A stretch of 64,000 nucleotides of DNA from Geodermatophilus aquaeductus (GTDB lineage: Bacteria; Actinomycetota; Actinomycetes; Mycobacteriales; Geodermatophilaceae), in NCBI RefSeq assembly GCF_900182545.1, contig NZ_FXTJ01000006.1:124001-188000 (forward strand), in the 5' to 3' direction. The notes below the pieces were generated by a model. That model searched no databases and was not told the origin of the DNA. It worked only from the letters and a program-made list of their open reading frames with translations. Of this stretch, positions 1 to 64,000 are shown piece by piece. The translations under genes and the position numbers were made by a program. Numbering within the stretch: the first letter of the stretch is position 1; each line of letters begins with the position of its first letter.

Positions 1-1
1 G

Positions 2-415
2 GCCGAGATCCGGTCGCGCTTCGGCGACGACGTCGCCGACATCGTGCGCGCGTGCTCGGACGGGCTGGACGCCGAGGGTAACCGCAGCGGGACCTGGGCC
101 GAGCGCAAGCGGCCGTACGTCGCCGGGCTGAGCGACAAGCCGCTCGACGCCCTGCTGGTGACCGCGGCGGACAAGACCCACAACGGGCTCTGCATCGCCG
201 CCGACGTGCGTCGGTACGGGCAGGACTTCTGGTCGACGTTCAACGCCTCGCGCGACGAGCTGCTCTGGTACTACACGAGCGTCGAGCGGGCTGTCGCCGA
301 GCGGTTGCCCGACTCCTCGATCTCCGCGGCTCTCCAGCGTGCGGTCGACGAACTGATCGCAGCAGCCGGCGTCGGCCGTGCGGACGTACCGGACACCATG
401 CCCGCTCGGCCGTGA
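2..415 (+). CDS. HD-domain phosphohydrolase-like protein (5' truncated)
   Basis: The reading frame is open from base 2 and enters from outside the window, so only about 137 C-terminal residues are visible. They begin inside a stretch typical of the guanosine-polyphosphate-type HD fold (AEIRSRFGDDVADIVRACSD), followed by the helical segment DKPLDALLVTAADKTHN, where a conserved Asp-Lys pair normally helps line the metal site. In the SpoT/MESH1-like family these proteins hydrolyse phosphorylated nucleotides, but the upstream metal-binding His and HD residues lie outside the window, so the activity cannot be checked. It appears to be an ordinary chromosomal gene marking the left edge of the island. 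The frame overlaps or abuts the next rightward ORF, depending on the start chosen there. Confidence 0.7.
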   Translation, partial: AEIRSRFGDDVADIVRACSDGLDAEGNRSGTWAERKRPYVAGLSDKPLDALLVTAADKTHNGLCIAADVRRYGQDFWSTFNASRDELLWYYTSVERAVAERLPDSSISAALQRAVDELIAAAGVGRADVPDTMPARP

Positions 416-497
416 GACCTGCGAACCGCGAGGCGTGTGTGGCGGGCGGACCGCGGCGGTGCCGCGTTACCGACCGAGCGTGGGTGACAGTCGTCCG

Positions 498-1670
498 GTG
501 ATTGAACGCGAGCCCATCGACGGTGTCGTCATCCCGACGGAACCCGGAGCCCGGAGCCTCGTCGGGGACGACGCGTGGCGACTGCTGTTCGAGGACCGGG
601 GACTCCTGCTGACGTGGACGAAGGCGCCCCACTCCACAGGGGACGCCTGGGGTACGGCACTGCGGGGCACCAGCGCGCTGTCACAGCAACTGGGCGCCGT
701 CCTCTCGCAGGCCGGCGGCGCCGTCGACGCCTCCTCGGGGTTGCTGTGCCGCCTCGAACTGCCCACCGGATCGACGCTGCGGGACCTCGTTCCCGCCGTC
801 GGCGGTGGCTACCGGGGTCTGGTCCGGGACAGCCGGGGCATCAACGGGCATGCCAGGTTGCACGTGCACACCGGACGGGCGGCGGCCGGCGTCGGGTTCG
901 CGCCGCTGCTGGGGCTCCTCGCCGTCCAGGTCGGCACCGAGATGCTGGCCCGCCACCAGCAGGAGCGGAAGCTCACCTACATCGCTGAGAGCGTCGCCGC
1001 CCTCCGGCAGGCTCGCGAGGACGACATGGAGGCCCGTCTCGGCAGTGTCGAGGCGGCTCTCGGTGAGGCCAGCGCCGCGATGCTCGACCGGGTCTCGATC
1101 CCGTCGTCCATCGGACTGGGCGCCGCGCGGACCAACCTGCGGGAGGTCAAGGAGCGCACGCTCATGTGGCTCGAGAGGTGGGAGGAGGCGGCCCGACAGT
1201 TGCCCGACACGGGAGGAGTCGACACCGGGAGGATGCAGGACATCCTCGCCGCAGGAGGCCCCCGTGACGACCACCGCCAGTTCCCGCACCGGATCGCGAT
1301 GCTCTACCGGGCGCTGACCCTCGACAGTCGCGCTCTCGTCGTCACCGGCGCCGAGGCGGCCCTCGAGAACGGCGACCACTCGCTCCCGCACCTGCACGAG
1401 GAACTGGCGAGGGGGTTGCAGAGGAACGCAGCGATTCAGGACCGACTCAAGCAGCTCATGTGGGATCTGGCAGCCCCACCGATCACGTACACCTTTCCCT
1501 GGGAGGGGTCGGAGGCGATGGCCCTGGACCGGATGCTGTCCTCCATGGCCAACGGCATCAGCCGTCTCCCGGAGGCGCCGGCCCTCCTCACCGAGCGGAA
1601 CCGGCAGGTTCTCGAGTTGGTGCGGCGGCCCGACGGCGAGGTCCGGGTGCTGGCGCCTCGGGCGGCATGA
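498..1670 (+). CDS. Conserved hypothetical protein with central coiled coil
   Basis: I do not recognise this family. The open frame reaches back to base 378, inside the HD gene. I prefer the GTG at 498 (VIEREPIDGV...), giving about 390 residues; GTG 480 is an alternative. The N-terminal 120 residues look globular. Next comes a short Gly/Ala/Leu-rich stretch (GVGFAPLLGLLAVQVGTEML), then an acidic/basic heptad-like helix (LRQAREDDMEARLGSVEAAL) that should form a coiled coil. The C-terminal half is helical. There is no signal peptide and no catalytic motif I can name. The gene converges on the SIR2 set, with only 25 bases between stop codons, so it is transcribed separately from it. It could be the last chromosomal gene or the first island gene. 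Confidence 0.6.
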   Translation: MIEREPIDGVVIPTEPGARSLVGDDAWRLLFEDRGLLLTWTKAPHSTGDAWGTALRGTSALSQQLGAVLSQAGGAVDASSGLLCRLELPTGSTLRDLVPAVGGGYRGLVRDSRGINGHARLHVHTGRAAAGVGFAPLLGLLAVQVGTEMLARHQQERKLTYIAESVAALRQAREDDMEARLGSVEAALGEASAAMLDRVSIPSSIGLGAARTNLREVKERTLMWLERWEEAARQLPDTGGVDTGRMQDILAAGGPRDDHRQFPHRIAMLYRALTLDSRALVVTGAEAALENGDHSLPHLHEELARGLQRNAAIQDRLKQLMWDLAAPPITYTFPWEGSEAMALDRMLSSMANGISRLPEAPALLTERNRQVLELVRRPDGEVRVLAPRAA

Positions 1671-1695
1671 CCGGACGGACCGGGAGGTCACACCC

Positions 1696-3660
1696 TCACC
1701 GGTGCGGCGACTTGACCTCGACGTAGCCGCCGGACAGCGTTGCGATCCGTCCGAGGAGCGCCCGGAGGTACTCGAGGTCGTGCGGACGCGGGTCGGTCCC
1801 GAAGTGCCGCCACCGGCGCTGCTCGAAGAACAGCGCCGCGCGGGCGGAAGCGAGGTCGTCCGGCAACCGCCGGTCCTGCTCCCAGGACGCGAGAGCGGCG
1901 TTCGCGAGATCGGCCGTCGGCCCGAAGCCCCCATGTCGGCGGTAACCGTTGTAGGTCAGGGCGAAGGTCCAGATGGTCCCCTCGTCGCTGGTGGTCGGCG
2001 GTACCGGAACCCGGCGGCGATCCGGTGTCGTGGCGGCGGCGACGGGTGCGCCCACCCGACTCAGTGCCTCGACGACGTCCCGCCAGCCACTGGTGGCGGA
2101 AGCCGGTAGACCGGCCACCTCGACGCCGAGTGCGGACAACCGCTCGGCGAGGTCACGCTCGAGGTCCGAGCCGAGCAGTTCGCGATAACGAGGATCGAGG
2201 AGGTGCCGGCTGCGGGGCGCCGCGAGCATGGCCACCCGGTCGAGGAAGACCTCGAGGTTGCGTGCAGCCGCCTTCTTATCCTGCGACCCGTCCGACAGGT
2301 CCACGTACTCGAACTCCGGCCGCCACAGCCGCTCACGGAGCGGGTCGGCCCCCAGGCTCAGCACCGTCCCGAAGGTACGTCCACCGCCCGGCCTCTCCGT
2401 GAGCTCGGCGACCTCGTGCACGAGGCGGATGACGTTGTCGTCGGTCATCGAGGCGCCGACGACGAGCAGGTGCTTGGTGAGGAGGGTGGTCTGCAGGACT
2501 CCCCCGAGTGGCCGCCGTCGGGCGTCGTAGCGGACGAAGGACCGCCGGTCGAGGACGATCGACTCGGGCGCCTCGACGTCGCCGTGCAACTTCAGGAGCC
2601 ACGGTCGCCGTCCACCCCATCGCTCGAGGTCGACGGGCTCGCCGTCGGGCAGCACGACGAGCGGCTGCTCCCCTCCGATGGCCGACACAGCGCGCTCGAA
2701 CAACCGGTCGAAGTTCGTCGTGACCACCTGGTCGACGTCGAGCGCGGCGAGCAGGACGTGGCCGAGCGCATAGCGATCCGTAGGCCGGATGATCTCGGAG
2801 ACGTGCGCACCCAGCGGGTTGGGACGGCGCTCGTCGACCGGCTTGGCGGCCTCGGTCTCCTCCGCCGCTCGACGGAGGATCTCAGCGGCGTCCAGGGAGT
2901 TGAGCCCTCCCCAACCGGTGGCGTCGTCGATCCCCACACGCTGGCCCAAGTCCTTCAACAGGCCCGACCAGGACGGGAGCCCGGCCGCCATCCCGGTGCC
3001 GGCTCCCATGAAGAGTGCAAGACGACCGGCACGGGCGAGTGAGGCCACCCGTCGAGCGCGCTTCTCGAGGGTCGGCGCAAGTGGCCGGGCGTGCGCTTGT
3101 GCCCGCAGCGCCTGCAGCGCGGAGTAGTCGGAGGGATCGGCCGCGACGATGACCACGTCCAGGAACAGTTGGTCAGCTGCGGCCTGGGCCTCGCGGAAGA
3201 GGCCGTGGATCACCTCGCCGCGCCGTCCGTTGAAGCCTCCCCGGCCGACGCCCATGACCGGCATGGCCACCCGCCTCGGGGGTCCCCCCGCCGGCGTGTT
3301 GCCATCGGAGGCGACCGTGTGGAACGCCGTCCGGACCCCCTCGAGCAGCCACTCGACCGGCGTGGACGGCGTGGCCCCCACGGCCACCAGCCAGCGGCGT
3401 GGCTCGTCCTCCTCCCCCGTGATGGGCGGAACGGCGGCCACGCGTCGCTCGGGGGACAGCCGAGGAAGCGAGTACTGACGCGCCGCGCCGGTGTCCTCGT
3501 CCCAGCCGAAGACAGGCCAGAACGGACGACCGACACCGCCGCCGTAGTCGGTCGACAGGAGCACGTCGTCGTACTTCAGGTGCTCGAGGGTGCCGGGGAC
3601 GACGAAGACGTGGCCGTTCACGAAGGGCATCTTGGCCGGACCGAGCGGACGATGCGTCAT
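1696..3660 (-). CDS. SIR2-family protein with N-terminal macro-like domain
   Basis: About 654 residues. Roughly the first 190 resemble a macro-like nucleotide-sensing fold: an opening strand GHVFVVPGTLEHLKYDD and a glycine-rich loop MPVMGVGRGGFNGRRGEV. Residues from about 205 carry SIR2 signatures in order: MGAGTGMAAGLPSW (NAD-binding GAG loop), TTNFDRLFERA, LKLHGDV and VGASMTDDNVIRL. SIR2 proteins without an obvious deacetylase context are often NAD-depleting defence effectors (as in Thoeris or DSR), so an abortive NADase role is likely by inference. ATG 3660 is the longest credible start; ATG 3630 (MPFVNG) is also possible. The open frame continues upstream to 4365, but that part is out-of-frame sequence over the neighbour. 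It is third in a leftward set, 44 bases after the preceding gene. Confidence 0.8.
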   Translation of the reverse strand: MTHRPLGPAKMPFVNGHVFVVPGTLEHLKYDDVLLSTDYGGGVGRPFWPVFGWDEDTGAARQYSLPRLSPERRVAAVPPITGEEDEPRRWLVAVGATPSTPVEWLLEGVRTAFHTVASDGNTPAGGPPRRVAMPVMGVGRGGFNGRRGEVIHGLFREAQAAADQLFLDVVIVAADPSDYSALQALRAQAHARPLAPTLEKRARRVASLARAGRLALFMGAGTGMAAGLPSWSGLLKDLGQRVGIDDATGWGGLNSLDAAEILRRAAEETEAAKPVDERRPNPLGAHVSEIIRPTDRYALGHVLLAALDVDQVVTTNFDRLFERAVSAIGGEQPLVVLPDGEPVDLERWGGRRPWLLKLHGDVEAPESIVLDRRSFVRYDARRRPLGGVLQTTLLTKHLLVVGASMTDDNVIRLVHEVAELTERPGGGRTFGTVLSLGADPLRERLWRPEFEYVDLSDGSQDKKAAARNLEVFLDRVAMLAAPRSRHLLDPRYRELLGSDLERDLAERLSALGVEVAGLPASATSGWRDVVEALSRVGAPVAAATTPDRRRVPVPPTTSDEGTIWTFALTYNGYRRHGGFGPTADLANAALASWEQDRRLPDDLASARAALFFEQRRWRHFGTDPRPHDLEYLRALLGRIATLSGGYVEVKSPHR

Positions 3661-3704
3661 CCGGAGGTGCGAGGCGGAGCAGTCGGCGTGAGTCGACGAC
3701 GGCC

Positions 3705-4436
3705 TCAGAGGTCGGGAGGCCACTCCGGTGACCGTTGCGGGAGCTCCGGCCTCGCGACGACCGCGACGTCGGAGGCACGGGACCCCGGCGGCATGGATAC
3801 CCGGGCCGCGATCTCCTCGACCGTGACACCACGGTCGTAGGCCGCCAGGAGGTTCAGCCGTTCCCCGTCCTCCCTGACGGCCCAGCCGTCGGCAAGGTGG
3901 GCCACGGTCTCGTGGTTGCGCTGCAGCATCCAGATGCGGTTGGCGGGCACACCCGCCAGGTCCCAAGCCGGTGCCAGAGCGGGCGGCTCGGCGGACTCCT
4001 CTGCGGGGATGAGCGCACGGCAGTCCCAGACGTTCCGGAAGAAGTGCATCGAGAGAGCAGCGGCGATGACCCGGTAGGTCAGCGGCTCCGCGGTCGTCAC
4101 CGGCCGCTTGGACGAGGCGCTCATGCCGTACCGCGCCAGGACCGCGGCCACCGCACGGTCGACGCCGTCCGGCGCGAGCGAGAGCTCCCGCACCAGGGAA
4201 AGGGGGACCGGCGGCTCGTCGTCTCTGCTCTGCGAGCCATGTGCGTGCACCGATCCTCCGCGGTTGATGTCGACGCGGAGCTGCGGCCCCCGGATGGACA
4301 GGCAGTCGTAGTGCCCGGCCATCGGCGCGGTCTCGTAGACGCGGTGGCCGGGGACGCGCCAGCACAGCTCTGCAGCGATGTGCCAGGAGAACGGCAACTG
4401 CAAGCGGTTCAGGTGCTCGGGCAGTTGGACGTCCAC
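3705..4436 (-). CDS. Hypothetical protein upstream of the SIR2 gene
   Basis: About 243 residues from GTG 4436, chosen because an AGGGG-type ribosome site lies just upstream and because the longer open frame (to 5246) runs antisense through the next gene. I recognise no family. The N-terminal half is a probable beta/alpha domain (SWHIAAELCWRVPGHRVYE and LSIRGPQLRVDINRGGSV). The C-terminal half ends in a helix-turn-helix-like stretch (LLAAYDRGVTVEEIAARVSM) that resembles small HTH domains, so DNA binding or a regulatory role is possible. It lies between the Zn-ribbon gene (44 bases upstream) and the SIR2 gene (44 bases downstream) on one strand, which suggests co-transcription. Its function is not known. 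Confidence 0.6.
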   Translation of the reverse strand: MDVQLPEHLNRLQLPFSWHIAAELCWRVPGHRVYETAPMAGHYDCLSIRGPQLRVDINRGGSVHAHGSQSRDDEPPVPLSLVRELSLAPDGVDRAVAAVLARYGMSASSKRPVTTAEPLTYRVIAAALSMHFFRNVWDCRALIPAEESAEPPALAPAWDLAGVPANRIWMLQRNHETVAHLADGWAVREDGERLNLLAAYDRGVTVEEIAARVSMPPGSRASDVAVVARPELPQRSPEWPPDL

Positions 4437-4480
4437 GTCATCCCCTCGACACGACCGGACCCACGAGTGCGGAGTAGAAC

Positions 4481-5038
4481 TCAGGACCCCGACGCAGCCC
4501 GACGGTCCTCGTCGGTCCACTCGGCCGGCCGCCCCTCGGCGGCGCAGAACTGCTCCCACGAGAGCATGGAGCGCCCTTGGGCGGGCGGGCGGCTCCAGTA
4601 GGCGACCTGACCGTTGTAGCTCCATGCACCGGTCGCGGGTCCGTACACGTATGCCAGGTCCCCTGCCCGAGCGAGCCTGCCGAGAGCGACCCCGAAACGG
4701 ACGGCGGAGGCCGTTGTCTGCGTCCAGCCGACGAGGACGTGACCGCGCTCCGCAACGTGCGCACGGAAGAGGTCGGGATACCTCTTCCGGAAGCGGTACT
4801 CGACGACACCGAACTCGAGCAGCGGGTCCTCGGGAGACACGCAGCTGAGTATCGGCTCGAGCAGTTCGTCGGTCACACCCTCCGCAGCCGACCACGAGCC
4901 CGTCATCGCGTCCAGCGGCCGCACCCACTCGCGCGGCTTGCCGTCCTCGTGCTTCCGCGCGCAGTAGTAGGCCACCTGCTGGTCGGGCAGCCGCTGGTAG
5001 CTGACGTCGTCCGCGGAGAAGCAAGCGGGACAGGTCAT
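4481..5038 (-). CDS. Small zinc-ribbon hypothetical protein
   Basis: About 185 residues from ATG 5038. The protein opens with MTCPACFSADDVSYQRL and soon after has YYCARKHEDG, so a CxxC pair followed by a C/H pair probably forms an N-terminal zinc ribbon. The rest is a mixed alpha/beta domain (RFRKRYPDLFRAHVAERGHV). No family is recognised. The open frame can be extended to 5188, but the extra sequence is basic and unlike the rest. It is first of the three leftward genes ending in the SIR2 protein and could be a recognition or adaptor component of that set (inference only). The 256 bases upstream separate it from the divergent VUT transporter gene and should hold promoters for both. Confidence 0.6.
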   Translation of the reverse strand: MTCPACFSADDVSYQRLPDQQVAYYCARKHEDGKPREWVRPLDAMTGSWSAAEGVTDELLEPILSCVSPEDPLLEFGVVEYRFRKRYPDLFRAHVAERGHVLVGWTQTTASAVRFGVALGRLARAGDLAYVYGPATGAWSYNGQVAYWSRPPAQGRSMLSWEQFCAAEGRPAEWTDEDRRAASGS

Positions 5039-5294
5039 GAACACGGCGACTCCGAGTGTTGGTGGTACGGCGTGGCCCGACCCTGTCATGCGGTCGACCG
5101 ACGCCGTGGTGCCCTCGCCGGATGGGCGAGTTTCCGGCCGCACCACGCGGCACGTCCGCCTCACGAAGGCGGCGAAGGAGCGGGGCAACCGTGGACGGGT
5201 TGCGCTCAGGGATCTCCGTCACGGCGCAGAGCGACAGCGACGCCACGGACCCGCCCGCGGGTAGATCGTCCGAACCAGGTGAGACGCTCTGGCC

Positions 5295-5930
5295 GTGTCC
5301 TCAGCATCACGGTTCGTCAGTCGTCGAGGTAACAGGCGTGCGCTCAGTCTGGTGCTGGCGATGGGATTGCTGAGCACTGTCGTCGGCGCCAACTGGCTCG
5401 TGTCCACGTTCGGCGTCATCCCCGCCGGCTTCGGCCTCATGGTGCCCGCCGGCACCTACGCGGCAGGCCTTGCTCTCGGGCTTCGCGACGGGCTGGACCG
5501 CCTCGGCGGATTCACATGGGTCCTGCCCACCATTGCCTTGGGCGTCGTCCTGTCCGCGCTGCTCGCCAGCCCCGGCATCGCGGTTGCGTCAGCCGCGGCG
5601 TTTGCACTCGGGGAGTTGACCGACCTGTTCGTTTGGCGTCGCCTGCGACGGTCTGGCTGGCGTCGAGCGCTCGTTGCCTCGAACACGGTCGGAGCAGTCG
5701 TCGACACGTGCGTCTTCCTCCCCCTGGCTGGCATACCGCTGACCATGACCAACGTCGGGGGCCAGATCCTGGTCAAGGCCGTCTACGTGACGGCGAGCAT
5801 CCTGGTCGTCGTGGAGATCGCCCGGCGCGCCGTTGCGGCTGCCGGACACATCCCGGCGGCGGGTGGTGAACGACGGAGCGAGCGGTTTGCCCCCAGCGGC
5901 TCCGCTCAGACCGAGGGCGCTCCCCGGTAG
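5295..5930 (+). CDS. VUT-family membrane protein, probable queuosine-precursor (preQ0) transporter
   Basis: About 211 residues, mostly hydrophobic, with five or six membrane segments (ALSLVLAMGLLSTVVGANWL, GLMVPAGTYAAGLALGL, VLPTIALGVVLSALLA and others). Conserved features of the VUT/YhhQ family (DUF165) are visible: an early ANW segment, the ALGELTDLFVW segment, NTVGAVVDTCVFLPLAG and a late GGQILVKAVYV helix. Family members import preQ0/preQ1. Beside queDEC and a Dpd locus, the likely job is salvage of preQ0 for DNA modification. GTG 5295 is the only reasonable start; a weak TAGATC box lies about 28 bases upstream. The 3' end overlaps the convergent queD gene by 25 bases. I see no riboswitch in the leader. 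Confidence 0.8.
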   Translation: MSSASRFVSRRGNRRALSLVLAMGLLSTVVGANWLVSTFGVIPAGFGLMVPAGTYAAGLALGLRDGLDRLGGFTWVLPTIALGVVLSALLASPGIAVASAAAFALGELTDLFVWRRLRRSGWRRALVASNTVGAVVDTCVFLPLAGIPLTMTNVGGQILVKAVYVTASILVVVEIARRAVAAAGHIPAAGGERRSERFAPSGSAQTEGAPR

Positions 5931-6274
5931 ACCACTCCGGAGTTCGCCGTCTCACTCACACTGACGCTGTAGAGGTCGGGCAGGACATCGATCAGACGCT
6001 CCCAGAGCCACTGAGCGAGCAACTCACTCGTCGGGTTGTCGAGCCCGGGGACATCGTTGAGCACCTTGTGGTCGAGTTCCGCCTCGAGGGGACGGAACGC
6101 CTCCTTGATGTCCCCGAAGTCGCGGACCCAGCCCGCGACAGGGTCCACCTCTCCGCGGAGACGGATCTCGACCGTGTAGGTGTGCCCGTGCATGTTGCCG
6201 CACTTGTGGCCGGCCGGGACCTTAGGAAGGTAGTGCGCGGCATCGAAGGAGAACGTGCGCCACAACTCGGTCAT
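5906..6274 (-). CDS. queD: 6-carboxy-5,6,7,8-tetrahydropterin synthase
   Basis: About 122 residues, the normal QueD size. It converts dihydroneopterin triphosphate to carboxytetrahydropterin, the second step to preQ0. The family metal site is present: His14 (FDAAH) with His29 and His31 (NMHGHTY), and the catalytic Cys is Cys25 (GHKCGN). LDHKVLND and the terminal VSETANSGVVY match the second active-site motifs. ATG 6274 forms an ATGA overlap with the queE stop, so translation is coupled; the open frame further upstream (MVPEPANSQ...) lies inside queE. It is third in queC-queE-queD. No GTP cyclohydrolase I gene is in the window, so dihydroneopterin triphosphate must come from the cell's folate enzyme. 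Confidence 0.93.
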   Translation of the reverse strand: MTELWRTFSFDAAHYLPKVPAGHKCGNMHGHTYTVEIRLRGEVDPVAGWVRDFGDIKEAFRPLEAELDHKVLNDVPGLDNPTSELLAQWLWERLIDVLPDLYSVSVSETANSGVVYRGAPSV

Positions 6275-6903
6275 GGGATCCTCAGGTACTTGTGAGTTTG
6301 CAGGCTCAGGGACCACTGGGGGTTGCTCAGGCAGTAGGCGACCGCTTGGGCTGTGTTCTCCTCGACGCGCTGGTCATCGAGCGGCTGCAGACGGAACGAG
6401 CGGAAGTCGAGCAACTCGAAGGTCTCGGGTAGCGCCTCGGGTTGAGGGAAGACCAGTTTTAGTTCGTCCCCGCTCGTGACAACCAACTCAGCGCCTGCCT
6501 TGGGGCTGACACAGATCCAGTCGAGCCCCCGAGGAGGGCGCTGCGTTCCGTTGGTCTCCACAGCGATCTCGAAGCCGCGGTCGTGCAGTGCGTCGACGGC
6601 AGTCTCGTCGAGCTGCAGCAGCGGTTCGCCACCGGTGCAGACGACGAAGGGGCGTCCGCCACCGGGCCACCGTCGGGCGACTGCCTCCGCCAGTGCGTCC
6701 GCGCCGACGTACTTACCTCCGCCTTCGCCATCGACTCCGACGAAGTCGGTATCGCAGAACTGACACACGGCCCGGTGCCTGTCCCGTTCCAAGCCGGTCC
6801 ACAGGTTGCAACGGGAGAAGCGGCAGAAGACGGCGGGACGTCCAGCGTGCGCGCCCTCTCCCTGCAGCGTGTAGAAGATCTCCTTGATGAAGTACGTCTT
6901 CAT
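6271..6903 (-). CDS. queE: 7-carboxy-7-deazaguanine synthase (radical SAM)
   Basis: About 210 residues. QueE rearranges carboxytetrahydropterin to 7-carboxy-7-deazaguanine with SAM and a [4Fe-4S] cluster. The family's unusual CX14CX2C cluster motif is present: Cys of SRCNLW, then 14 residues, then CQFC. The opening [20 protein letters not shown] and the GGEPLLQ stretch are typical. ATG 6903 shares an ATGA overlap with the queC stop; sequence read upstream of it is inside queC in another frame. It is the middle gene of queC-queE-queD. Radical SAM enzymes also belong to other pathways, but the cluster spacing and the neighbours leave little doubt. Confidence 0.94.
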
Positions 6904-7592
6904 CGGGGCCAGTAGGGCGTGGGATCCACCAGGCCGGCTTCGGCGAAGCCGCGCAGGCGCAGGGTGCAGGAGTCGCACTCACCGCAGGACCCGCGCTCGT
7001 CGGCTCGGTAGCAGCTGACCGTCATGGAGTAGTCGACACCCAGCCGAGTGCCCTCCCGGACGATGTCCGCCTTGGTCATGGTCATCAGGGGTGCGTGCAC
7101 GGAGATGTGCTGGCGCCCCTCGACCGCAGCAGCAGTGGCCAGGTTGGCCAGGCGCTCGAAAGCCTCGATGAACTCGGGCCGGCAGTCCGGGTAGCCGCTG
7201 TAGTCGAGGGCGTTGACCCCGATGAAGATGTGCTCGGCGCCCAGCACCTCGGCGTAACCCAGGGCGCAGGCGAGGAACACCGTGTTGCGGGCGGGAACGT
7301 ACGTCGACGGGATGCCCTCGCCGATGTCGTCGTGCGTCCGGCCGACCGGGACCTCCATCGCGTCGTCGGTCAAGGAGCTTCCACCGAACTCGCTCAGCCC
7401 GACGTGGAGCACCTCGTGCCGCTTCACGCCCATCGCTGCAGCGACAGCGGAGGCCGATCGCAACTCCACCTCGTGCTTCTGCCCATAGTCGAAGCTCAAC
7501 GCGCATGGCTCGAAGCCTCGATCCCTGGCGATCGCCAGGACCGTCGTCGAGTCGAGTCCTCCGCTGAGCAGGACCACCGCCGGCTTGCTCAT
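6900..7592 (-). CDS. queC: 7-cyano-7-deazaguanine synthase
   Basis: About 230 residues. QueC uses ATP and ammonia to turn 7-carboxy-7-deazaguanine into preQ0, the base DpdA needs. The PP-loop [11 protein letters not shown] (residues 10-20) and [12 protein letters not shown] are clear, and the zinc site is [16 protein letters not shown] near the C-terminus. ATG 7592 is chosen because GGAGG sits at ideal spacing upstream; a GTG two codons earlier is too close to it. It heads the leftward queC-queE-queD operon and is divergent from dpdC, with 116 bases between the start codons. The modification base and the enzymes using it are therefore likely controlled from one intergenic region. Confidence 0.95.
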
Positions 7593-7696
7593 GCCCACCT
7601 CCTTGGTCGCAGCGACCCTAGGTGGACAGCATGCAGCCCACTGCAGTTGACACGCCAGAAGGGGTGCTGGATGCGCTCCACAACTGCAGCTGGGCT

Positions 7697-7702
7697 TAGA
7701 TT
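7697..7702 (+). promoter_or_regulatory. Probable -10 box of a leaderless dpd promoter
   Basis: TAGATT fits the actinobacterial -10 pattern TANNNT and lies six bases before the GTG start of dpdC, which is the spacing expected if transcription begins at the first base of the start codon. No ribosome-binding site precedes that GTG. A perfect TTGACA hexamer lies farther upstream at 7647-7652 but has no good -10 at 17-18 bases. The call is by eye and is not proven. Confidence 0.35.
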
Positions 7703-7708
7703 GCTCAC

Positions 7709-8626
7709 GTGCGGCAACTGTGCGAGACGCGAGCCAAGGGACGCCTCGCGATCATCGTCTCCTGTACGGCCACGAAGCGAGTGGCTGCCGCGGATGACGC
7801 CATGATCCGCCACCTGGACGGCGGTCCGGACAGGGTGCACCAGTGGGTCGAGCGACTGGACGGTCAGCCAGAGACCCACCGCGTCCCCCTGCGAAGCCTG
7901 TACGGCGGCCCGATGTGGCAGTCCGCACTCGACCTCGAGTCGCGGGCTCGACATCTCGGCTACGCAGTCGATCTGTGGGTCGCGTCAGCCGGCCTGGGCC
8001 TGGCTCCGGTGGACAGCAGCGCTCCGGCCTATGAGGCCAGCTTCTCGGCCGGCCCGGATCAGGTCGCGGAGGATCGCCATGGTCGTCGTTCCTGGTGGCT
8101 CGGTCTACGGACGAGGACCTTCCTCGGTCGCACTGCGGCCGACCTGCGTCTCGTGCGCGAGGAAGCAGACCAGGTCCTGCTCGCCCTGTCGCCCAGTTAC
8201 CTCCAGCCGCTCGGTGAGGAACTCCACTCCATCGCCGACGACGAGGGCGTGGCAGTCGTCTCGAGCCATCGGCCGACGCGGCAGTCCCCCGTCTCCAGTT
8301 ACGGACTCCGGCAGAGGCTGGGCGGGACGCAGGTCACCTTGAACGCCCGTGCCGCTGCCAAGTACCTCGAGTTGGCGGGTGGGACCCCCATCGGGAGTTC
8401 GACCGCGCACCAGCGCTGGGAGGAGTGGGCGGCCGGCAACCGACTGTCGGAGGCGGCACCTCGTCCGCCGTTGACCGACGACGAGGTGCGCACCTTCATC
8501 CGCGAGGGCCTGCAGGTCCGCCCGACGGCTCGGACCCCCTTGTTGGTCGAACTGCGCCGGTCGGGATCGGCGTGCGAGCAGGCTCGCTTCGCACGGCTGT
8601 ATCGAGAAGTCCAGGAGGAACAGTGA
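7709..8626 (+). CDS. dpdC: DpdC, YaaA/DUF6884-like protein of the 7-deazaguanine DNA system
   Basis: About 305 residues. The N-terminus has a YaaA-like pattern: an opening strand [11 protein letters not shown], then [15 protein letters not shown], then [14 protein letters not shown], the equivalent of the (S)AKHGL motif in DUF6884 proteins. In the studied Salmonella Dpd system, DpdC is the third component needed for modification and converts preQ0 in DNA to the amido form (dADG); I infer the same here. The C-terminal half (from about residue 190) is less conserved. It starts at GTG 7709, apparently leaderless, and its stop overlaps the dpdB1 start as GTGA. It is the first gene of the long rightward dpd run. 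The family match comes from motif memory and context, not a search. Confidence 0.75.
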
Positions 8627-9762
8627 CGGTCCCGGAAAACGTCCTCCAGCGACGCGCACTCTCCGTGCTGCAGCCGTCGGGGACGCCCGTCTTCCTCTTC
8701 ACCGTCACGGCGGCGGAATTGCTCGAGGTCGCGGACATCAGTCGCATCTCACGCGACGAAGAAGGCCAGCTCATCGGCTACCAGCGCCCCGAGGTCCGCC
8801 GGCACGTCAACCAGATCGTCGAGTACCTCGACGGGGACTCCGTGCTCTTCCCCCACGCAGTCATCGTCGCGTTGCCGTCGACGGTCAAGTTCCGCCAGAG
8901 CCGGGGCCCCGGGACACATGACGGACTGGCCGCGGCGGGGACTCTCGAGATCCCGCTGCCCAAGCCCGGCGAGCCCCGGCCCGGCTGGCTCGTGGACGGC
9001 CAGCAGCGCGCGCTTGCGCTGGCACGGACGAAGCGACAGGACCTCCCCGTTCCGGTCACCGCCTTCATCGCCGACGACATCGAGGTCCAGCGGGATCAGT
9101 TCCTCCGCGTGAACAACGTGCAGCCACTCCCCCGCGGACTCGTGACTGAACTGCTGCCCGAGGTCTGGACCTCCCTCTCGCCCAAGATGAGCGCGAAGCG
9201 CATACCCAGCGCCCTGGTCGATCTACTGAACAGGCAGCCGGCCTCCCCGTTCCACGGGCTGATCAAGCGGGCCTCGACGCCGGACACCGAGAAGACCCAG
9301 GCCGTCGTCACCGACACCGTCCTGGTCAGCGCGATCGAGGAGAGCCTGAACTCCTCCGCCGGCGCCCTGTACCCGTACCGCAACATGGCGACGGCCGAGA
9401 CCGACATCGACGGGATCTACCGCCTGCTCCTGTGCTATTGGCGGGCGGTCCGCGCGACCTTCCCCGACGCCTGGGGCCTTCCCCCCACGCAGTCCAGGCT
9501 CATGCACGGCACCGGCCTGCGGGCCATGGCGCGACTGATGGACCGGGTCATGCTGACCATCGACCCCACCCACAAGGACGCCGAGGATGCGGTCCGCCGG
9601 GAGCTCAAGAAGGTCGCTCCGTACTGTCGGTGGACCGCGGGAGAGTGGGACGACCTCGGCGTCGCCTGGGACGCCCTCCAGAACATCCAGAGAGACATCC
9701 GCATGCTGAGCAACTACCTCGTCCGCCTGTACATCCAGGAGTCCCAGAAGGCACGGGCGTGA
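8623..9762 (+). CDS. dpdB: DpdB-type DGQQR protein, copy 1
   Basis: About 379 residues. The hallmark is LVDGQQRALALAR at about residues 124-136, the DGQQR motif shared by DndB, DpdB and related ParB/Srx-fold proteins. Other family features are GYQRPEVRRHVNQIVEYL, VNNVQPLPRGL and a late SRLMHGTGLRAMARLMD segment. DpdB is an ATPase that works with DpdA to exchange guanine for preQ0 in DNA. GTG 8623 has a strong AGGAGG ahead of it and overlaps the dpdC stop (GTGA). The stop overlaps the dpdA start in the same way. A second, diverged copy lies just after dpdA. DndB of the phosphorothioate system is the main alternative, but no dndC/D/E genes are present. Confidence 0.85.
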   Translation: MTVPENVLQRRALSVLQPSGTPVFLFTVTAAELLEVADISRISRDEEGQLIGYQRPEVRRHVNQIVEYLDGDSVLFPHAVIVALPSTVKFRQSRGPGTHDGLAAAGTLEIPLPKPGEPRPGWLVDGQQRALALARTKRQDLPVPVTAFIADDIEVQRDQFLRVNNVQPLPRGLVTELLPEVWTSLSPKMSAKRIPSALVDLLNRQPASPFHGLIKRASTPDTEKTQAVVTDTVLVSAIEESLNSSAGALYPYRNMATAETDIDGIYRLLLCYWRAVRATFPDAWGLPPTQSRLMHGTGLRAMARLMDRVMLTIDPTHKDAEDAVRRELKKVAPYCRWTAGEWDDLGVAWDALQNIQRDIRMLSNYLVRLYIQESQKARA

Positions 9763-10991
9763 GGTTCTTCTTTCCTGACAGCCAGGACCAGATCAGTCCG
9801 TCCTTCGACTTTCGCACGGAGGAGTACTCGCCGTTCCGGGTCCGGCAACGGGACGACCGCTATGCGCACGAGGTGCTCGACCCTCTGCCGTACGACGGCC
9901 TCCTCGTCAGCAAGGCGATCGTCGATGGCAGCACACGAGGGGCCGGCAAGTACTCCGAAGCCCAACGCTCGCGCCTGTATCGATATGGCGCCCGCAAGTT
10001 CTTCCGCCTGCCGGATGCCGTGAGCCTGCTCGGCGACTGCGGTTCATTCAACTACGTCAACGAGACGGTCCCGCCGTACAGCGTGTCGCAGGTCGCCGAC
10101 TACTACGAGTCAGTGGGTTTCGACGCGGGAGTGTCCGTGGACCACGTCGTCCTCGCCTACGACCGCAAGGTCGGCCTGGACAACGCCCCGGAGGAGTGGG
10201 TGCGCAGACGCGACATCTCCTTGGACTACGCCGAGCGCTTTCTCGGGGAGTGCATCGATCGCGGCACCCCATTCGAGCCCCTCGGCGCCGCGCAGGGCTG
10301 GGATCCCACCAGCTATGCAGACAGCGTCAAGCAGTTACAGGACATGGGCTACAAGCGGATCGCTCTCGGCGGGATGGTGCCTCTCAAGACGCCGGACATC
10401 CTGTCGTCGCTGGCTGCAGTCAATGAGATCCGCATGCCAGACGTTGAGTTGCACCTCCTGGGGATCAGCCGACTGGACGCGATGACACGCTTCGCCGAGT
10501 ACGGAGTCACCAGCTTCGACAGCACTGCGCCATTCCGGCAGGCCTTCATGGACGACCGCGACAACTACCAGGTCCCGGGCGGTGATCACTACGTCGCGAT
10601 CCGCGTACCTCAGGTCGACGCCAACCCGACGGTCAAGCGACGCGTCCTGGCCGGCGAGTTGGACCAGCGCACACTCGTACGGGCGGAGCGCCAGTGCCTC
10701 AAGGTGCTTCGCGCCGTCGGCGAGGACCCCCAGCACACCGACGAGGCCCTCGCAGCGCTGGACGAGTACGAACGCCTGCTCGGCGTGAAGCGCAGCTACC
10801 TCCAGGAGTACCGACGCACTCTCGCCGAACGCCCCTGGGAGAAGTGCCCGTGCAGTCTCTGCCGCGAGCACGGCATACAGATCGCCATCTTCCGCGGAAC
10901 AGAACGCAACAAAAGTCGCGGGTTCCACAACCTGGCCGTCCTCTGCTCACAGGTGCACGAGTTGCCACAGAAGACGAAGGAGGCCGTGTGA
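9759..10991 (+). CDS. dpdA: DpdA, TGT-like DNA guanine transglycosylase
   Basis: About 410 residues. DpdA exchanges guanine in DNA for preQ0. It resembles tRNA-guanine transglycosylase: LLGDCGSFNYV (residues 90-99) aligns with the TGT DSGGFQ active-site loop, GVSVDHVVLAYD carries a conserved Asp, YKRIALGGMVPL matches the TGT glycine loop, and FDSTAPFRQAF follows. The C-terminal zinc site is visible as KCPCSLC with a later His in RGFHNL, the TGT-type CXCX2C...H arrangement. The very early SKAIVDGST segment is typical of DpdA rather than of bacterial Tgt. The start at GTG 9759 overlaps the dpdB1 stop (GTGA), and its stop overlaps the dpdB2 start (TGATG). It is the central gene for calling this a Dpd system. 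Confidence 0.92.
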   Translation: MRFFFPDSQDQISPSFDFRTEEYSPFRVRQRDDRYAHEVLDPLPYDGLLVSKAIVDGSTRGAGKYSEAQRSRLYRYGARKFFRLPDAVSLLGDCGSFNYVNETVPPYSVSQVADYYESVGFDAGVSVDHVVLAYDRKVGLDNAPEEWVRRRDISLDYAERFLGECIDRGTPFEPLGAAQGWDPTSYADSVKQLQDMGYKRIALGGMVPLKTPDILSSLAAVNEIRMPDVELHLLGISRLDAMTRFAEYGVTSFDSTAPFRQAFMDDRDNYQVPGGDHYVAIRVPQVDANPTVKRRVLAGELDQRTLVRAERQCLKVLRAVGEDPQHTDEALAALDEYERLLGVKRSYLQEYRRTLAERPWEKCPCSLCREHGIQIAIFRGTERNKSRGFHNLAVLCSQVHELPQKTKEAV

Positions 10992-12079
10992 TGGCCGATC
11001 GTTACGACCTCCGACTCCCCTGCATCAGGCTGATGCAGGGGGAACGCGCCCTGTACTCGTTCGCCGTCGACGGCAAGCGACTCGGAGACTTCGCCGCGGT
11101 GGCTCGCGTCGGACGCGACGAGGACGCGGGACTTCAGGGCTACCAACGCCCCGAGGTCCTCAAGCACATCCGGGGCATCCAGAGGTACCTGGAGAAGCCC
11201 GGCGCCCTGCTGCCGAACGCGATCGTCGTCGCATTCGACGACAGCGTGCGCTTCGAGGCGATCGACGCGGACTCCTCCGATGTCACCTACGCGGCTATGG
11301 GGACCCTCGTCATCCCGGTGGACGAATCGCAGGACGACGGACACAAGCCCGGCTGGATCGTCGACGGTCAACAGCGGACCGCTGCGATCCGGGAGTCGGA
11401 ACTTGACGAGTTCCCGGTGTGCGTCGTCTCCTTCGTCGCCAACGAGGAAGAACAGCGCGCGCAGTTCATCCTGGTCAACAACACCCGCCCACTGCCCAAG
11501 GGGTTGATCCACGAACTCCTGCCGGCAACACAGGATGAACTGCCCCTGCCCTTGATGCGTCGTCGACTGGCCGCCGAGGTCGTCTACCGACTCAACGTGG
11601 ACCCGGATTCACCGTTCCACGAGATGATCGCCACGCCGACGCAGCCCAAGGGGATCATCAAGGACAACGCTGTCCTGCGGATGGTGGAGAACAGCGTCTA
11701 CAACGGCGCTCTCTACGCCTATCGCTATGCGGACACCGGCGAAGGCAATGTCGGGGCGATGGTCAGTCACCTCAAGACCTTCTGGAAGACTGTGGAGGTC
11801 ACGTTCCCCGACGCGTGGAGGCTGCCACCCCGCAGTTCGAGGCTCACTCATGGGGCCGGCATCGCCGCTCTCGGCTACGTCATGGACCACCTCACCGACG
11901 GGGTCCCACTGGCTGAGGTGGGCCAGGCGAGCAGCAAGATCGGCAAGTTGACCGATGTCGCCTGGACGACCGGCGAGTGGCAGTTCGCGACGGGTCCTCG
12001 CCGATGGAATCAGATCCAGAACACGCCCAACGACATCCGCTTGTTGACCGACCACCTCAGGGCGCAACTCTCAGCCTGA
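10991..12079 (+). CDS. dpdB: DpdB-type DGQQR protein, copy 2
   Basis: About 362 residues, a paralogue of the copy before dpdA. Shared landmarks appear in the same order: GYQRPEVLKHIRGIQRYL, then IVDGQQRTAAIRES, VNNTRPLPKGLIHELLP, an SPFHEMI segment and SRLTHGAGIAALGYVMDHL. The sequences between the landmarks differ widely, so this is not a recent duplication. The start ATG 10991 overlaps the dpdA stop. After its stop comes a 161-base gap, the first real gap in the run, before dpdE, so dpdC-B1-A-B2 may be a modification unit with its own promoter. The two DpdB proteins could form a heteromer or serve different sequence contexts. That is inference. Confidence 0.83.
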   Translation: MADRYDLRLPCIRLMQGERALYSFAVDGKRLGDFAAVARVGRDEDAGLQGYQRPEVLKHIRGIQRYLEKPGALLPNAIVVAFDDSVRFEAIDADSSDVTYAAMGTLVIPVDESQDDGHKPGWIVDGQQRTAAIRESELDEFPVCVVSFVANEEEQRAQFILVNNTRPLPKGLIHELLPATQDELPLPLMRRRLAAEVVYRLNVDPDSPFHEMIATPTQPKGIIKDNAVLRMVENSVYNGALYAYRYADTGEGNVGAMVSHLKTFWKTVEVTFPDAWRLPPRSSRLTHGAGIAALGYVMDHLTDGVPLAEVGQASSKIGKLTDVAWTTGEWQFATGPRRWNQIQNTPNDIRLLTDHLRAQLSA

Positions 12080-12240
12080 CCCAGAGTCGGATCACCCGTC
12101 ACGGATGCCCCGGAGGTCGACCACCGCGACGGATGAGACAGCAGTGACTCGGCGGAGCGAGTTCTGACCGGGCAGGTACCCCTCAGAGGATCGGGCCGGT
12201 TACGTTCTGGAAGTACCAGTTGCGGAACGTGGAGGCGACG

Positions 12241-15200
12241 ATGCCTACGGGGCTACGCGTCGATGTCGGCATGCTCGTCGTACATCCAGCCATCCCCGGA
12301 GTCGCCCGTGTGTCGGCGACTCGGGGCTCTGAAGTTCAACTTGAGTTATTCGACTCCGCGGCCCGGCCGGTAGCCGCTCAGCAGTGGGTCGATCGGGCAG
12401 ACATCCGCCGCTGTCAGGTCGGCGTCCAGACCCGGGTCTTCTGGCAGGACTCGACCTCCGGACGATGGACTGCAGGCCGCGTCGTCGGTGGCGGCCCGGA
12501 GGAGTACTTCGTCCGGCGCCCAAATGCCGATCTGGACCTCCGGATCCCGGAGAGCGAGATCCGGGTCAGGTGGAATCGTCCACTCGAGGACCCACTCGCG
12601 GTGCTCCTCTCAGGAGGCCAGGAGTCGCCCTACTTCCGAGACAGCCGACTGCCGGCCCTCGAGGAGTTGACGGCGCAGCGTGCTGCGTGTGCGTCGGTCC
12701 CGGCCCTCCCGTCATCACGGGTCCAGATCCACGGTCACCAGATCAGCGCGGCCCTGAAGGTGCTGTCGGACCCGGTGCAGCGGTACCTCCTGGCAGACGA
12801 GGTCGGACTCGGCAAGACGATCGAAGCCGGCTTTGTCATCCGTCAACGGTTCCTCGAGGATCCGAGGGCGAAAGTGGTCGTCGTCGCGCCGGAGCCACTG
12901 CGCCGTCAGTGGCTGGAGGAACTGCTTGAGCGGTTCTTCGTGGACGACTTCCCTCACGCGGAGTTGGTGGTCAGTTCACACGACTCGCCCGAGAAGTGGT
13001 CGCAGTACCACGACTTCGATCTAGCGGTGGTGGACGAGGCGCATCTGTTGGCCGGCATGGGGGAGCCGACGGCCAGTCCTTATGTCGAATTGCGCCGACT
13101 GTGTCACGCGGTACCTCGACTACTCCTGCTGTCCGCGACGCCGGTCCTGCAGAAGGAGACGACCCACCTCGGGCTTCTCCACCTGCTCGATCCGCAGGTC
13201 TACTCCTGGGAGCACTTCGACTCGTTCCGCCAGCGGTTGTCCGTCCGTCGCGAACTCGCGACGGCGGTCTACTCGCTCGATCCCCTCTTCAGCTATCTGC
13301 TGGCCGACGCGATCGACCAGGTGCGGAACCTGCTGCCCGAGGATTCACGGTTCGACACCCTCGCCGAGGACGTGGTCGCGCGACTCGATGACGACGGGGA
13401 CCTCCGGCCGGACGCGACCGCCGATGACCTGGCGACTGCCGTAGCGGCCCTCCGTGGCCACGTGGCCGAGACGTATCGGCTCCACCGGCGGGTGTTGCGC
13501 AACCGTCGGGTGTCGGTCCTGAACGCCCGGTTGGACGATGCAGGAGTCATGGCGCCCTTCGAGGTGACGGGGCGTCGCAGTCCTCAACTCGTCGTCCTCC
13601 GCGCCCATGAGCACCAACGTGGCCGGGAAGTCCTGGAGGACTGGCAGGTCAGGACGCGGGACCACCTCCTCGACACGGCAGGCGATCTCGCGCCCTACGC
13701 AGAGGTCCTCAGCGTGCTCACGTCAAGGGTCGGGGGCCCCCTCGACGACCTCCGGGACGCGATGTCGTTCCGGGTGCGCCACGACCAGGCTGCCGGCAAG
13801 CGCGCCGACCTCAGTGCTCAGGAGAGGCGATTCCTGCGGGAGGCGCCACGGCTGCCGTTCGAAGCCGACATCCTGCGCGACCTCGACGCCAGGCGGCCCT
13901 CCGACGGTATGACGGAACTGGTCGAGCGGCTGCGACCCGCCCTGGCCGCACGTCGGGCGGTCGTCTTCGCCGGCCGGGGACAGCTCGCTTCCTCCCTCCA
14001 CTCAACCCTCATGCAGCAGGGGGCGACCCGGGTGAGGGAACACACCCGCCAGGCCGGCGCCGCTGCTGCGGAAGATGCAGTCAGAGAGTGGCGTGAGCAG
14101 GGTGGCCTGCTGATCTGCGACGCGAGCGCTGAGGACGGCCGCAACCTGCAACTCGCGGACCTCGTTCTCCACCTCCGCCTACCGGGCAACCCCAACGAGC
14201 TCGAGCAACGGATAGGTCGCGTGGACCGCTACGGATCCACCCGATCCGCTCAGCAGGTCGTCTTCGGCGATGCGTCCGACACCGGCCTGACCGCCGCCTG
14301 GCGTGAGGTGCTCCTCAACGGCCACCAGGTCTTCACCCGGTCCATCTCGGCGCTCCAGGACGCTGTGGATCGTGAGCTGCAGGGCCTGTGGCTGGCCGCC
14401 CTGGAAGACGGAGCCACCGGACTCGCAGCCACGGCTCCCGCCGTCGCGAAATCGCTCGAGGACGAGACGAAGGTCCTCGCACAGTTGGACGTCCTGGAGA
14501 CGAGCTACGAATCCGCCAGTCCCGCCCGCGACATCGCGCACGGCCTGGCGGAGTGGGAACTCAGTCGAGCAGACGATTCCCCGCTCCTGCGCCTCCTCGA
14601 AGGGGACGAGGGCTTCCGTTTCCAGCTACGTCGCCGCCAGCGTGGGGAGGTCACCATCTCGAGCGGATCCCGTCCGCCGCTCCTCGGTCCCCAACTGCTG
14701 GCCGAGCTGCGAACCGTGCCGGAGAAGAGTCGAACCGGCTGGACGGATCGCTGGGACGCCCTGAGGAACGGGGGTCGCCTCTTCAGGATCGGGAACCCGC
14801 TGATCGATGCTGTTGGCCGAATCCTGCAATTGGACGACCGGGGTCGTGCCTCCGCGCACTGGCGCGTGGACCCGTCGTGGAGGTTGGAGCCGCTCCCCTA
14901 CTTCGCGTTCGACTACCTCGTGGAGGTCGATCTAACGCCGGCGATCGAGGTGGCTCGACGCGAGGGCGCCGGAGACCTGCTCGCGCTTCGCCGGCGAGCC
15001 GACCGCTTCTTCGAGCCATTCCACCGGCGTCTCTGGATCCCCAGCAACGAGGCCGTGGCCGTGGACGACGAGAAGTTGCTCGCCTGGCTCGACGCCCCAT
15101 ACCGGAACAACGCCAGCGACGTGAACCTGAACGCACAACGCATCGCCAGCCTCCATCGGCTCTTCGGCGGGGTCGACGGATTCGAGGAGGCTGCCCATGA

Positions 15201-15474
15201 CGCGGAGTCGAGCGCCCGGACAGAGCTCGCGCGCATGACCGATCTCCCTGCTCGCAGGGGCTTCGCCCAGGCTGCGGTGAGGGAGGAACTGGCCGTCCTG
15301 TCCGCCCAGGCGGAGGCCCGCCGAGCCGCGGCAGCCATCCTGACGGACGACCACAGTGCGGCGTTCGATCGGGCCCTCACCCAAGCTCTGCTGCAGGGCA
15401 TCGGCGCCCCCAAGGTGAGCCTTGTTGCCGTGACCTGCCTGGTGCGGAGCGGACAGCGGTGGCCGGGAGCATGA
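12241..15474 (+). CDS. dpdE: DpdE, SNF2/RapA-like helicase
   Basis: About 1077 residues. ATG 12241 is chosen for its GGAGG site; an in-frame TTG at 12220 is weaker. After a small N-terminal beta domain (about 1-110), the SF2 helicase core starts with LLADEVGLGKTIEAG (Walker A, near residue 185), then VVDEAHLLAG (motif II, about 265), LLLSATPV, and ELEQRIGRVDRYGS (motif VI, near 655). The C-terminal 400 residues are helical, with a clearly RapA-like layout. DpdE belongs to the restriction arm of Dpd, presumably moving on unmodified DNA. A TACGTT box about 40 bases upstream could be a promoter for the restriction genes. Its stop lies inside the dpdF start region. Confidence 0.85.
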   Translation: MPTGLRVDVGMLVVHPAIPGVARVSATRGSEVQLELFDSAARPVAAQQWVDRADIRRCQVGVQTRVFWQDSTSGRWTAGRVVGGGPEEYFVRRPNADLDLRIPESEIRVRWNRPLEDPLAVLLSGGQESPYFRDSRLPALEELTAQRAACASVPALPSSRVQIHGHQISAALKVLSDPVQRYLLADEVGLGKTIEAGFVIRQRFLEDPRAKVVVVAPEPLRRQWLEELLERFFVDDFPHAELVVSSHDSPEKWSQYHDFDLAVVDEAHLLAGMGEPTASPYVELRRLCHAVPRLLLLSATPVLQKETTHLGLLHLLDPQVYSWEHFDSFRQRLSVRRELATAVYSLDPLFSYLLADAIDQVRNLLPEDSRFDTLAEDVVARLDDDGDLRPDATADDLATAVAALRGHVAETYRLHRRVLRNRRVSVLNARLDDAGVMAPFEVTGRRSPQLVVLRAHEHQRGREVLEDWQVRTRDHLLDTAGDLAPYAEVLSVLTSRVGGPLDDLRDAMSFRVRHDQAAGKRADLSAQERRFLREAPRLPFEADILRDLDARRPSDGMTELVERLRPALAARRAVVFAGRGQLASSLHSTLMQQGATRVREHTRQAGAAAAEDAVREWREQGGLLICDASAEDGRNLQLADLVLHLRLPGNPNELEQRIGRVDRYGSTRSAQQVVFGDASDTGLTAAWREVLLNGHQVFTRSISALQDAVDRELQGLWLAALEDGATGLAATAPAVAKSLEDETKVLAQLDVLETSYESASPARDIAHGLAEWELSRADDSPLLRLLEGDEGFRFQLRRRQRGEVTISSGSRPPLLGPQLLAELRTVPEKSRTGWTDRWDALRNGGRLFRIGNPLIDAVGRILQLDDRGRASAHWRVDPSWRLEPLPYFAFDYLVEVDLTPAIEVARREGAGDLLALRRRADRFFEPFHRRLWIPSNEAVAVDDEKLLAWLDAPYRNNASDVNLNAQRIASLHRLFGGVDGFEEAAHDAESSARTELARMTDLPARRGFAQAAVREELAVLSAQAEARRAAAAILTDDHSAAFDRALTQALLQGIGAPKVSLVAVTCLVRSGQRWPGA

Positions 15475-18065
15475 CGCGCAGCGACGTCCAACTGCTGCAA
15501 CACGCCATCGACCGGTTCCCTGAGGCAACTCACCGGGCGCTCGTGGGCTCTGATGCGGCCAGGCGTGCCCTCGATGCCATGTCGGACATCGGTGGGCCCC
15601 ACGCCGGGCGGTCGGACCTCGCCGCGCTTCTGCGACAGGTCCTCCTCGAGGACGAGGCGCGTTACGGGGGCCGGCCGTCCCTCACCGTCCCGGGAAGCGC
15701 CCCGTGGCCGGACGAGGACACGTGGACGAGCGTCGGATGCTCCGTGAGCATCGCGCAGAACCGCTTCACCGTCCGCGCGGAAGCCTGGCTCCCCGAACTG
15801 GGTCCCAGCGACCGCCCGGACCTCGCCGCGGAACAGTTGCGCGAGGTCTATCGAGGCCAGCAGTCGCCGTACGCGCGGAAGTTGGACGCGGTCGACGCGG
15901 ATCCCTTCTGGCGGCACGCACTCGGCTACGAGCACTACTTCAGCGTGGCTCAGCGCCAAGCCGCCCGGGCAGTCGCACTGAGTCCCGCCGGCTCGACGAT
16001 CGTGGTAAGCCTTCCCACGGGGCGCGGCAAGACCGCTGTCGTATGGGCACCTGCCCTCCTGCGCGACAGTGGAGTCACCGTGGTCGTCGTGCCGACCGTG
16101 GTGCTGGCCCTCGACATGGAGCGCCGAACTCGGGAGATCGCCGCCAGCACGCAGCAGGTCCTCAGTCCCGTCGACCGTTACGCGTACGTCGGGAGCCTCT
16201 CCGACGACACCAAGCAGGCCCTGCGTCAGGCGGTCCGCTCCGGCCAGCAACGCATCCTGTACACCTCGCCCGAGGCACTTGTCACCGGGCTCAGCGAGTC
16301 CTTGCTCGAATGCGCCCGTTCTGGATTCCTCCGGCAGTTCGTCGTCGACGAGGCTCACCTGATCGACCAGTGGGGACAGGACTTCCGGCCCGAGTTCCTC
16401 ACGATGGCCGGACTCCGGGACCAGACCGTCGAACTCTCGCCTCCGGACAACCGGCCGATCACAGTGCTCATGAGCGCGACCATCACCAATCGGCACCTCG
16501 AACTCTTCCGCCAGACCTTCCACTCACCCACGGGCACCTATCTGGTCTGGGGTTCGTCGCTGAGGTCAGAGCCGGCCTACTTCTCCCACCGTTACACGTC
16601 ACTGGAGGAACGCACGGCGGCCGCCGTGGAGGTCGCCCTGCGTCTGCCCCGACCGTTGGTCGTGTACGCGGCCAAGGTGAAGGACGCCAAGGACTTCGCG
16701 CAGAGGCTGCGGGACGCCGGCCTGCGGCGGGTCGCCGCGATCACCGGAGACTCCTCGGAAGAGGACCGCCGGACCGTCGTCCAACGGTGGAGGGGCAGCA
16801 GCACGGAAGGGTCGACCGTCCCGACCGAGATCGACGTCGTGGTGGGGACATCCGCATTCGGACTGGGCGTGGACGTCAGCAACGTGCGCAGCGTCCTGCA
16901 CGTGTGTGTTCCCGAGACGATCGACCGCTTCTACCAGGAAGTCGGTCGCGCCGGCCGAGACGGTCTGCCCACCGTCTCGGTCCTTCTCACCGCGCCCTCG
17001 GATGACGACGTGGCGCGCAGTCTGAACAGCGTCGTTCACATCGGGGTGGACAAGGGTTGGAGTCGCTGGAACGCCCTGCGTGCCCGCGCGCAGCGGCAAC
17101 CAGACGGCCTCTATCGTGTCGACATCACGTCTCTGCCGCACCACCTGACGGAGGGCTACGGCCGCAGCGCCCAGTGGAACGTCCGCACGCTGACCTTGAT
17201 GGCACAGGCAGGGCTGATCAAGCTACTGGCACCTCGGGAACCTGCTCGTCTGCCGGACGAGGACCTCGAGTCGTGGCAGGCCAGACGACGCACCTTCCAT
17301 GACGAGGTGAGGAACTTCGTCGACATCGAACTCATCGATGGTTCCGCACTGGACGAAGAAGGCTGGGCGCGCCGCGTCACGCAGGTCCGTGACGTCGTGG
17401 CGAACGCTCAACGGTCAGCGCTGGAAGCCATGTACCAGGTCGCCTCGGCCAGACATTGCATGGGAAACATCCTCGCGCTCCACTACCGCGCGCACGACGG
17501 CGGCGCCACCCTGCGCACGCTCCCCTTCTGCCGAGGCTGCCCCGCCTGTCGTGTCGCGAAGTTCGCCGATCCGGAGGATCGGCGTGTTCCGCGGCCACTG
17601 GAACCGGTGCCGCCCGTGCCGGACTACTTCCACGCCGAGAACGGTTTGTGGGATCCACTTCTGGTTCTGCGACCAGATCAACCGCTCTTGTTCCTCTGGG
17701 TCGAGGACGACCGAGAGTACGCGGACCTGGCTCCCGAACTGCTAGCAAGGCTCGCATCACGCGGGATTCCCGTCGCCTTCGGGGCACCCACCCACGTCCT
17801 CACCGAAGCACAGCGTCGTTCACCGCACTCTGTCCTGATCGCCGACGACGGAGATCTGCTCGAGGCGCACCAGCAGCCGGTGGTGGCCTTCGTCCCGCCG
17901 ACGGTCTCTCACGTACCCGATGCGGTACTCGCACGCCTCAAGTCCCGCATGCCCACCTACGTGGTGGGATCCGCCTCGCTGACCACACCAGGGCGGGACC
18001 AGTGGATGTGGCGGGACGGAGCTGACGCGTCCATGAACATCCGTACGGCATTGGAGAGCCTCTAG
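15459..18065 (+). CDS. dpdF: DpdF, RecQ-like helicase
   Basis: About 868 residues. The core has SLPTGRGKTAVVW (Walker A, near 183-195), VVDEAHLIDQWGQDFRPEF (the RecQ-type DEAH motif, near 295), LMSATITN and RFYQEVGRAGRDG (motif VI, near 490). The P-loop reads GRGKT instead of the usual RecQ GxGKS, but the essential Lys-Thr is kept. A Cys cluster, CRGCPAC near residue 690, sits where RecQ has its zinc domain. GTG 15459 has GGAG nine bases upstream and is preferred; ATG 15471 forms an ATGA with the dpdE stop and is possible. The stop overlaps the dpdG start (TAGTG). It is a restriction-arm component by its place in the dpd run. Confidence 0.85.
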   Translation: MAGSMTRSDVQLLQHAIDRFPEATHRALVGSDAARRALDAMSDIGGPHAGRSDLAALLRQVLLEDEARYGGRPSLTVPGSAPWPDEDTWTSVGCSVSIAQNRFTVRAEAWLPELGPSDRPDLAAEQLREVYRGQQSPYARKLDAVDADPFWRHALGYEHYFSVAQRQAARAVALSPAGSTIVVSLPTGRGKTAVVWAPALLRDSGVTVVVVPTVVLALDMERRTREIAASTQQVLSPVDRYAYVGSLSDDTKQALRQAVRSGQQRILYTSPEALVTGLSESLLECARSGFLRQFVVDEAHLIDQWGQDFRPEFLTMAGLRDQTVELSPPDNRPITVLMSATITNRHLELFRQTFHSPTGTYLVWGSSLRSEPAYFSHRYTSLEERTAAAVEVALRLPRPLVVYAAKVKDAKDFAQRLRDAGLRRVAAITGDSSEEDRRTVVQRWRGSSTEGSTVPTEIDVVVGTSAFGLGVDVSNVRSVLHVCVPETIDRFYQEVGRAGRDGLPTVSVLLTAPSDDDVARSLNSVVHIGVDKGWSRWNALRARAQRQPDGLYRVDITSLPHHLTEGYGRSAQWNVRTLTLMAQAGLIKLLAPREPARLPDEDLESWQARRRTFHDEVRNFVDIELIDGSALDEEGWARRVTQVRDVVANAQRSALEAMYQVASARHCMGNILALHYRAHDGGATLRTLPFCRGCPACRVAKFADPEDRRVPRPLEPVPPVPDYFHAENGLWDPLLVLRPDQPLLFLWVEDDREYADLAPELLARLASRGIPVAFGAPTHVLTEAQRRSPHSVLIADDGDLLEAHQQPVVAFVPPTVSHVPDAVLARLKSRMPTYVVGSASLTTPGRDQWMWRDGADASMNIRTALESL

Positions 18066-18979
18066 TGGCCTTGCTGAACCTCAGCCCGACCTACGCCCTT
18101 CCGACGACCATGTGGGCATTAACTCGGGCGATCACGGCCAACGGTCGGTGCACCGAGGAAGAATTGCTCAGGCAAGTCAGCCCCGTGTCCCTCCAACGAG
18201 CGGCCAAAGACCAGGTGCCGACCGACGAGTCGGCTGCAACCACCCCACATTGCCTGGTAGCCCTGCGCGCCCTGCGCGACTTAGGCATGGTCAGGGACGC
18301 CGAGGGTCGCCTCGCGTGGATTGGCGCCACGCCTAATCGGTATTCAGAGTTCAGCCAACAGTTGCGCAACGCCATCTTCGCCTCCGAGAACTTTACCGAC
18401 GTGGCAGACAGAAGGAACGCCAAAGGTTCCAGAGACTTACTACGCGGACTTACTTGGTTCCTCACCAAGGATCCCACGGGACGCCCCTGGACATGGCGCG
18501 AGGTCTTTCAGGATCCCAACGCCGGAACCGACGACAACACACGCGTCTTCGTGAACGAGATCCGATGGAACGGTTTCCGCTACTGGGTCGAGGCCCTGGG
18601 CCTGGGAGAGTCGGAGGCAGTCTTCAGCGACCGCCCCGGTGCTCTCACCCCCGCCCCTACTCGAGCCGTGAGAGACACAATCCTGGGAATCTACAGGAAG
18701 GGCAACGAGGTCCCGGTGAATCAACTTTTGGACGATCTGCGCGAGCGGTTGCCCGTACTGCCGGGCGGCGCTATAGCTCAAGCGCTTAACTGGTCAACCT
18801 CGGATGACTTTCTTGACCCGGCCACCTCTTATGCACTTGAGGCAGGAGCGCTCAGGGGTTGGCTCCGATTGGAGACGCGAGCCGATGCCGATAGGTCCGT
18901 CCTGCTGGCAGACCTGAGTCGGACGGGAAGGCATCGGTCAGTCACGCACGTGATCGTTAAGGACCTGATCGATGTCTGA
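18065..18979 (+). CDS. dpdG: DpdG protein
   Basis: About 304 residues, starting at GTG 18065. The opening LNLSPTYALPTTMWALTRA and the next helices (TEEELLRQVSP, LVALRALRDLGMV) look like a winged-helix arrangement. I see no catalytic motif. The name rests on position between the DpdF-like helicase and the DpdH-like ATPase and on overall size, as in other dpd loci. Base composition changes here: the gene uses visibly more A/T-ending codons than dpdE and dpdF, and this continues into dpdH. It overlaps dpdH by eight bases. It may bridge the helicase and the ATPase, but its role is not established. Confidence 0.7.
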   Translation: MALLNLSPTYALPTTMWALTRAITANGRCTEEELLRQVSPVSLQRAAKDQVPTDESAATTPHCLVALRALRDLGMVRDAEGRLAWIGATPNRYSEFSQQLRNAIFASENFTDVADRRNAKGSRDLLRGLTWFLTKDPTGRPWTWREVFQDPNAGTDDNTRVFVNEIRWNGFRYWVEALGLGESEAVFSDRPGALTPAPTRAVRDTILGIYRKGNEVPVNQLLDDLRERLPVLPGGAIAQALNWSTSDDFLDPATSYALEAGALRGWLRLETRADADRSVLLADLSRTGRHRSVTHVIVKDLIDV

Positions 18980-21900
18980 CTTCGCCGGTTTCGTTTGTTG
19001 GGACAAGAGCACCGTCACAGCGACCATCGCAACCGAGGCGGTCAGTCCAAGTAGAAGCGTCTTCCTGGCCACTCATGCGCCACTGGACATCCACCGGACG
19101 CCCGTGACTGGGGGACGCTCGGGCGTCCCTCGGGTGGTGAGCGAACAGGATGTACTGCGCGACTTCCTAACCCGACCGACGAACAACGGCGTCCTCATCA
19201 TGCCAGTGCTCGGCGATTCGGGCGCCGGTAAGTCTCACTTGGTTCGCTGGGTTGCCGCGCGGACGGGATCAACCAGCGATCGGCAGGTAATCTACCTACC
19301 GAAGGACAACACCAGTCTGGCCGGCGTAATCAACCTCCTCCTGGCCGACAACCATGGTTCACCCTTCGATGAAATTCGGGCGGACATGGCCCGAATCGGT
19401 CGGGAGATTTCGCAGACGGCACTCGAGCGCAGCCTGTTGGATCAGTTGGCTGCAGCTCTACTCGAGGCAACTCCCGGTCCGCCGCAGGAGCGGGCCCTGC
19501 TTGGAAAACAGGGACTGTACGTCCTTCTCCACGACCCGTTCTTCCGGGAGAAGCTGCTTCGTCCGGGATCCCTGATCCCCAGAAGGGCGGCTCATGCGAT
19601 AAATGGCCGCGACACCGAGGACGGAGATGTCCCACTGCAATTTACGGTCGAGGACCTCCCCCTTGACTTGACCGACATCGACGAGGCGGCACTGGTGTCG
19701 CGACGCCTGTATGGACGCCTAGCCTCCGACCCTCAGTTGCAGGTCGTTGCTGCGGACCTACTGCAGAAGCATCTGGACGTCGCAGTGATGCAGGCCACGA
19801 GTCTAGGGGTAGGACGTGTTTACGACGCCTTCCTTGAAATTCGTCGTGCACTGGCCGGCAAGAAGGAGATTGTGCTTCTGGTCGAGGACTTCGCCCTCGT
19901 GCAAGGCGTGCAAAGGGATTTGCTTGACGCCATCACTGAGACAGGGGAACGAGCGGGAACACAAGTACTCGCTCCTGTCCGCACATTGATGGCCGTAACG
20001 ACCGGCTACTTCGGCGCCTTGCCGGACACCGTGCGGACCCGAGTCGACTCCTGCAGTCCATACCGCTACGAACTGCGCGTGACCCTGAGCGACGATGGCG
20101 CTAGGAACACTCGTGCCGAAAGTCGAGTCGTCGACATGATCGGCAGGTACCTGAACGCGGCCCGCATCGGACGAGAACGCCTCGACATGCTGGGCGTGGA
20201 GGACGAGGCCAGCACCCCAAACGCATGCGCGACGTGTCTAGTTCAGGAACCTTGCCACTCAGGGTTTGGCACCTCGTCGGCAGGCCACGGCCTCTACCCT
20301 TACAATGAGTCTGCATTGCTGCGCGCGGTGCGCGCCTCCGCCTCACCGGAAAGGCCCGACGTCTTCAACCCTCGGGGCGCCCTCGCCCGTGTGGTCCGCA
20401 CTGTTCTTCAGGATCACGAGGACGATGTAAGGTCTGGCCGTTTCCCGAACGAGCACTTCGCAAGCAAGTTCCCGCCATCCCGCATGGAGACCGTCCTGCC
20501 TGACGCCGTTCGAGCGCGGATTAATGAACTCGATCCTGGCGCCGGCGGCCGGCGCCAGGCCCTCCTTCAATATTGGGGCGACGGCCCGTCAGAACTCATC
20601 AATCTGGCCCCTCAGATTCACGACGCTTTCCGTATTCCCCAGTTGCCGACTGACGTCATCGATGCGCCCACGGCGCTGCCGTCACGGACCCAAGAGCCCG
20701 AACCGGCAGGAAAGCTGTCGGACCGCGAACTACTGCCCGCATCGGTCCAACGTCGTTTGGACCAGATTGAGCACTGGTCCTTGAGAGGGGAGAGTTTCCC
20801 TGAGGACTTAGCTCGCGAGATCAGACAGATAATTCGGACGGCGGTGCTGTCACGCGCGTCCTGGACTGATCCGGTCATGAAAGAACCGTCCACGGCGATC
20901 CTCGACAAGGCCTGGCCGCGCAGCGCTCGAACGGTGTCCATCGAGGGGGCAGCCGAGGCGATCGCCAGGAACGTGCAGCCGCCGATCCGGTTCGACAGGA
21001 CGCCGGAGAATGCCGTGTTCTTCGCCGATCTGGTCAGGCTCAGGGCCGGCATCGTCGAGGGCACACTGCAAACGCGGCTGCGACTGGACCGCCTGGCCGA
21101 GCTGCACGCGCCCACCGCCCGCCGAGCCGTGGTCTCGGTGCTGCAGAGCGGCGACGCAGAACTCGTCTCAGCGCTTCGGGTCTCGATCGTGGGGGCATCG
21201 CTCGCCGGCGTCGTCGTGCCCGGAGCAAGCGACCAAGCCTTGCTCAATGCAGCATTGGTGGACCTGACCGGCTTCGTACGCACTGACGACGCGACGCGAT
21301 CCCCCCTGTGGAAGCGAGCCTTGGAGCGCCATCTGTCGGTGCGCAGCGCTCTGGTGCGTGCCCTGCGCGAGGCCACTGGCGTGTCGCAGGGTGTCTCGGG
21401 GGAGGTGCACGCCGTGGACGCCCGTCGACTCCTTCCTCTGGTTCGAGAGGCGTCAACGAAGTGGCGGGTATCCACCGACGACGAGATGCCGGAGTGGGCG
21501 AGGCCGGGCTACACGCCCCTGTTGACAGTCGACGACGCGGTCACGGAGGAACTGAGGAGACTGACCGAACTCGTGGCGGCCATTCGACTCCGACTGCCCA
21601 TCGGCACCAGCCTCTCCCAAACCTTCAAAGCCGTGAGCGCGGCCATCGACGCTGGGGAAAGGCATGGGTTCGTCAGGCACACGGACCTGCGCCTTCTCCG
21701 CGCCCGCAACGGGGCTGCGGAGGATCTCTCCACTCGAGCCCTCGAGGTTCTCGAGTCCGACCTCTCTTCACTGGATACCTCGTCGTCGTTCGAGACGCGC
21801 CTGAGGGTGGCTGCTGCGGATCGCGGCAATTCCTTGACGCGACTCCTGGACTATCTGGAAGAGAACGAGGCATGGCTGGACGCCGGCTTGGCGATGCCGA

Positions 21901-22001
21901 CCGGTGACGAGTCGTCGGAGGCGTCCGAACTCCTGCGCCGACTCGGCGCCGTCGTGAGCGATTGGAGCCTTCTGGTGTCAGCACGGGAGAGTGGCTCGTG
22001 A
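18972..22001 (+). CDS. dpdH: DpdH, large P-loop ATPase
   Basis: About 1009 residues from ATG 18972. The Walker A motif is PVLGDSGAGKSHLVRWVAA near residue 80, and IVLLVEDFALVQG near 300 is a probable Walker B strand (acidic pair in LVEDF). CATCLVQEPCHSGFG near 420 is a likely zinc-binding insertion. The C-terminal 400 residues are helical, with no motif I recognise. The protein resembles STAND/AAA-type defence ATPases. In dpd loci this gene lies in the restriction arm. The first two thirds share the lower-GC codon use of dpdG; from about base 20,860 composition returns to that of the neighbours, suggesting a mosaic gene. The stop overlaps the dpdI start (GTGA). Confidence 0.78.
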   Translation: MSDFAGFVCWDKSTVTATIATEAVSPSRSVFLATHAPLDIHRTPVTGGRSGVPRVVSEQDVLRDFLTRPTNNGVLIMPVLGDSGAGKSHLVRWVAARTGSTSDRQVIYLPKDNTSLAGVINLLLADNHGSPFDEIRADMARIGREISQTALERSLLDQLAAALLEATPGPPQERALLGKQGLYVLLHDPFFREKLLRPGSLIPRRAAHAINGRDTEDGDVPLQFTVEDLPLDLTDIDEAALVSRRLYGRLASDPQLQVVAADLLQKHLDVAVMQATSLGVGRVYDAFLEIRRALAGKKEIVLLVEDFALVQGVQRDLLDAITETGERAGTQVLAPVRTLMAVTTGYFGALPDTVRTRVDSCSPYRYELRVTLSDDGARNTRAESRVVDMIGRYLNAARIGRERLDMLGVEDEASTPNACATCLVQEPCHSGFGTSSAGHGLYPYNESALLRAVRASASPERPDVFNPRGALARVVRTVLQDHEDDVRSGRFPNEHFASKFPPSRMETVLPDAVRARINELDPGAGGRRQALLQYWGDGPSELINLAPQIHDAFRIPQLPTDVIDAPTALPSRTQEPEPAGKLSDRELLPASVQRRLDQIEHWSLRGESFPEDLAREIRQIIRTAVLSRASWTDPVMKEPSTAILDKAWPRSARTVSIEGAAEAIARNVQPPIRFDRTPENAVFFADLVRLRAGIVEGTLQTRLRLDRLAELHAPTARRAVVSVLQSGDAELVSALRVSIVGASLAGVVVPGASDQALLNAALVDLTGFVRTDDATRSPLWKRALERHLSVRSALVRALREATGVSQGVSGEVHAVDARRLLPLVREASTKWRVSTDDEMPEWARPGYTPLLTVDDAVTEELRRLTELVAAIRLRLPIGTSLSQTFKAVSAAIDAGERHGFVRHTDLRLLRARNGAAEDLSTRALEVLESDLSSLDTSSSFETRLRVAAADRGNSLTRLLDYLEENEAWLDAGLAMPTGDESSEASELLRRLGAVVSDWSLLVSARESGS

Positions 22002-22666
22002 GCGTGCTCGAGAAGGCTCAGACCCTCGCAGCAGTCGCCCGGACATACGCGGAGGGCGCGGACAAGCAGGCTCAGCGACAACAGATCGGCGTCATGCTGA
22101 CGCAACTGGAGAGGGAGGTCGCCCTGCTCCGCACAGCGGTGGATCTCCACAGTACGGCCCGCACACTCGGACTACCCGTCGAAGACGTGGGTCCTGTCGT
22201 CGCGGACGGCTTAGACGCGCTCAAGACGAGGGCCGAGCAGGGCCTACCCACCCAGCAGGCCCTCAGAAGTGCGAGGGACAAGGCTCGCCGAGGTCGAGAA
22301 GCCGTCGAATCGGCCGTTGCCACGGCCTGGGAGCCGTGGACCCAGGAGCAACTCGCTGCCCTGCATGTGGACAGGGTCAAGCGTCTTGGGCCGCAGCATC
22401 GACTACGCGCCGAGGAGTCGGTGCGGCGCCTGCGGACGGCTGCCAATGCCTCACAGATCAGCAGTTCCCTCCTCGGACAGTTCCGCCGAGACCTCGAGGA
22501 ACTGAGGAAGGCCCTTGCGAGCATCGAAGCCGATGACCCGTTCGTCATCGTCTTCAACCGCATCCGCTCGGGACGCTTGACCTTGGCGGACCTGACGGAC
22601 GACGAGGTGGATCTCCTCCGCTCGGATCCCGAGGCGTCATCGCAGGTCAGTGTGAGGTTGGCGTGA
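21998..22666 (+). CDS. dpdI: DpdI protein
   Basis: About 222 residues, starting at GTG 21998, which overlaps the dpdH stop and has GGGAGA upstream. The open frame can be extended to 21962, but that lies inside dpdH. The protein is almost wholly alpha-helical with long charged helices (QRQQIGVMLTQLEREVALL, RRGREAVESAVATAW, LLGQFRRDLEELRKALASI), so extended coiled-coil or scaffold behaviour is likely. There is no catalytic motif. The name is assigned from its place between DpdH and DpdJ. The stop overlaps the dpdJ start as GTGA, so it is translated as part of the same run. It probably couples the ATPase and the helicase (inference). Confidence 0.7.
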   Translation: MSVLEKAQTLAAVARTYAEGADKQAQRQQIGVMLTQLEREVALLRTAVDLHSTARTLGLPVEDVGPVVADGLDALKTRAEQGLPTQQALRSARDKARRGREAVESAVATAWEPWTQEQLAALHVDRVKRLGPQHRLRAEESVRRLRTAANASQISSSLLGQFRRDLEELRKALASIEADDPFVIVFNRIRSGRLTLADLTDDEVDLLRSDPEASSQVSVRLA

Positions 22667-25600
22667 CGCAGGATCGCTGGCATCGCCTGCCTGCCATCCT
22701 CACCGCACTGGAGGACCTAGAACTCCCGACGCTCGCATGGGGGGTGACGGGGGTCGCGCTCAGCGAGACCGAGGTCTCGTCGGTACTCCAGGCCGCGGTG
22801 GACGAGGACTTCGCGTCGGGCAGGTACGACGGTCCGACTGAATCCGACTACCTGGCTGAACTACTTCGTCATGGACTGCTCCACCGGATCCCGGCCAGCA
22901 GTCCGCCGCAGTACCGGACACGACTCGGCGAAGGCGTCCGTCTCCTCCGTGCCAACCGGCAACTCTTCCCGCCCCGTCAGAACGCTCCGGCGAACTGGTG
23001 GCAGACCGGTGTCCCACTCGTGGCCGACTACCGACTGCACGTGGAGCCACGTCGCTACCCCCGGCGTGACGTCGAATGGTCAGAGACACTGGCCGCCCTC
23101 TCCCAGATGGGCGACTGGTCCTCTCTTCAGGAGGCACTGGCCGAGGCGATGCTGGGTGGACGGCAGATGGCTCGCTTCCAACTCGATGCAACCCGAAGCG
23201 TGCTGACCGGTCTCACGCATGACCGGAGCCGCGGCGTCGTCGTCGGGGCCGGTACCGGTAGCGGCAAGACGCTGGCGTTCTATCTGCCTGCCTTCCTGGC
23301 CCTCGCTCCCGCCCTGGCGCGCCAGGCGGTGCGACCGAGCATCCTGGCGCTCTACCCGCGCAAGGAACTACTCCGCGATCAGGCGCAGGAGGCCCTCGGC
23401 ACGGCCCGACGCCTGGAGGGCGTCCTGACGCACACAGGAGCACGCCCCGTCCGCATTGGTGTGCTGTACGGAGACACTCCCTACGACGCCGGCGACCGTC
23501 GGCTCGGTGCGACGGACTCTCCGTGGCGACGCGTGGGCTCAGGAGTTCGCTGCCCCTACTTCGGATGTCCCGAACCCGACTGCAACGGCGACCTGATCTG
23601 GGACGACACGGACCGGAAGAAGGGCACGGAGCGGCTCTCGTGCTCGTCGTGCGGCACGTCCCTCCGTCCTGACTCCGTTGCGCTCACCCGCGCATCGCTC
23701 ACCTCATCGCCTGCCGATGTCGTCTTCACGACCACCGAGATGCTGAGCCGCAATGCGACGGACCAGCGACTGGGTGGGGTTCTGGGGTGGTCCGGACGGT
23801 CAGCGCCCCGACTCGTGCTCCTGGACGAGGTGCACACCTACACGGGCGTGCACGGAGCCCAGGTCGGGCTCACCATCCGGCGTTGGCGACACGATCTGCG
23901 CCGGCGCGGTGCTCGGCCGCCCGTGTTCGTCGGCCTCTCAGCCACGCTGCGCGATGCGGTGACCTTCTTCGCCAGCCTGACCGGCCTCAAGGACGAGGCG
24001 ATCGAGTACGTCACGCCGCGGTCCGAGGACCTCGTCCCGAGCGGGCGTCAGTACTCGCTGATCCTCCGAGGGGATCCGGTGTCCGGTGCCAGCCTGCTGT
24101 CGACCAGCCTGCAGACAGCCATGCTCATGGGACGACTACTGGATCCCGCCGGGCAGGAGACGCTCTTCGGCTCGTCGGGTTTCATCTTCACCGACGACCT
24201 CGATGTCACCAACCGCTTCTACAACGACCTGCGCGATGCCGAGGGAGGGCAACGGCGCGCCTCCCCCGGGACGGCGCACAAGCCGGTCCTCGCGCAGCTC
24301 CGGAGTCCGGACTACACGCCCGACCGCGGCCGAGGAACCTCATATGACGACCGTTATCGGGACGGTCAGGCTTGGCCGATGGTCCGTGAGATCGGCCGCC
24401 CTCTCTCTGGGGACCTGAAGACCGGAGCCCTGCGGATCGGGCGGACGTCGTCCCAGGACGCCGGCGTCGACAGCAGCGCCGACCTCATTGTCGCCACGGC
24501 CTCACTCGAGGTCGGGTTCAACGATCCTCGGGTCGGGCTCGTCATCCAGCACAAGGCCCCGCGCGACACGGCAGCCTTCCTCCAACGGAGGGGCCGCGCT
24601 GGGCGAACGACACAGATGAGGCCCTGGACCGTCGTCGTCCTGTCGGACTACGGCCGCGACCGAGCCGTCTACCAGGGTTACGAGCAACTCCTCGACCCCG
24701 AGATCTCGGCACGTCGCCTACCCGTCCGCAACCGCTATGTCTTGAAGATCCAGGCCGCTCAAGCGCTGCTGGACTGGATCTCCCGGCGGGCCTCCGACGG
24801 TCGATGGGTGGACGCCCGAGCAGTGCTCAAGACCCCTGCTCAGCCAGGGCAGTCGCACGCCTCGAGTGAGGCCGTCGTGCGGGTCCTCCGTGCTCTGCTC
24901 ACCGACGAGCAACTACAGGATGACCTGGCTCGACACCTAGAGTTGGCACTCGACATCCCTGCTGGGGATGCCCAGGCGGTGCTGTGGGAAGAACCGCGGT
25001 CACTGCTGTTGTCGACCGTGCCGACCGCTCTCCGTCGTCTGCAGGCGCAGTGGCGGTCGGTGGACACCGATCCGGGCTTCCGTCCGAAGCAGATCCTGCC
25101 CGAGCACGTCACCAAGAGCCTCTTCGAGCCACTGAACTTGCCGGACGTCGCCCTGCGGCTTCCTCACGCGTCAGGTGACGAACCAGAGTCCATGCCAGTC
25201 CTGTCGGCGCTCCGGGAAGCCGTACCTGGCCGAGTCAGCCGACGCTTCGGAGTAGTGCGTGACGAGCACCGGACCTGGCTGCCCGTCCCGACGGGTGGGC
25301 TCCTCGAACTGTCCGACGTCATCGGTAGGGGCCACCGCATGGGAACGTGGGGGCACGTCGACGGACCAGTCGAGGTCATACGGCCATTGGAACTCGTACT
25401 CGCGCAACCAGATCCAGAGGTCCTGGACTCGAGCAATGCCCGCCAGATCTGGCAGAGCGACTTCGTCTTGTCGCCGTCAGCAACCCCACCTCTGCCGCTG
25501 CCGCACAACGCCCCCTGGAACGACCTGGTCGTCGGCCTTCGGTTCGCCCTCCATCTGACTGGGGATCCCCTCGAGGTCCGCCGTTTCACGACCGGAGCCG

Positions 25601-27129
25601 AGGGCGAAGTCGCTTACAAGGACGGGACCCGGTCGCCGTTCCAGGTGTCCTACACCGTCGACGGAGCGCCGGCGGCCATGGGCTACTCGCTGACGGTGGA
25701 CGCACTTGTCGTCGACGTCGCGCCGCCCGATCGTGCTGCGATCCACCGCCACCTCGCTTCCCCGGGGTGGCGCGCGCGGGCCTTCACCACCCGGGTGGCC
25801 GAGGACCCGGCGCTGGACGGACTGGCCAACGACTTCCAGCGGGGTTGGCTCGCGCTCCTCTACCTCACGGCCTACGCAGTCGAGGCCGCCTCTGCGGGCA
25901 GCGGAGCGGACGTCCGTCAGGCGTTACACGGCGGAAGGTGGCTGGCCGACCTGCAACGGACGCTCGGCGTCCTGTACCGCGCGCAGAACCCGGATGATCC
26001 TGCACAGATCGCCCCGGACCGTCTGGTCCAGCGACTGCAGGATCTGACGGCGAACCCGACGGTCGTCGATGTCGTCGAACGCCATGCCGGACTGCTGGGC
26101 ACGGCGGACGTGTCCGAGGCGACCTGGGATCTCGCCGAGCGGGCTCACGCCGACACATGGGCGGCGGCTCTGCGTCAGGCGGTCCTGTCGACGGTCCCCG
26201 ACGCCGACGACACCGACCTGATCGTCGATGTCGTCCCCGGCGAGGCCGAAGCGATCCGGGTCATCGTGAGTGAGACCTCGATCGGCGGACTGGGGCTGGT
26301 GGAGGACCTGCGACTGGCTTATGCGAGTGATCCCTCGGCGTTCTGGTCCGCCGTGGCGGCCGGCATCCGCGCGTCCGACTACGAGTGGGTGGATGCCTCC
26401 GTCCGTCGACTGCTGCGCGATCTCGTGGAACGGCCCGACGGGGACTGCGGGCAGGCGGTCCAGGCGTTCAGAGAGGCCGAGGACGCGTCCTCGGCCGATC
26501 GAGCCCTGCAGGACCTCATCGCCGCATGGACGGCTCTCGACGGGCCGCCTCGTCACCTCGCCGTCTCGGCCTTCGCCTCGCGCTTCCTCCGTCCCGGCGC
26601 CGGTCCGGACACCGACGTCGCAGCACAATTGCTGCTGGAGGCCTGGGACGACCTTGAGGACACCATCGGCGCGGAGGTCGATGCGCGCGTGATCGCATAC
26701 GCCGCCGCGCGCGGAGTCCTCGAAGGCGTCGAACTGCCGCAACGCATGACAGCCGATCAGATCTTCAGCCTCCTGTGGCCGCGTGGTGACGGGGCCCGGA
26801 ATCACCACCTCCAGCACTGGCAACCTTTCGCGGAGGGCCAGTTGATCGACCGACTCGTGCTCACCGCGGTCGTCGAGCGCCCGATACCGGAGATCGACGT
26901 GTCGGTGGACGACTGGCCGGACCGATTGCAATCGGCCCTCAGAGACACCGACGAGGTCGACCTCGTCGTGCCCAGTGGTCGACGAGACGCCCTGGCTGCT
27001 GCGGTACGGCGAGTTCCTGCCATCCCGATCGACAGAGGAGCGCTGCGGGTGTTCGCCCGCCTGAGCCGAGTCCAAGCGGGCGGCCCTCGACTGGCGGCCA
27101 GAGTGAGCATCGCGGAGGCCCACCAGTGA
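22663..27129 (+). CDS. dpdJ: DpdJ, giant DEAD/DEAH helicase with zinc insertion
   Basis: About 1488 residues from GTG 22663. The helicase core has VVGAGTGSGKTLAFYLPAF (Walker A, near 195-213), LLDEVHTYTG (motif II, DEVH, near 388), VGLSATLRD (motif III) and LQRRGRAGRT (motif VI, near 641). A zinc-ribbon insertion sits between motifs I and II: CPYFGCPEPDC followed by CSSCG (about 298-330). The C-terminal half has no motif I can name, though VSETSIGGLGLVEDLR resembles a segment of DUF1998-type helicase partners. It lies in the restriction arm of Dpd. Its layout (a large zinc-bearing helicase followed directly by a PLD protein) parallels DrmA-DrmB-DrmC later in this window. The stop overlaps the dpdK start (GTGA). 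Confidence 0.85.
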   Translation: MTQDRWHRLPAILTALEDLELPTLAWGVTGVALSETEVSSVLQAAVDEDFASGRYDGPTESDYLAELLRHGLLHRIPASSPPQYRTRLGEGVRLLRANRQLFPPRQNAPANWWQTGVPLVADYRLHVEPRRYPRRDVEWSETLAALSQMGDWSSLQEALAEAMLGGRQMARFQLDATRSVLTGLTHDRSRGVVVGAGTGSGKTLAFYLPAFLALAPALARQAVRPSILALYPRKELLRDQAQEALGTARRLEGVLTHTGARPVRIGVLYGDTPYDAGDRRLGATDSPWRRVGSGVRCPYFGCPEPDCNGDLIWDDTDRKKGTERLSCSSCGTSLRPDSVALTRASLTSSPADVVFTTTEMLSRNATDQRLGGVLGWSGRSAPRLVLLDEVHTYTGVHGAQVGLTIRRWRHDLRRRGARPPVFVGLSATLRDAVTFFASLTGLKDEAIEYVTPRSEDLVPSGRQYSLILRGDPVSGASLLSTSLQTAMLMGRLLDPAGQETLFGSSGFIFTDDLDVTNRFYNDLRDAEGGQRRASPGTAHKPVLAQLRSPDYTPDRGRGTSYDDRYRDGQAWPMVREIGRPLSGDLKTGALRIGRTSSQDAGVDSSADLIVATASLEVGFNDPRVGLVIQHKAPRDTAAFLQRRGRAGRTTQMRPWTVVVLSDYGRDRAVYQGYEQLLDPEISARRLPVRNRYVLKIQAAQALLDWISRRASDGRWVDARAVLKTPAQPGQSHASSEAVVRVLRALLTDEQLQDDLARHLELALDIPAGDAQAVLWEEPRSLLLSTVPTALRRLQAQWRSVDTDPGFRPKQILPEHVTKSLFEPLNLPDVALRLPHASGDEPESMPVLSALREAVPGRVSRRFGVVRDEHRTWLPVPTGGLLELSDVIGRGHRMGTWGHVDGPVEVIRPLELVLAQPDPEVLDSSNARQIWQSDFVLSPSATPPLPLPHNAPWNDLVVGLRFALHLTGDPLEVRRFTTGAEGEVAYKDGTRSPFQVSYTVDGAPAAMGYSLTVDALVVDVAPPDRAAIHRHLASPGWRARAFTTRVAEDPALDGLANDFQRGWLALLYLTAYAVEAASAGSGADVRQALHGGRWLADLQRTLGVLYRAQNPDDPAQIAPDRLVQRLQDLTANPTVVDVVERHAGLLGTADVSEATWDLAERAHADTWAAALRQAVLSTVPDADDTDLIVDVVPGEAEAIRVIVSETSIGGLGLVEDLRLAYASDPSAFWSAVAAGIRASDYEWVDASVRRLLRDLVERPDGDCGQAVQAFREAEDASSADRALQDLIAAWTALDGPPRHLAVSAFASRFLRPGAGPDTDVAAQLLLEAWDDLEDTIGAEVDARVIAYAAARGVLEGVELPQRMTADQIFSLLWPRGDGARNHHLQHWQPFAEGQLIDRLVLTAVVERPIPEIDVSVDDWPDRLQSALRDTDEVDLVVPSGRRDALAAAVRRVPAIPIDRGALRVFARLSRVQAGGPRLAARVSIAEAHQ

Positions 27130-27641
27130 CCATGTGGCGCCGGATGATCCGGAGCAACCCGCGGGCCGGGGTGAGGATCAACGACGTGCTGAGCGCGGCA
27201 CTGGTGTCCGAATTGCTCGACCCGAGCCCGCACCTCTGGCTCGTGTCTCCCTGGGTCAGCGACATCGTCGTGTTGGACAACCGGGACGAGCGCCTGCTCG
27301 GCGTCCTCGACGAGACGCACGCACGGGAGACACGCCTGTCCGAGGTCCTGGCCAGGCTCGTCACGGCCGGCTCCGCGCTCCACGTAGCTGTCCGCCCCGA
27401 CGAGCACAACCACCAGTTCGTCAACGGCCTCCATCGCCTGGTGGGTGGTGGGTCGTTCGACCTGTACGAGGGCCCTGACCTCCACGAGAAGACCCTCTGC
27501 GGTCACGACTGGCTGATCACCGGATCGATGAACTTCACCTGGCGGGGTCTCGAGATGAACGACGAGGCGGTCACCTACGCCGTGGATCCGGCGGCCGCGG
27601 CTCAGGCGCGACTCGACCTGGAGCACCGGTGGTCCGCATGA
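27126..27641 (+). CDS. dpdK: DpdK, phospholipase D-like protein
   Basis: About 171 residues from GTG 27126, with GGAGG upstream and a GTGA overlap with dpdJ. One PLD-type HKD motif is visible: LHEKTLCGHDWLITGSMNFT, i.e. H-x-K-x4-D followed by the GSxN strand. A single motif implies that a dimer forms the active site, as in Nuc-type nucleases. LWLVSPWVSDIVV near residue 38 is the usual first strand of the fold. In Dpd it belongs to the restriction arm and may be the DNA-cutting component (inference from the fold). The end overlaps dpdD by 13 bases. Confidence 0.82.
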   Translation: MTMWRRMIRSNPRAGVRINDVLSAALVSELLDPSPHLWLVSPWVSDIVVLDNRDERLLGVLDETHARETRLSEVLARLVTAGSALHVAVRPDEHNHQFVNGLHRLVGGGSFDLYEGPDLHEKTLCGHDWLITGSMNFTWRGLEMNDEAVTYAVDPAAAAQARLDLEHRWSA

Positions 27642-29605
27642 CCATCGCCGTCGACGACTTCCTCGAGCAGTTCTTCGGTCCCGGAAACTCCGTCCTGCCG
27701 GGCGCTGACTTCTCCCACGCGCGAGGGGACTATGTCGCCCAGTTCGTCGCCCCTCTACGGGAAGGGGTGCGCCGGCCGGTCTTCCTGCCTCGTCAGGAGG
27801 ACAACGGCCGGACGGACGCCTACGTGATCAGCTGGCATGTCGCGCAGGCCGCCTCTGTGCGGGCCATGCTCGAGGCCTTCGTCGCGCACTCAATCGTCCC
27901 CTTTGACGGACGGGTCGCCCGACTCCAGCCGGACGACCCCGTCGACGCGGCGGTCCTCGGTCTCGTCGGGGCGAACACCACGTTCGTACTCCGGCCAGCG
28001 TCGAGAGATGACCAGCAGGAACTGTGGCGGAAGTTGGCCGTACTTCGCGATCTGCTCGCAACTCGGCCAGAACGCGAGCAACCCATCCCGCGCCCACCGG
28101 GACGCGTGCTGGCGGACTTCAACGCCGCACTGGCCGGCGGGGCCGCCTCGACATCGGCCGAACTGCTCGATGAGTTGGCGATCCTTGGTGGGTTCTCACC
28201 GCTGAACCTGGCCTACCTCCGTGTGCACCGTCTGGCCCGTCTCGGGCGGGACGGTGAACTGCTGCGCCTCTCCGAACTGGACGACGTCATCGCATCTCGG
28301 CCGCCACGCGTCGTCGGGGAGGAGATCCTCGCCGCCTGGGCGCGCTACGACCTGGCCGACGTCGACTGGACGGTGCCGGCCCCCAAATCTTCCCTGAACC
28401 ACCGCGAACTGCCGAACGCCGGCCGCGTGCGACGCCTGATCGACGACCTTGACCCACTCGAGGCCAGCGACGACGCTCTGCGGGCTGCCGCTGTCTTGAG
28501 CTTCCTCAGCCGGGACATCCGTACCGGCGCTGCACTGCTCGCCACGGATCGCCTTCCCCAGGCGTTGCAGCAAACCCTGCACGACCTGATTCCGGTAGCG
28601 ACGACGACGCCGACAGCGGGAGTTGTCGACACTGCCGACGACGAAGCCAACCCCACTGAAGGTGCTCCCGCTCACCCGCCCCAGACCTGGACTGAATGGG
28701 GACGGCGGATCTCTGAGAACGACGTTTCGTGGACGCTGACCGATGAGGTGTGGGCCGCGTGGCCGCCGCCGCACACCGAGGATGAGGACCTCGCGAAATC
28801 CCTGGAAGCAGTGGGTGATGCAGGCGCAGAGCGCGCGTGGTCGATGGTGGGTCCGTTCATCGATGCTGATGACATGGGCAGGCCGGCGTGGCAGTCCGCG
28901 CGCTCTTTGCTGCTCTTGGCTGCCGCCTACGACCGGTGGTCGCCTGCCGACCTCGCTGGCGTCCAGGCTCTCCTCGAGGTCTTCACTCGGGGGGCGCCAC
29001 CAGCGAAGGACTACCGCGACACACTCGACGTCATCGGCGGCTCAACAGCACGTTGGGCCTCTGTTGCGAATGCTCTCCCGGCGCTCGACATGGTCGATGT
29101 GCTGGCGCGATCCGCTGCTGCCGACACCGATGCACGCCTGCGGTTCTGCCTCCAGGCTCTGGAACCGATCAACCGCCATCGGCTGCGACTCGCGCCCGAG
29201 CTCCTCTGGCTGGCCGCTCGAATCAGCCAGGAGTTGCAACTCGATCTCGACTGGACGCTGCCGGAGGAGGACGACGAGGCGGCTGAGGCGCATCTTGGTG
29301 CCTCGGTCGTCCTGCTGTACTCGCTGGATGCAGGAGCGCTCCGACGCGCGCAGGAGGGCTTGTCGGCCGTAGCGCCGCATGCGCGGATCCACACGTCGTC
29401 GAGCAAGGTGGGGTCGGATCAACTCCGTTCGTATGCTCGCGGCGCGGACGCCATCGCTCTCGCAATCCGCTGCGCCAAGCATGCGGCTACAGGCTTCATC
29501 CGCCAGCACGCCCGAGGCGCAGCGTCGATCCGTGAGGCGGACGGAGCAGGCTCGGCGTCCCTCCTTCGCGCCGCACTGAGCGCCGTTCGGGACTACCGCG
29601 CTTAG
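27629..29605 (+). CDS. dpdD: Probable DpdD protein
   Basis: About 658 residues. GTG 27629 has GGAG at good spacing; ATG 27638, in an ATGA with the dpdK stop, is the alternative. I see no catalytic motif. A stretch near residues 170-240 (FSPLNLAYLRVHRLARLGRD and the following helices) looks like a helical repeat or protein-interaction domain, and the C-terminal half is helical. The name is partly by elimination: homologues of all other dpd letters A-K are recognised in this locus and this is the remaining conserved-size gene. In Salmonella dpdD sits early; here it is last. An insertion sequence has entered its final codon region without changing the protein, because the stop TAG is recreated. 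Confidence 0.6.
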   Translation: MVRMTIAVDDFLEQFFGPGNSVLPGADFSHARGDYVAQFVAPLREGVRRPVFLPRQEDNGRTDAYVISWHVAQAASVRAMLEAFVAHSIVPFDGRVARLQPDDPVDAAVLGLVGANTTFVLRPASRDDQQELWRKLAVLRDLLATRPEREQPIPRPPGRVLADFNAALAGGAASTSAELLDELAILGGFSPLNLAYLRVHRLARLGRDGELLRLSELDDVIASRPPRVVGEEILAAWARYDLADVDWTVPAPKSSLNHRELPNAGRVRRLIDDLDPLEASDDALRAAAVLSFLSRDIRTGAALLATDRLPQALQQTLHDLIPVATTTPTAGVVDTADDEANPTEGAPAHPPQTWTEWGRRISENDVSWTLTDEVWAAWPPPHTEDEDLAKSLEAVGDAGAERAWSMVGPFIDADDMGRPAWQSARSLLLLAAAYDRWSPADLAGVQALLEVFTRGAPPAKDYRDTLDVIGGSTARWASVANALPALDMVDVLARSAAADTDARLRFCLQALEPINRHRLRLAPELLWLAARISQELQLDLDWTLPEEDDEAAEAHLGASVVLLYSLDAGALRRAQEGLSAVAPHARIHTSSSKVGSDQLRSYARGADAIALAIRCAKHAATGFIRQHARGAASIREADGAGSASLLRAALSAVRDYRA

Positions 29606-29615
29606 AAGACGTTGC
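29605..29615. repeat. Left terminal inverted repeat of the IS
   Basis: GAAGACGTTGC, the exact reverse complement of 30503-30513. Beyond 11 bp the two ends still share scattered matches, including a GTCGTCGG/TTCGTCGG-like block about 20 bases in. Confidence 0.9.
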
Positions 29616-29662
29616 GGAAGTAGGTCGTCGGGCGCTGCCGGCCGCTGGGTCATCGGCGCAGG

Positions 29663-30501
29663 GTGCCGGGCATGTCGTCGTCGGCGTCTTCCCCGCCGCC
29701 GCGGCTGATCAGTGACGAGTTGTGGGCGCTGGTCGAGCCGCTGATCCCACCGCGCAAGCCGGCCGTGCACGGCCGTACCGGCCGGCCCCGGGTCTCCGAC
29801 CGCGACGTGTTCGAGGGCATCGCCTTCGTGCTGTCCACCGGCATCGGCTGGGCCAAGCTGCCGGCCGAGCTCGGCTACGGCTCGGGCTGGACCTGCTGGC
29901 GGCGCCTGCACGAATGGGCCGAGGCCGGCGTGTTCGACCGGCTGCACGTCGCCGTGCTCAACCGGCTCGGCGAGCGCGGCGAGCTGGACTGGTCGCGGGC
30001 GTCTTTGGACTCGGTCAGCGTCCGGGCGAAAAGGGGGGTGAGCTGACCGGCCCCAACCCCACCGAACGGGCCAAACGCGGCACCAAGTACCACCTGCTCG
30101 TCGACGCCGCCGGGCTGCCGCTCAACGTCGCCGTCTCCGGCGCCAACCGCAACGACAGCATGCTGGTCGAACCGATCCTGGACTCGATGCCGGCGATCAG
30201 GCGCGGCGGACGCGGGCACCCCCTACGCCGGCTGATCAAGCTGCACGCCGACAAGGGCTACGACATCCCTCGCGTTCGCCGCTATCTCCGCCGCCGCGGC
30301 ATCACCGCCCGGATCGCCCGCATCGGCCGCGACTCCAGCACCCGGCTCGGCCGTCACCGCTGGGTCGTCGAACGCACCCTCGGCTGGCTGCTGTCCTACA
30401 AACGCCTGGCCCTGCGCTACGACCGCACCGCCGCGACCATCACCGCGCTGGCCCGCCTGGCCGTCACCCTCATCTGCGCTCGACGCCTACCGACGAACTA
30501 A
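29663..30501 (+). CDS. IS5-family DDE transposase, two frames joined by -1 frameshifting
   Basis: The first frame (29663-30046) gives the N-terminal helix-turn-helix part and the first half of the DDE domain (ISDELWALVEPLIPPRK, then LDSVSVRAKRG with the first catalytic Asp). It stops just after the run AAAAGGGGGG at about 30028-30037. Slipping back one base there continues in the frame ending at 30501, giving KYHLLVDAAGLPLNVAVSG, LIKLHADKGYDIPRVR (second Asp) and RWVVERTLGWLLSYKRL (the catalytic Glu region). The joined protein is about 275 residues, normal for IS427-group elements, where programmed -1 slippage is common. ATG 29672 is an alternative start. It could instead be a natural frameshift mutation, but the slippery run argues for a programmed one. 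Confidence 0.85.
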
Positions 30502-30502
30502 T

Positions 30503-30513
30503 GCAACGTCTTC
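30503..30513. repeat. Right terminal inverted repeat of the IS
   Basis: GCAACGTCTTC, the exact reverse complement of the left end and followed directly by the duplicated TTA target. Confidence 0.9.
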
Positions 30514-30526
30514 TTAGGCCATCGAC

Positions 30527-30979
30527 ATGTCGGATCCCAAGGAGATCAGAGCCTCCGCTCCCGCGAGCGAACTGATTCGCGATGCCAGGACGACCTCGTA
30601 ACCTGTCAGCATCTCCAGTGGCCTACCTGCGCCAGGAAGTCCCCGGGTCACCGCCGAGATCGCTCAGCAGACCATCGAGCACTTCCTCAGCGATCGGGGA
30701 CTCCAACCCGGCCGTCTTCCACAATCGCTCAAGTTCTCGACGCAATTGGGGGCGAGACTCGCTGGAGATGGAGTAGAGCAGGTCGTAGTGCGGACTCGGT
30801 GCATATATGCGGAGGTCGTACGGCGCAAAGCCATCATCGACCTGCGCCCCAATCTCAATGTTGCCACTGGGAAGATCAACTTCATACGACTACTCGCGCA
30901 CTCCACGAGGTCGCCACTTGAGCGCACCCCCGAGCGTTGCATCGAGCACGCGCTCAAGGATTTGATGACGAAGCCGTGA
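30527..30979 (+). pseudogene. Possible broken ORF downstream of the IS
   Basis: One frame starts at ATG 30527 (MSDPKEIRASAPASELIRD), meets TAA at 30599, then stays open to 30979 with protein-like content (TAEIAQQTIEHFLSDRG, IYAEVVRRKAIIDLRPNLNV). Because both parts lie in the same frame, a single nonsense change could have split one small protein of about 150 residues. I recognise no family. The remaining bases of the 30,517-31,122 interval hold no other gene I can support. The opposite-strand ORF here is basic and low in information. Confidence 0.3.
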
Positions 30980-31122
30980 TCGCCGAGGCCGCCCGCGTCG
31001 TCGCCGCGGAGCTGGACTGACAGGGTTCCGTCACATGGGTCGGTGAGGCCTGTCCGTCGGCGAGGCGACGTGACCACCTCAGTGCGCACGCGCCTCAGGA
31101 CGAGACGCTATCGCGCGCACCG

Positions 31123-33057
31123 CTATCGCGTCGCACGCTGCAATTCCTTCGGCATCGGCTTGGAGTGGAGGACGACGAGCTCCCGGTTGGCTCGGGTGAG
31201 ACTCGTGTACAGCAGTCCGTGCCTACCGAGGTTCATGGGGAAGTCCGCCGGCTCGACGACGATGACGGCGTCGAACTCGAGGCCACGAGCGTCCGTCGCC
31301 GACAGCACGCGGACGCTCCTGCCGTTTCGCTCGTAGGTGTCACCACCGGCCACCCTCGCCCGCCAGCCTCGCCTGGCCAGGGCACGGCGGAGCTCCAGAA
31401 CGTCCATACCGATAGCGGCTAGGGTGCCGCCGGTGTGCCGTCCGACGAGGTCGGACACGCACGCGACGAGCTCGTCACCGATCGCATCTGCTTTCGTGCG
31501 GACCACCTTCGGTCGCCCCCCGCCGCCCTGGACGGCCAGACCTGTCCGTTCACGCGACGGCAGCAGCCGACCGGCGAACTGGTGTATGGCCGAGGTCGAC
31601 CGGTAGACGCTCCGGTAGTCCTCGACATGTACCTGGTCACGGATACCGAGGGCTGCAGCGATCAGCTCCCAGGAGCCGTAACAGCAATCGGACCGGCGTT
31701 GGTTCATGTCGCCGACGAGTGTCCAGCCCCGCCCCTCGTTGAGTGAACGCAGGATGCGCCACTCCATCGGCCGGACGTCCTGCGCCTCGTCGACGACGAC
31801 ATGTCTGTAGGTGACCAGGATCGTGGTGCTCGCGCGGACAGCGCAGTACGCCAGGAGAGGCGCAAACCGCTCGAGCCGCAGCGCAGAGGCCCAGGTGGGC
31901 AGTGCCCGGAGATAGCCACGCCACTCGGGAGGTGCGGTGGAGACGTTGGAGCGCATCGTCTCGTAGATCGTCCTGGCTCCAGCAGCTGGCACGACGTGCG
32001 GCAGGAGCGTCCCCTGGGCACGCAGCTTGGCCGCGATCCGGTCGACGAAGCCGGCGAGTTCGTCGTCGTCGTCGCGGTAGTCCTCGCTACCGGGGACCGG
32101 GACCTCACTGAGGTCGGGCAGCAGCCGCCGCAGGAGGTCGTGGGTGCTCGCGAGCGTCACGTCCCCCGGCTCGGTGAGGCTCCCGAGAGCCCGTGTCGTG
32201 TGGGCGACGTAGTTCCCAGTGGGACCCAGCAGCAGGACGCGGCCGCCCAGGGCCTGCTCAGGCCCCTCCTCGTGCGTCAGGTAGGCGGCGCGGTGCACCG
32301 CGACGATTGTCTTGCCGGCACCCGGGTGACCCTGGACGACGAGAGGGTGGTGCGGTGCCCATTTGACCAGCGACAGTTGCCGAGGCTGCAAGGTGGACAA
32401 CACCTGGCGCAGGCCCACCGTGCGCGGAGCCCGGAGGGTCCTGCGTAGCAGCGCAGCGTGCCGGAGGGCATCCACGTCCTGAGCTACTCGCTGGGGCGGC
32501 CGGACCGTCCGAACGGAAGTCCTCGTCTGCGGCGTCGCCGCAGAGCTGTCATCCGGAGCCGATGTGCGAGCCGGTGCACTGGACTTGCGACCGGGCGGCC
32601 GGCTGATCCGAAGCGGGACCTTGCGGTCGAAGACGGTGGCGCCGTCACGGCCGTCATGACGTTCGTCGTCGTAGTCGACGATGTCATCGACTCGGTGTTG
32701 GAAGGCTCGGGTCACCTGGACCTGCCCGGCGATATCGGCGTGCTCCCCGTGCCCGTAGTAGGCGTCGGCGATCGGAGCCGCCCAGCTGACCACCTGGATG
32801 TCGCCGTCGCTGCACCGCCACGGACCGATGTAGAAGGAGTCGCTCCCAAGTCCGTCGTAGGGCTGAGCAAGCCCCACCCTGCCGATGATCGGTTGCACGG
32901 TCGGACGGGTCAGTTGCGGGCGGACGGTGTGCGTCCACCGGCTGCTGCGCGGCACCGCGATGGGAACCGTGACCCGCGTCTTGGTCGCTAGCCATCTCAG
33001 GTAGCGCTGGTTGCGGGATTGCTCGTCAGCGATGACGTTCGCGCGGTCCTGACTCAT
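31123..33057 (-). CDS. SF1 helicase/ATPase of HelD/UvrD type
   Basis: About 644 residues from ATG 33057, which overlaps the SNF2 gene stop as ATGA. The N-terminal 200 residues have a beta-rich domain (DSFYIGPWRCSDGDIQVVSW, resembling the HelD secondary-channel/1A insertion start) and a disordered Pro/Ser/Thr stretch. The ATPase core follows: VVQGHPGAGKTIVAVHRAAY (Walker A, near 244), VVVDEAQDVRPMEW (motif II, DEAQD, near 422), WTLVGDMNQRR (motif III), VLSATDARGLEFDAVIVV and LYTSLTRANRELVVL (motifs V-VI). HelD proteins act on stalled RNA polymerase, whereas UvrD-type proteins unwind DNA. Here, paired with a SNF2 helicase in a defence island, an anti-phage or repair role is inferred. Confidence 0.8.
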   Translation of the reverse strand: MSQDRANVIADEQSRNQRYLRWLATKTRVTVPIAVPRSSRWTHTVRPQLTRPTVQPIIGRVGLAQPYDGLGSDSFYIGPWRCSDGDIQVVSWAAPIADAYYGHGEHADIAGQVQVTRAFQHRVDDIVDYDDERHDGRDGATVFDRKVPLRISRPPGRKSSAPARTSAPDDSSAATPQTRTSVRTVRPPQRVAQDVDALRHAALLRRTLRAPRTVGLRQVLSTLQPRQLSLVKWAPHHPLVVQGHPGAGKTIVAVHRAAYLTHEEGPEQALGGRVLLLGPTGNYVAHTTRALGSLTEPGDVTLASTHDLLRRLLPDLSEVPVPGSEDYRDDDDELAGFVDRIAAKLRAQGTLLPHVVPAAGARTIYETMRSNVSTAPPEWRGYLRALPTWASALRLERFAPLLAYCAVRASTTILVTYRHVVVDEAQDVRPMEWRILRSLNEGRGWTLVGDMNQRRSDCCYGSWELIAAALGIRDQVHVEDYRSVYRSTSAIHQFAGRLLPSRERTGLAVQGGGGRPKVVRTKADAIGDELVACVSDLVGRHTGGTLAAIGMDVLELRRALARRGWRARVAGGDTYERNGRSVRVLSATDARGLEFDAVIVVEPADFPMNLGRHGLLYTSLTRANRELVVLHSKPMPKELQRATR

Positions 33058-36000
33058 CCCCCCACCTCGACGAGGCAGAGGGCCAGTGGCGTCGTGGAGA
33101 GGTTCGGCGCGCCCTCGCCGTCCAGCGCGTCGAGTAGCTGACGGTGATTCTCCTCGGCTCTCTGCAGCTGGCGGTCGAAGAGGGCGACACCGCGGTCCCG
33201 CCCGCGCTCAGCGGCGGTCCTCCGGCGACGGGCGATCACCTCCCGCCGTCGCTTGTGCTGCTCGTCGAGCACCGCGCGCCGCGACTGCAGGAGCGCCTCC
33301 GCTTCGTGTGCACGCCGGTCGTTCTCGCTCAGATAGCGGTCGTCCATCAGTTCTTGGAGCCGGTCGACCACGGCCGCCAGGTCGCGTGGACCATCGGGCG
33401 AACCCTCGGCCAGTTCCCCGGTCGCGAGCCGAGCGAGCAGCAGATCCACGTAGTCCTGGGCAACCGGGCGCCCGTCCCAGGTGACCGCCGTACCCCAGAG
33501 TTCTTGACCGGGGCGGACAGAGCCCCAGCGCGCCACAGCGAGGAGGACGGCGATGCGGCCGGGAGCAACCGCTCCGCGAGAGTCGACCGATACGGAGGCA
33601 AATCGAGCCTTCCGGTGCTCGGATACCTGGGTGGCGGCGAGGACGAGGGGGTGGCGGGCGGACAGCAGGTCGGCGGAGCGCGATGTGCGCGCCGCCTCGT
33701 GGTCGAGGGTCAGGTGCCACTCGGCCTCGTTGCGCAGCGAGTTCTGGTAGGCCTGCACCTCGTGCTTGCCGAGGCGTCCTGAGGACACGAGGCGGTTCAA
33801 CCGGTCGGACATCTCGGAGTTGCCCCGGAGTCGGAGGACTCGACCGTCCGCGGAGACCACCGGCGCCGGGGCATCGCAGGTGTGAGCCCAGTCAGCGAGT
33901 ACATGGAGCAACTCCGCGCTGCCGACGTAGCGTCCGGTGCTGACGATGTCCTGCTCGAGGTCGGCGACGTCAGTGGTGGTCGCGGCGAGCAGGAAGGGCG
34001 AGGCTGTCGCCAGGTCTTCCAGGCTGGTGCGCTGCGCTTCAATCGCGGCGAGGGTGGCGTCGGCCTTCTGCCGTCGCTCGGACGGGCTCAGCCGGAAGTC
34101 GAAGACAGCATCGCGCAACTCGGACAGGTGCTCGGTGACGATCGGCTCGAGGGCGCCGATGCTGCCCTGGAAGACACCAATTCGTGTCAGCAGACGCTCC
34201 TTGATCTGTTCGTCGAGGGCAGCAGGACACCAGACGTTGAAGACGTTGATCTTCTCCTCCTGCTGCCCGATGCGGTCGATGCGACCGATGCGCTGCTCGA
34301 CCTCCATCGGGTTCCACGGCAGGTCGTAGTTGACGACGACCGAGCAGAACTCGAAGTCGAGGCCCTCGCTCGCAACCCGGTTGGCCAGCACGACGTCGTA
34401 GGCGCCGGCGCGGAAGTCGGCGATGATCTCGTTGCGCCGGTCCCGGGGGACCCCGCCGTGGAGGACGGCGACGCGGTACCTGTCCGCCAGCCTGCGGGCG
34501 AGGTAGGCCAGCGTCGGCCGGGAGAACGTGAAGACCAGCGCCTGCCGGGTCCCCGCGAGGGCCTTCTGCAGCAGGGACTCGAACTGCGTGAACTTGCTGT
34601 CGACGTCTTCGAGGGCTCGTGCCGCGGCCAGGAGCTCGACATGCGGCCGGATGCGGGGCACGGTCGGCGGGGCGCCGAGCGCTCCGTCGCCGTCTCCATC
34701 GGCGAGTGAGAGCCCGCCGTCCGCGTCCCACGCGAGGACCTGTTCGCGAGCGGCGGGCAAGCATGCGCTGGCCAGGCGGAGCGGCATCTGCATCGCGAAG
34801 CCGACCGGGACACCCGCCGCATCGGCGCGCGCCCGGCACCAGTCGACGTAGGCGGCGTAGAAGCGCTCCTCGCGCTCGGTCCACTGGACGCGGACGTCGT
34901 GCGAGTTGCGCACCGCCTTCTTCTCGTCGACCTCGACGCGTCGAGTGCGAGTGAGGACCGACGACAGCATGTTGAGATCACCGATGTAGCGACGGGCGTC
35001 CACAACCTGGCGTGGACTCAGGCGGTCGTGGGCGACGAGCTCCCGGAGGAACGACAGCTCGGGCCGCCGGAGCAGCGGCTTCCCGAAAGTCAGACGTCCG
35101 AGCTCGCCGAGCACGGCCGTGCGGGCTGCACCGTCGACGTCGGGACGCGTGAGGAGACCGGCCAGGCGGTTAAGCACTGCGTTCGGTTCGAGCTGAGCCT
35201 CGAGCGCGACATCGTCCCGGAAGTCCTCGGGCGCCAAGAGCTCGAGCAGCGTGAAGAGGTCCTGGTTGCTGAGGTTGATGGGTGTCGCGGTCAACAGGAC
35301 CAGCGCCTTCGCCCACTCGCTCAACAGACTGCCTGCGGCGTACGAGCGGGTCCCGCTGTTCCGCATGATGTGCGCTTCGTCGACGATCGCAAGGTCGAGT
35401 GGTTCTGCGAACTCCGCGAGCTCGGTCAGCGCCTCCCACGTGCGCAGCCGTTCGATGCTGATGACGTGGGCGAAGCGCGCGGGCAGCCGGTTCTCCTGCA
35501 GGCGCTGCTCGAACTCCGCCAGCGCCGGGCCGGCGAGCTCCGTCAACTGGAACCCAAAGTGCACCTCCATCTCGCTGCGCCACTTGGCGACTAGGGAGGC
35601 CGGGCACACAACCAAGACGCGATCGGCATCGCTACGTGCTTCGAGCTCGGTCCACACGAGCCCGGCCTCGATCGTCTTCCCGAGACCGACCTCGTCCGCG
35701 ATGAGGATCCGCGACTTCCCCGACTCCAGCATGCGGATGACCGGGCGGAACTGATAGCCGCGGAAGAGGGTCCTGGTGGCGCGGAACGAGAAGATCGTGT
35801 CCGAGAACGAACCAGCGAGTTTAGCCCGGGTGAGTGTGGCGCTGAGCCGACGCGCCGAGTCCCGGGGCCCATGCGCCCAGGTGTGGACGTCGTCGGAGGC
35901 CTCCAGCGGGGCAACCATGTCCTCGCCGTAGGTCGAAGTCTGCCCGTCGGCCCGCAGCATGTAGACCCATCGGCCGCTGCTGTACCGCCGGCTCCGGACG

Positions 36001-36419
36001 GGGTGGTCGCGGCCGGTGGCCCTAACGATGACGTCCTCCCCGACGCCGAAGCGGGGCACCGGCACCACGGTCGCGTCGGGCCACAGCGCATCCATCCATT
36101 CCTCGGCCACGGTGAGCGGGTGGTCCTCGGTCAGGTGTTCGCGCGCGACGGTGTCGCTGCTGGCCGGAGCGGATCCTTCGGAGACCGCAAGCACTCGCAC
36201 GCCACCAGCGGACGAAAACCAGTACAGGCCCTCCGGCAGGTCGACCCCGTCGGCGGACGCGTGCCGCATCGCATCCACCCGATCGCGCAGGTCCACACCG
36301 GTTCGCCCGACGAGGAGCATCTGGGCAATGGCGGTGGTCTCCAGGAACGCCCCGAGCACAGCCACGTCCGGGCGGTATCCGTACGTGCCCGCCACCTGGT
36401 CGGCCGAATGGGCGATCAT
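33054..36419 (-). CDS. SNF2/RapA-like helicase
   Basis: About 1121 residues from ATG 36419, with GGAGAGG just upstream; GTG 36422 is also possible. The first about 130 residues (YRPDVAVLGAFLETTAIAQM and GRTGVDLRDRVD) look like a small PLD- or sensor-like domain without an HKD motif. The helicase core is complete: LIADEVGLGKTIEAG (near 245), IVDEAHIMRNSG (near 346), LLTATPINLSN, LVFTFSRPTLAYLARRL and EQRIGRIDRIGQ (near 713). The C-terminus ends in a long basic helix rich in Arg/Glu (about 1020-1100), probably a coiled coil. It forms a two-gene leftward operon with the SF1 helicase. It is related to, but distinct from, DrmD and DpdE in this same window. Confidence 0.85.
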   Translation of the reverse strand: MIAHSADQVAGTYGYRPDVAVLGAFLETTAIAQMLLVGRTGVDLRDRVDAMRHASADGVDLPEGLYWFSSAGGVRVLAVSEGSAPASSDTVAREHLTEDHPLTVAEEWMDALWPDATVVPVPRFGVGEDVIVRATGRDHPVRSRRYSSGRWVYMLRADGQTSTYGEDMVAPLEASDDVHTWAHGPRDSARRLSATLTRAKLAGSFSDTIFSFRATRTLFRGYQFRPVIRMLESGKSRILIADEVGLGKTIEAGLVWTELEARSDADRVLVVCPASLVAKWRSEMEVHFGFQLTELAGPALAEFEQRLQENRLPARFAHVISIERLRTWEALTELAEFAEPLDLAIVDEAHIMRNSGTRSYAAGSLLSEWAKALVLLTATPINLSNQDLFTLLELLAPEDFRDDVALEAQLEPNAVLNRLAGLLTRPDVDGAARTAVLGELGRLTFGKPLLRRPELSFLRELVAHDRLSPRQVVDARRYIGDLNMLSSVLTRTRRVEVDEKKAVRNSHDVRVQWTEREERFYAAYVDWCRARADAAGVPVGFAMQMPLRLASACLPAAREQVLAWDADGGLSLADGDGDGALGAPPTVPRIRPHVELLAAARALEDVDSKFTQFESLLQKALAGTRQALVFTFSRPTLAYLARRLADRYRVAVLHGGVPRDRRNEIIADFRAGAYDVVLANRVASEGLDFEFCSVVVNYDLPWNPMEVEQRIGRIDRIGQQEEKINVFNVWCPAALDEQIKERLLTRIGVFQGSIGALEPIVTEHLSELRDAVFDFRLSPSERRQKADATLAAIEAQRTSLEDLATASPFLLAATTTDVADLEQDIVSTGRYVGSAELLHVLADWAHTCDAPAPVVSADGRVLRLRGNSEMSDRLNRLVSSGRLGKHEVQAYQNSLRNEAEWHLTLDHEAARTSRSADLLSARHPLVLAATQVSEHRKARFASVSVDSRGAVAPGRIAVLLAVARWGSVRPGQELWGTAVTWDGRPVAQDYVDLLLARLATGELAEGSPDGPRDLAAVVDRLQELMDDRYLSENDRRAHEAEALLQSRRAVLDEQHKRRREVIARRRRTAAERGRDRGVALFDRQLQRAEENHRQLLDALDGEGAPNLSTTPLALCLVEVGG

Positions 36420-36569
36420 CACCTCTCCTCACGACACCGGCACATGTCACCGGAGCTGCAACAGTCTTCGGCAGGGCTGCGGTCGCCTCTATCCCCCCAG
36501 CGGGGGTGTTCCGCTCAGCCAACGCACCGCGCCGGGGCCTTCATCGGCTTACGACCTCACCGCTAGCGA

Positions 36570-37230
36570 CTGTGGGAGGTACTCGAGCGGAATCTGTTCG
36601 CGCCGTTTCATTAGTTCGGCATCCACGACGATGTCGCCCTGCACCAGTGGAGGTGGGAGCGCGGTCGCGGCTACGACGCCGCGGGGCTGAACAACGTCTA
36701 CATCGGCAATGACACCACCGTGTCCGGCTCGTCCTGCAGGTGGTCAAGGACAAGGTCGAGGACTCGGCCGGATACGGGCACTCGGCTCCTCCGTGAGCGT
36801 CCAGCACGCGCAGTACATGGCCCACCGGTTCACGAGGGCCGGCATCCCGAGCCGTGCTGTGACGTCGACGTCGAGCGAGGAGGAGCGGACTGCCGCGCTG
36901 GTCGCACTGCGCGACCGGACGGTCGAGGTCCTCGTCACCGTCGACCTGTTCAAGGAGGGCCTCGACATCCCGCCCGTCGACACGATGCTGTTCCTCCGCC
37001 CCACCGAGAGCGCGACGGTGTTCCTCCAGCAATTGGGCCGGGGACTTCGCCTGGCCGAGGACAAGGCCTGCCTGACCGGCCTCGACCTCAGCGGCGCCCA
37101 GCACAAGAGTTCCGCTTCGATCTGCACTTCCGCCGTGATCGACAGCTCACGACGAGGGCTACAGCACGACGGCGAGCAAGGATTCCCGCCCCTGCCGGCT
37201 GCGGACCCAGGCCCAGGCCGACGCCGCGCC
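36570..37230 (+). pseudogene. Remnant of an SF2 helicase (C-terminal helicase domain)
   Basis: A decayed gene read in several frames. Frame one gives WEVLERNLFAPFH, then TAG, then FGIHDDVALHQWRWERG and GLNNVYIGNDT. Another frame continues VRLVLQVVKDKVEDSAG, then after another shift SVQHAQYMAHRFTRAG, VTVDLFKEGLDIPPVDTM and VFLQQLGRGLRLAED (motifs V and VI). The coding then breaks again near QHK/EFRFDLHFRR. These pieces follow the order of DEAD/DEAH helicases of the kind that carry an N-terminal PLD domain and C-terminal DUF3427. At least one nonsense and three frameshift lesions are present and no start is visible, so it is not functional. It marks an older defence gene lost from the island. 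Confidence 0.75.
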
Positions 37231-38271
37231 GACCGGGTTCCTCGGGCCGCTCTGGGGCGAGTTTGGGCTGGTGAATGATGACCGCCGCCCGTCGGGGGCC
37301 GAGGCGGAGCCGGACCGGTGGATCGTGTGGATCGTGTGGATCGTGTGGATCGACGATCTCGCCGAGCAGGCGGACGACACCGGCGACTGGCTGGCCGTGA
37401 ACGCGCACGTGCTGGCGGTCGCGCCGGACCTGGCCGGGGGCTCACCCACGCTCAGTTCGACGCGGTGGAGGCGTGATTCTGAGATCCTGCTCCGACTCGA
37501 TGCCGTCAGCCCACGCGAAGGACGTGACTCCCTCCGGGACGATAGACATCGCGCCCGGCAGTTGAAGCTGCGAACGGGCAGAGCCGACGAGGTCTTACGG
37601 CACCGACGCTTGGGATGAAGCGTTGCCTGCTCGATCGATTCAAGATCCTGACGATGAGCCTCGTCGATCTTGCGAGCGACCTCCTCTTCAAAAAGCGGTG
37701 CGACATTGATGATATCGATCTCATCGAACTCCAAAAACTTTGCGCCGTTGACTTCAATCGGATCATCGGGGTCGAAGTGGTCGCCCATCACATCCATGTC
37801 GACCCGCTCGACCGTCCTGCCCCTGCCAGGAGGATAAGCGCTGACGACTTCCAATAGAACAGCACCAGCGAGTTGCACAATCGCAACACTCACGATGCCG
37901 TACTTGATCCAATAACGGTATCGGATGTGCAGTTGTGAGAGGATCTCTGCGCGCTCCCCTTCGTCGGGAGCGACAGGGAAGTCGCGGGCCCCATACTGCA
38001 GCGCCACAACAGCGGCCTTCACAGGGATCCTGAAGAAACCCCGGCGATCCTCGACGCGATACGCCTTGAATCGCTCATGGATCCGCCGCTCCACCTCCCG
38101 AGGATCGGACACAAGTTCGTCGTATACGACAACACAACTACTTGGTATTCCCGAGGGCATGGACAGCCCTGCGGCTCCACGCCTGGAGGCGTTCTCGGTC
38201 ATTCCGAACTGCACCAGGTTCGGCGCCGACGGATCCATGAGGACGTAGACCGACCCCTCTGCCACTACCAC
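37159..38271 (-). CDS. T5orf172/GIY-YIG-like domain protein with a membrane segment
   Basis: About 370 residues from a GTG near 38271; GTG 38265 is equally possible. Residues 6-100 look like a T5orf172 (GIY-YIG relative) domain: GSVYVLMDPSAPNLVQFGMT, then REVERRIHERFKAYRV and GFFRIPVKAAVVAL. A probable membrane helix follows at about 130-150 (IKYGIVSVAIVQLAGAVLLE). After an acidic stretch (EFDEIDIINVAPLFEEEVAR) the sequence from about residue 215 turns into Ser/Arg-rich, low-complexity text that runs antisense to the decayed helicase and through a 9-bp repeat. The C-terminus is therefore probably a read-through tail created by damage. The gene has visibly lower GC than its neighbours. Function is unknown; nuclease activity is possible. 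Confidence 0.5.
   Translation of the reverse strand: MVVAEGSVYVLMDPSAPNLVQFGMTENASRRGAAGLSMPSGIPSSCVVVYDELVSDPREVERRIHERFKAYRVEDRRGFFRIPVKAAVVALQYGARDFPVAPDEGERAEILSQLHIRYRYWIKYGIVSVAIVQLAGAVLLEVVSAYPPGRGRTVERVDMDVMGDHFDPDDPIEVNGAKFLEFDEIDIINVAPLFEEEVARKIDEAHRQDLESIEQATLHPKRRCRKTSSALPVRSFNCRARCLSSRRESRPSRGLTASSRSRISESRLHRVELSVGEPPARSGATASTCAFTASQSPVSSACSARSSIHTIHTIHTIHRSGSASAPDGRRSSFTSPNSPQSGPRNPVGAASAWAWVRSRQGRESLLAVVL
37318..37352. repeat. 9-bp tandem repeat
   Basis: GATCGTGTG is repeated three times (37321-37347) with partial copies on each side. Read on the plus strand it encodes Trp-Ile-Val repeats; on the minus strand, within the preceding gene, it encodes Ile-His-Thr. Because the unit is nine bases, copy-number change would keep frame. 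Confidence 0.8.
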
Positions 38272-38398
38272 TACCTAGCGTACTCAATATGTACTGCTAA
38301 GCCCGACCTTGGTGCCCGAGGCCCAGAGAGCCCAAAATTGCCGTACGCCGCCAAATCCAACAAGGCGACCCAGCGCCTGCTGCTGCCACGTCATAGAC

Positions 38399-38929
38399 TC
38401 AGCGTTCCTGAGCACCGGAACTCGAAGTCGTCTCGGCGGAAGCCGTGACGTAGCACTCATAGCAACGCCGGCACAGCATAGTCCAGGCAGGCTCCTCAAA
38501 ATTGCCCATGCGTGACCAACTGTGCGCCTGCTCGAGGTCGAACGGAACCACCAGGTCGTAACCGGAATTCAGGCGCCGGTTACACAAGGTCACCATAGGC
38601 AGTCGCTTCTGCGGACGGATTCCTCCCGGGCCCATGGAGCGCAAGTGGTACCAGTCGTCCCTGTCTCCCTTGTTCGGATCAGCAACGTAGGCGACCGGTA
38701 CCTGCTGAGCACCCGCCGAGGACTCCTCGACGACCGGTGCAGGCACATGTCGCCAACCGACCAACCACCTGTGCCTCCTGCGCCACATGTGGACAGCCAC
38801 GGTCCCTGCGAAGGCATAGAAGGTGACCACTGTCGTGCCGCCAGGAAGCCCTCCCTCGAGCAATGAACTCAGGATTCTCGCAGCGACGTACAACCCGAGA
38901 AACGTGAACAAAACCTTGACGTAGTTCAT
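38399..38929 (-). CDS. Small membrane-anchored hypothetical protein
   Basis: About 176 residues from ATG 38929. Two N-terminal hydrophobic helices (VKVLFTFLGLYVAARILSSL and TVVTFYAFAGTVAVHMW) are followed by a basic turn and a soluble C-terminal domain. Near the C-terminus four cysteines occur (VTLCNRRL, MLCRRCYECYV), including a CRRCYEC cluster that could bind zinc. I know no family with this layout. It lies 127 bases upstream of the T5orf172-like gene on the opposite-facing side of the DISARM promoter region. Its codon use is less GC-rich than that of the helicase genes. It might be a stand-alone defence gene, but nothing in the sequence proves that. Confidence 0.55.
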   Translation of the reverse strand: MNYVKVLFTFLGLYVAARILSSLLEGGLPGGTTVVTFYAFAGTVAVHMWRRRHRWLVGWRHVPAPVVEESSAGAQQVPVAYVADPNKGDRDDWYHLRSMGPGGIRPQKRLPMVTLCNRRLNSGYDLVVPFDLEQAHSWSRMGNFEEPAWTMLCRRCYECYVTASAETTSSSGAQER

Positions 38930-39323
38930 GGAGCCCCTCTCTCAGGGACACGGACTCGCCCGGGCCGCGACAGGTCTCGCACTGGCTCCTGAGGGCGACG
39001 TGTCAAAGCCGGGCGAGACTAGGCCACCGTTCGGCCGGTGCCGGATCATCAGTGGCCGTGTCGCCCTCGTGCGGGTCAGATGCTGGAACGTCGGGTCTCA
39101 CGCCTCGACAGGTGAGGACAACTGAGTCGCTCGGGCGAACTCCCCTGTTCGGTGCGCCTCATTGGTCCCCTGAGTCCCACGCGACAAGACGACCACACCC
39201 AACCCCGTTGTGTGACGACAGTTGCACGCTCCGCACCTATCGTTCCGGACCGTGTCCGTTGCAGAACAGGATCATGTCGGAAGCGATCAACTCTCGACAG
39301 GAGTCCTTCCGGACACGCGATCC
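38930..39323. other. Intergenic region between the membrane protein and DISARM
   Basis: About 390 bases between divergent genes with no ORF I can support. It should carry the DISARM promoter. A TATCGT box lies 8 bases before the GTG at 39252, an alternative in-frame start for drmD, which would fit a leaderless transcript. An AGGAG lies at about 39299-39303 but is too far from GTG 39324 to be ideal. No clear operator or terminator is seen. Confidence 0.4.
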
Positions 39324-42300
39324 GTGCCCGAACAGGGTCAGATCGCCGTGGTCCGCGGCTCGACCTGGGCGGTCACGGACGTCCGAGCTCAGTCACTGCC
39401 GCGCAGCGGAGCGGACGACGCCGTCACCGGTCTCCAGCACGCCGTGACCCTGCAGTCGCTCGAGGAGGACCGCCTCGGCGAGGAGCTCCAGGTCGTCTGG
39501 GAGCTGGAGCTCGGGCGCTCGCTCCGCCCGGCGACCGGCCTGCCGAACAGCATCGACCCGCAGCGGTTCGACGAGCCGAGCCGGCTCGCCGCCTTCATCG
39601 ACGCCCTCCGCTGGGGCGCCATCACCTCGGCCGACTCCCAGGTCGTCCAGGCGCCGTTCCGCAGCGGGGCGAACGTCGAGGCCTACCAGCTCGAGCCGCT
39701 GCGCCGCGCACTCCGCGAGTCACGCGCCAACCTGCTCCTGGCCGATGACGTGGGCCTCGGCAAGACGATCGAGGCCGGCCTGGTCGCTCAGGAGCTCTTC
39801 CTCCGCCACCGCGCCCGCACCGCGATCATCGTCTGCCCGGCTGGTCTCGCCCTGAAGTGGCAGGACGAGATGCTCGAGAAGTTCGGCCTCGACTTCACGA
39901 TCATCAACTCCGAGACGATGCGCGAGGTCCGGCGCACCCACGGCCTGCACGCGAACCCGTTCACCCTCTTCCCGCGGACCATCGTCTCGATGTCGTGGCT
40001 GCCCGGGCAGCGGGCACAGCGGTTGCTTCGAGACGTCTACGCCCAGACGGCAAAACAGAACGGCGCTCGCCGCTTCGCCTTCGACATCCTCGTCGTCGAC
40101 GAGGCACACCACGTCGCGCCGTCGAGCCCGCAGCGTGTCGACAAGCTCAACATCACCCGGCGCGGCTACGCCGTCGACTCCGACCGCACGCGGGCCGTCC
40201 GCGAGCTCGCCGAGAAGTGCGAGCACCGCCTCTTCCTCAGCGCCACTCCCCACAACGGCTACGTCGAATCGTTCACCGCACTGCTGGAGATGGTCGACCC
40301 GCAGCGCTTCGTCCGCGGCACGCACATCGACCGGTCAGCACTCCGTGAGGTCGCCGTCCGCCGGCTCAAGCGGGACCTCAAGGAGGCGAAGGGCTTCCAG
40401 GAGCGCCAGGTCACCGCCCTGCCCTTTGAGCCCACCGCCTCCGAGGAGGAGGCCTACGAGCGCCTCCTCGCCTTCACGAACCGCCGCGACAAGGCAGTGG
40501 CCAAGGACGACGGTGCCGCCAAGCAGGCCCGCGACATGGCGACTCTCCTGCTAAAAAAGCGCTTCTTCTCCTCCCCCGTCGCGTTCGCCAGGACCGTCGA
40601 CGTCTACCTGGAGACCCGACGCCGCGGCGTCGACGCAGACCTCACCATCGACTACGACGACGTCCTCGGGATCGACGCCGACGACCTGGAGGAGGGCAAG
40701 GCCGACCAGACGGAGCTCCTCACCCTCGCCGGCACCCGACGGAAGCTGCCGCCCCTGTCGGACCAAGACGTCCAGGACCTGCAGTGGCTCAGCCGCTGGG
40801 GGCACGGATTCGACGGCACCGTCGACTCCCGACTCGCCGCACTCATCCATCACCTCGACGGCGTCCTGCGCGCGGACGGCCACTGGCTGAACGAGCGGAT
40901 CGTCGTCTTCACCGAATACGTCGACACTCTGTACTGGATCCGGGACAACCTGCTCCAGCACGGCTACGACGCCGACCGGATCGCCGTCATCGACGGCAGC
41001 ACGGACGCCGTGACGCGGGAGCTCACTCGCGCGGAGTTCAACGAGCCGCCGGACAGGACCGATGTCCGCATCCTGCTCGCCACCGACGCCGCCGGGGAGG
41101 GCATCGACCTGCAGGCGCACTGCCACCGCCTATTCAACTACGACATCCCGTTCAACCCCAACCGGCTGGAGCAGCGCATCGGCCGGGTCGACCGCTACGG
41201 CCAGGCCCACCAGCCGGACATCCGGCACTTCACGCCGGTGGCAGGACGCTCCGGTCTGGCGTCGGACGTCGACTTCCTCGCCCGCGTCGCGACGAAGATC
41301 GCCCGGGTCGAACTCGACCTGGGCTCCGCCAACGAGATCATCGCGCCGGACATCCAGCGTCAGTTGGCCGGTCGGCGGCTCGAGGCGGATCTGAGCGGGA
41401 AGGCCCGCAAGGCCGACCAGGCGGTCAACGAGATGCTGCTCGGCGAGCGCCAGGTGAACGCCGAGCTGACGGCTCTGGAGACGCAGCTGGAGGCGGACCG
41501 CGAGAGCCTGCACCTCCGGCCGGCGAACCTCCGGCGGGTCGTGGAGACGGCGCTCGACCTCGACATGCAGCCCTCGCTCATCGACGTCGGAGGTCCCGAG
41601 AACGAGTCCCTCGTCTTCGAGCTGCCCGACCTCGCCCGCTCCTGGGAGCCGGTCACCCGGGGACTGGCCAGCCGGTTGGAGCCGGACCGCCTGCGGCCGA
41701 TCACCTTCGACCAGCAGTTCGCGCGCGGCAGCACGGACGTCGTCCACGCGCATCTCGGCCACCCGCTGCTGCAGCGCTCCACGCGGCTGCTCCGTTCCGC
41801 GCTGTGGGGCGGGGAGTCCGACCTCAACCGGGTCAGCGCCGTCGTCGTCCCGGGACTCGACGAGTCCTTCGCCGCGGCCGTCGTCCGACTGGTCCTCGTC
41901 GGTCGGGGCGGCATCCGGCTGCACGAGGAGGTCTTCCTCGCCGGCACCCGGCTGACCCGCCGCCAGCAGGTGGGGGTCGAACGAGCCGAGGAGCTGCTGG
42001 CGCGGGCCCTAGACGGCGACGAGCTGACCGGCGCGCCCGAGGCGCTGCTGCACCATCTCGCCGCGGCGTGGGACGACGCCGCAACGGGACTGCGGTCCCG
42101 CGTCGAGGAGGCCATCCGGACCCGGGTGGAGAAGCGCACCAGGGAGATCGAGGCCCGGCTGGCGAACCGGCGCGACGAGGACCTCGCACGGGTGGACGCC
42201 ATCTTCGCGCGCTTCGCCAGCACGCTGCGCGAGTCGATCGCCGAGGCCGAGAGGCTGCGACAGGAGTCGGAGGGGATGTTGTTCGACGTCGTCGAGCAGC

Positions 42301-42482
42301 GCCAGTCGGAACGGGACCTGCGCCAGATGCGCGCCCGGCTCGAGGAACTCGACGAGGAGCGCCGTCGCGAACGGCGCGCGGTCGAGACCCGCTACGAGGA
42401 CGTGAGGCCCTGGCCGTTCCCCGCCGCCGTCCTGTTCGCCATCAGCCCTACCGACGCCGAGCGAGGAGTGACGATCCGATGA
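39324..42482 (+). CDS. drmD: DISARM SNF2-like helicase DrmD
   Basis: About 1052 residues from GTG 39324 (VPEQGQIAVVRGSTWAV), chosen because this opening matches the usual N-terminus of the family; GTG 39252 and TTG 39222 lie in frame upstream. Helicase motifs: LLADDVGLGKTIEAG (near 142), VVDEAHHVAPSS (near 259), LFLSATPHNGY, VFTEYVDTLYWIRDNL, TDAAGEGIDLQAH and EQRIGRVDRYGQ (near 617). Walker A has ADDVG rather than ADEVG, which is common in DrmD. A long charged C-terminal helix (about 930-1020) is probably a coiled coil. It is the first gene of a class 1 DISARM run; the stop overlaps drmMI as ATGA. Confidence 0.9.
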   Translation: MPEQGQIAVVRGSTWAVTDVRAQSLPRSGADDAVTGLQHAVTLQSLEEDRLGEELQVVWELELGRSLRPATGLPNSIDPQRFDEPSRLAAFIDALRWGAITSADSQVVQAPFRSGANVEAYQLEPLRRALRESRANLLLADDVGLGKTIEAGLVAQELFLRHRARTAIIVCPAGLALKWQDEMLEKFGLDFTIINSETMREVRRTHGLHANPFTLFPRTIVSMSWLPGQRAQRLLRDVYAQTAKQNGARRFAFDILVVDEAHHVAPSSPQRVDKLNITRRGYAVDSDRTRAVRELAEKCEHRLFLSATPHNGYVESFTALLEMVDPQRFVRGTHIDRSALREVAVRRLKRDLKEAKGFQERQVTALPFEPTASEEEAYERLLAFTNRRDKAVAKDDGAAKQARDMATLLLKKRFFSSPVAFARTVDVYLETRRRGVDADLTIDYDDVLGIDADDLEEGKADQTELLTLAGTRRKLPPLSDQDVQDLQWLSRWGHGFDGTVDSRLAALIHHLDGVLRADGHWLNERIVVFTEYVDTLYWIRDNLLQHGYDADRIAVIDGSTDAVTRELTRAEFNEPPDRTDVRILLATDAAGEGIDLQAHCHRLFNYDIPFNPNRLEQRIGRVDRYGQAHQPDIRHFTPVAGRSGLASDVDFLARVATKIARVELDLGSANEIIAPDIQRQLAGRRLEADLSGKARKADQAVNEMLLGERQVNAELTALETQLEADRESLHLRPANLRRVVETALDLDMQPSLIDVGGPENESLVFELPDLARSWEPVTRGLASRLEPDRLRPITFDQQFARGSTDVVHAHLGHPLLQRSTRLLRSALWGGESDLNRVSAVVVPGLDESFAAAVVRLVLVGRGGIRLHEEVFLAGTRLTRRQQVGVERAEELLARALDGDELTGAPEALLHHLAAAWDDAATGLRSRVEEAIRTRVEKRTREIEARLANRRDEDLARVDAIFARFASTLRESIAEAERLRQESEGMLFDVVEQRQSERDLRQMRARLEELDEERRRERRAVETRYEDVRPWPFPAAVLFAISPTDAERGVTIR

Positions 42483-45400
42483 GGCGACGTCCGCCGAGCG
42501 TGTCCCGACTGCACCAGGACTGGCTCGCCCAGGTCGAGACCGACGGCCCTTTCCTGTCCCTGCCCGTCCTGAAGGACATCTGGCCCAACGGGATGGACCC
42601 GCTCAGCGACGCCGACGAGCGGCTCGTCGCGTTCAAGGAGAGCCACGCCCTCTGGGAGCAGGCGTTCGACCGGTCCCGGGACGGGTCGGGCCAGGACTAC
42701 GCCGACGTGGCGCGGACCTGGGTCGACGTGGTGCTCGACGACCTGGCCGAGTGGCAGGGGCATCGGGTCAGCGCGGAGGAGCTGCCCGAGGACCTGCTGG
42801 TCCGCTCCCCCGGCGAGACCATCACGGTGCGCCCGGACGGCGCCCTGCGCGGACGCGACGGTAAGCTCGCCTGCCTTCTCCGCATCGTTCCGCCGATCGA
42901 GAGCCTGCGGACGGTGGGCGCGGATGGTTGGTCCGCGAGCGAGATCGACCGCATGGCCGCACTTCTGCGCAAGGCCGACGTCGCGGTCGGGATCGTCACC
43001 GACGGGCGCTGGTGGGCGCTGGTGTGGGCCGGGGAGGGCACCACCACCGGTTCCGGCGTGGTCGACGCCCTGACCTGGCGTGAGGAACCTCAGCTGCGGG
43101 ACGCGTTCCTCACGCTCGCCCACGCCGGCACGCTGCGGCACAAGAACGCCGAGCGACGGCTCCCTCGCCTCTTCGAGCGCAGCGTGCTCGAGGCCGAGGA
43201 GATCACCGAGGCGCTCGGCGTCCAGGTCCGCAAGTCGGTCGAGCTGCTGGTGCAGGCGTTCTCCGAAGCCCGGTTGACCGCGCGGGCCAAGGGGTTGGAC
43301 GACCCGCTGTGCGAGAACCCGGACGAGATCTACCAGGCTGCGGTCACCGTCATGATGCGGGTTGTCTTCCTCCTCTTCGCCGAGGAGCGGGACATGCTGC
43401 CCAAGCCTGAGCTGTACCGAGCCGCCTACGGGGTCAGCACGCTGCTGGACCATCTCCAGGAGCGGGCGCAACAGGAGGGCGAGGAGAACCTCGAGCACTC
43501 CTCCGACGTCTGGCACCGCCTGCTCGCCGTCAGCACCGCGCTCTATGGCGGGGCGAACTTCGACGAGGTCCGCATGCCGGCCTACGGCGGCTCGCTTTTC
43601 GAGCCGAAGCGCTTCCCGTGGCTGGCCGCCGAGCGCCCCGACGGCGGGCTCCAGCTGCGCGTCTCGGACCGGGTCATGCTGCACGTGCTCGAGTCGGTGC
43701 AGGTCGCCAAGGTCAGCGGGCAGGCACGGCGCATCTCCTTCCGGGACGTCGACGTCGAGCAGATCGGCTACATCTACGAGGGCCTGCTCGGCTACACCTG
43801 CCGCGAGGTCGAGGTCGAGGTCCTCCTCGGCCTGGTCGGCACCGACGGGCAGGAGCCGGAGATCGACCTCGACACGCTCGACGAGATCTACAACGGATCC
43901 ATGGGCACCAAGGACTTCGCCGCACGGCTGACTGCCTGGGTCAAGGAGAACCAGTCCGCGGCCAAGCTTGTCTCGGCCGCGAAGCTGGTCAAGCTGTACG
44001 ACGAGAAGGTCGACGAGGCGGAGATAAACCGCCTCCTCAGGCCCGTCGCCGGCGATGACCCCGATCTGCTGAGCGCGCTGATCTCGTGGTCGCCGTTCAT
44101 CCGTCGCGACCTGCGCAACCTGCCCTACGTCGTCCCGCGTGGCGGTCTCGTCGTCGCAGAGACCCCATCACGGAAAAACGCCGGCGCCCACTACACGCCG
44201 CGGGCGCTGGCAGAGGAGGTCGTCCTCCACGCCCTCCAGCCGCTGGTCTACGAACCCGGGCCCCTGCAAACCAACGACGAGGATGCTTGGCGGTTAAAGT
44301 CCAGCTCCGCAATCCTCGACCTCAAGGTCGCCGACATCGCCGCCGGCTCCGGCGCCTTCCTCGTGGCCGCCGCGCGCTACCTCGCCGACCGACTCGTCGA
44401 GGCCTGGACGGCGGAAGGCATCGTCGACGGCGACCGCGTCGACGCCGGTCTCCGTACTCGGGCGATCCGCGAGGTCATCGCGCACTGCCTCTACGGCGCT
44501 GACATCAACGGCATGGCCGTCGAGATGTGCAAGCTCTCACTCTGGCTGGTCTCCCTCGACCCCAATAAGCCCTTTTCCTTCGTCGACGACAAGATCTTCC
44601 AGGGAAACGCACTTCTTGGGCTCACCACACTGGATCAGCTCCGCTACCTGCACATCGCCCCAAAACTCGGGAAGGTCAGGCAGCTCAACGCCTACGTAGA
44701 CGTAGACGCGACGGTCGCTGAGGCCACTCGCATCCGTCATCAGTTGGCTTCTCCGGTTGACGAGGCGGATCCACAGCGATCCGGCAACGGCAAGCGTCGC
44801 CTCATCGAGCAGTCCGGACGGGTCACGGAGAAGCTCCGACTGACCGCCGACGGGATTATCGCTACCGCCCTACGCCTCGGCGGCAAGCCCGGAGCGGCCC
44901 TTGACGACGCTCTCGCTGCACTCGAAGGCGCACTCATCGCCGCCTTCCCCGCTGACGGCAGTGCCGGCGATATGTCAGTCCTGAACCGAATCATTGCTCG
45001 GGGTCTCACTCCCACCGTCGCGACCGACTACGAACGCTGGCAGCCCCTTCACTGGGTCATCGAAGCCCCCGATGTCTTCGTCGAACACGGTGGTTTCGAC
45101 GCGATCATTGGCAACCCCCCCTTCCTCGGTGACAAAAGCCTCAAGGGCGCCCTCGGCGACGAGTTTCGCGAGTATCTCGCGAGGGAAGTCGCGAATAATG
45201 CACGGGGTCGCTCCGACCTCGTGGCCTACTTCTTCCTGAGGGCCCACGAACTACTGCGAGGATCAGGATCCCTCGGACTTATTGCTACGAACAGCGTGGC
45301 CCAGGGTGACACGCGAGTCGTGGGCCTCCTTCAGATGGACAAGAATGGGTTCACGATCACGCGCGCCATTCGAAGCAACCCTTGGCCCACTGCGAACGCA

Positions 45401-46486
45401 AACCTTGAGTATGCGGCAGTGTGGGGCACCAACGCCGAAGTTCCGTCCGATATTCATCGCTGGGCGGACGGGGTTTGCTCATCGATGATTTCGACGACCC
45501 TAGAGCCAATGACCGATTCGCTTGCCGAAGCAACGCGGCTGGACGAGAATGCCAATTTATCCTTCTTGGGTTCGTACATACTCGGGATGGGCTTCATTCT
45601 AACGGATCGGGAAGCCGAACAGCTCATAGCAGCCGACCCGCGCAATGCCGAGGTGATCTTCCCATACCTGAACGGCGCAGATTTCAACTCCCGCCCCGAT
45701 CAATCTCCCAGTCGGCACGCCATAAACTTCTTCGACTGGGAGGAGAGTCAGGCCCGCACCTACAGCGCGCCATTCGAGCGCGTAGAACGACTCGTGCGCC
45801 CCGAGCGCGCGGGACTCAATCGGAAGTCTGCTCGTGAGCGCTGGTGGCGCTATAACGAGACTCGCCCTGGACTCTACCGGGCGCTCAACGGGCTAGATCG
45901 AGCCATCGCCATCACCTCGGTGAGCAAGACGCTGATGCCTGCATTCGTGCCTACCAACATCGTCCTCGACCAGATGCTGGTGATCTTTCCGTTTGACGAC
46001 CCTGCCACGTTGGCAGTCCTCTCCTCGAGCCCCCACCGACTGTGGGCCCTTCGCTACGGGACTACCATGCGCACTGATGCCAGATATTCCGCGCGGTCGT
46101 GCTTCGACCCCTTCCCTCGAGCGACCAACACCGAGCGGCTTGGACAGGCAGGAGCACAACTAGACGAAGACCGCCGCGAAATTATGATGAGGCGGCAACT
46201 TGGACTTACCGCTCTCTACAATCTAGTCAACGATTCAGCCTGTCAGGCTGACAGGGACATCCTGCACCTGCGGCAGCTTCATGTAGAGATCGACGAAGCC
46301 ACAATGGCTTCCTACGGATGGTCAGACGTGCCACTAGCCCACGGGTTTCACGTATACAAGGGTGTCACCCGGTTTATGGTCAACGCTGAAGCGCGTACAG
46401 AGATATTGGATCGACTGCTACGAGAGAATCACAGGCGGGCAGCCAACGAAGGGCCGTCTGCGCCCGGACGGTTGGAACTTGTCTGA
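42479..46486 (+). CDS. drmMI: DISARM N6-adenine DNA methyltransferase DrmMI
   Basis: About 1335 residues from ATG 42479. The open frame runs far upstream to 40784, but that part is drmD in another frame. The layout is that of the large Eco57I/PglX-like methyltransferases: a long N-terminal region, the SAM-binding motif DIAAGSGAFLVAAARYL near 620, DINGMAVEMCKLSLWLVSL, then the catalytic IIGNPPFLGD near 878, and a C-terminal target-recognition region with RWWRYNETRPGLYRAL. In DISARM it methylates host DNA at adenine so that the system ignores self. From about base 44,500 to the end, base composition becomes clearly less GC-rich, matching an exchanged recognition domain. The stop overlaps the drmA start (TGATG). 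Confidence 0.9.
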   Translation: MRRRPPSVSRLHQDWLAQVETDGPFLSLPVLKDIWPNGMDPLSDADERLVAFKESHALWEQAFDRSRDGSGQDYADVARTWVDVVLDDLAEWQGHRVSAEELPEDLLVRSPGETITVRPDGALRGRDGKLACLLRIVPPIESLRTVGADGWSASEIDRMAALLRKADVAVGIVTDGRWWALVWAGEGTTTGSGVVDALTWREEPQLRDAFLTLAHAGTLRHKNAERRLPRLFERSVLEAEEITEALGVQVRKSVELLVQAFSEARLTARAKGLDDPLCENPDEIYQAAVTVMMRVVFLLFAEERDMLPKPELYRAAYGVSTLLDHLQERAQQEGEENLEHSSDVWHRLLAVSTALYGGANFDEVRMPAYGGSLFEPKRFPWLAAERPDGGLQLRVSDRVMLHVLESVQVAKVSGQARRISFRDVDVEQIGYIYEGLLGYTCREVEVEVLLGLVGTDGQEPEIDLDTLDEIYNGSMGTKDFAARLTAWVKENQSAAKLVSAAKLVKLYDEKVDEAEINRLLRPVAGDDPDLLSALISWSPFIRRDLRNLPYVVPRGGLVVAETPSRKNAGAHYTPRALAEEVVLHALQPLVYEPGPLQTNDEDAWRLKSSSAILDLKVADIAAGSGAFLVAAARYLADRLVEAWTAEGIVDGDRVDAGLRTRAIREVIAHCLYGADINGMAVEMCKLSLWLVSLDPNKPFSFVDDKIFQGNALLGLTTLDQLRYLHIAPKLGKVRQLNAYVDVDATVAEATRIRHQLASPVDEADPQRSGNGKRRLIEQSGRVTEKLRLTADGIIATALRLGGKPGAALDDALAALEGALIAAFPADGSAGDMSVLNRIIARGLTPTVATDYERWQPLHWVIEAPDVFVEHGGFDAIIGNPPFLGDKSLKGALGDEFREYLAREVANNARGRSDLVAYFFLRAHELLRGSGSLGLIATNSVAQGDTRVVGLLQMDKNGFTITRAIRSNPWPTANANLEYAAVWGTNAEVPSDIHRWADGVCSSMISTTLEPMTDSLAEATRLDENANLSFLGSYILGMGFILTDREAEQLIAADPRNAEVIFPYLNGADFNSRPDQSPSRHAINFFDWEESQARTYSAPFERVERLVRPERAGLNRKSARERWWRYNETRPGLYRALNGLDRAIAITSVSKTLMPAFVPTNIVLDQMLVIFPFDDPATLAVLSSSPHRLWALRYGTTMRTDARYSARSCFDPFPRATNTERLGQAGAQLDEDRREIMMRRQLGLTALYNLVNDSACQADRDILHLRQLHVEIDEATMASYGWSDVPLAHGFHVYKGVTRFMVNAEARTEILDRLLRENHRRAANEGPSAPGRLELV

Positions 46487-49400
46487 TGTCAGACGGCCAA
46501 ACGATGGTAGTTCGTGCAGAGCTTATCGATATCCTTCAACAGGAGCTCCTCGGCCCGAGAGGCGAACTTGACGAGGAGATCCCTGCGAGTCCCCGGGCGA
46601 TGTTTGCAGTGGGTGGTCTGGCTCCAGTCACCATTGACCCCAACCTCGCGCGACTCCAGACCGACCCGGAGGAGGTAGAGAGCCAGGGAGTTGAGGGAGA
46701 ACCGTTACAGGCCCTCAGCGATTTCGACCCGGAGCGCGACGGTCAGCCGGGCGTTCCTGTCCCCTCCGACGAAGAGGTGTCCACGGCCGAGTCCGATGAT
46801 GAAGAGGACACCGGCCCGAAGGGCGCGCTGACCCATCCCTCATCCATGGGCCTGCGGTTTCAGGTGCCCGCCGGGGTCGGCACGCTTCTCGTGACAGCGA
46901 AGTGGGGCCGCTACGAGAGCTTTCAGCGCCTGAACGAGGAAACCGGGAAGAATCGGACCTGCTTCCGGCGGACGCCCTACGAGATCTCCAAGCCGCTCGA
47001 CCTTGCGGGGACCACAGCGCGCCGCAGCGAGGTTATCGAGCTCGGCCAGGACGTCAGCCTGCGGGTTGAGGTCTTCCCGCTAGGTGACCGCCTGATCGTC
47101 GAGCTGGCACTGAGCAACGACCGTGTCACCGGTGTCGAGGCTCCACCCGGCGACTGGCTCTTCCAGACGGAGCTGAGCGTGGAATCTGTAAACGGGTCGG
47201 CGTGCTTCCTGCCAAGCCGCGACGTCTACGAGCCGCAGTACTTGGAGAAGGACGAGGAGCGCCGACGCCTCGATCTCCAGTACAAGCACAAGCTCGAGTT
47301 CGCGGTCGGCCGGACCTGTTCGGTCGACTGGGACGAGGTCCCGGGCACTCGCCGCGCGGGGAAGGTCCTGACCACCTGGCTTCCGACGGCGGATGTCCCG
47401 CAGACCGTCGCCGGCGCTGCTGGCGACACCGTCACGTCGATGCGTGTCCTCGCCGACATCCAGGCGGATGAGGTACGTGGGGCGCTGGAGCCGATGGTCG
47501 CGGGCTACAGCCAGTGGCTGGCCGAGCAGGAAACGGCGGCCGCTGAGCTCCCCGATCACCTGCGGAAGACCGCCAACAGGGCCATCGGCGACGCCAAGGT
47601 TGCGGCCACGCGCCTCGAGGCCGGCCTGCAGCTGCTGGCCAGCGATGCGAACACCCTCCGAGCGTTCCGATTCATGAACCGGGCGATGCGAGACCAGCGC
47701 ATCCGCTCACAGGTCGCCGCCAAGCGTGCTGCCAAAGCCGGCGTGACCCTGGAGCAAGCGTTGGCCGAGGTCGAGGCGGACGGGGACAGGGCTGCCTCCT
47801 GGCGGCCGTTTCAGCTCGCCTTCATCCTCATGCAGCTACCGGCGCTGGTGGATCCCGCCGACCCGTACCGGAGCAGCGACGACTCCCGTGTCGAGCTCCT
47901 GTTCTTCCCCACCGGTGGTGGGAAGACCGAGGCCTACCTGGGGCTGGCGGCCTTCACGTTCGCCATCCGACGTCTCCAGCGAACGGTCAGCGGGGACGAC
48001 GGCGAGCTCGACGGCGGTGACGGTGTTGCCGTCCTGATGCGCTACACGCTCCGCCTGCTCACCTCGCAGCAGTTCCAGCGCGCGGCGGCCCTGGTCTGCG
48101 CGGCGGAGCTCATCCGCCAGGAGGACGAGGCGACCTGGGGCACCGAGCCCTTCCGCATCGGACTCTGGGTCGGCAGCAGCGTCAGCCCGAAGCGCTTCAC
48201 CGAGGCCCAGAGCCAGGTCCAGCTGGCCAAGTCCGAGGACGGCCGGGCCCACGGACTCACGGTGCTGCAAATCAAGCGCTGCCCGTGGTGCGGGACGCCG
48301 ATCGACCCCAAGCGCGACGTCGATGCCGTGGCCACGACCCAGCGCATCCACGTCTACTGCGGTGACCGCGACGAGGAATGCCCCTTCTCCGAACGTGGTC
48401 CGCAGGACGAGGGGTTGCCCATCCTCACGGTCGACGAGGAGATCTACCGGCATCCGCCGACGTTCCTCCTCGCCACCGTCGACAAGTTCGCCCGGCTCGC
48501 CCGCGAGGGCGAAGCAGCGAGCCTCTTCGGCTACGTCAGCGAGTCCTGCCCGCGTCACGGCTACCGCCACCCCGACGCACGTGGCGACTTCTGCAAGGGG
48601 CAGAAACACAACGCGGTCACCAAGGGCGGCGTCACGTACCAGGCCGTCGATGTCCGGCCGGTCCCGCGCCTACGGCCTCCGGACCTGATCATCCAGGACG
48701 AGCTCCACCTGATCACCGGCGCACTGGGCACGGCGGTCGGCGTCTTCGAGAACGCCGTCGACGTACTGTGCTCCTGGTCGCGCGACGACCAGCTGGTCCG
48801 GCCGCTCATCGTGGCGTCCACGGCGACGGTCCGAAAGGCGGAGGAGCAGGTCCGGAACCTTTACGGGCGAGGCGTCGACGTCTTTCCCCCGCAGGTCCTC
48901 GACGTCCGTCAGACGTACTTCTCGAGGGAGCTGGAGGTCACGCCCGACCAGCCCGGGCGGAAGTACATCGGCGTCTGCGCGCACGGTATTCGGCTGACGC
49001 TCGCCGAGATCCGGATCGCCGAGGTCCTCCTGCTCGCCGGGCAGAAGCTCCTCGACGAGCACGGCAAGGCGGCCGACCCGTACATGACGTCGGTCGCCTA
49101 CTTCAGCGCGACCCGCGAGCTGGCCGGCATGCGGCGTTACCTCGACGATGACGTCACCACCCGTGTGTCCGGGAAGACCGAGCCCTTCCCGCGCCGGACG
49201 ACGGACTTCGCACGCCTCGCGATCGGTGAGCTCACCTCCCGCATCTCGTCGTCGGAGATCGGGGCCACGCTCGACAAGCTCGCCCTGGAGTTCGACCCGG
49301 ACCGGTGGAGCACGAAGGGCAAAAGGGCGTTCAGCGAGGCCCTGCAAAAGTCGAACGGGAAGCTGGGAGGCAACTACGACCGGCCGTACGACTTCGTCCT

Positions 49401-50151
49401 GGCCACGTCGATGCTCCAGGTGGGCGTCGACGTCCCACGCCTCGGCCTGATGCTCGTCGTGGGCCAGCCGAAGAACACCGCGGAGTACATCCAGGCGTCC
49501 TCCCGAGTGGGACGGGACGCGGCCCGGCCCGGCCTCGTGGTGTCGCTGGCCAACTGGGCGAGGCCGCGGGACATGGCTCACTTCGAGCAATTCCGCCACT
49601 ATCACGAGACATTCTACGCCCAGGTCGAGGCGCTCAGCGTGACGCCGTTCTCGGAGGCCGCGCTCGAACGAGGGCTCATGGGCGTCCTCGTGAGCGCTGC
49701 GCGGGTGATGGACGTCGGTCGGGCGAACTCGCTCTCCCCCGAGCTCGGTGCGGGCCGGGTCATCAGCGGGTCGCCCCGTCTGGACCAGATCATCGAGCGA
49801 CTGACCGAGCGCGCGTCCCGCGCGTACCTCGAGCCGGACTTCGACGAGCGGGTCAGGGCCAAGCTTCTCCAGCGCAAGGACCGCTGGCTCGGTCGCGCTC
49901 TCGAGGAGGGCGGCGGACTCGTCTACGAGCGGTCACCGGACAAGAACCAGATCACGCGACCGCTGCTGATCAGTCCCGAGGTCCGAACCACCACTCCGGA
50001 GCAGAAGGTCTTCGTCGTCGCCAACTCGATGCGCGAGGTGCAGCCGGAAATCAACCTGCTGGTCAGCCCCAGTCCCAGCTACCTGGCGGCCAAGGAGCCC
50101 GTCGACGCTCCCGGCTGGGACTTCTCACCCCCTGCTGAGGAGGACGCATGA
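46486..50151 (+). CDS. drmA: DISARM helicase DrmA
   Basis: About 1221 residues from ATG 46486. An acidic N-terminal linker (VSTAESDDEEDTGPKGAL) precedes a beta domain. Helicase motifs: LLFFPTGGGKTEAYLGLAAF (Walker A, near 473), a zinc-ribbon insertion (RCPWCGTPID, YCGDRDEECPF), IIQDELHLITGALG (motif II with the unusual DELH, near 736), VASTATVRKA and YIQASSRVGRDAARPG (motif VI, near 1005). These are the features of the DrmA family, which forms a complex with DrmB that loads on DNA with 5' overhangs and is held off by self modification. The stop overlaps drmB as ATGA. Confidence 0.92.
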   Translation: MSDGQTMVVRAELIDILQQELLGPRGELDEEIPASPRAMFAVGGLAPVTIDPNLARLQTDPEEVESQGVEGEPLQALSDFDPERDGQPGVPVPSDEEVSTAESDDEEDTGPKGALTHPSSMGLRFQVPAGVGTLLVTAKWGRYESFQRLNEETGKNRTCFRRTPYEISKPLDLAGTTARRSEVIELGQDVSLRVEVFPLGDRLIVELALSNDRVTGVEAPPGDWLFQTELSVESVNGSACFLPSRDVYEPQYLEKDEERRRLDLQYKHKLEFAVGRTCSVDWDEVPGTRRAGKVLTTWLPTADVPQTVAGAAGDTVTSMRVLADIQADEVRGALEPMVAGYSQWLAEQETAAAELPDHLRKTANRAIGDAKVAATRLEAGLQLLASDANTLRAFRFMNRAMRDQRIRSQVAAKRAAKAGVTLEQALAEVEADGDRAASWRPFQLAFILMQLPALVDPADPYRSSDDSRVELLFFPTGGGKTEAYLGLAAFTFAIRRLQRTVSGDDGELDGGDGVAVLMRYTLRLLTSQQFQRAAALVCAAELIRQEDEATWGTEPFRIGLWVGSSVSPKRFTEAQSQVQLAKSEDGRAHGLTVLQIKRCPWCGTPIDPKRDVDAVATTQRIHVYCGDRDEECPFSERGPQDEGLPILTVDEEIYRHPPTFLLATVDKFARLAREGEAASLFGYVSESCPRHGYRHPDARGDFCKGQKHNAVTKGGVTYQAVDVRPVPRLRPPDLIIQDELHLITGALGTAVGVFENAVDVLCSWSRDDQLVRPLIVASTATVRKAEEQVRNLYGRGVDVFPPQVLDVRQTYFSRELEVTPDQPGRKYIGVCAHGIRLTLAEIRIAEVLLLAGQKLLDEHGKAADPYMTSVAYFSATRELAGMRRYLDDDVTTRVSGKTEPFPRRTTDFARLAIGELTSRISSSEIGATLDKLALEFDPDRWSTKGKRAFSEALQKSNGKLGGNYDRPYDFVLATSMLQVGVDVPRLGLMLVVGQPKNTAEYIQASSRVGRDAARPGLVVSLANWARPRDMAHFEQFRHYHETFYAQVEALSVTPFSEAALERGLMGVLVSAARVMDVGRANSLSPELGAGRVISGSPRLDQIIERLTERASRAYLEPDFDERVRAKLLQRKDRWLGRALEEGGGLVYERSPDKNQITRPLLISPEVRTTTPEQKVFVVANSMREVQPEINLLVSPSPSYLAAKEPVDAPGWDFSPPAEEDA

Positions 50152-52250
50152 CGGCCGTGTCGGACGACGCGACCGACGTCACCGAGGTTGGCCTCGACGC
50201 CACCGAGTCGGCGATCGCGACTGTCGAGCCGAGCCTCGACCCTCTCGCCGACGTCGAGACGAACAAGCCCAAGAACCGGGCGAAGGTCGGCGCCATCCGA
50301 CCGTCGGCTCTGCTCTACACGCAGGGCATCGGCTCGACGGTCGACCTACCACACCTGTCGGTCATGCCGCACGGTCTCGACGACTGGGAGCGCATCTACC
50401 GGCGCCGACCCACTCCGCCGGAGACGATCGTCGAGCCTCGTCTGCTCCAGGTCGTCCAGGCGCACCTGGGCAGGAACGTGGAGGAGCTCCGCAAGCCGCC
50501 GTGGGCGTCCGCGGAGATCGGACAGAAGGACTCCGCCACGGACCTGGGCATCCCGGGACGGATCTTTCCGCAGTGGCTCCGCTGCACCGGCTGCGGCCTG
50601 CTCGGCCAGGTCTCGGACGGCGTGAGCTTCGAGTATCGCAACACGAATCCGTTCCGGCCCGATAAGGCGGAGTTCGTGCACGTCAAGTGCACCGGATGGT
50701 CGGAGGACGGCGCGAAGAAGCGTCCGCCGAAGGACCGGACGGCGGTGCCGGCCCGCTACCTCATCGCCTGCCGGAAGGGGCACCTCGACGAGTTCCCCTA
50801 CGTGGCATGGGTCCACCGGGGCGAGAAGTGCACGGTGCCCAGGCCGCGCCTGCGCATGCGGGAGTGGAAGAGCAACATCGGTCCGGACGTCCAGATCATC
50901 TGCCAGGTGTGCAAGAAGCAGCGCGGCATGCTCGAGGCGACGGCGCGCGGCGCGGACACGAAGCTCCCGCGCTGCCGGGGACGGCACGCGCACCTGGATG
51001 CCTTCTTCCCGTGCAAGGAGCAGGGCCGGCTGATGCTCCTGGGCGCCGCCAACCAGTGGTTCTCGAACACCGTGAGCGCCCTTGCACTGCCGCGTGAGGA
51101 CCAGGCGTCGGCATCTGAGCTTGCTGCAGCCATCAAGGGCCTGCCCAAGAAGGTGCTGGAGGCCATCCACGGGCCGGAAGGCATGGACTCCCTGAAGCTT
51201 CTGGCAGGCGTCAACGGGATCCCCGGCCTGGACGACGTGGACAACGCTGTCCTCTGGGAGGCCTTCCAGATCGCGATCGGTCACCCGACCAGCACGGACG
51301 ACGGCGAGCAGGTCGTGGCGCGGCGGGACCCGCGGACCCTGCTGGCACCGGAGTGGAACGTCCTCAGCGACCGGTCGAAGTTCACCAAGTACAGCGGCTC
51401 CGTCGACTTTAGGGCGGAGTCGCGCAAGGTGGCCGATGAACTCGACCCGCTCGTGACAGGTGTCGTTGCTGTCGAACGGCTGAAGAAGGTCAACGCCTTC
51501 ATCGGTTTCACGCGCATCGATGCCTTCGACCGCATCGACGACGCCTCCGACCGGGTCGCGCCCCTCACCCGCAACGGGTCCCCGACATGGGTTCCCGCCA
51601 CGGAGGACCGCGGCGAGGGGGTCTTCATCCAGTTCGACGAGCAGCGGGTGGCGAAGTGGGAGGCCGTCGTCCTGCAACTGGAGGTCTGGCGGCGCTACCG
51701 GGAGGCCCACCGGCTCAACTTCCTGCGTCGAACCAGCCGTACGGCCGCGGACATCGATCCGCACGAGCGCTTCCCGTCTCCGCGCTACTGGGCCATCCAC
51801 ACGCTCTCGCACCTGCTGATCCGCGAGATGGCGATGTCAAGTGGCTACGGCTCGGCCAGCCTCACCGAACGCATCTTTGCGTGGCCCGCAGGTGACGACG
51901 TCCAGCCGGCGGCAGGGCTGCTGATCAGCACGACATCCTCCGACAGCGAGGGGACGCTCGGCGGTCTGGTGGAGCTCGCCAAGCCCGGCAAGCTGCGGGA
52001 CGTCATCGTGCATGCGCTGGAACGCGGTAGGCGCTGTTCGTCCGACCCCATCTGTTCGCACCGGGCGCCGCAGGACAAGGAGGACTTCCTCCATGGGGCC
52101 GCCTGCCACTTTTGCCTCTTCGTGAGCGAGACCAGCTGCGAGCGGACCAACCGCTTTCTGGACCGACGGATGGTCATGGAGCTCCTGGTTGATGAGAGCG
52201 TCCGGACGCCCGGCCTCTTCCACGGTCTCCTGCCAGAAGGCAGCTGGTGA
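50148..52250 (+). CDS. drmB: DISARM protein DrmB (DUF1998)
   Basis: About 700 residues from ATG 50148. N-terminal region: VGAIRPSALLYTQGIGSTVD, which resembles the start of other DrmB proteins. A zinc-like pair CTGCGLLG lies near 145, with YLIACRKGHLDEFPY near 206 and CQVCKKQRG near 250. The C-terminal DUF1998-type part has HTLSHLLIREMAMSSGY (near 550), GLLISTTSSDSEGTLGGL and the terminal Cys-rich block CSSDPICSH and GAACHFCLFVSETSCE. DrmB is the partner of DrmA in the core DISARM complex. The stop overlaps drmC as GTGA. Confidence 0.92.
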   Translation: MTAVSDDATDVTEVGLDATESAIATVEPSLDPLADVETNKPKNRAKVGAIRPSALLYTQGIGSTVDLPHLSVMPHGLDDWERIYRRRPTPPETIVEPRLLQVVQAHLGRNVEELRKPPWASAEIGQKDSATDLGIPGRIFPQWLRCTGCGLLGQVSDGVSFEYRNTNPFRPDKAEFVHVKCTGWSEDGAKKRPPKDRTAVPARYLIACRKGHLDEFPYVAWVHRGEKCTVPRPRLRMREWKSNIGPDVQIICQVCKKQRGMLEATARGADTKLPRCRGRHAHLDAFFPCKEQGRLMLLGAANQWFSNTVSALALPREDQASASELAAAIKGLPKKVLEAIHGPEGMDSLKLLAGVNGIPGLDDVDNAVLWEAFQIAIGHPTSTDDGEQVVARRDPRTLLAPEWNVLSDRSKFTKYSGSVDFRAESRKVADELDPLVTGVVAVERLKKVNAFIGFTRIDAFDRIDDASDRVAPLTRNGSPTWVPATEDRGEGVFIQFDEQRVAKWEAVVLQLEVWRRYREAHRLNFLRRTSRTAADIDPHERFPSPRYWAIHTLSHLLIREMAMSSGYGSASLTERIFAWPAGDDVQPAAGLLISTTSSDSEGTLGGLVELAKPGKLRDVIVHALERGRRCSSDPICSHRAPQDKEDFLHGAACHFCLFVSETSCERTNRFLDRRMVMELLVDESVRTPGLFHGLLPEGSW

Positions 52251-52960
52251 GCGCTGCTGCCGAGCTGGGTGGATTTGTCACCAAGGAGGAGGCCAAACGG
52301 CTGAAGGCTGGCTTGGTGCTCGGCCACGGGCTGCTGCACCAGGCCATTGCCGGCATCCACCCGTCCCGTCGCGAACAGGTCGAACGAATCCTGGACGCCG
52401 TCCTGGCGGAACTGGACGGAAACGTCGGTGCGCTGTCAGCCGTCCTGGAGGCGATCAGCGGAGTCCCGCAGGCCGCGCGACCGCAACTGGTCTGGACCTC
52501 ACCGAGCCTGCCGAAGTCCGAGGGCCACACGACCCTGGCCGTGTCGCAGCTGATCAACGAGGCACAGACGTACGTCTACGCCGCTACCTACTCCGCCACG
52601 ATGGACTCGTCCTACGTGACGGCGCTCCGGGAGGCGCTCCGCCGGGGCGTCAAGGTGACATTGATCCTGGACCGGGCGAAGCAGGAGCAGAGGGCGGCTC
52701 TGCTCGCCGGGATGCTCGCCGGCGCTCGCATCTGGACGCTGCGCAAACCCGAGGGGGGTGGGTACGCCGTCCAGCACGCCAAGATCGTCATGATCGACAG
52801 CCTCGCCGCTCTGGTGACCAGCGCGAACTTCTCGACAGCGGCGGCGGAGACCAACCTCGAGTGCGGGGTGCTCCTCCGCGATGCGTCGGTGGCGTCGGCC
52901 ATCAAGTCGCACCTGGACCTGCTCCGCGAAAGCGAGTTCTTGGTCGACTACTCGCCCTGA
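52247..52960 (+). CDS. drmC: DISARM phospholipase D-like protein DrmC
   Basis: About 237 residues from GTG 52247. The PLD motif is QHAKIVMIDSLAALVTSANF: H-x-K-x4-D with the following serine/asparagine strand. There is only one HKD motif, so a dimeric site is expected. The N-terminal half is helical; the fold begins around TLAVSQLINEAQTYVYAATY, with LREALRRGVKVTLILDRAK typical of the family. In class 1 DISARM DrmC is the candidate nuclease, although it is not always essential. It is the last gene of the drmD-MI-A-B-C run; the next gene starts 51 bases downstream. Confidence 0.9.
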   Translation: MSAAAELGGFVTKEEAKRLKAGLVLGHGLLHQAIAGIHPSRREQVERILDAVLAELDGNVGALSAVLEAISGVPQAARPQLVWTSPSLPKSEGHTTLAVSQLINEAQTYVYAATYSATMDSSYVTALREALRRGVKVTLILDRAKQEQRAALLAGMLAGARIWTLRKPEGGGYAVQHAKIVMIDSLAALVTSANFSTAAAETNLECGVLLRDASVASAIKSHLDLLRESEFLVDYSP

Positions 52961-53011
52961 GGCCTGGTGCTGCTGGCGCGAGGCGTACGAGGCCGGTGGC
53001 AGGCTGTTGTC

Positions 53012-53464
53012 GTGGAGCGCGCAGCACCCCGCGATCCGGGTCCCCACCCCGGGGCCTCCTCCCCGGAGATCGCCCGACGCATGAGCGTCCTGCGGAGGCG
53101 CGACAACGGCCCCGAGATGGCCGTCCGCCGGCTGCTCCACGGGGCGGGACTCCGTTACCGAGTCTCCTGGCCGGTCCCCGGTCAGCGCCGACGCACCATC
53201 GACATCGCCTTCACCAGGGCGCACTTGGCGGTCTACATCGACGGGTGCTTCTGGCACGGCTGCCCGGTCCATGCCACCTCGCCCAAGGCGAACAGCAAGT
53301 GGTGGGCTGACAAGATCGCCGCCAACCGTGCCCGGGACGCAGACGTGACGACTCAGCTCCAGGGCCTCGGCTGGACCGTCATGCGCTTCTGGGAACACGA
53401 GAAGCCGGACGAGGTAGCGGCCCGGATCCTCGGTCACCTACGAGAGGGTGAGCCCCCAGCCTGA
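53012..53464 (+). CDS. vsr: Very short patch repair endonuclease
   Basis: About 150 residues from GTG 53012, the usual Vsr length; GTG 52967 would add 15 residues. Signature motifs: RRMSVLRRRDNGPEMAVRRL at the start, then VSWPVPGQRRRTIDIAF with the catalytic Asp, VYIDGCFWHGCPVHAT (the FWHGC motif) and WTVMRFWEHE. Vsr nicks next to T:G mismatches that arise when 5-methylcytosine deaminates. The neighbouring C5-cytosine methyltransferase, convergent with an 8-base gap, is its natural partner. It sits directly behind DISARM on the same strand and may be co-transcribed with it. Confidence 0.9.
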   Translation: MERAAPRDPGPHPGASSPEIARRMSVLRRRDNGPEMAVRRLLHGAGLRYRVSWPVPGQRRRTIDIAFTRAHLAVYIDGCFWHGCPVHATSPKANSKWWADKIAANRARDADVTTQLQGLGWTVMRFWEHEKPDEVAARILGHLREGEPPA

Positions 53465-53471
53465 TCAGGCG

Positions 53472-54638
53472 TCATGATCTGGTGAGGCTCACGTGTTCGT
53501 CGAGGGCAGCCATGAACGCCGGCTCGTACTTGAGCGAGCTGCGTCGCAGCCGGTCCCTGAAGCCCCTCGTCGCCCGATGCGACAAGGCCTCGCTCCCGTG
53601 CTGTTCAAGCACGTTAACCAGGTGGACGTAACTCGTGGTGGGGGACCTGGGCCACTCCGAGACAGCGACGTCCCAGGACTTGCCGTCCACATGACATGCC
53701 GCTTGCGGCCACACGGTCCCGGTCAGGCGAGGAGCCTTCGCATATCCGTCAGCGGGGAAGTCGTCGCCGGTCAGAAGTCCCTCGCCGATCCACTTCGCGA
53801 CAGGGACGCTGACGGCGTTACCGACGAGCTTCCAGCGGTCGCGCGTCGGCGCCTTCGCGGTCCAGCCGGCCGGGAAGCCCTGCAGGACCTCAGCTGCCTC
53901 GATCGACGGTCGGACGATCCGTCGTCCCGGTTCGTCGTCCACCACCCAGATGGCAGGCGGGCTGGGGATGCTGACCGTCGTCGAACCCTTCAGCGTCGGC
54001 ACCGCATCGCGCGCCCAGCCCACACCCCGGTTTCCCTCCGTCCAGTAGAAGCCGTAGGCGCTGTCGTGCGAGGCGCCCTCCGCCCCTCCGTCCGGTTCCT
54101 CGGACGGGTCGTCCTCGCGGAAGAGCACCGCGGCCGGGTCGTGTACCGCTGATGCGAGCAGATAGACGCGCTTGCGTCGCTGCGGCAAGCCGAAGGAGCG
54201 GGAATCGATGGTCCGGTAGGCCCAGTCGTACCCCACCGCTTCGAGAGCACGGGTGATCTCGCGGATGGCACTGCCCCGGCCGAGCCGGAGCATGTTCGGG
54301 ACGTTCTCGACGAGGAGCCACTCGGGCCGCGAGGACTGCAGCAGCTCCAGGACGTGCCGGATGAGCCCGGAGGCACTCCCCTGCAACCCAGCAGTGCGTC
54401 CTGCCTGCGACAAGTCCGTGCAGGGGAAGCCGGCGGTGACGACGTCCGCATCACCGAGGTCCTCGAGCGCGAGGACGTCGTCGTGGAGCTCAGCCTGTGG
54501 GAACCACTCAACCAGGACGGATTGGGCGGAGGACCAGCACTCGTACAGCTGTGTCGGTCCGGTGAGGCCCGCCTGGTGCAGCCCGAGCTCCAGCCCTCCG
54601 ATCCCTGCGAACAGACCCAGGACCGAGTGAGAGCGCAC
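53472..54638 (-). CDS. DNA C5-cytosine methyltransferase
   Basis: About 388 residues from GTG 54638 (VRSHSVLGLFAGIGG), which places motif I right at the N-terminus as is normal; the open frame extends to 54773. Motifs in order: GLFAGIGGLELGL (I), DADVVTAGFPCTDLSQAG (IV with the catalytic PC), LLVENVPNML (VI, ENV), FGLPQRRKRVYLLAS (VIII), and KLVGNAVSVPVAKWIG (X). The target-recognition region is short. A C-terminal extension of about 90 residues follows motif X (TGTVWPQAACHVDGKSWDV and helices), not typical of plain Dcm enzymes. It could be the DrmMII type seen in class 2 DISARM or a type II modification enzyme. The companions Vsr and HNH support the latter. Confidence 0.9.
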   Translation of the reverse strand: MRSHSVLGLFAGIGGLELGLHQAGLTGPTQLYECWSSAQSVLVEWFPQAELHDDVLALEDLGDADVVTAGFPCTDLSQAGRTAGLQGSASGLIRHVLELLQSSRPEWLLVENVPNMLRLGRGSAIREITRALEAVGYDWAYRTIDSRSFGLPQRRKRVYLLASAVHDPAAVLFREDDPSEEPDGGAEGASHDSAYGFYWTEGNRGVGWARDAVPTLKGSTTVSIPSPPAIWVVDDEPGRRIVRPSIEAAEVLQGFPAGWTAKAPTRDRWKLVGNAVSVPVAKWIGEGLLTGDDFPADGYAKAPRLTGTVWPQAACHVDGKSWDVAVSEWPRSPTTSYVHLVNVLEQHGSEALSHRATRGFRDRLRRSSLKYEPAFMAALDEHVSLTRS

Positions 54639-54775
54639 GTCCCGGAGCGTGCCAGACCGGTGAGACGTCGCTCGTGAGGTCAGGCTGCGCGTCAGCCGTG
54701 ACCTGTGCGACGACACGAGCTGACCGACACGCAGGACTCGTTGTGCTCCGGACAGTCGCCAGGCAGGCTCCACAT

Positions 54776-55687
54776 GTGGACGGGGCAGTTTCGGAGGAGT
54801 ACGTCAGGGCTGCGGCGATCGACTGGCTCGCCAGGACGACGCTCGATGGGACGGTCCCCATCACCCGCGCTCAGCTCGCCAACGACTTCTTCGTCGATGG
54901 CGAGCGCTTCCCCCTGGTGGACCGCGGCCGAGGTATTCGCAGGCCGCAGGGCTGGTCGTCGGCGCTGAGCATCCTGACGGCTGCTCCCAAGGGCGCTCGT
55001 TGGCGGCCCTACGACGACTCGGAGGGAGCCGACGGCCTCCATCGCTACAAGCTGCGCCGCGACAAGGGCGGCGAGGGCGAGAACGAGGCTCTACGCGTCG
55101 CCATGCAGAAGCAGGTCCCGCTGATCTGGTTCTACGGGATCCAGCCGAGCGTCTTCCAGGCGATCTTCCCCGTGTACCTGCTGTGGGAGGAGCCCGCGGA
55201 GTCGCAGTTCGTCATGGCGCTGACCGAGGAGCAGCGGCTCGTTCGTCCGGACAGTCCCATCGAGGCCGCGCTCCGTCGTTGGAACTTCGCGCAGACCAAG
55301 CGGCGCCTGCACCAGGCCGTCTTCGCGAGCCAGGTGAAGACGGCCTACGACATGCGATGCGCCGTGTGCAACCTCAACCAGCGGGAGCTGATCGACGCTG
55401 CACACATCATCCCGGACACGCATCCGAGCGGGGACGCCGTCGTCACCAACGGGCTAGCGCTGTGCAAGCTGCACCACGCGGCCTACGACGCGAACATCCT
55501 CGGTATCCGCCCGGACCTCACCGTGGAGATCGCCGGAAGTCTCCTCGAGGTGAGTGATGGGCCGATGCTGCGCCACGGCTTGCAGGGGCACCACGGCAGG
55601 CGACTGATGCGGCTCCCCGTCCGTCGAGCCGATCACCCGGACGCCGATCGCCTCGCGGAGCGTTACCGGCTCTTCCGACCAGTCTGA
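54776..55687 (+). CDS. HNH endonuclease
   Basis: About 303 residues from GTG 54776, with a short AGG ribosome site; GTG 54743 with AGGA is the alternative. N-terminal part: SEEYVRAAAIDWLARTTLDG and a winged-helix-like SWSSALSIL region. The HNH nuclease is C-terminal: MRCAVCNLNQRELIDAAHII, then NGLALCKLHHAAYDANIL, i.e. CxxC, the catalytic AAH and CxxH. Proteins of this layout in actinobacteria are often modification-dependent (McrA-like) or R-M endonucleases. The gene is divergent from the cytosine methyltransferase (138 bases between starts), so the pair may be the R and M of one system. Confidence 0.85.
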   Translation: MDGAVSEEYVRAAAIDWLARTTLDGTVPITRAQLANDFFVDGERFPLVDRGRGIRRPQGWSSALSILTAAPKGARWRPYDDSEGADGLHRYKLRRDKGGEGENEALRVAMQKQVPLIWFYGIQPSVFQAIFPVYLLWEEPAESQFVMALTEEQRLVRPDSPIEAALRRWNFAQTKRRLHQAVFASQVKTAYDMRCAVCNLNQRELIDAAHIIPDTHPSGDAVVTNGLALCKLHHAAYDANILGIRPDLTVEIAGSLLEVSDGPMLRHGLQGHHGRRLMRLPVRRADHPDADRLAERYRLFRPV

Positions 55688-55699
55688 AGCCCCCGAGTC

Positions 55700-55735
55700 G
55701 AGGTGGGTCGACGCCCTGCGACGTCGACCCACCTC
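55700..55735. terminator. Bidirectional intrinsic terminator-like hairpin
   Basis: GAGGTGGGTCGACG at 55700-55713 is exactly reverse-complemented at 55722-55735 with an 8-base loop. It lies in the 54-base gap between the convergent HNH and DUF262 genes. There is no U-run, as is common for actinobacterial terminators. Confidence 0.8.
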
Positions 55736-55741
55736 CGATCG

Positions 55742-57517
55742 TCAGGGTGTATCCGCCGCCGTTGACGCCTTGACGCCCAGCCGCTGCTGCAGCCGATCCC
55801 GCAAGCAAGCCTTCCTGGCCTCGTAGAAGTCCATGAACTCCTTGATGTCCTCCGGCAGGACATCGAGGTCGTTCTGCTCGACGTAGGTCGCTCGCTGCTC
55901 CTCCGACACGAAGGCCTTGTCGAGCCACTTGGCCGGCAGGACGGCCTGCTTCTCGACGTTCGCCTGCCCCTGCAGCAGCTGGAGGTTCGGCAGCCGATCC
56001 ACAGCGGCCACGAAGACGTCGATGTCCGGTACGGCCACCCCGGCCTCGGCCAACCGCTTCCTGGTGAACCGAGACCGTGGGAAGACGTGGTCCTCGTGGA
56101 AGACCTTGCTGAGGTCCAGACCCGGGTACAGCATCGCCAGCACGGGGAACGTCCGTTGTCCGCCGTACTTCAGCTCCAGCAGCTCGTCGACCTCGGTCGC
56201 CTCGAACTCCAGCGACTTCCCGATCGCTGCCATCTCGGCCTGGACAGCCTCGACGGGGAAGCCAGATGCGCCATGCGCGTCGATCGCCTGACGAATGCGG
56301 CTCAGGGTCGTGTCCAAGCCAGAGCCCCAGATCCCTCGCTTCATGAGCGACCGGTTCACCCACTTCTGCAGGCGCACCCGGTCCTCGGCGCTGGCCGTCG
56401 AGTCGAGGTACGAGTCGTCGAGCCCCTTGGAGGCGAGGAGGTAGGCGATCGGGATGACCACGCTGTGAGCAGTCAGGCTCCGGGTCGAGAGTCCGAATCG
56501 GCTCAACAGAGTGGCGGCACGCAGGAGAGCGGCCCTGGTGGTGCTCCAGACCTTCTCGACCTTCTTCATGTTGTCTTGCGTGAAGTTGGTGACGCGGAAC
56601 CGGAGGTCGACGCCGGCCACCATCAGCGCCGTCTTGAGGACCACGTCCTTGGAGAAGGAGAACTCCCGTGAGCCGCCGGTGTTGAGCTCCTGGACGAGCG
56701 CCCGGACCTCTTCCCGTGCGTCGTACTCCTCCCACTGGTTCGTCGCCATCGACAGCAGGAGGTCCGAGTAGGACAGGGTCGTACCACCGCTGTTCACCCG
56801 GACGAAGATGTCGAGCACCTTGTCCGGGTCCTGCGAGCCCTCGAGGTAGTAGTTGATCGGCTTGGTGACCCGGATCGCCTCGTACAGGTCGTACAGCCGC
56901 TGGTGAGCGTCGACTTCGTTGAGGTCGACGCCCCGGTCCTTGAGCGCCTTCATCAGCGCGGGCCCCGAGTTCTCCAGCTTCAGCACATCACCGACACGGA
57001 ACCACTTGGCCGGCTCACCGGGCTGGGGCTGCGCCTCGGAATCGGTGAGGAAGCGCAGGTCGTACCGGAGTGACAGCTCCTCGTGGTCGGGATCCTCCAA
57101 CAGGTTCAGGTACAGCCGCTTCCTCGGGAAGGCGTCGGGGCTGTTCCACCAGGCGTACTTCTTCTTCTCGGCGTGGCTGCCGTACACCGCGATGTTGAGC
57201 GACGTCAGGCGCTGCTGTCCGTCAAGGATCGCCACGGCGGATCGGCCGCTCGGCACTGTGGCCTTCGTGGCGTACGGGTGGTCCCGCTCGTGGAAGTCGG
57301 TCAGGAAGTCGTAGAAGGCGTAGTGACTCGCCGTATCGGGCTCGACGTTCCACAGCAGGAACGACCCGATGGGATAGCCCCGCATCAGGCTGTCCACCAG
57401 CTGACGGATCTGATCGGTGCCCCAGACGAACTCCCGCTGGATGGCCGGGAGGAGATACCGCTTCTCATGGATCCCCGCGAGGACCTCCTGCACGGTGACA
57501 GGTGTCTGGAACGCCAC
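55742..57517 (-). CDS. DUF262/DUF1524 protein (GmrSD-like nuclease)
   Basis: About 591 residues from GTG 57517, which has GGAG five bases upstream; the open frame runs to 57694. The N-terminal DUF262 domain is clear: YLLPAIQREFVWGTDQIRQL, LMRGYPIGSFLLW and AILDGQQRLTSLNIA, the DGQQR motif believed to bind and hydrolyse NTP. The C-terminal DUF1524 part has FHEDHVFPRSRF, the His-x-x-Pro nuclease motif, near residue 480. GmrSD proteins cut DNA carrying modified (often glucosylated) cytosine in an NTP-dependent way. DUF262 proteins without that specificity also occur, so the target is not known. It converges with the HNH gene and lies 195 bases downstream of the Gp88-like gene's start side. Confidence 0.88.
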   Translation of the reverse strand: MAFQTPVTVQEVLAGIHEKRYLLPAIQREFVWGTDQIRQLVDSLMRGYPIGSFLLWNVEPDTASHYAFYDFLTDFHERDHPYATKATVPSGRSAVAILDGQQRLTSLNIAVYGSHAEKKKYAWWNSPDAFPRKRLYLNLLEDPDHEELSLRYDLRFLTDSEAQPQPGEPAKWFRVGDVLKLENSGPALMKALKDRGVDLNEVDAHQRLYDLYEAIRVTKPINYYLEGSQDPDKVLDIFVRVNSGGTTLSYSDLLLSMATNQWEEYDAREEVRALVQELNTGGSREFSFSKDVVLKTALMVAGVDLRFRVTNFTQDNMKKVEKVWSTTRAALLRAATLLSRFGLSTRSLTAHSVVIPIAYLLASKGLDDSYLDSTASAEDRVRLQKWVNRSLMKRGIWGSGLDTTLSRIRQAIDAHGASGFPVEAVQAEMAAIGKSLEFEATEVDELLELKYGGQRTFPVLAMLYPGLDLSKVFHEDHVFPRSRFTRKRLAEAGVAVPDIDVFVAAVDRLPNLQLLQGQANVEKQAVLPAKWLDKAFVSEEQRATYVEQNDLDVLPEDIKEFMDFYEARKACLRDRLQQRLGVKASTAADTP

Positions 57518-57712
57518 TGATACTCCGATGTCCGACGGCAAGGCCTGGCTCGGGGATGCTATGGGTCCTGATCGGTCGGTGAAGACGCGACACGGGCAGT
57601 TGAGCCGACCGTGACTCACCGCCCATCCGGGGACGTCCTCGGGTTGTCCGTCGACAGCCAGCGATGTAGCGCGGCCAGTCCAGACGTGCGTCACCGTGGT
57701 GAGCCAGCAGCG

Positions 57713-58495
57713 CTACCGCTTCGCCACGGAGAAGACGACGTCGCCTCGGCCGCTGGGACAGATGCCACACCGGATGCAGGCGGACCCCTTGGCGCTGATC
57801 AGGGGGATCCGCCTTCCGTTCTCGGGGCACGGGTAACGCTTGCCCGGGAGGCCGTCGAGGTCCGCTCGACCGTCGGCGAATGTCTCGGCCAGATAAGCCC
57901 ATCGAACCCACGGGTGTCGCTTCCGCGCAGCTGCAGCGGCCTCGAGATTGTCGGGATCCACAGACAGGTAGACGGACAGATTTGTGAGATCGGCCAAGGC
58001 CGGTAGGACGTCGAGCGAACGAGGGTCAAAGCTGCGCGTGTACACCCAGAAGCGGACGTCAGCGTTGTCTCGGACCACGTCCGCCCATGCCTGCGCGTAC
58101 TCCCAGGAGAAGAAGTCGCCGTCCCAGTGGATGCGGAAGTCCCTCGGGACTCTCGCTCCTCTGGCCTCGGCGCGCTCACAGTCGGCCCGGAAGTCGGCGA
58201 TCATGTCGCCCAGCAAGCGCGCCATGCCGGCGCGGTCGAGCGCGACGAGCTCTGCCAGGTTCGCGGTGAGCACTTCGCGGAGGCCCTTGTAGAGGTTCTC
58301 GAGCTTGCCGGCGTAGCAGACGCGCTGGCAGGTCTCCGTTGCTCCGGGACAGGAGTAGCCGCGTCCGGCGGGTAGACCGAAGCTGTTGGCGATCTTGGCT
58401 GTCTTGCCGTTGGGGGACGGCAGGTTGGTCACCTTGCGGTCCGCGGACCGCTTGAGGCTCACTCGGCACCTGGCCGAAACAGCCGAGCTGGACAT
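57713..58495 (-). CDS. Phage Gp88-like cysteine-rich protein
   Basis: About 260 residues from ATG 58495. It resembles the gene product 88 domain first seen in mycobacteriophages: near the N-terminus SCPGATETCQRVCYAGKL, in the middle RIHWDGDFFSWEYAQAW and VRFWVYTRSF, and at the C-terminus CPENG, GSACIRCGIC and GRGDVVFSVAK. Two Cys clusters (CX6CX3C and a C-terminal CxxCxxC-like group) suggest a metal or Fe-S centre. The biochemical role of the family is not established as far as I know. It stands alone in the leftward direction, between the DUF262 gene and the downstream operon. Its presence implies phage-to-host transfer or co-option. Confidence 0.75.
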   Translation of the reverse strand: MSSSAVSARCRVSLKRSADRKVTNLPSPNGKTAKIANSFGLPAGRGYSCPGATETCQRVCYAGKLENLYKGLREVLTANLAELVALDRAGMARLLGDMIADFRADCERAEARGARVPRDFRIHWDGDFFSWEYAQAWADVVRDNADVRFWVYTRSFDPRSLDVLPALADLTNLSVYLSVDPDNLEAAAAARKRHPWVRWAYLAETFADGRADLDGLPGKRYPCPENGRRIPLISAKGSACIRCGICPSGRGDVVFSVAKR

Positions 58496-58851
58496 CCAGC
58501 CTCGGCGCCAGTGACACGTGTACCGGTGTGGGCGGATCGGGCCCGTGAGTGCCGACGTTGCTGGAGACGGGTCTCGGCCTCTGCGGCCGAGCGGCTCTCA
58601 CCGGACCTGCACCCACTCCACCAAGTCGCGCTCCCATACGACCCGCCCTGGTCAACATCTCATGGCGTCCTCCTCGCCGATGCACGTGGAGGCTCCAGGT
58701 CTCGAGCGGCGAAGGAAAGGCCCGCTCGCACGGGGACGCGCCGAGGCACGAGCAACCGCACTGCGGGCACATGGCTGCTCACCGGCCCCAGGCCTGGGGT
58801 GAAACACGCGCATCAGGCCGGGCCATCACGTCGCGCGTCAGCCCGAGGCGG
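58496..58851. other. Intergenic interval without a supported gene
   Basis: About 356 bases. ORFs on both strands are Arg/Ser/Pro-rich shadows without conserved content. It should hold the promoter for the leftward Gp88-like gene. I see no repeat, tRNA or strong hairpin. Confidence 0.5.
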
Positions 58852-60339
58852 TCAGACGCCACCCAGGTCTAGAACGAGGGTGAAGTCCCGGTCCTGCATC
58901 AACGCGTCGAACTCCGCGATCGAGGCAAACACCGGCGTCCCCAAGTACGTGTGAGTGAGGTCCGCCAGGTCGGCCAAGACGTCGTCCGGTCTGCCCGTGC
59001 CCAGGGCAGCCTGGATCGCGTCCAGCCGAGGCAGCACCAACCGGCGGAAGCCAACGTCATAGGCCGCCAGAGCCGCCTCCACTTCGCGGAGCTCCTCTGC
59101 GGCAGCAGCCTGGACCTCGGCGGTGTGGCGCAGCAGCGCCTCGTACTCCGCGTCCCATGCGGCCGACCTGTCACGAGCCGTGACCGCCATCCGCAGTCCT
59201 TGGACCAACATGACAGCTCCGTACTGGCCGACCACCTGGCCGATCACCGCCCCCACAATCGGGACGGGGATCACCGCCTGGCCCACTGCGGCACATGCCC
59301 ATCCGGCGACGCCCTTGGTGAGGGTCTCAGCCGCTGCCCACGCTGCCGCGTCGGCAGTCAGCCGACCGGTGGCGACCCCGTGCGCGATGCCTGCCAACCC
59401 GAACACCGCTCTGCCGAGGACGTGGTCAAAGCCGCCCTCGACCACCGCGCCGACCCAGGACCCGGCTCCCGCCTCCGCGGCGTGCTGCGCAGCGCCGGCG
59501 ATGCCCTCACTGAGGCAGGCGATGGTTCCGGCCTTGAGCGCGCTCTGCGCCGCTCGGCGGGCGACTTCCGGCCAAGGGATGCCCTCGCGTGTTCCCGCCT
59601 GGACGTAGGAAGTCGCGACTTCGACCAAGCCGGTCGTGAGCCCGGCCGTTAGTGCTGCCGCACCGCCGGCGCGCGCGATGTCGCGGAGCTGTTGTGACCT
59701 GATCAACGACTGCAGGTACGCCTGCGGGTCACACGCCGCCCCTGCGACGTCGCTCGTGCTCACCGGGGTCGAGGAGACCTCCCCGCTGACAATCCGGTCG
59801 GTGAGCCGCTCGCGGACGTCCGCGTATCGCGCATGGAAAGGCCCCTCTGGCATCCCCAGTCGCTGGTCGATCAGCTCCTGCGTCCCGGTCAGGTGGTCGC
59901 TCGGTACGAGGAGCTGCATCCCCTCGTACTTGTGTGCGGAGAGTCCGTCCGTCGGGGCCAGCCGTCGTGCGGCTCCACTGACAACCTTCGCCTGGACCTC
60001 ACTCAGCACGTCGCCCGAGGCGCCATACACGCGGAGGTCTGCAGCAGCATGCGGCTCACCGAGCCACGTGGTGACACGGAGCCGCGCCTCTTCGTCCTGC
60101 GCTACCGCCTTGAGGTTGTACGAGAGCTCATGCATCCACTCGAAGACGTGTCCCTGTCGCTGCTCCTGGCCGAGCTTGCCGAACCGCTCGGCCATCCGTG
60201 CTGCGACCTCACGCTGTTGCAGCAGCATGGCGAGCTGCTGCCGACCCACGTGGGTAGCCGCGTGAGCAGCGGCTCGAGCGGCTGCCTCCTGGGTTGCGTC
60301 CGCGAGTGCTGGACGCCCATCGAAAGGTGATCCGCTCAT
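58852..60339 (-). CDS. Unrecognised protein: nuclease-like N-terminus, glycine-zipper membrane centre
   Basis: About 495 residues from ATG 60339, in an ATGA overlap with the gene before it. N-terminal part (about 50-160): GHVFEWMHELSYNLKAVA, then AADLRVYGASGDVLSEVQAK, then HKYEGMQLLVPSDH. An Asp followed by E-x-Q-x-K resembles the PD-(D/E)xK catalytic core, with Glu in the first helix. This is inference. The middle (about 230-390) is a run of Gly/Ala-rich hydrophobic helices (GGAAALTAGLTTGLVEVA, VFGLAGIAHGVATGRL, IPVPIVGAVIGQVVGQYGAV) like a glycine zipper. The C-terminus is a helical coiled coil (AAAEELREVEAALAAYDVGF). I know no named family. A membrane-acting or DNA-degrading effector is possible. 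Confidence 0.7.
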   Translation of the reverse strand: MSGSPFDGRPALADATQEAAARAAAHAATHVGRQQLAMLLQQREVAARMAERFGKLGQEQRQGHVFEWMHELSYNLKAVAQDEEARLRVTTWLGEPHAAADLRVYGASGDVLSEVQAKVVSGAARRLAPTDGLSAHKYEGMQLLVPSDHLTGTQELIDQRLGMPEGPFHARYADVRERLTDRIVSGEVSSTPVSTSDVAGAACDPQAYLQSLIRSQQLRDIARAGGAAALTAGLTTGLVEVATSYVQAGTREGIPWPEVARRAAQSALKAGTIACLSEGIAGAAQHAAEAGAGSWVGAVVEGGFDHVLGRAVFGLAGIAHGVATGRLTADAAAWAAAETLTKGVAGWACAAVGQAVIPVPIVGAVIGQVVGQYGAVMLVQGLRMAVTARDRSAAWDAEYEALLRHTAEVQAAAAEELREVEAALAAYDVGFRRLVLPRLDAIQAALGTGRPDDVLADLADLTHTYLGTPVFASIAEFDALMQDRDFTLVLDLGGV

Positions 60340-61262
60340 GCGGCCAGGCGGTCGGCGAGCCTGTTGGCGGCGGTGAAGGTCCTGTCGGACATCGCCGTCA
60401 CTCGCCCGTCTTCGTCGATGATCGGGCAGGCGATGACGGCGGCCATGGCCTGCGCCACGCCGGCGAGCTCAGCGACGAGCGCCCGCTGGGCCGGCGTGTA
60501 GGTGGCGTAGTCATCGTTGGTGTCGATCAGCGCTGTGAGCTTCTTGAGCCGCGGGCGACCGCAGGCCCCGAGCGCACGGACCACGCGGGCCGTGTCCCTG
60601 ATGCGCTTGACGGCGGCATCGACCTTCGCCACCTGGACGGTCATCTCGCTCTTGGCTACCTCCAGCTCCTGCTGGGCCTTGACCTGCTCCTGGTACGCAG
60701 CCTCGCCCTTCCACCACAGGAATCCGTAGGCGAGAAGGACCGCCGGCGCAGCCACCACACCGGCGAGCACCGCAGTTCCGCCCGCGACACCGAGGCCTCC
60801 GGCCGCGAGTGATCCTCCGCCGAGCCAGGCCAGCGTCGCACTGGTTGCCGCAGCTCCACTCAACGCAGAGATGGCAGTGCCTGTCGAGGCAGCTGCCAGG
60901 GCCCCGACGGCGGCGAAGGTCAGTCCTCCGGCCGCCGCACCGGCGGCGGTGCCGCCCGCCAGGGCAGCCAGTCCGTCCACGGCCTTGAAGCCGACATCGC
61001 GCAGCTTGACGTCCATGGCCCGCAGCTCGGGCACCGCCGTGATGGTCGGGAGATCGCTCAGCTCGACGTTCCGCAGACGCGCGAATTGTGTGGCGAAGGG
61101 GCTGAGGTAGGTGTCGAACCCTTTCGCGTAGGCCGCGTCCAGCCTCATCTGGGCTCCGGCTGCCTGCTGCTCCGCCTTCTCCTTGGCGGCCAGGAGTTCC
61201 TCGTGTGCCTTCTGGTTCTCCTCCGCGAGGCTCTTTGCATCGAACATCGGGAACAGCCGCAC
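60336..61262 (-). CDS. Unrecognised coiled-coil protein with Gly/Ala-rich membrane segments
   Basis: About 308 residues from GTG 61262, chosen for AGGAG eight bases upstream; ATG 61247 is also possible. It begins with a charged helix (LAEENQKAHEELLAAKEKAE), then a long Gly/Ala-rich hydrophobic part (about 115-205) with GGTAAGAAAGGLTFAAVGAL, ATLAWLGGGSLAAGGLGVAG and VLAGVVAAPAVLLAYGFLWW. A second charged helix (YQEQVKAQQELEVAKSEMTV) and a helical C-terminal domain follow. The LGGGSLAAGG signature is one I have seen in uncharacterised bacterial proteins, but they have no known function. It is the first gene of a pair with the protein above. Gly-zipper segments flanked by coiled coils suggest regulated insertion into membrane. 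Confidence 0.7.
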   Translation of the reverse strand: MRLFPMFDAKSLAEENQKAHEELLAAKEKAEQQAAGAQMRLDAAYAKGFDTYLSPFATQFARLRNVELSDLPTITAVPELRAMDVKLRDVGFKAVDGLAALAGGTAAGAAAGGLTFAAVGALAAASTGTAISALSGAAATSATLAWLGGGSLAAGGLGVAGGTAVLAGVVAAPAVLLAYGFLWWKGEAAYQEQVKAQQELEVAKSEMTVQVAKVDAAVKRIRDTARVVRALGACGRPRLKKLTALIDTNDDYATYTPAQRALVAELAGVAQAMAAVIACPIIDEDGRVTAMSDRTFTAANRLADRLAA

Positions 61263-61447
61263 GGAGGACTCTCCTGTCTTCAAGAAAACGGACGCCAAAG
61301 GCTCGCATGCACGACCGGCGATCCAGAGGAAGCGGACCATGTCGTGCCGCAATCGAGTGATGGAGGCCCCAGACACGCTCCCTGCGGGCGGAGCTTGATC
61401 TGTTGACGTCGGCTGTCCGCCCTCGCGAAGGTGCCGCCGGTTGGCGC

Positions 61448-62014
61448 CTAGCAGTAGACGCTGATGCTGCGGGTTTGGCAGTACGCGTAGCGCGAAGCGC
61501 CGGCGTCCAGGCCGTCGTCGTACCCCTCGTCGTAACCGGCGGCTTCTCCGGCTCGGTAGCCGTCGTTGTAGCCAACCGCCTCGCCAACCGCCTGGCCGTC
61601 GAGCTGGCCTTCCGCGTAGCCCTCGCTGAGGCCAGCCGCGTGGCCCTCCTCGTAGCCCGCGCTGTGACCGTCGGCGACCCCTGACGGGTAGGCGAACTCT
61701 GCTCCCGCGTTGTACGCGCTCAGTGTCGCCTCGGCCAGCTCCCGGGCGTGCTGCTGTCTGGGTGACGCCTCTGCCTGGCTCCTGCCGGCGGTGACGCCCG
61801 CAGAGCTGCCTTCCGCAACTCCCTCGGACCTCGCCTGCTCGACGAGGTCGGCAGTAGCGTCCGCATCCCCCCGCCCAGAGATGAAGGCGAGTACTGCGAG
61901 AGCGGTCATCGCGACGCTGATGCAGCTCAGGAGGACGAGCCCAAACCGGCGTCGCCGAGGAGGCGGCGGGCTCTTCACCACAGGGGTGGTGTCCGCGTCG
62001 ACAGGGCTGGTCAT
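61448..62014 (-). CDS. Membrane-anchored Gly/Tyr tetrapeptide-repeat protein
   Basis: About 188 residues from ATG 62014 with GGAGG upstream. A short basic cytoplasmic N-terminus (PPPPRRRRF) is followed by one membrane helix (GLVLLSCISVAMTALAVLAF). The region from about 55 is rich in Gly spaced every four residues; the last 80 residues run as GYEEGHAAGLSEGYAEGQLD-type units (GxxxGYxxG), ending in a Cys-containing tail. Similar G-Y tetrapeptide helices occur in Yae1-type and other proteins. Here the repeat would project outside the membrane. It lies 185 bases upstream of the Gly/Ala-rich pair on the same strand, but its link to them is only by position. Confidence 0.65.
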   Translation of the reverse strand: MTSPVDADTTPVVKSPPPPRRRRFGLVLLSCISVAMTALAVLAFISGRGDADATADLVEQARSEGVAEGSSAGVTAGRSQAEASPRQQHARELAEATLSAYNAGAEFAYPSGVADGHSAGYEEGHAAGLSEGYAEGQLDGQAVGEAVGYNDGYRAGEAAGYDEGYDDGLDAGASRYAYCQTRSISVYC

Positions 62015-62166
62015 CACGCTCGTCCTCCGCAGGGGACGGTGGATCTCGTCCCGATCAACAGAGGACTAACAACCACACGACCAGATGAGCCCTCGACGCA
62101 CCGCAGGTCACCTCGAATGAGACATCCGATAACTGCCGAGGCGTCGCGATCTAACGCGCGAGAGAC

Positions 62167-63420
62167 CTACGCCGGCGGGTCCTCAACCACGTGCAGGACG
62201 CCGCGGCCGCGTTCCTTGGCGCCGTACATCGCCCGGTCCGCCAGTGAGAGGACCTCGTCCAGCGTCGTCCCGGGCGCAGCCATCGCCAGCCCGATGGAGG
62301 CCGAGACCCGCACGGTCCGGCGTCCCACCTCGACCTCGTCCACCAGGGCGGCGGCGAGCCCGTGCCCGATGGCCTCCGCAGTAGCCGCGTCCACCCCGGG
62401 TAGCACCGCCACGAACTCGTCCCCACCCAGCCGGCCGACCACGGCGCCCGGCAGCTCCCTCTCCACGTGCCGGCGCAGCCGGTCGGCGAGCCGGACGAGC
62501 AGCTGGTCCCCCACCGCGTGCCCGCCGCGGTCGTTGACCTCCTTGAACCGGTCGACGTCCACGAACAGCACCGCTCCCCCGACGGCCAGCGCCGCCCGGC
62601 CGGTGTCGAGCAGGTGGCTGCGGTTGGCCAGGCCGGTCAGCGGGTCCTGACGCGCCGACCGCAGCAGCGCCTGCTTCCACCCGTCGGCCTTGGTCGCCAC
62701 CGCGGTCAGCCGGTCCACCGTCTCCTGCAGCCGCACGGCCTGGTCGACGTCCGCGTCCACGCTCAGCCCCGCCGTCGACGAGGTCAACGTCTCGAGCACC
62801 GACTCCAGCGGCAGCCCGGCCGCCACCGCCTCCAGCGTCCGGCCCTGCGCCGCCAGCAGACCGGCGTCCCACCGGTGCGCGGTCACCTGCCGCCGCAGCG
62901 ACAGCACGCTGCGCACCAGCCGGACCTGGTTCTCGAGCAGTTCCTCCTCCGCCCGGGAGAACGCCCGCGGCTCGTCGTCGAAGACGCCGAGCGAGCCGAG
63001 GACGAAGCCGTCCTCGTCGATCAGCGGCACGCCGAGGTAGGAGCGGATCGCGCCGGCCGCCACGGCCGGCTTGTCACGGAAGATCAGGTGCTCGAGCGCG
63101 TCGGCCACGTGCAGCCGCGCCCGCAGCGCCACCACGTACGCGCAGAACGACAGCTCGTCGGGCACGTGCGAGTACGGCGCGCCCGCGCCCCGCTCGGCTG
63201 GGTAGCACTGCTCGTCCGGCCCGACCAGGTTGATCATCGCGATCGGCGCCTCCACCGTCCGCGCCATGTACGCGACGACGGCGTCGAGGTCGGACACCCC
63301 CGCGTGCCCCGGCAGCCGGTAGCTGGCGATCGCGGCCAGCCGGGCCGGATCGGCGACGGCGGACCGCGGGCTGGGCAGGACGGACTCGGGCAGGCGGGGC
63401 GTCGGGACGGCGGCGCTCAC
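62167..63420 (-). CDS. GAF-GGDEF protein, probable diguanylate cyclase
   Basis: About 417 residues from GTG 63420. The first about 170 residues are a GAF-like sensor ([57 protein letters not shown]). A helical linker leads into the GGDEF domain: [36 protein letters not shown] and [16 protein letters not shown]. The active site is the intact GGDEF, so it should make cyclic di-GMP. No upstream RxxD inhibitory site is evident. It is an ordinary chromosomal gene and marks the right edge of the island together with the formamidase gene. No EAL domain follows. Confidence 0.92.
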
Positions 63421-63489
63421 GGGCGCGCACCCTAGCTGCGGGGTGTCACCGAAGGAACACGCTGCGGCACGGCGCCGCACCCGGATCGC

Positions 63490-63999
63490 TCAGGCGGACG
63501 ACCTGGGCGCGCCCATCCCCGGGTCGATGCGCACCGGCCCGGAGGCCGACGGCTCGACGTCGAACTCGAAGATCCCGGTGGGGATGTAGACGGTCGCGCA
63601 GGAGTTGGGGATGTCGACGACGCCGGACAGCCGGCCCTCGATCGGCGCCGAGCCGAGCAGGAGGTACGCCTGCTCGGGGCTGTAGCCGAACTTCGTCAGA
63701 TAGTCGATCGCGTGCAGGCAGGCCCGCTGATAGGCCAGGTCGGAGTCGAGGTAGTGCTGCTCGTCGTCCAGCGTCACCGAGGTGCCCGAGAAGGCCAGCC
63801 ACCGGTCGTAGCGGGGCTCGACGTTGCCGGGCAGGAAGATCGCGTTCTCCGCCACCCCGTAGGTCTGCATGCCGCCCTTGAGCAGGTCGACGTGGAGGTC
63901 GATGAAGCCGCCCATCTCGATGGCGCCGCAGAAGGTGATCTCGCCGTCGCCCTGGGAGAAGTGCAGGTCGCCCACCGACAGGTTCGCCCCCGGCACGAA
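63490..63999 (-). CDS. fmdA: Formamidase/acetamidase (5' truncated)
   Basis: The C-terminal about 169 residues of an FmdA/AmdA-type amidase; the start lies beyond the window. Family features: NLSVGDLHFSQGDGEITFCG, AIEMGGFIDLHVDLLKGG, GNVEPRYDRWLAFSG and AYLLLGSAPIEGRLSGVVD. The enzyme hydrolyses formamide or short-chain amides to ammonium and the acid in the cytoplasm. It lies 69 bases upstream of the GGDEF gene on the same strand. The visible part has no lesion. It confirms that ordinary metabolic chromosome resumes at this end. Confidence 0.9.
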   Translation of the reverse strand, partial: FVPGANLSVGDLHFSQGDGEITFCGAIEMGGFIDLHVDLLKGGMQTYGVAENAIFLPGNVEPRYDRWLAFSGTSVTLDDEQHYLDSDLAYQRACLHAIDYLTKFGYSPEQAYLLLGSAPIEGRLSGVVDIPNSCATVYIPTGIFEFDVEPSASGPVRIDPGMGAPRSSA

Positions 64000-64000
64000 C

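Follow-up and report, generated by a model that had tools for sequence, protein, structure and literature searches.

Dpd systems are a known type of defence in which guanines of the cell's own DNA are exchanged for an altered base. In Salmonella Montevideo and Escherichia coli, the system comprises dpdA to dpdK; DpdB has ATPase activity, and DpdC converts dPreQ0 to dADG in the described systems. In Salmonella, DpdA and DpdC reportedly need only a single DpdB beside them. The founding papers on Dpd appeared in PNAS in 2016 and in Mol Microbiol in 2018. The locus of E. coli GE3 shows the order dpdC-dpdA-dpdB-dpdE-dpdF.

The window analyzed here, a 64,000-nucleotide stretch of the Geodermatophilus aquaeductus contig NZ_FXTJ01000006.1, contains four genes on the plus strand at 7709-12079 in the order dpdC-dpdB1-dpdA-dpdB2, with successive overlaps of 4, 4 and 1 bases. 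These genes and the other Dpd genes around them are as follows.

6271..6978, minus strand: queE, preQ0 synthesis (TIGR04508, 338.6 bits, cut-off 240, match from residue 29)
6900..7598, minus strand: queC, preQ0 synthesis (TIGR00364, 216.4 bits, cut-off 150.3)
7709..8626, plus strand: dpdC, DUF6884-type (PADLOC DpdC, E 1.2e-73)
8623..9762, plus strand: dpdB1, upstream DpdB family, B1/U side of the tree (NF041060, 416.5 bits, cut-off 300)
9759..9762, plus strand: GTGA shared by the end of dpdB1 and the beginning of dpdA; in relatives the module histories part here (from the sequence)
9759..10991, plus strand: dpdA, DNA-guanine transglycosylase (NF041059, 584.3 bits, cut-off 200)
10991..12079, plus strand: dpdB2, downstream DpdB family, B2/D side of the tree (NF041060, 472.8 bits, cut-off 300)
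12220..15474, plus strand: dpdE, restriction side (NF041062, 1112.8 bits, cut-off 500)
15459..18065, plus strand: dpdF (NF041063, 784.5 bits, cut-off 550)
18065..18979, plus strand: dpdG (NF041064, 116.9 bits, cut-off 80)
18972..22001, plus strand: dpdH (NF041065, 1006.1 bits, cut-off 450)
21962..22666, plus strand: open reading frame in the place of dpdI (no match, 0 families)
22663..27129, plus strand: dpdJ (NF041067, 1691 bits, cut-off 800)
27629..29605, plus strand: dpdD (NF041061, 517.3 bits, cut-off 300)

The scores of DpdA, DpdB and DpdC against their families are far above chance level; a profile built from DpdAs also matches the solved DNA-guanine transglycosylase 7ui4 (E 8.4e-181), and dpdC has no Pfam or NCBIfam match in profile searches. 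The initial annotation covered a span that starts at dpdC (7709) and left this gene unnamed. The tight coupling that it proposed is borne out by the GTGA overlaps at 8623-8626 (dpdC/dpdB1) and 9759-9762 (dpdB1/dpdA) and by the TGATG overlap of dpdA and dpdB2 at 10989-10993. The preQ0 supply genes queC and queE lie close to the operon, upstream and on the opposite strand, whereas queE is directly 3' of dpdB2 in all five annotated alphaproteobacterial loci; the true start of queE in the window is probably further in than that of the listed open reading frame. The restriction genes above cut-off in the window are dpdD, dpdE, dpdF, dpdG, dpdH and dpdJ. Like the Dpd systems of Salmonella Montevideo and E. 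coli, the window combines dpdC, dpdA, a B2-type dpdB and restriction genes; unlike the E. coli and Enterobacter loci that we read, which encode one DpdB, it encodes two DpdB families, with no match to dpdI and no dpdK among the 18 window open reading frames scanned. The open reading frame at 21962..22666 is, by the usual gene order, in the dpdI place. By its sequence, the window holds an ordinary Dpd system for DNA modification and defence, laid out as is usual in its phylum.

The initial annotation took a single DpdB as the rule, which would make twin copies rare. A scan of species genomes does not bear this out: 77 of 80 actinobacterial loci carry twin dpdB genes around dpdA. Given that these loci are the best 80 of 499 confirmed dpdA loci, all actinobacterial by title and not independent of one another, this count is silent on other phyla. 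Altogether 104 loci have a DpdA match above 200 bits, of which 89 are twins, 3 have B2 alone, 12 have no full DpdB and none has B1 alone, and twin dpdB genes were also found in the 7 alphaproteobacterial plasmid loci that we read. Twin dpdB genes around dpdA are therefore the norm in actinobacteria, the very outcome that the initial annotation had named as speaking against its view, and according to a 2025 preprint (PMC11888242) no other dpd gene has as many additional copies as dpdB (n=801). The islands of Actinomycetota and Alphaproteobacteria with twin dpdB share the order dpdC-dpdB1-dpdA-dpdB2 with the window. Among 394 genomes of the class, a DpdB above cut-off was found in four, namely the window's own genome, two other twins of the same order and one with an orphan of B2 type, and among 396 genomes of the phylum, a DpdA above cut-off was found in two, the window's own genome and one other (G031), likewise a twin; both draws include the window's own genome and may overlap with the 80 loci. 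Kineococcus radiotolerans, whose DNA modification has reportedly been measured, is absent from the 80 loci.

In 88 of the 89 twin loci, dpdC is immediately 5' of dpdB1 on the same strand, and the remaining locus begins at a contig end. Loci with dpdC and no full B1 exist (L027, L126, L113, L068, L034 and L032), and no B1 was found without B2, the 104 dpdA loci included. All nine orphan DpdBs are of B2 type, as are the single DpdBs of E. coli GE3 and Enterobacter POL9. The E. coli search used dpdA-dpdB2 DNA as the query and is blind to a diverged B1; the GE3 locus, the only one read of the 159 matching genomes, has no B1.

Given that B1 and B2 of the window are only 36% identical over 348 residues and both score above the DpdB cut-off, the description of the genes flanking dpdA as diverged DpdB paralogues holds. 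In a tree of 63 rows, B1 is separated from B2 and the orphans with support 100/100 and in 200/200 bootstrap trees, and each family includes both actinobacteria and alphaproteobacteria, so the duplication is old and the positions are conserved, in line with the retained old duplication initially proposed. The two ancient families derive from one duplication, and their positions have stayed fixed. A recent lineage-specific duplication was rejected given the 36% identity and a split that is common to alphaproteobacteria, and the possibility, raised with the initial annotation, that one copy falls outside the DpdB clade was likewise dismissed, as both are above cut-off and inside the B1/B2 tree. 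In a quick tree of 79 rows with far DGQHR relatives as outgroup, all B1 sequences are on one side of a branch with support 91. In a more careful outgroup tree, one outgroup row with a very long branch (L127, at 9.7 changes per column) grouped inside B1, which then needs two changes, and the outgroup rows were accordingly dropped from the 63-row tree; the latter is unrooted, with two long branches meeting (a warning of the tool itself), and ranks neither B1 nor B2 as the older.

The DGQQR motif is located at residues 125-129 in both proteins and is intact in all 185 sequences aligned (B1, B2 and orphans), and mean column identity is 67% for B1 (32 sequences) and 64% for B2 (36 sequences). The families differ at other positions: basic residues at both 166 and 170 (third motif, B2 numbering) are found in 91 of 92 B2 vs 19 of 89 B1 sequences, D348 in 91 of 92 vs 4 of 89, and R337 in 88 of 92 vs 3 of 89. 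Because 19 of 89 B1 sequences keep both basic residues, the loss of these residues in B1 is a tendency, and B1 as a dead ATPase was not upheld. Decay of one copy was rejected, since all 89 upstream copies are open across the domain with DGQQR intact. The structure models (pLDDT 86.5 for B1 and 87.8 for B2) suggest that DpdB1 and DpdB2 are families with a ParB/sulfiredoxin-like predicted N-terminal fold, to which the likeness to ParB, Noc and KorB CTPases and to sulfiredoxin refers. The predicted B2 aligns with 7bnr_A at Z 7.9 (94 aligned residues, 2.6 A) and B1 with ParB structures at Z up to 5.9, and 19 of the first 20 chains aligned to the B2 model are ParB-like, Noc, KorB or sulfiredoxin; all of these Z scores are below 8, which by the tool's own guidance is suggestive at most. 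Foldseek alone gave no match for DpdB at E 0.001, the C-terminal half has no good structural match, and a sequence search of solved structures yielded no clear relative (best E 0.046 and 0.21).

In actinobacteria, the histories of the four genes fall into two modules, [dpdC dpdB1] and [dpdA dpdB2], and highly supported conflict is confined almost entirely to the dpdB1|dpdA border. Across distance matrices of 79 actinobacterial loci, the partial correlation is 0.77 for dpdC-dpdB1 and 0.80 for dpdA-dpdB2 and at most 0.15 for all other pairs, including 0.11 for the adjacent pair dpdB1-dpdA; for B1-B2, r is 0.74 and partial r is -0.03. At support 0.95, conflicting splits number 15 of 48 at the B1|A border, 0 of 38 at C|B1, 0 of 49 at A|B2, 0 of 53 inside dpdA and 0 of 43 inside dpdB2; with the most discordant groups removed, 7 of 29 remain at B1|A and still none at C|B1 and A|B2, and when support of 0.8 is accepted, the borders contrast less strongly. 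The difference in identity flips sign precisely between B1 and A. In AU tests on subsets, one group belongs with clade X by dpdC and dpdB1 and with clade Y by dpdA and dpdB2 (p 0.004 to 2e-10), the groups having been named only after the trees had been inspected. The module pattern is not repeated in the nine alphaproteobacterial, phage and viral loci, in which conflicts at support 0.8 number 5 of 9 at C|B1, 5 of 9 inside B1, 2 of 9 at B1|A and 0 of 9 at A|B2.

To the three meanings initially offered for the twin copies (a heteromeric ATPase, two sequence specificities or a DndB-like regulator), the module pattern suggests adding a fourth, namely that each copy has an enzyme of its own to work with. 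We infer that B2 may serve DpdA in preQ0 insertion and that B1 may act on the DpdC side, in the conversion of dPreQ0 to dADG, a functional reading that we favor while holding it somewhat short of probable. Under this scenario, DpdB2, which co-evolves with DpdA and is the type present in the single-copy systems read, would be the core partner whose ATPase loads DpdA on DNA or drives the base exchange, placing preQ0 in DNA. DpdB1, seen here solely where DpdC, DpdA and DpdB2 are also present, would be an added partner. Its history follows that of DpdC, and its most likely role would be to give DpdC access to, or a grip on, the freshly inserted dPreQ0 and so to aid the conversion to dADG, perhaps docked on the DpdA-DpdB2 complex via B1-B2 pairing; the proteins probably act in one complex. 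Given the dpdC loci without a full B1, and the single DpdB that reportedly suffices in Salmonella, DpdC can do without B1 in places.

In the main competing scenario, which we consider rather unlikely, B1 and B2 form a mixed ring or dimer for DpdA alone, with B1 degenerate or regulatory and DpdC independent. The alike predicted folds with DGQQR intact in both copies fit this view, as do the absence of B1 without B2 in the loci found and the residues of the third motif, D348 and R337 that are kept in B2 and mostly lost in B1, but B1 is conserved about as well as B2, and the discordance of the B1 and B2 histories, with partners changing across the B1|A border, disfavors a mixed ATPase because it is unexpected for obligate subunits. 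That discordance could also reflect the mechanics of recombination only: given that dpdC and dpdB1, and dpdA and dpdB2, are physical neighbors, for which shared history is the default, linkage and a recombination-prone border could mimic the pattern. Homologous exchange within the conserved first part of dpdA would then replace the half of the operon nearest the promoter, and no functional pairing would be needed. The best-conserved stretch of DpdA is indeed residues 1-40 (65-77% identical from group to group), in 83 of 89 twin loci the last bases of dpdB1 are (A/G/T)TGA and so offer a start codon for dpdA that overlaps the stop, and the alphaproteobacterial loci show a different pattern; however, residues 121-160 of B2 are equally conserved (up to 78%) and yet no conflict at support 0.95 was detected inside dpdA, inside dpdB2 or between them, and we regard this explanation as unlikely.

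The two remaining meanings appear improbable, the second of them slightly more so. A DndB-like role of one copy, most likely B1, as transcriptional regulator of the operon has a precedent in DndB, which is distantly related, carries DGQHR and represses dndCDE in Salmonella (PMC4507180). DndB and DpdB share the DGQ(H/Q)R motif and PF14072, which is above cut-off for both B1 and B2, but the repressor role is shown for DndB only and DpdB is below the DndB equivalog cut-off (TIGR03233: B2 23.8 bits vs 328, B1 without a listed match). This proposal of the initial annotation gained little, its gain being two features 5' of dpdC, an inverted repeat with perfect 9-base arms (7641-7649 and 7681-7689) and, at 7622-7641, a 20-base palindrome with imperfections; the DndB operator motif TACGN10CGTA is not enriched, with 11 matches at up to one mismatch in the window vs an expectation of 9.4 (38 of 100 shuffles reach 11 or more), its sole exact match is inside dpdA, and at up to one mismatch none is located between queC and dpdC, although a DpdB operator could differ from that of DndB. 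If instead B1 and B2 guided DpdA to different sites, B1 would be an exchangeable specificity subunit, as the swapping of B1, with DpdC, between operons of one dpdA/dpdB2 type might suggest; yet B1 moves together with DpdC and not alone, as its partial correlation with DpdC attests, and coarse 40-residue windows reveal no single hypervariable segment resembling a target-recognition domain.

The twin layout is already usual; what is new here, as far as the literature searched extends, is the two-family and module structure, since the open-access papers searched were found to describe neither a pair of DpdB families nor the module pattern. Tentatively, and with slightly more doubt than the division of labor itself, twin systems could be seen as working in two stages, each served by its own ATPase, with actinobacteria swapping [dpdC dpdB1] between operons independently of [dpdA dpdB2]. 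The two-module pattern offers a direct, testable split, in the modified base that is lost when each copy is deleted. Should DpdB comprise two ancient families, of which E. coli-type systems have B2 only, half of what DpdB does in actinobacteria and alphaproteobacteria may have been overlooked, and if the division of labor is true, the final base or its sites could change while the insertion enzyme stays untouched.

The window encodes a Dpd system, in which the pair of DpdB genes around dpdA that the initial annotation placed at 7709-12079 is present, both copies exceeding the DpdB cut-off; the interval in fact starts at dpdC:

5295-5930, match to the preQ0 transporter family, below cut-off
7709-8626, + strand, dpdC (PADLOC DpdC, E 1.2e-73)
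8623-9762, + strand, dpdB1, the upstream DpdB copy (416 bits; DpdB cut-off 300)
9759-10991, + strand, dpdA (584 bits; DpdA cut-off 200)
10991-12079, + strand, dpdB2, the downstream DpdB copy (473 bits; DpdB cut-off 300)

The successive overlaps of the four genes are GTGA, GTGA and TGATG, and the B1 and B2 proteins are 36% identical across 348 residues. Downstream of dpdB2 come dpdE, F, G and H, then, at the position of dpdI, an ORF for which the family search gave no match, and finally dpdJ and dpdD; dpdE, F, G, H, J and D each exceed the cut-off of their own family. The queC and queE genes lie upstream of dpdC on the opposite strand. The Dpd system lies inside a larger defence region, with a DISARM-type DrmD helicase at 39222-42482 (1219 bits against a cut-off of 610) and, at 33054-36422, another SNF2 helicase that scores below its cut-off. 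In an 889-residue ORF (1696-4365, - strand), a SIR2-like portion gives matches to defence models of the ThsA type.

Species genomes were scanned with a DpdA alignment, and in the best 80 of the 499 confirmed loci, all actinobacterial, a full DpdB is encoded directly on both sides of dpdA in 77 cases; the exceptions are one locus with the downstream copy only (L113), one with a 121-residue fragment downstream (L068) and one with none (L103). Twin DpdB genes, which had been implied to be rare, are thus the usual state in actinobacteria and no anomaly. In a wider set of 104 loci with DpdA above 200 bits (from species genomes, plasmids, viral contigs, phage, E. coli, a further genome and the window), 89 encode both DpdBs, 3 the downstream copy only (L027, L126, L113) and none the upstream copy alone; the other 12, with no DpdB or a fragment, include L122, with approximately 0.4 kb of DNA past dpdA, and L035, where a nearby gene annotated with a DGQHR domain is not matched by the DpdB profile. 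Twins found outside the species-genome scan include 7 alphaproteobacterial plasmid loci, 1 metagenomic 'phage' scaffold and 2 IMG/VR contigs. The whole C-B1-A-B2 block is present in the faecal record MT835580 (L124), which is labelled 'Bacteriophage sp.' but carries an unverified flag, and could instead be an island from a bacterium. When the draw was not anchored on DpdA, 4 of 394 genomes of the window's class had a DpdB over the cut-off, namely the window's own genome, 2 further C-B1-A-B2 twins and 1 orphan, a DpdB gene for which the stretch examined holds no DpdA.

In the maximum-likelihood tree of 63 DpdBs, built with the far outgroup left out, all 28 upstream copies fall on one side and all 35 downstream, single or orphan copies on the other, a split that has 100/100 support and recurs in 200/200 bootstrap trees. 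The split is unrooted, as root placement with far relatives as the outgroup failed. Actinobacteria and alphaproteobacteria are found on both sides of the split, so that the duplication is older than the operon's spread between the two phyla, and the upstream and downstream copies have not changed places around dpdA since; the proposal of an old, retained duplication is borne out. The Enterobacter and E. coli loci examined encode only one DpdB each, which falls on the B2 side. In E. coli, dpdA-dpdB DNA was found in 159 of 5,426 genomes, once in each, by a DNA search that would miss a diverged B1.

In 88 of the 89 twin loci, dpdC immediately precedes dpdB1 and shares its strand; the remaining locus begins at a contig end. 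The dpdC gene also occurs without a full B1 (L027, L126, L113, L068) and where no DpdB was found (L034 and L032, plasmids of Acetobacter and Methylorubrum that carry dpdA and a dpdC-like gene). In five further loci, for which the DpdB profile search gave no match, the N-terminal portion of a DpdA ORF of approximately 690-760 codons matches DpdC weakly, possibly a DpdC-DpdA fusion in cyanobacteria, Paenibacillus and viral contigs:

L033, 1065-3149
L030, 11137-13227
L035, 9110-11263
L119 and L120, likewise

A second short TGT-like gene is present in L030 and L033. Nine orphan DpdBs were identified, all nine of the B2 type:

plasmids: L025, 15001-16107; L026, 14992-16137; L029, 14995-16092 (for all three, no DpdA at E 1e-5 across the whole record)
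phage Mx4: L125, 5743-7149
viral contigs: L134, L135, L136 and L138 (where a contig is short, DpdA could lie past its end)
chromosome: L142 (genome G712)

Near these genes are a DNA cytosine methyltransferase (L026), a DUF6884 gene (L029) and a DpdC-like ORF (L134). The B2-type DpdB may be used outside Dpd, or interfere with it. Searches of plasmids, phages and viral contigs started from B1 yielded no B1-type gene without B2, and the counts together give an order of dispensability in which no DpdB, B2 only and B1 with B2 are all seen, and B1 alone is not. Genes annotated as DUF6884 or 'tgtA5 cluster protein 2', with partial similarity to DpdC, occur in 38 plasmid records, mostly from Enterobacterales, compared to only one enterobacterial plasmid from the DpdA search.

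Among 79 actinobacterial operons (the 77 species-genome loci less one, the window, L004 and one IMG/VR contig), pairwise distances correlate most strongly for C-B1 (r 0.91) and A-B2 (r 0.93), with 0.77 for the adjacent B1-A; once the remaining two genes are controlled for, the three pairs have partial correlations of 0.77, 0.80 and 0.11, respectively. In a discordant group of 10 loci, C and B1 are nearer to one clade (X), and A and B2 to another (Y), in every 40-residue window, the sign switching exactly between B1 and A. In AU tests on subsets (LG+G4 model; groups named after the trees were seen), joining this group to Y was rejected for C (p 0.004) and B1 (p 2e-5), and joining it to X for A (p 6e-6) and B2 (p 2e-10). 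Conflicts between half-gene trees, counted by split support, are concentrated at the B1/A border:

Conflicting splits in half-gene trees
Support 0.9: B1/A 24/67; elsewhere 2-16 of 62-76, highest inside dpdC
Support 0.95: B1/A 15/48; inside dpdC 4/43; C/B1, A/B2 and inside B1, A and B2, all 0
Support 0.95, discordant group left out: B1/A 11/41; inside dpdC 2/37
Support 0.95, clade X and two more loci also left out: B1/A 7/29; all others 0
Support 0.8 (weaker contrast): B1/A 0.43; elsewhere 0.10-0.31
Support 0.8, smallest set: B1/A 0.44; elsewhere up to 0.42

The conflict at this border persists after these exclusions, so that more than one exchange has taken place near the dpdB1/dpdA overlap in actinobacteria. 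The pattern was not seen in 9 alphaproteobacterial, phage and viral loci (C/B1 5/9, inside B1 5/9, B1/A 2/9, A/B2 0/9); A stays together with B2 in both sets.

In Salmonella, DpdA and DpdB produce dPreQ0, and DpdC converts it to dADG. We infer that B2 would be the partner of DpdA and B1 the partner of DpdC. The strongest objection is that the C-B1 and A-B2 ties could stem from adjacency alone; the best counter-argument is that in actinobacteria all four genes are adjacent, A/B2 and C/B1 are free of conflict at 0.95, and the border between the pairs has been crossed repeatedly. Another objection, to the B1-DpdC pairing, is that DpdC elsewhere manages without B1.

The main rival explanation is that B1 and B2 form a heteromeric ATPase. 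DGQQR is present in 185/185 aligned sequences, and Q52, R53, H59 and N163 (B2 numbering) are invariant across both families. Differences include basic residues at both 166 and 170 (B2 91/92, B1 19/89), D348 (91/92 and 4/89) and R337 (88/92 and 3/89). The N-terminal half of the predicted structures (pLDDT 87.8 for B2 and 86.5 for B1) resembles ParB, Noc, KorB and sulfiredoxin (best Z 7.9 and 5.9). The conserved motifs, which by analogy with ParB we take to be nucleotide-binding, suggest that both copies may bind nucleotide, with a third motif differing. The alternative that one DpdB is a DndB-like regulator finds little support: a perfect inverted repeat of 9 bases, its arms separated by 31, and an imperfect palindrome of 20 bases, each a possible operator, lie just 5' of dpdC (7622-7689), but the DndB operator is not enriched in the window and does not occur between queC and dpdC. 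DndB itself is a repressor with known palindromes (PMC4507180).

By inference, the Salmonella DpdB of published work is of the B2 type too, and B1 would be unstudied so far. Two position-fixed DpdB families, in an operon that evolves as two modules, seem to be new within the open-access literature searched.
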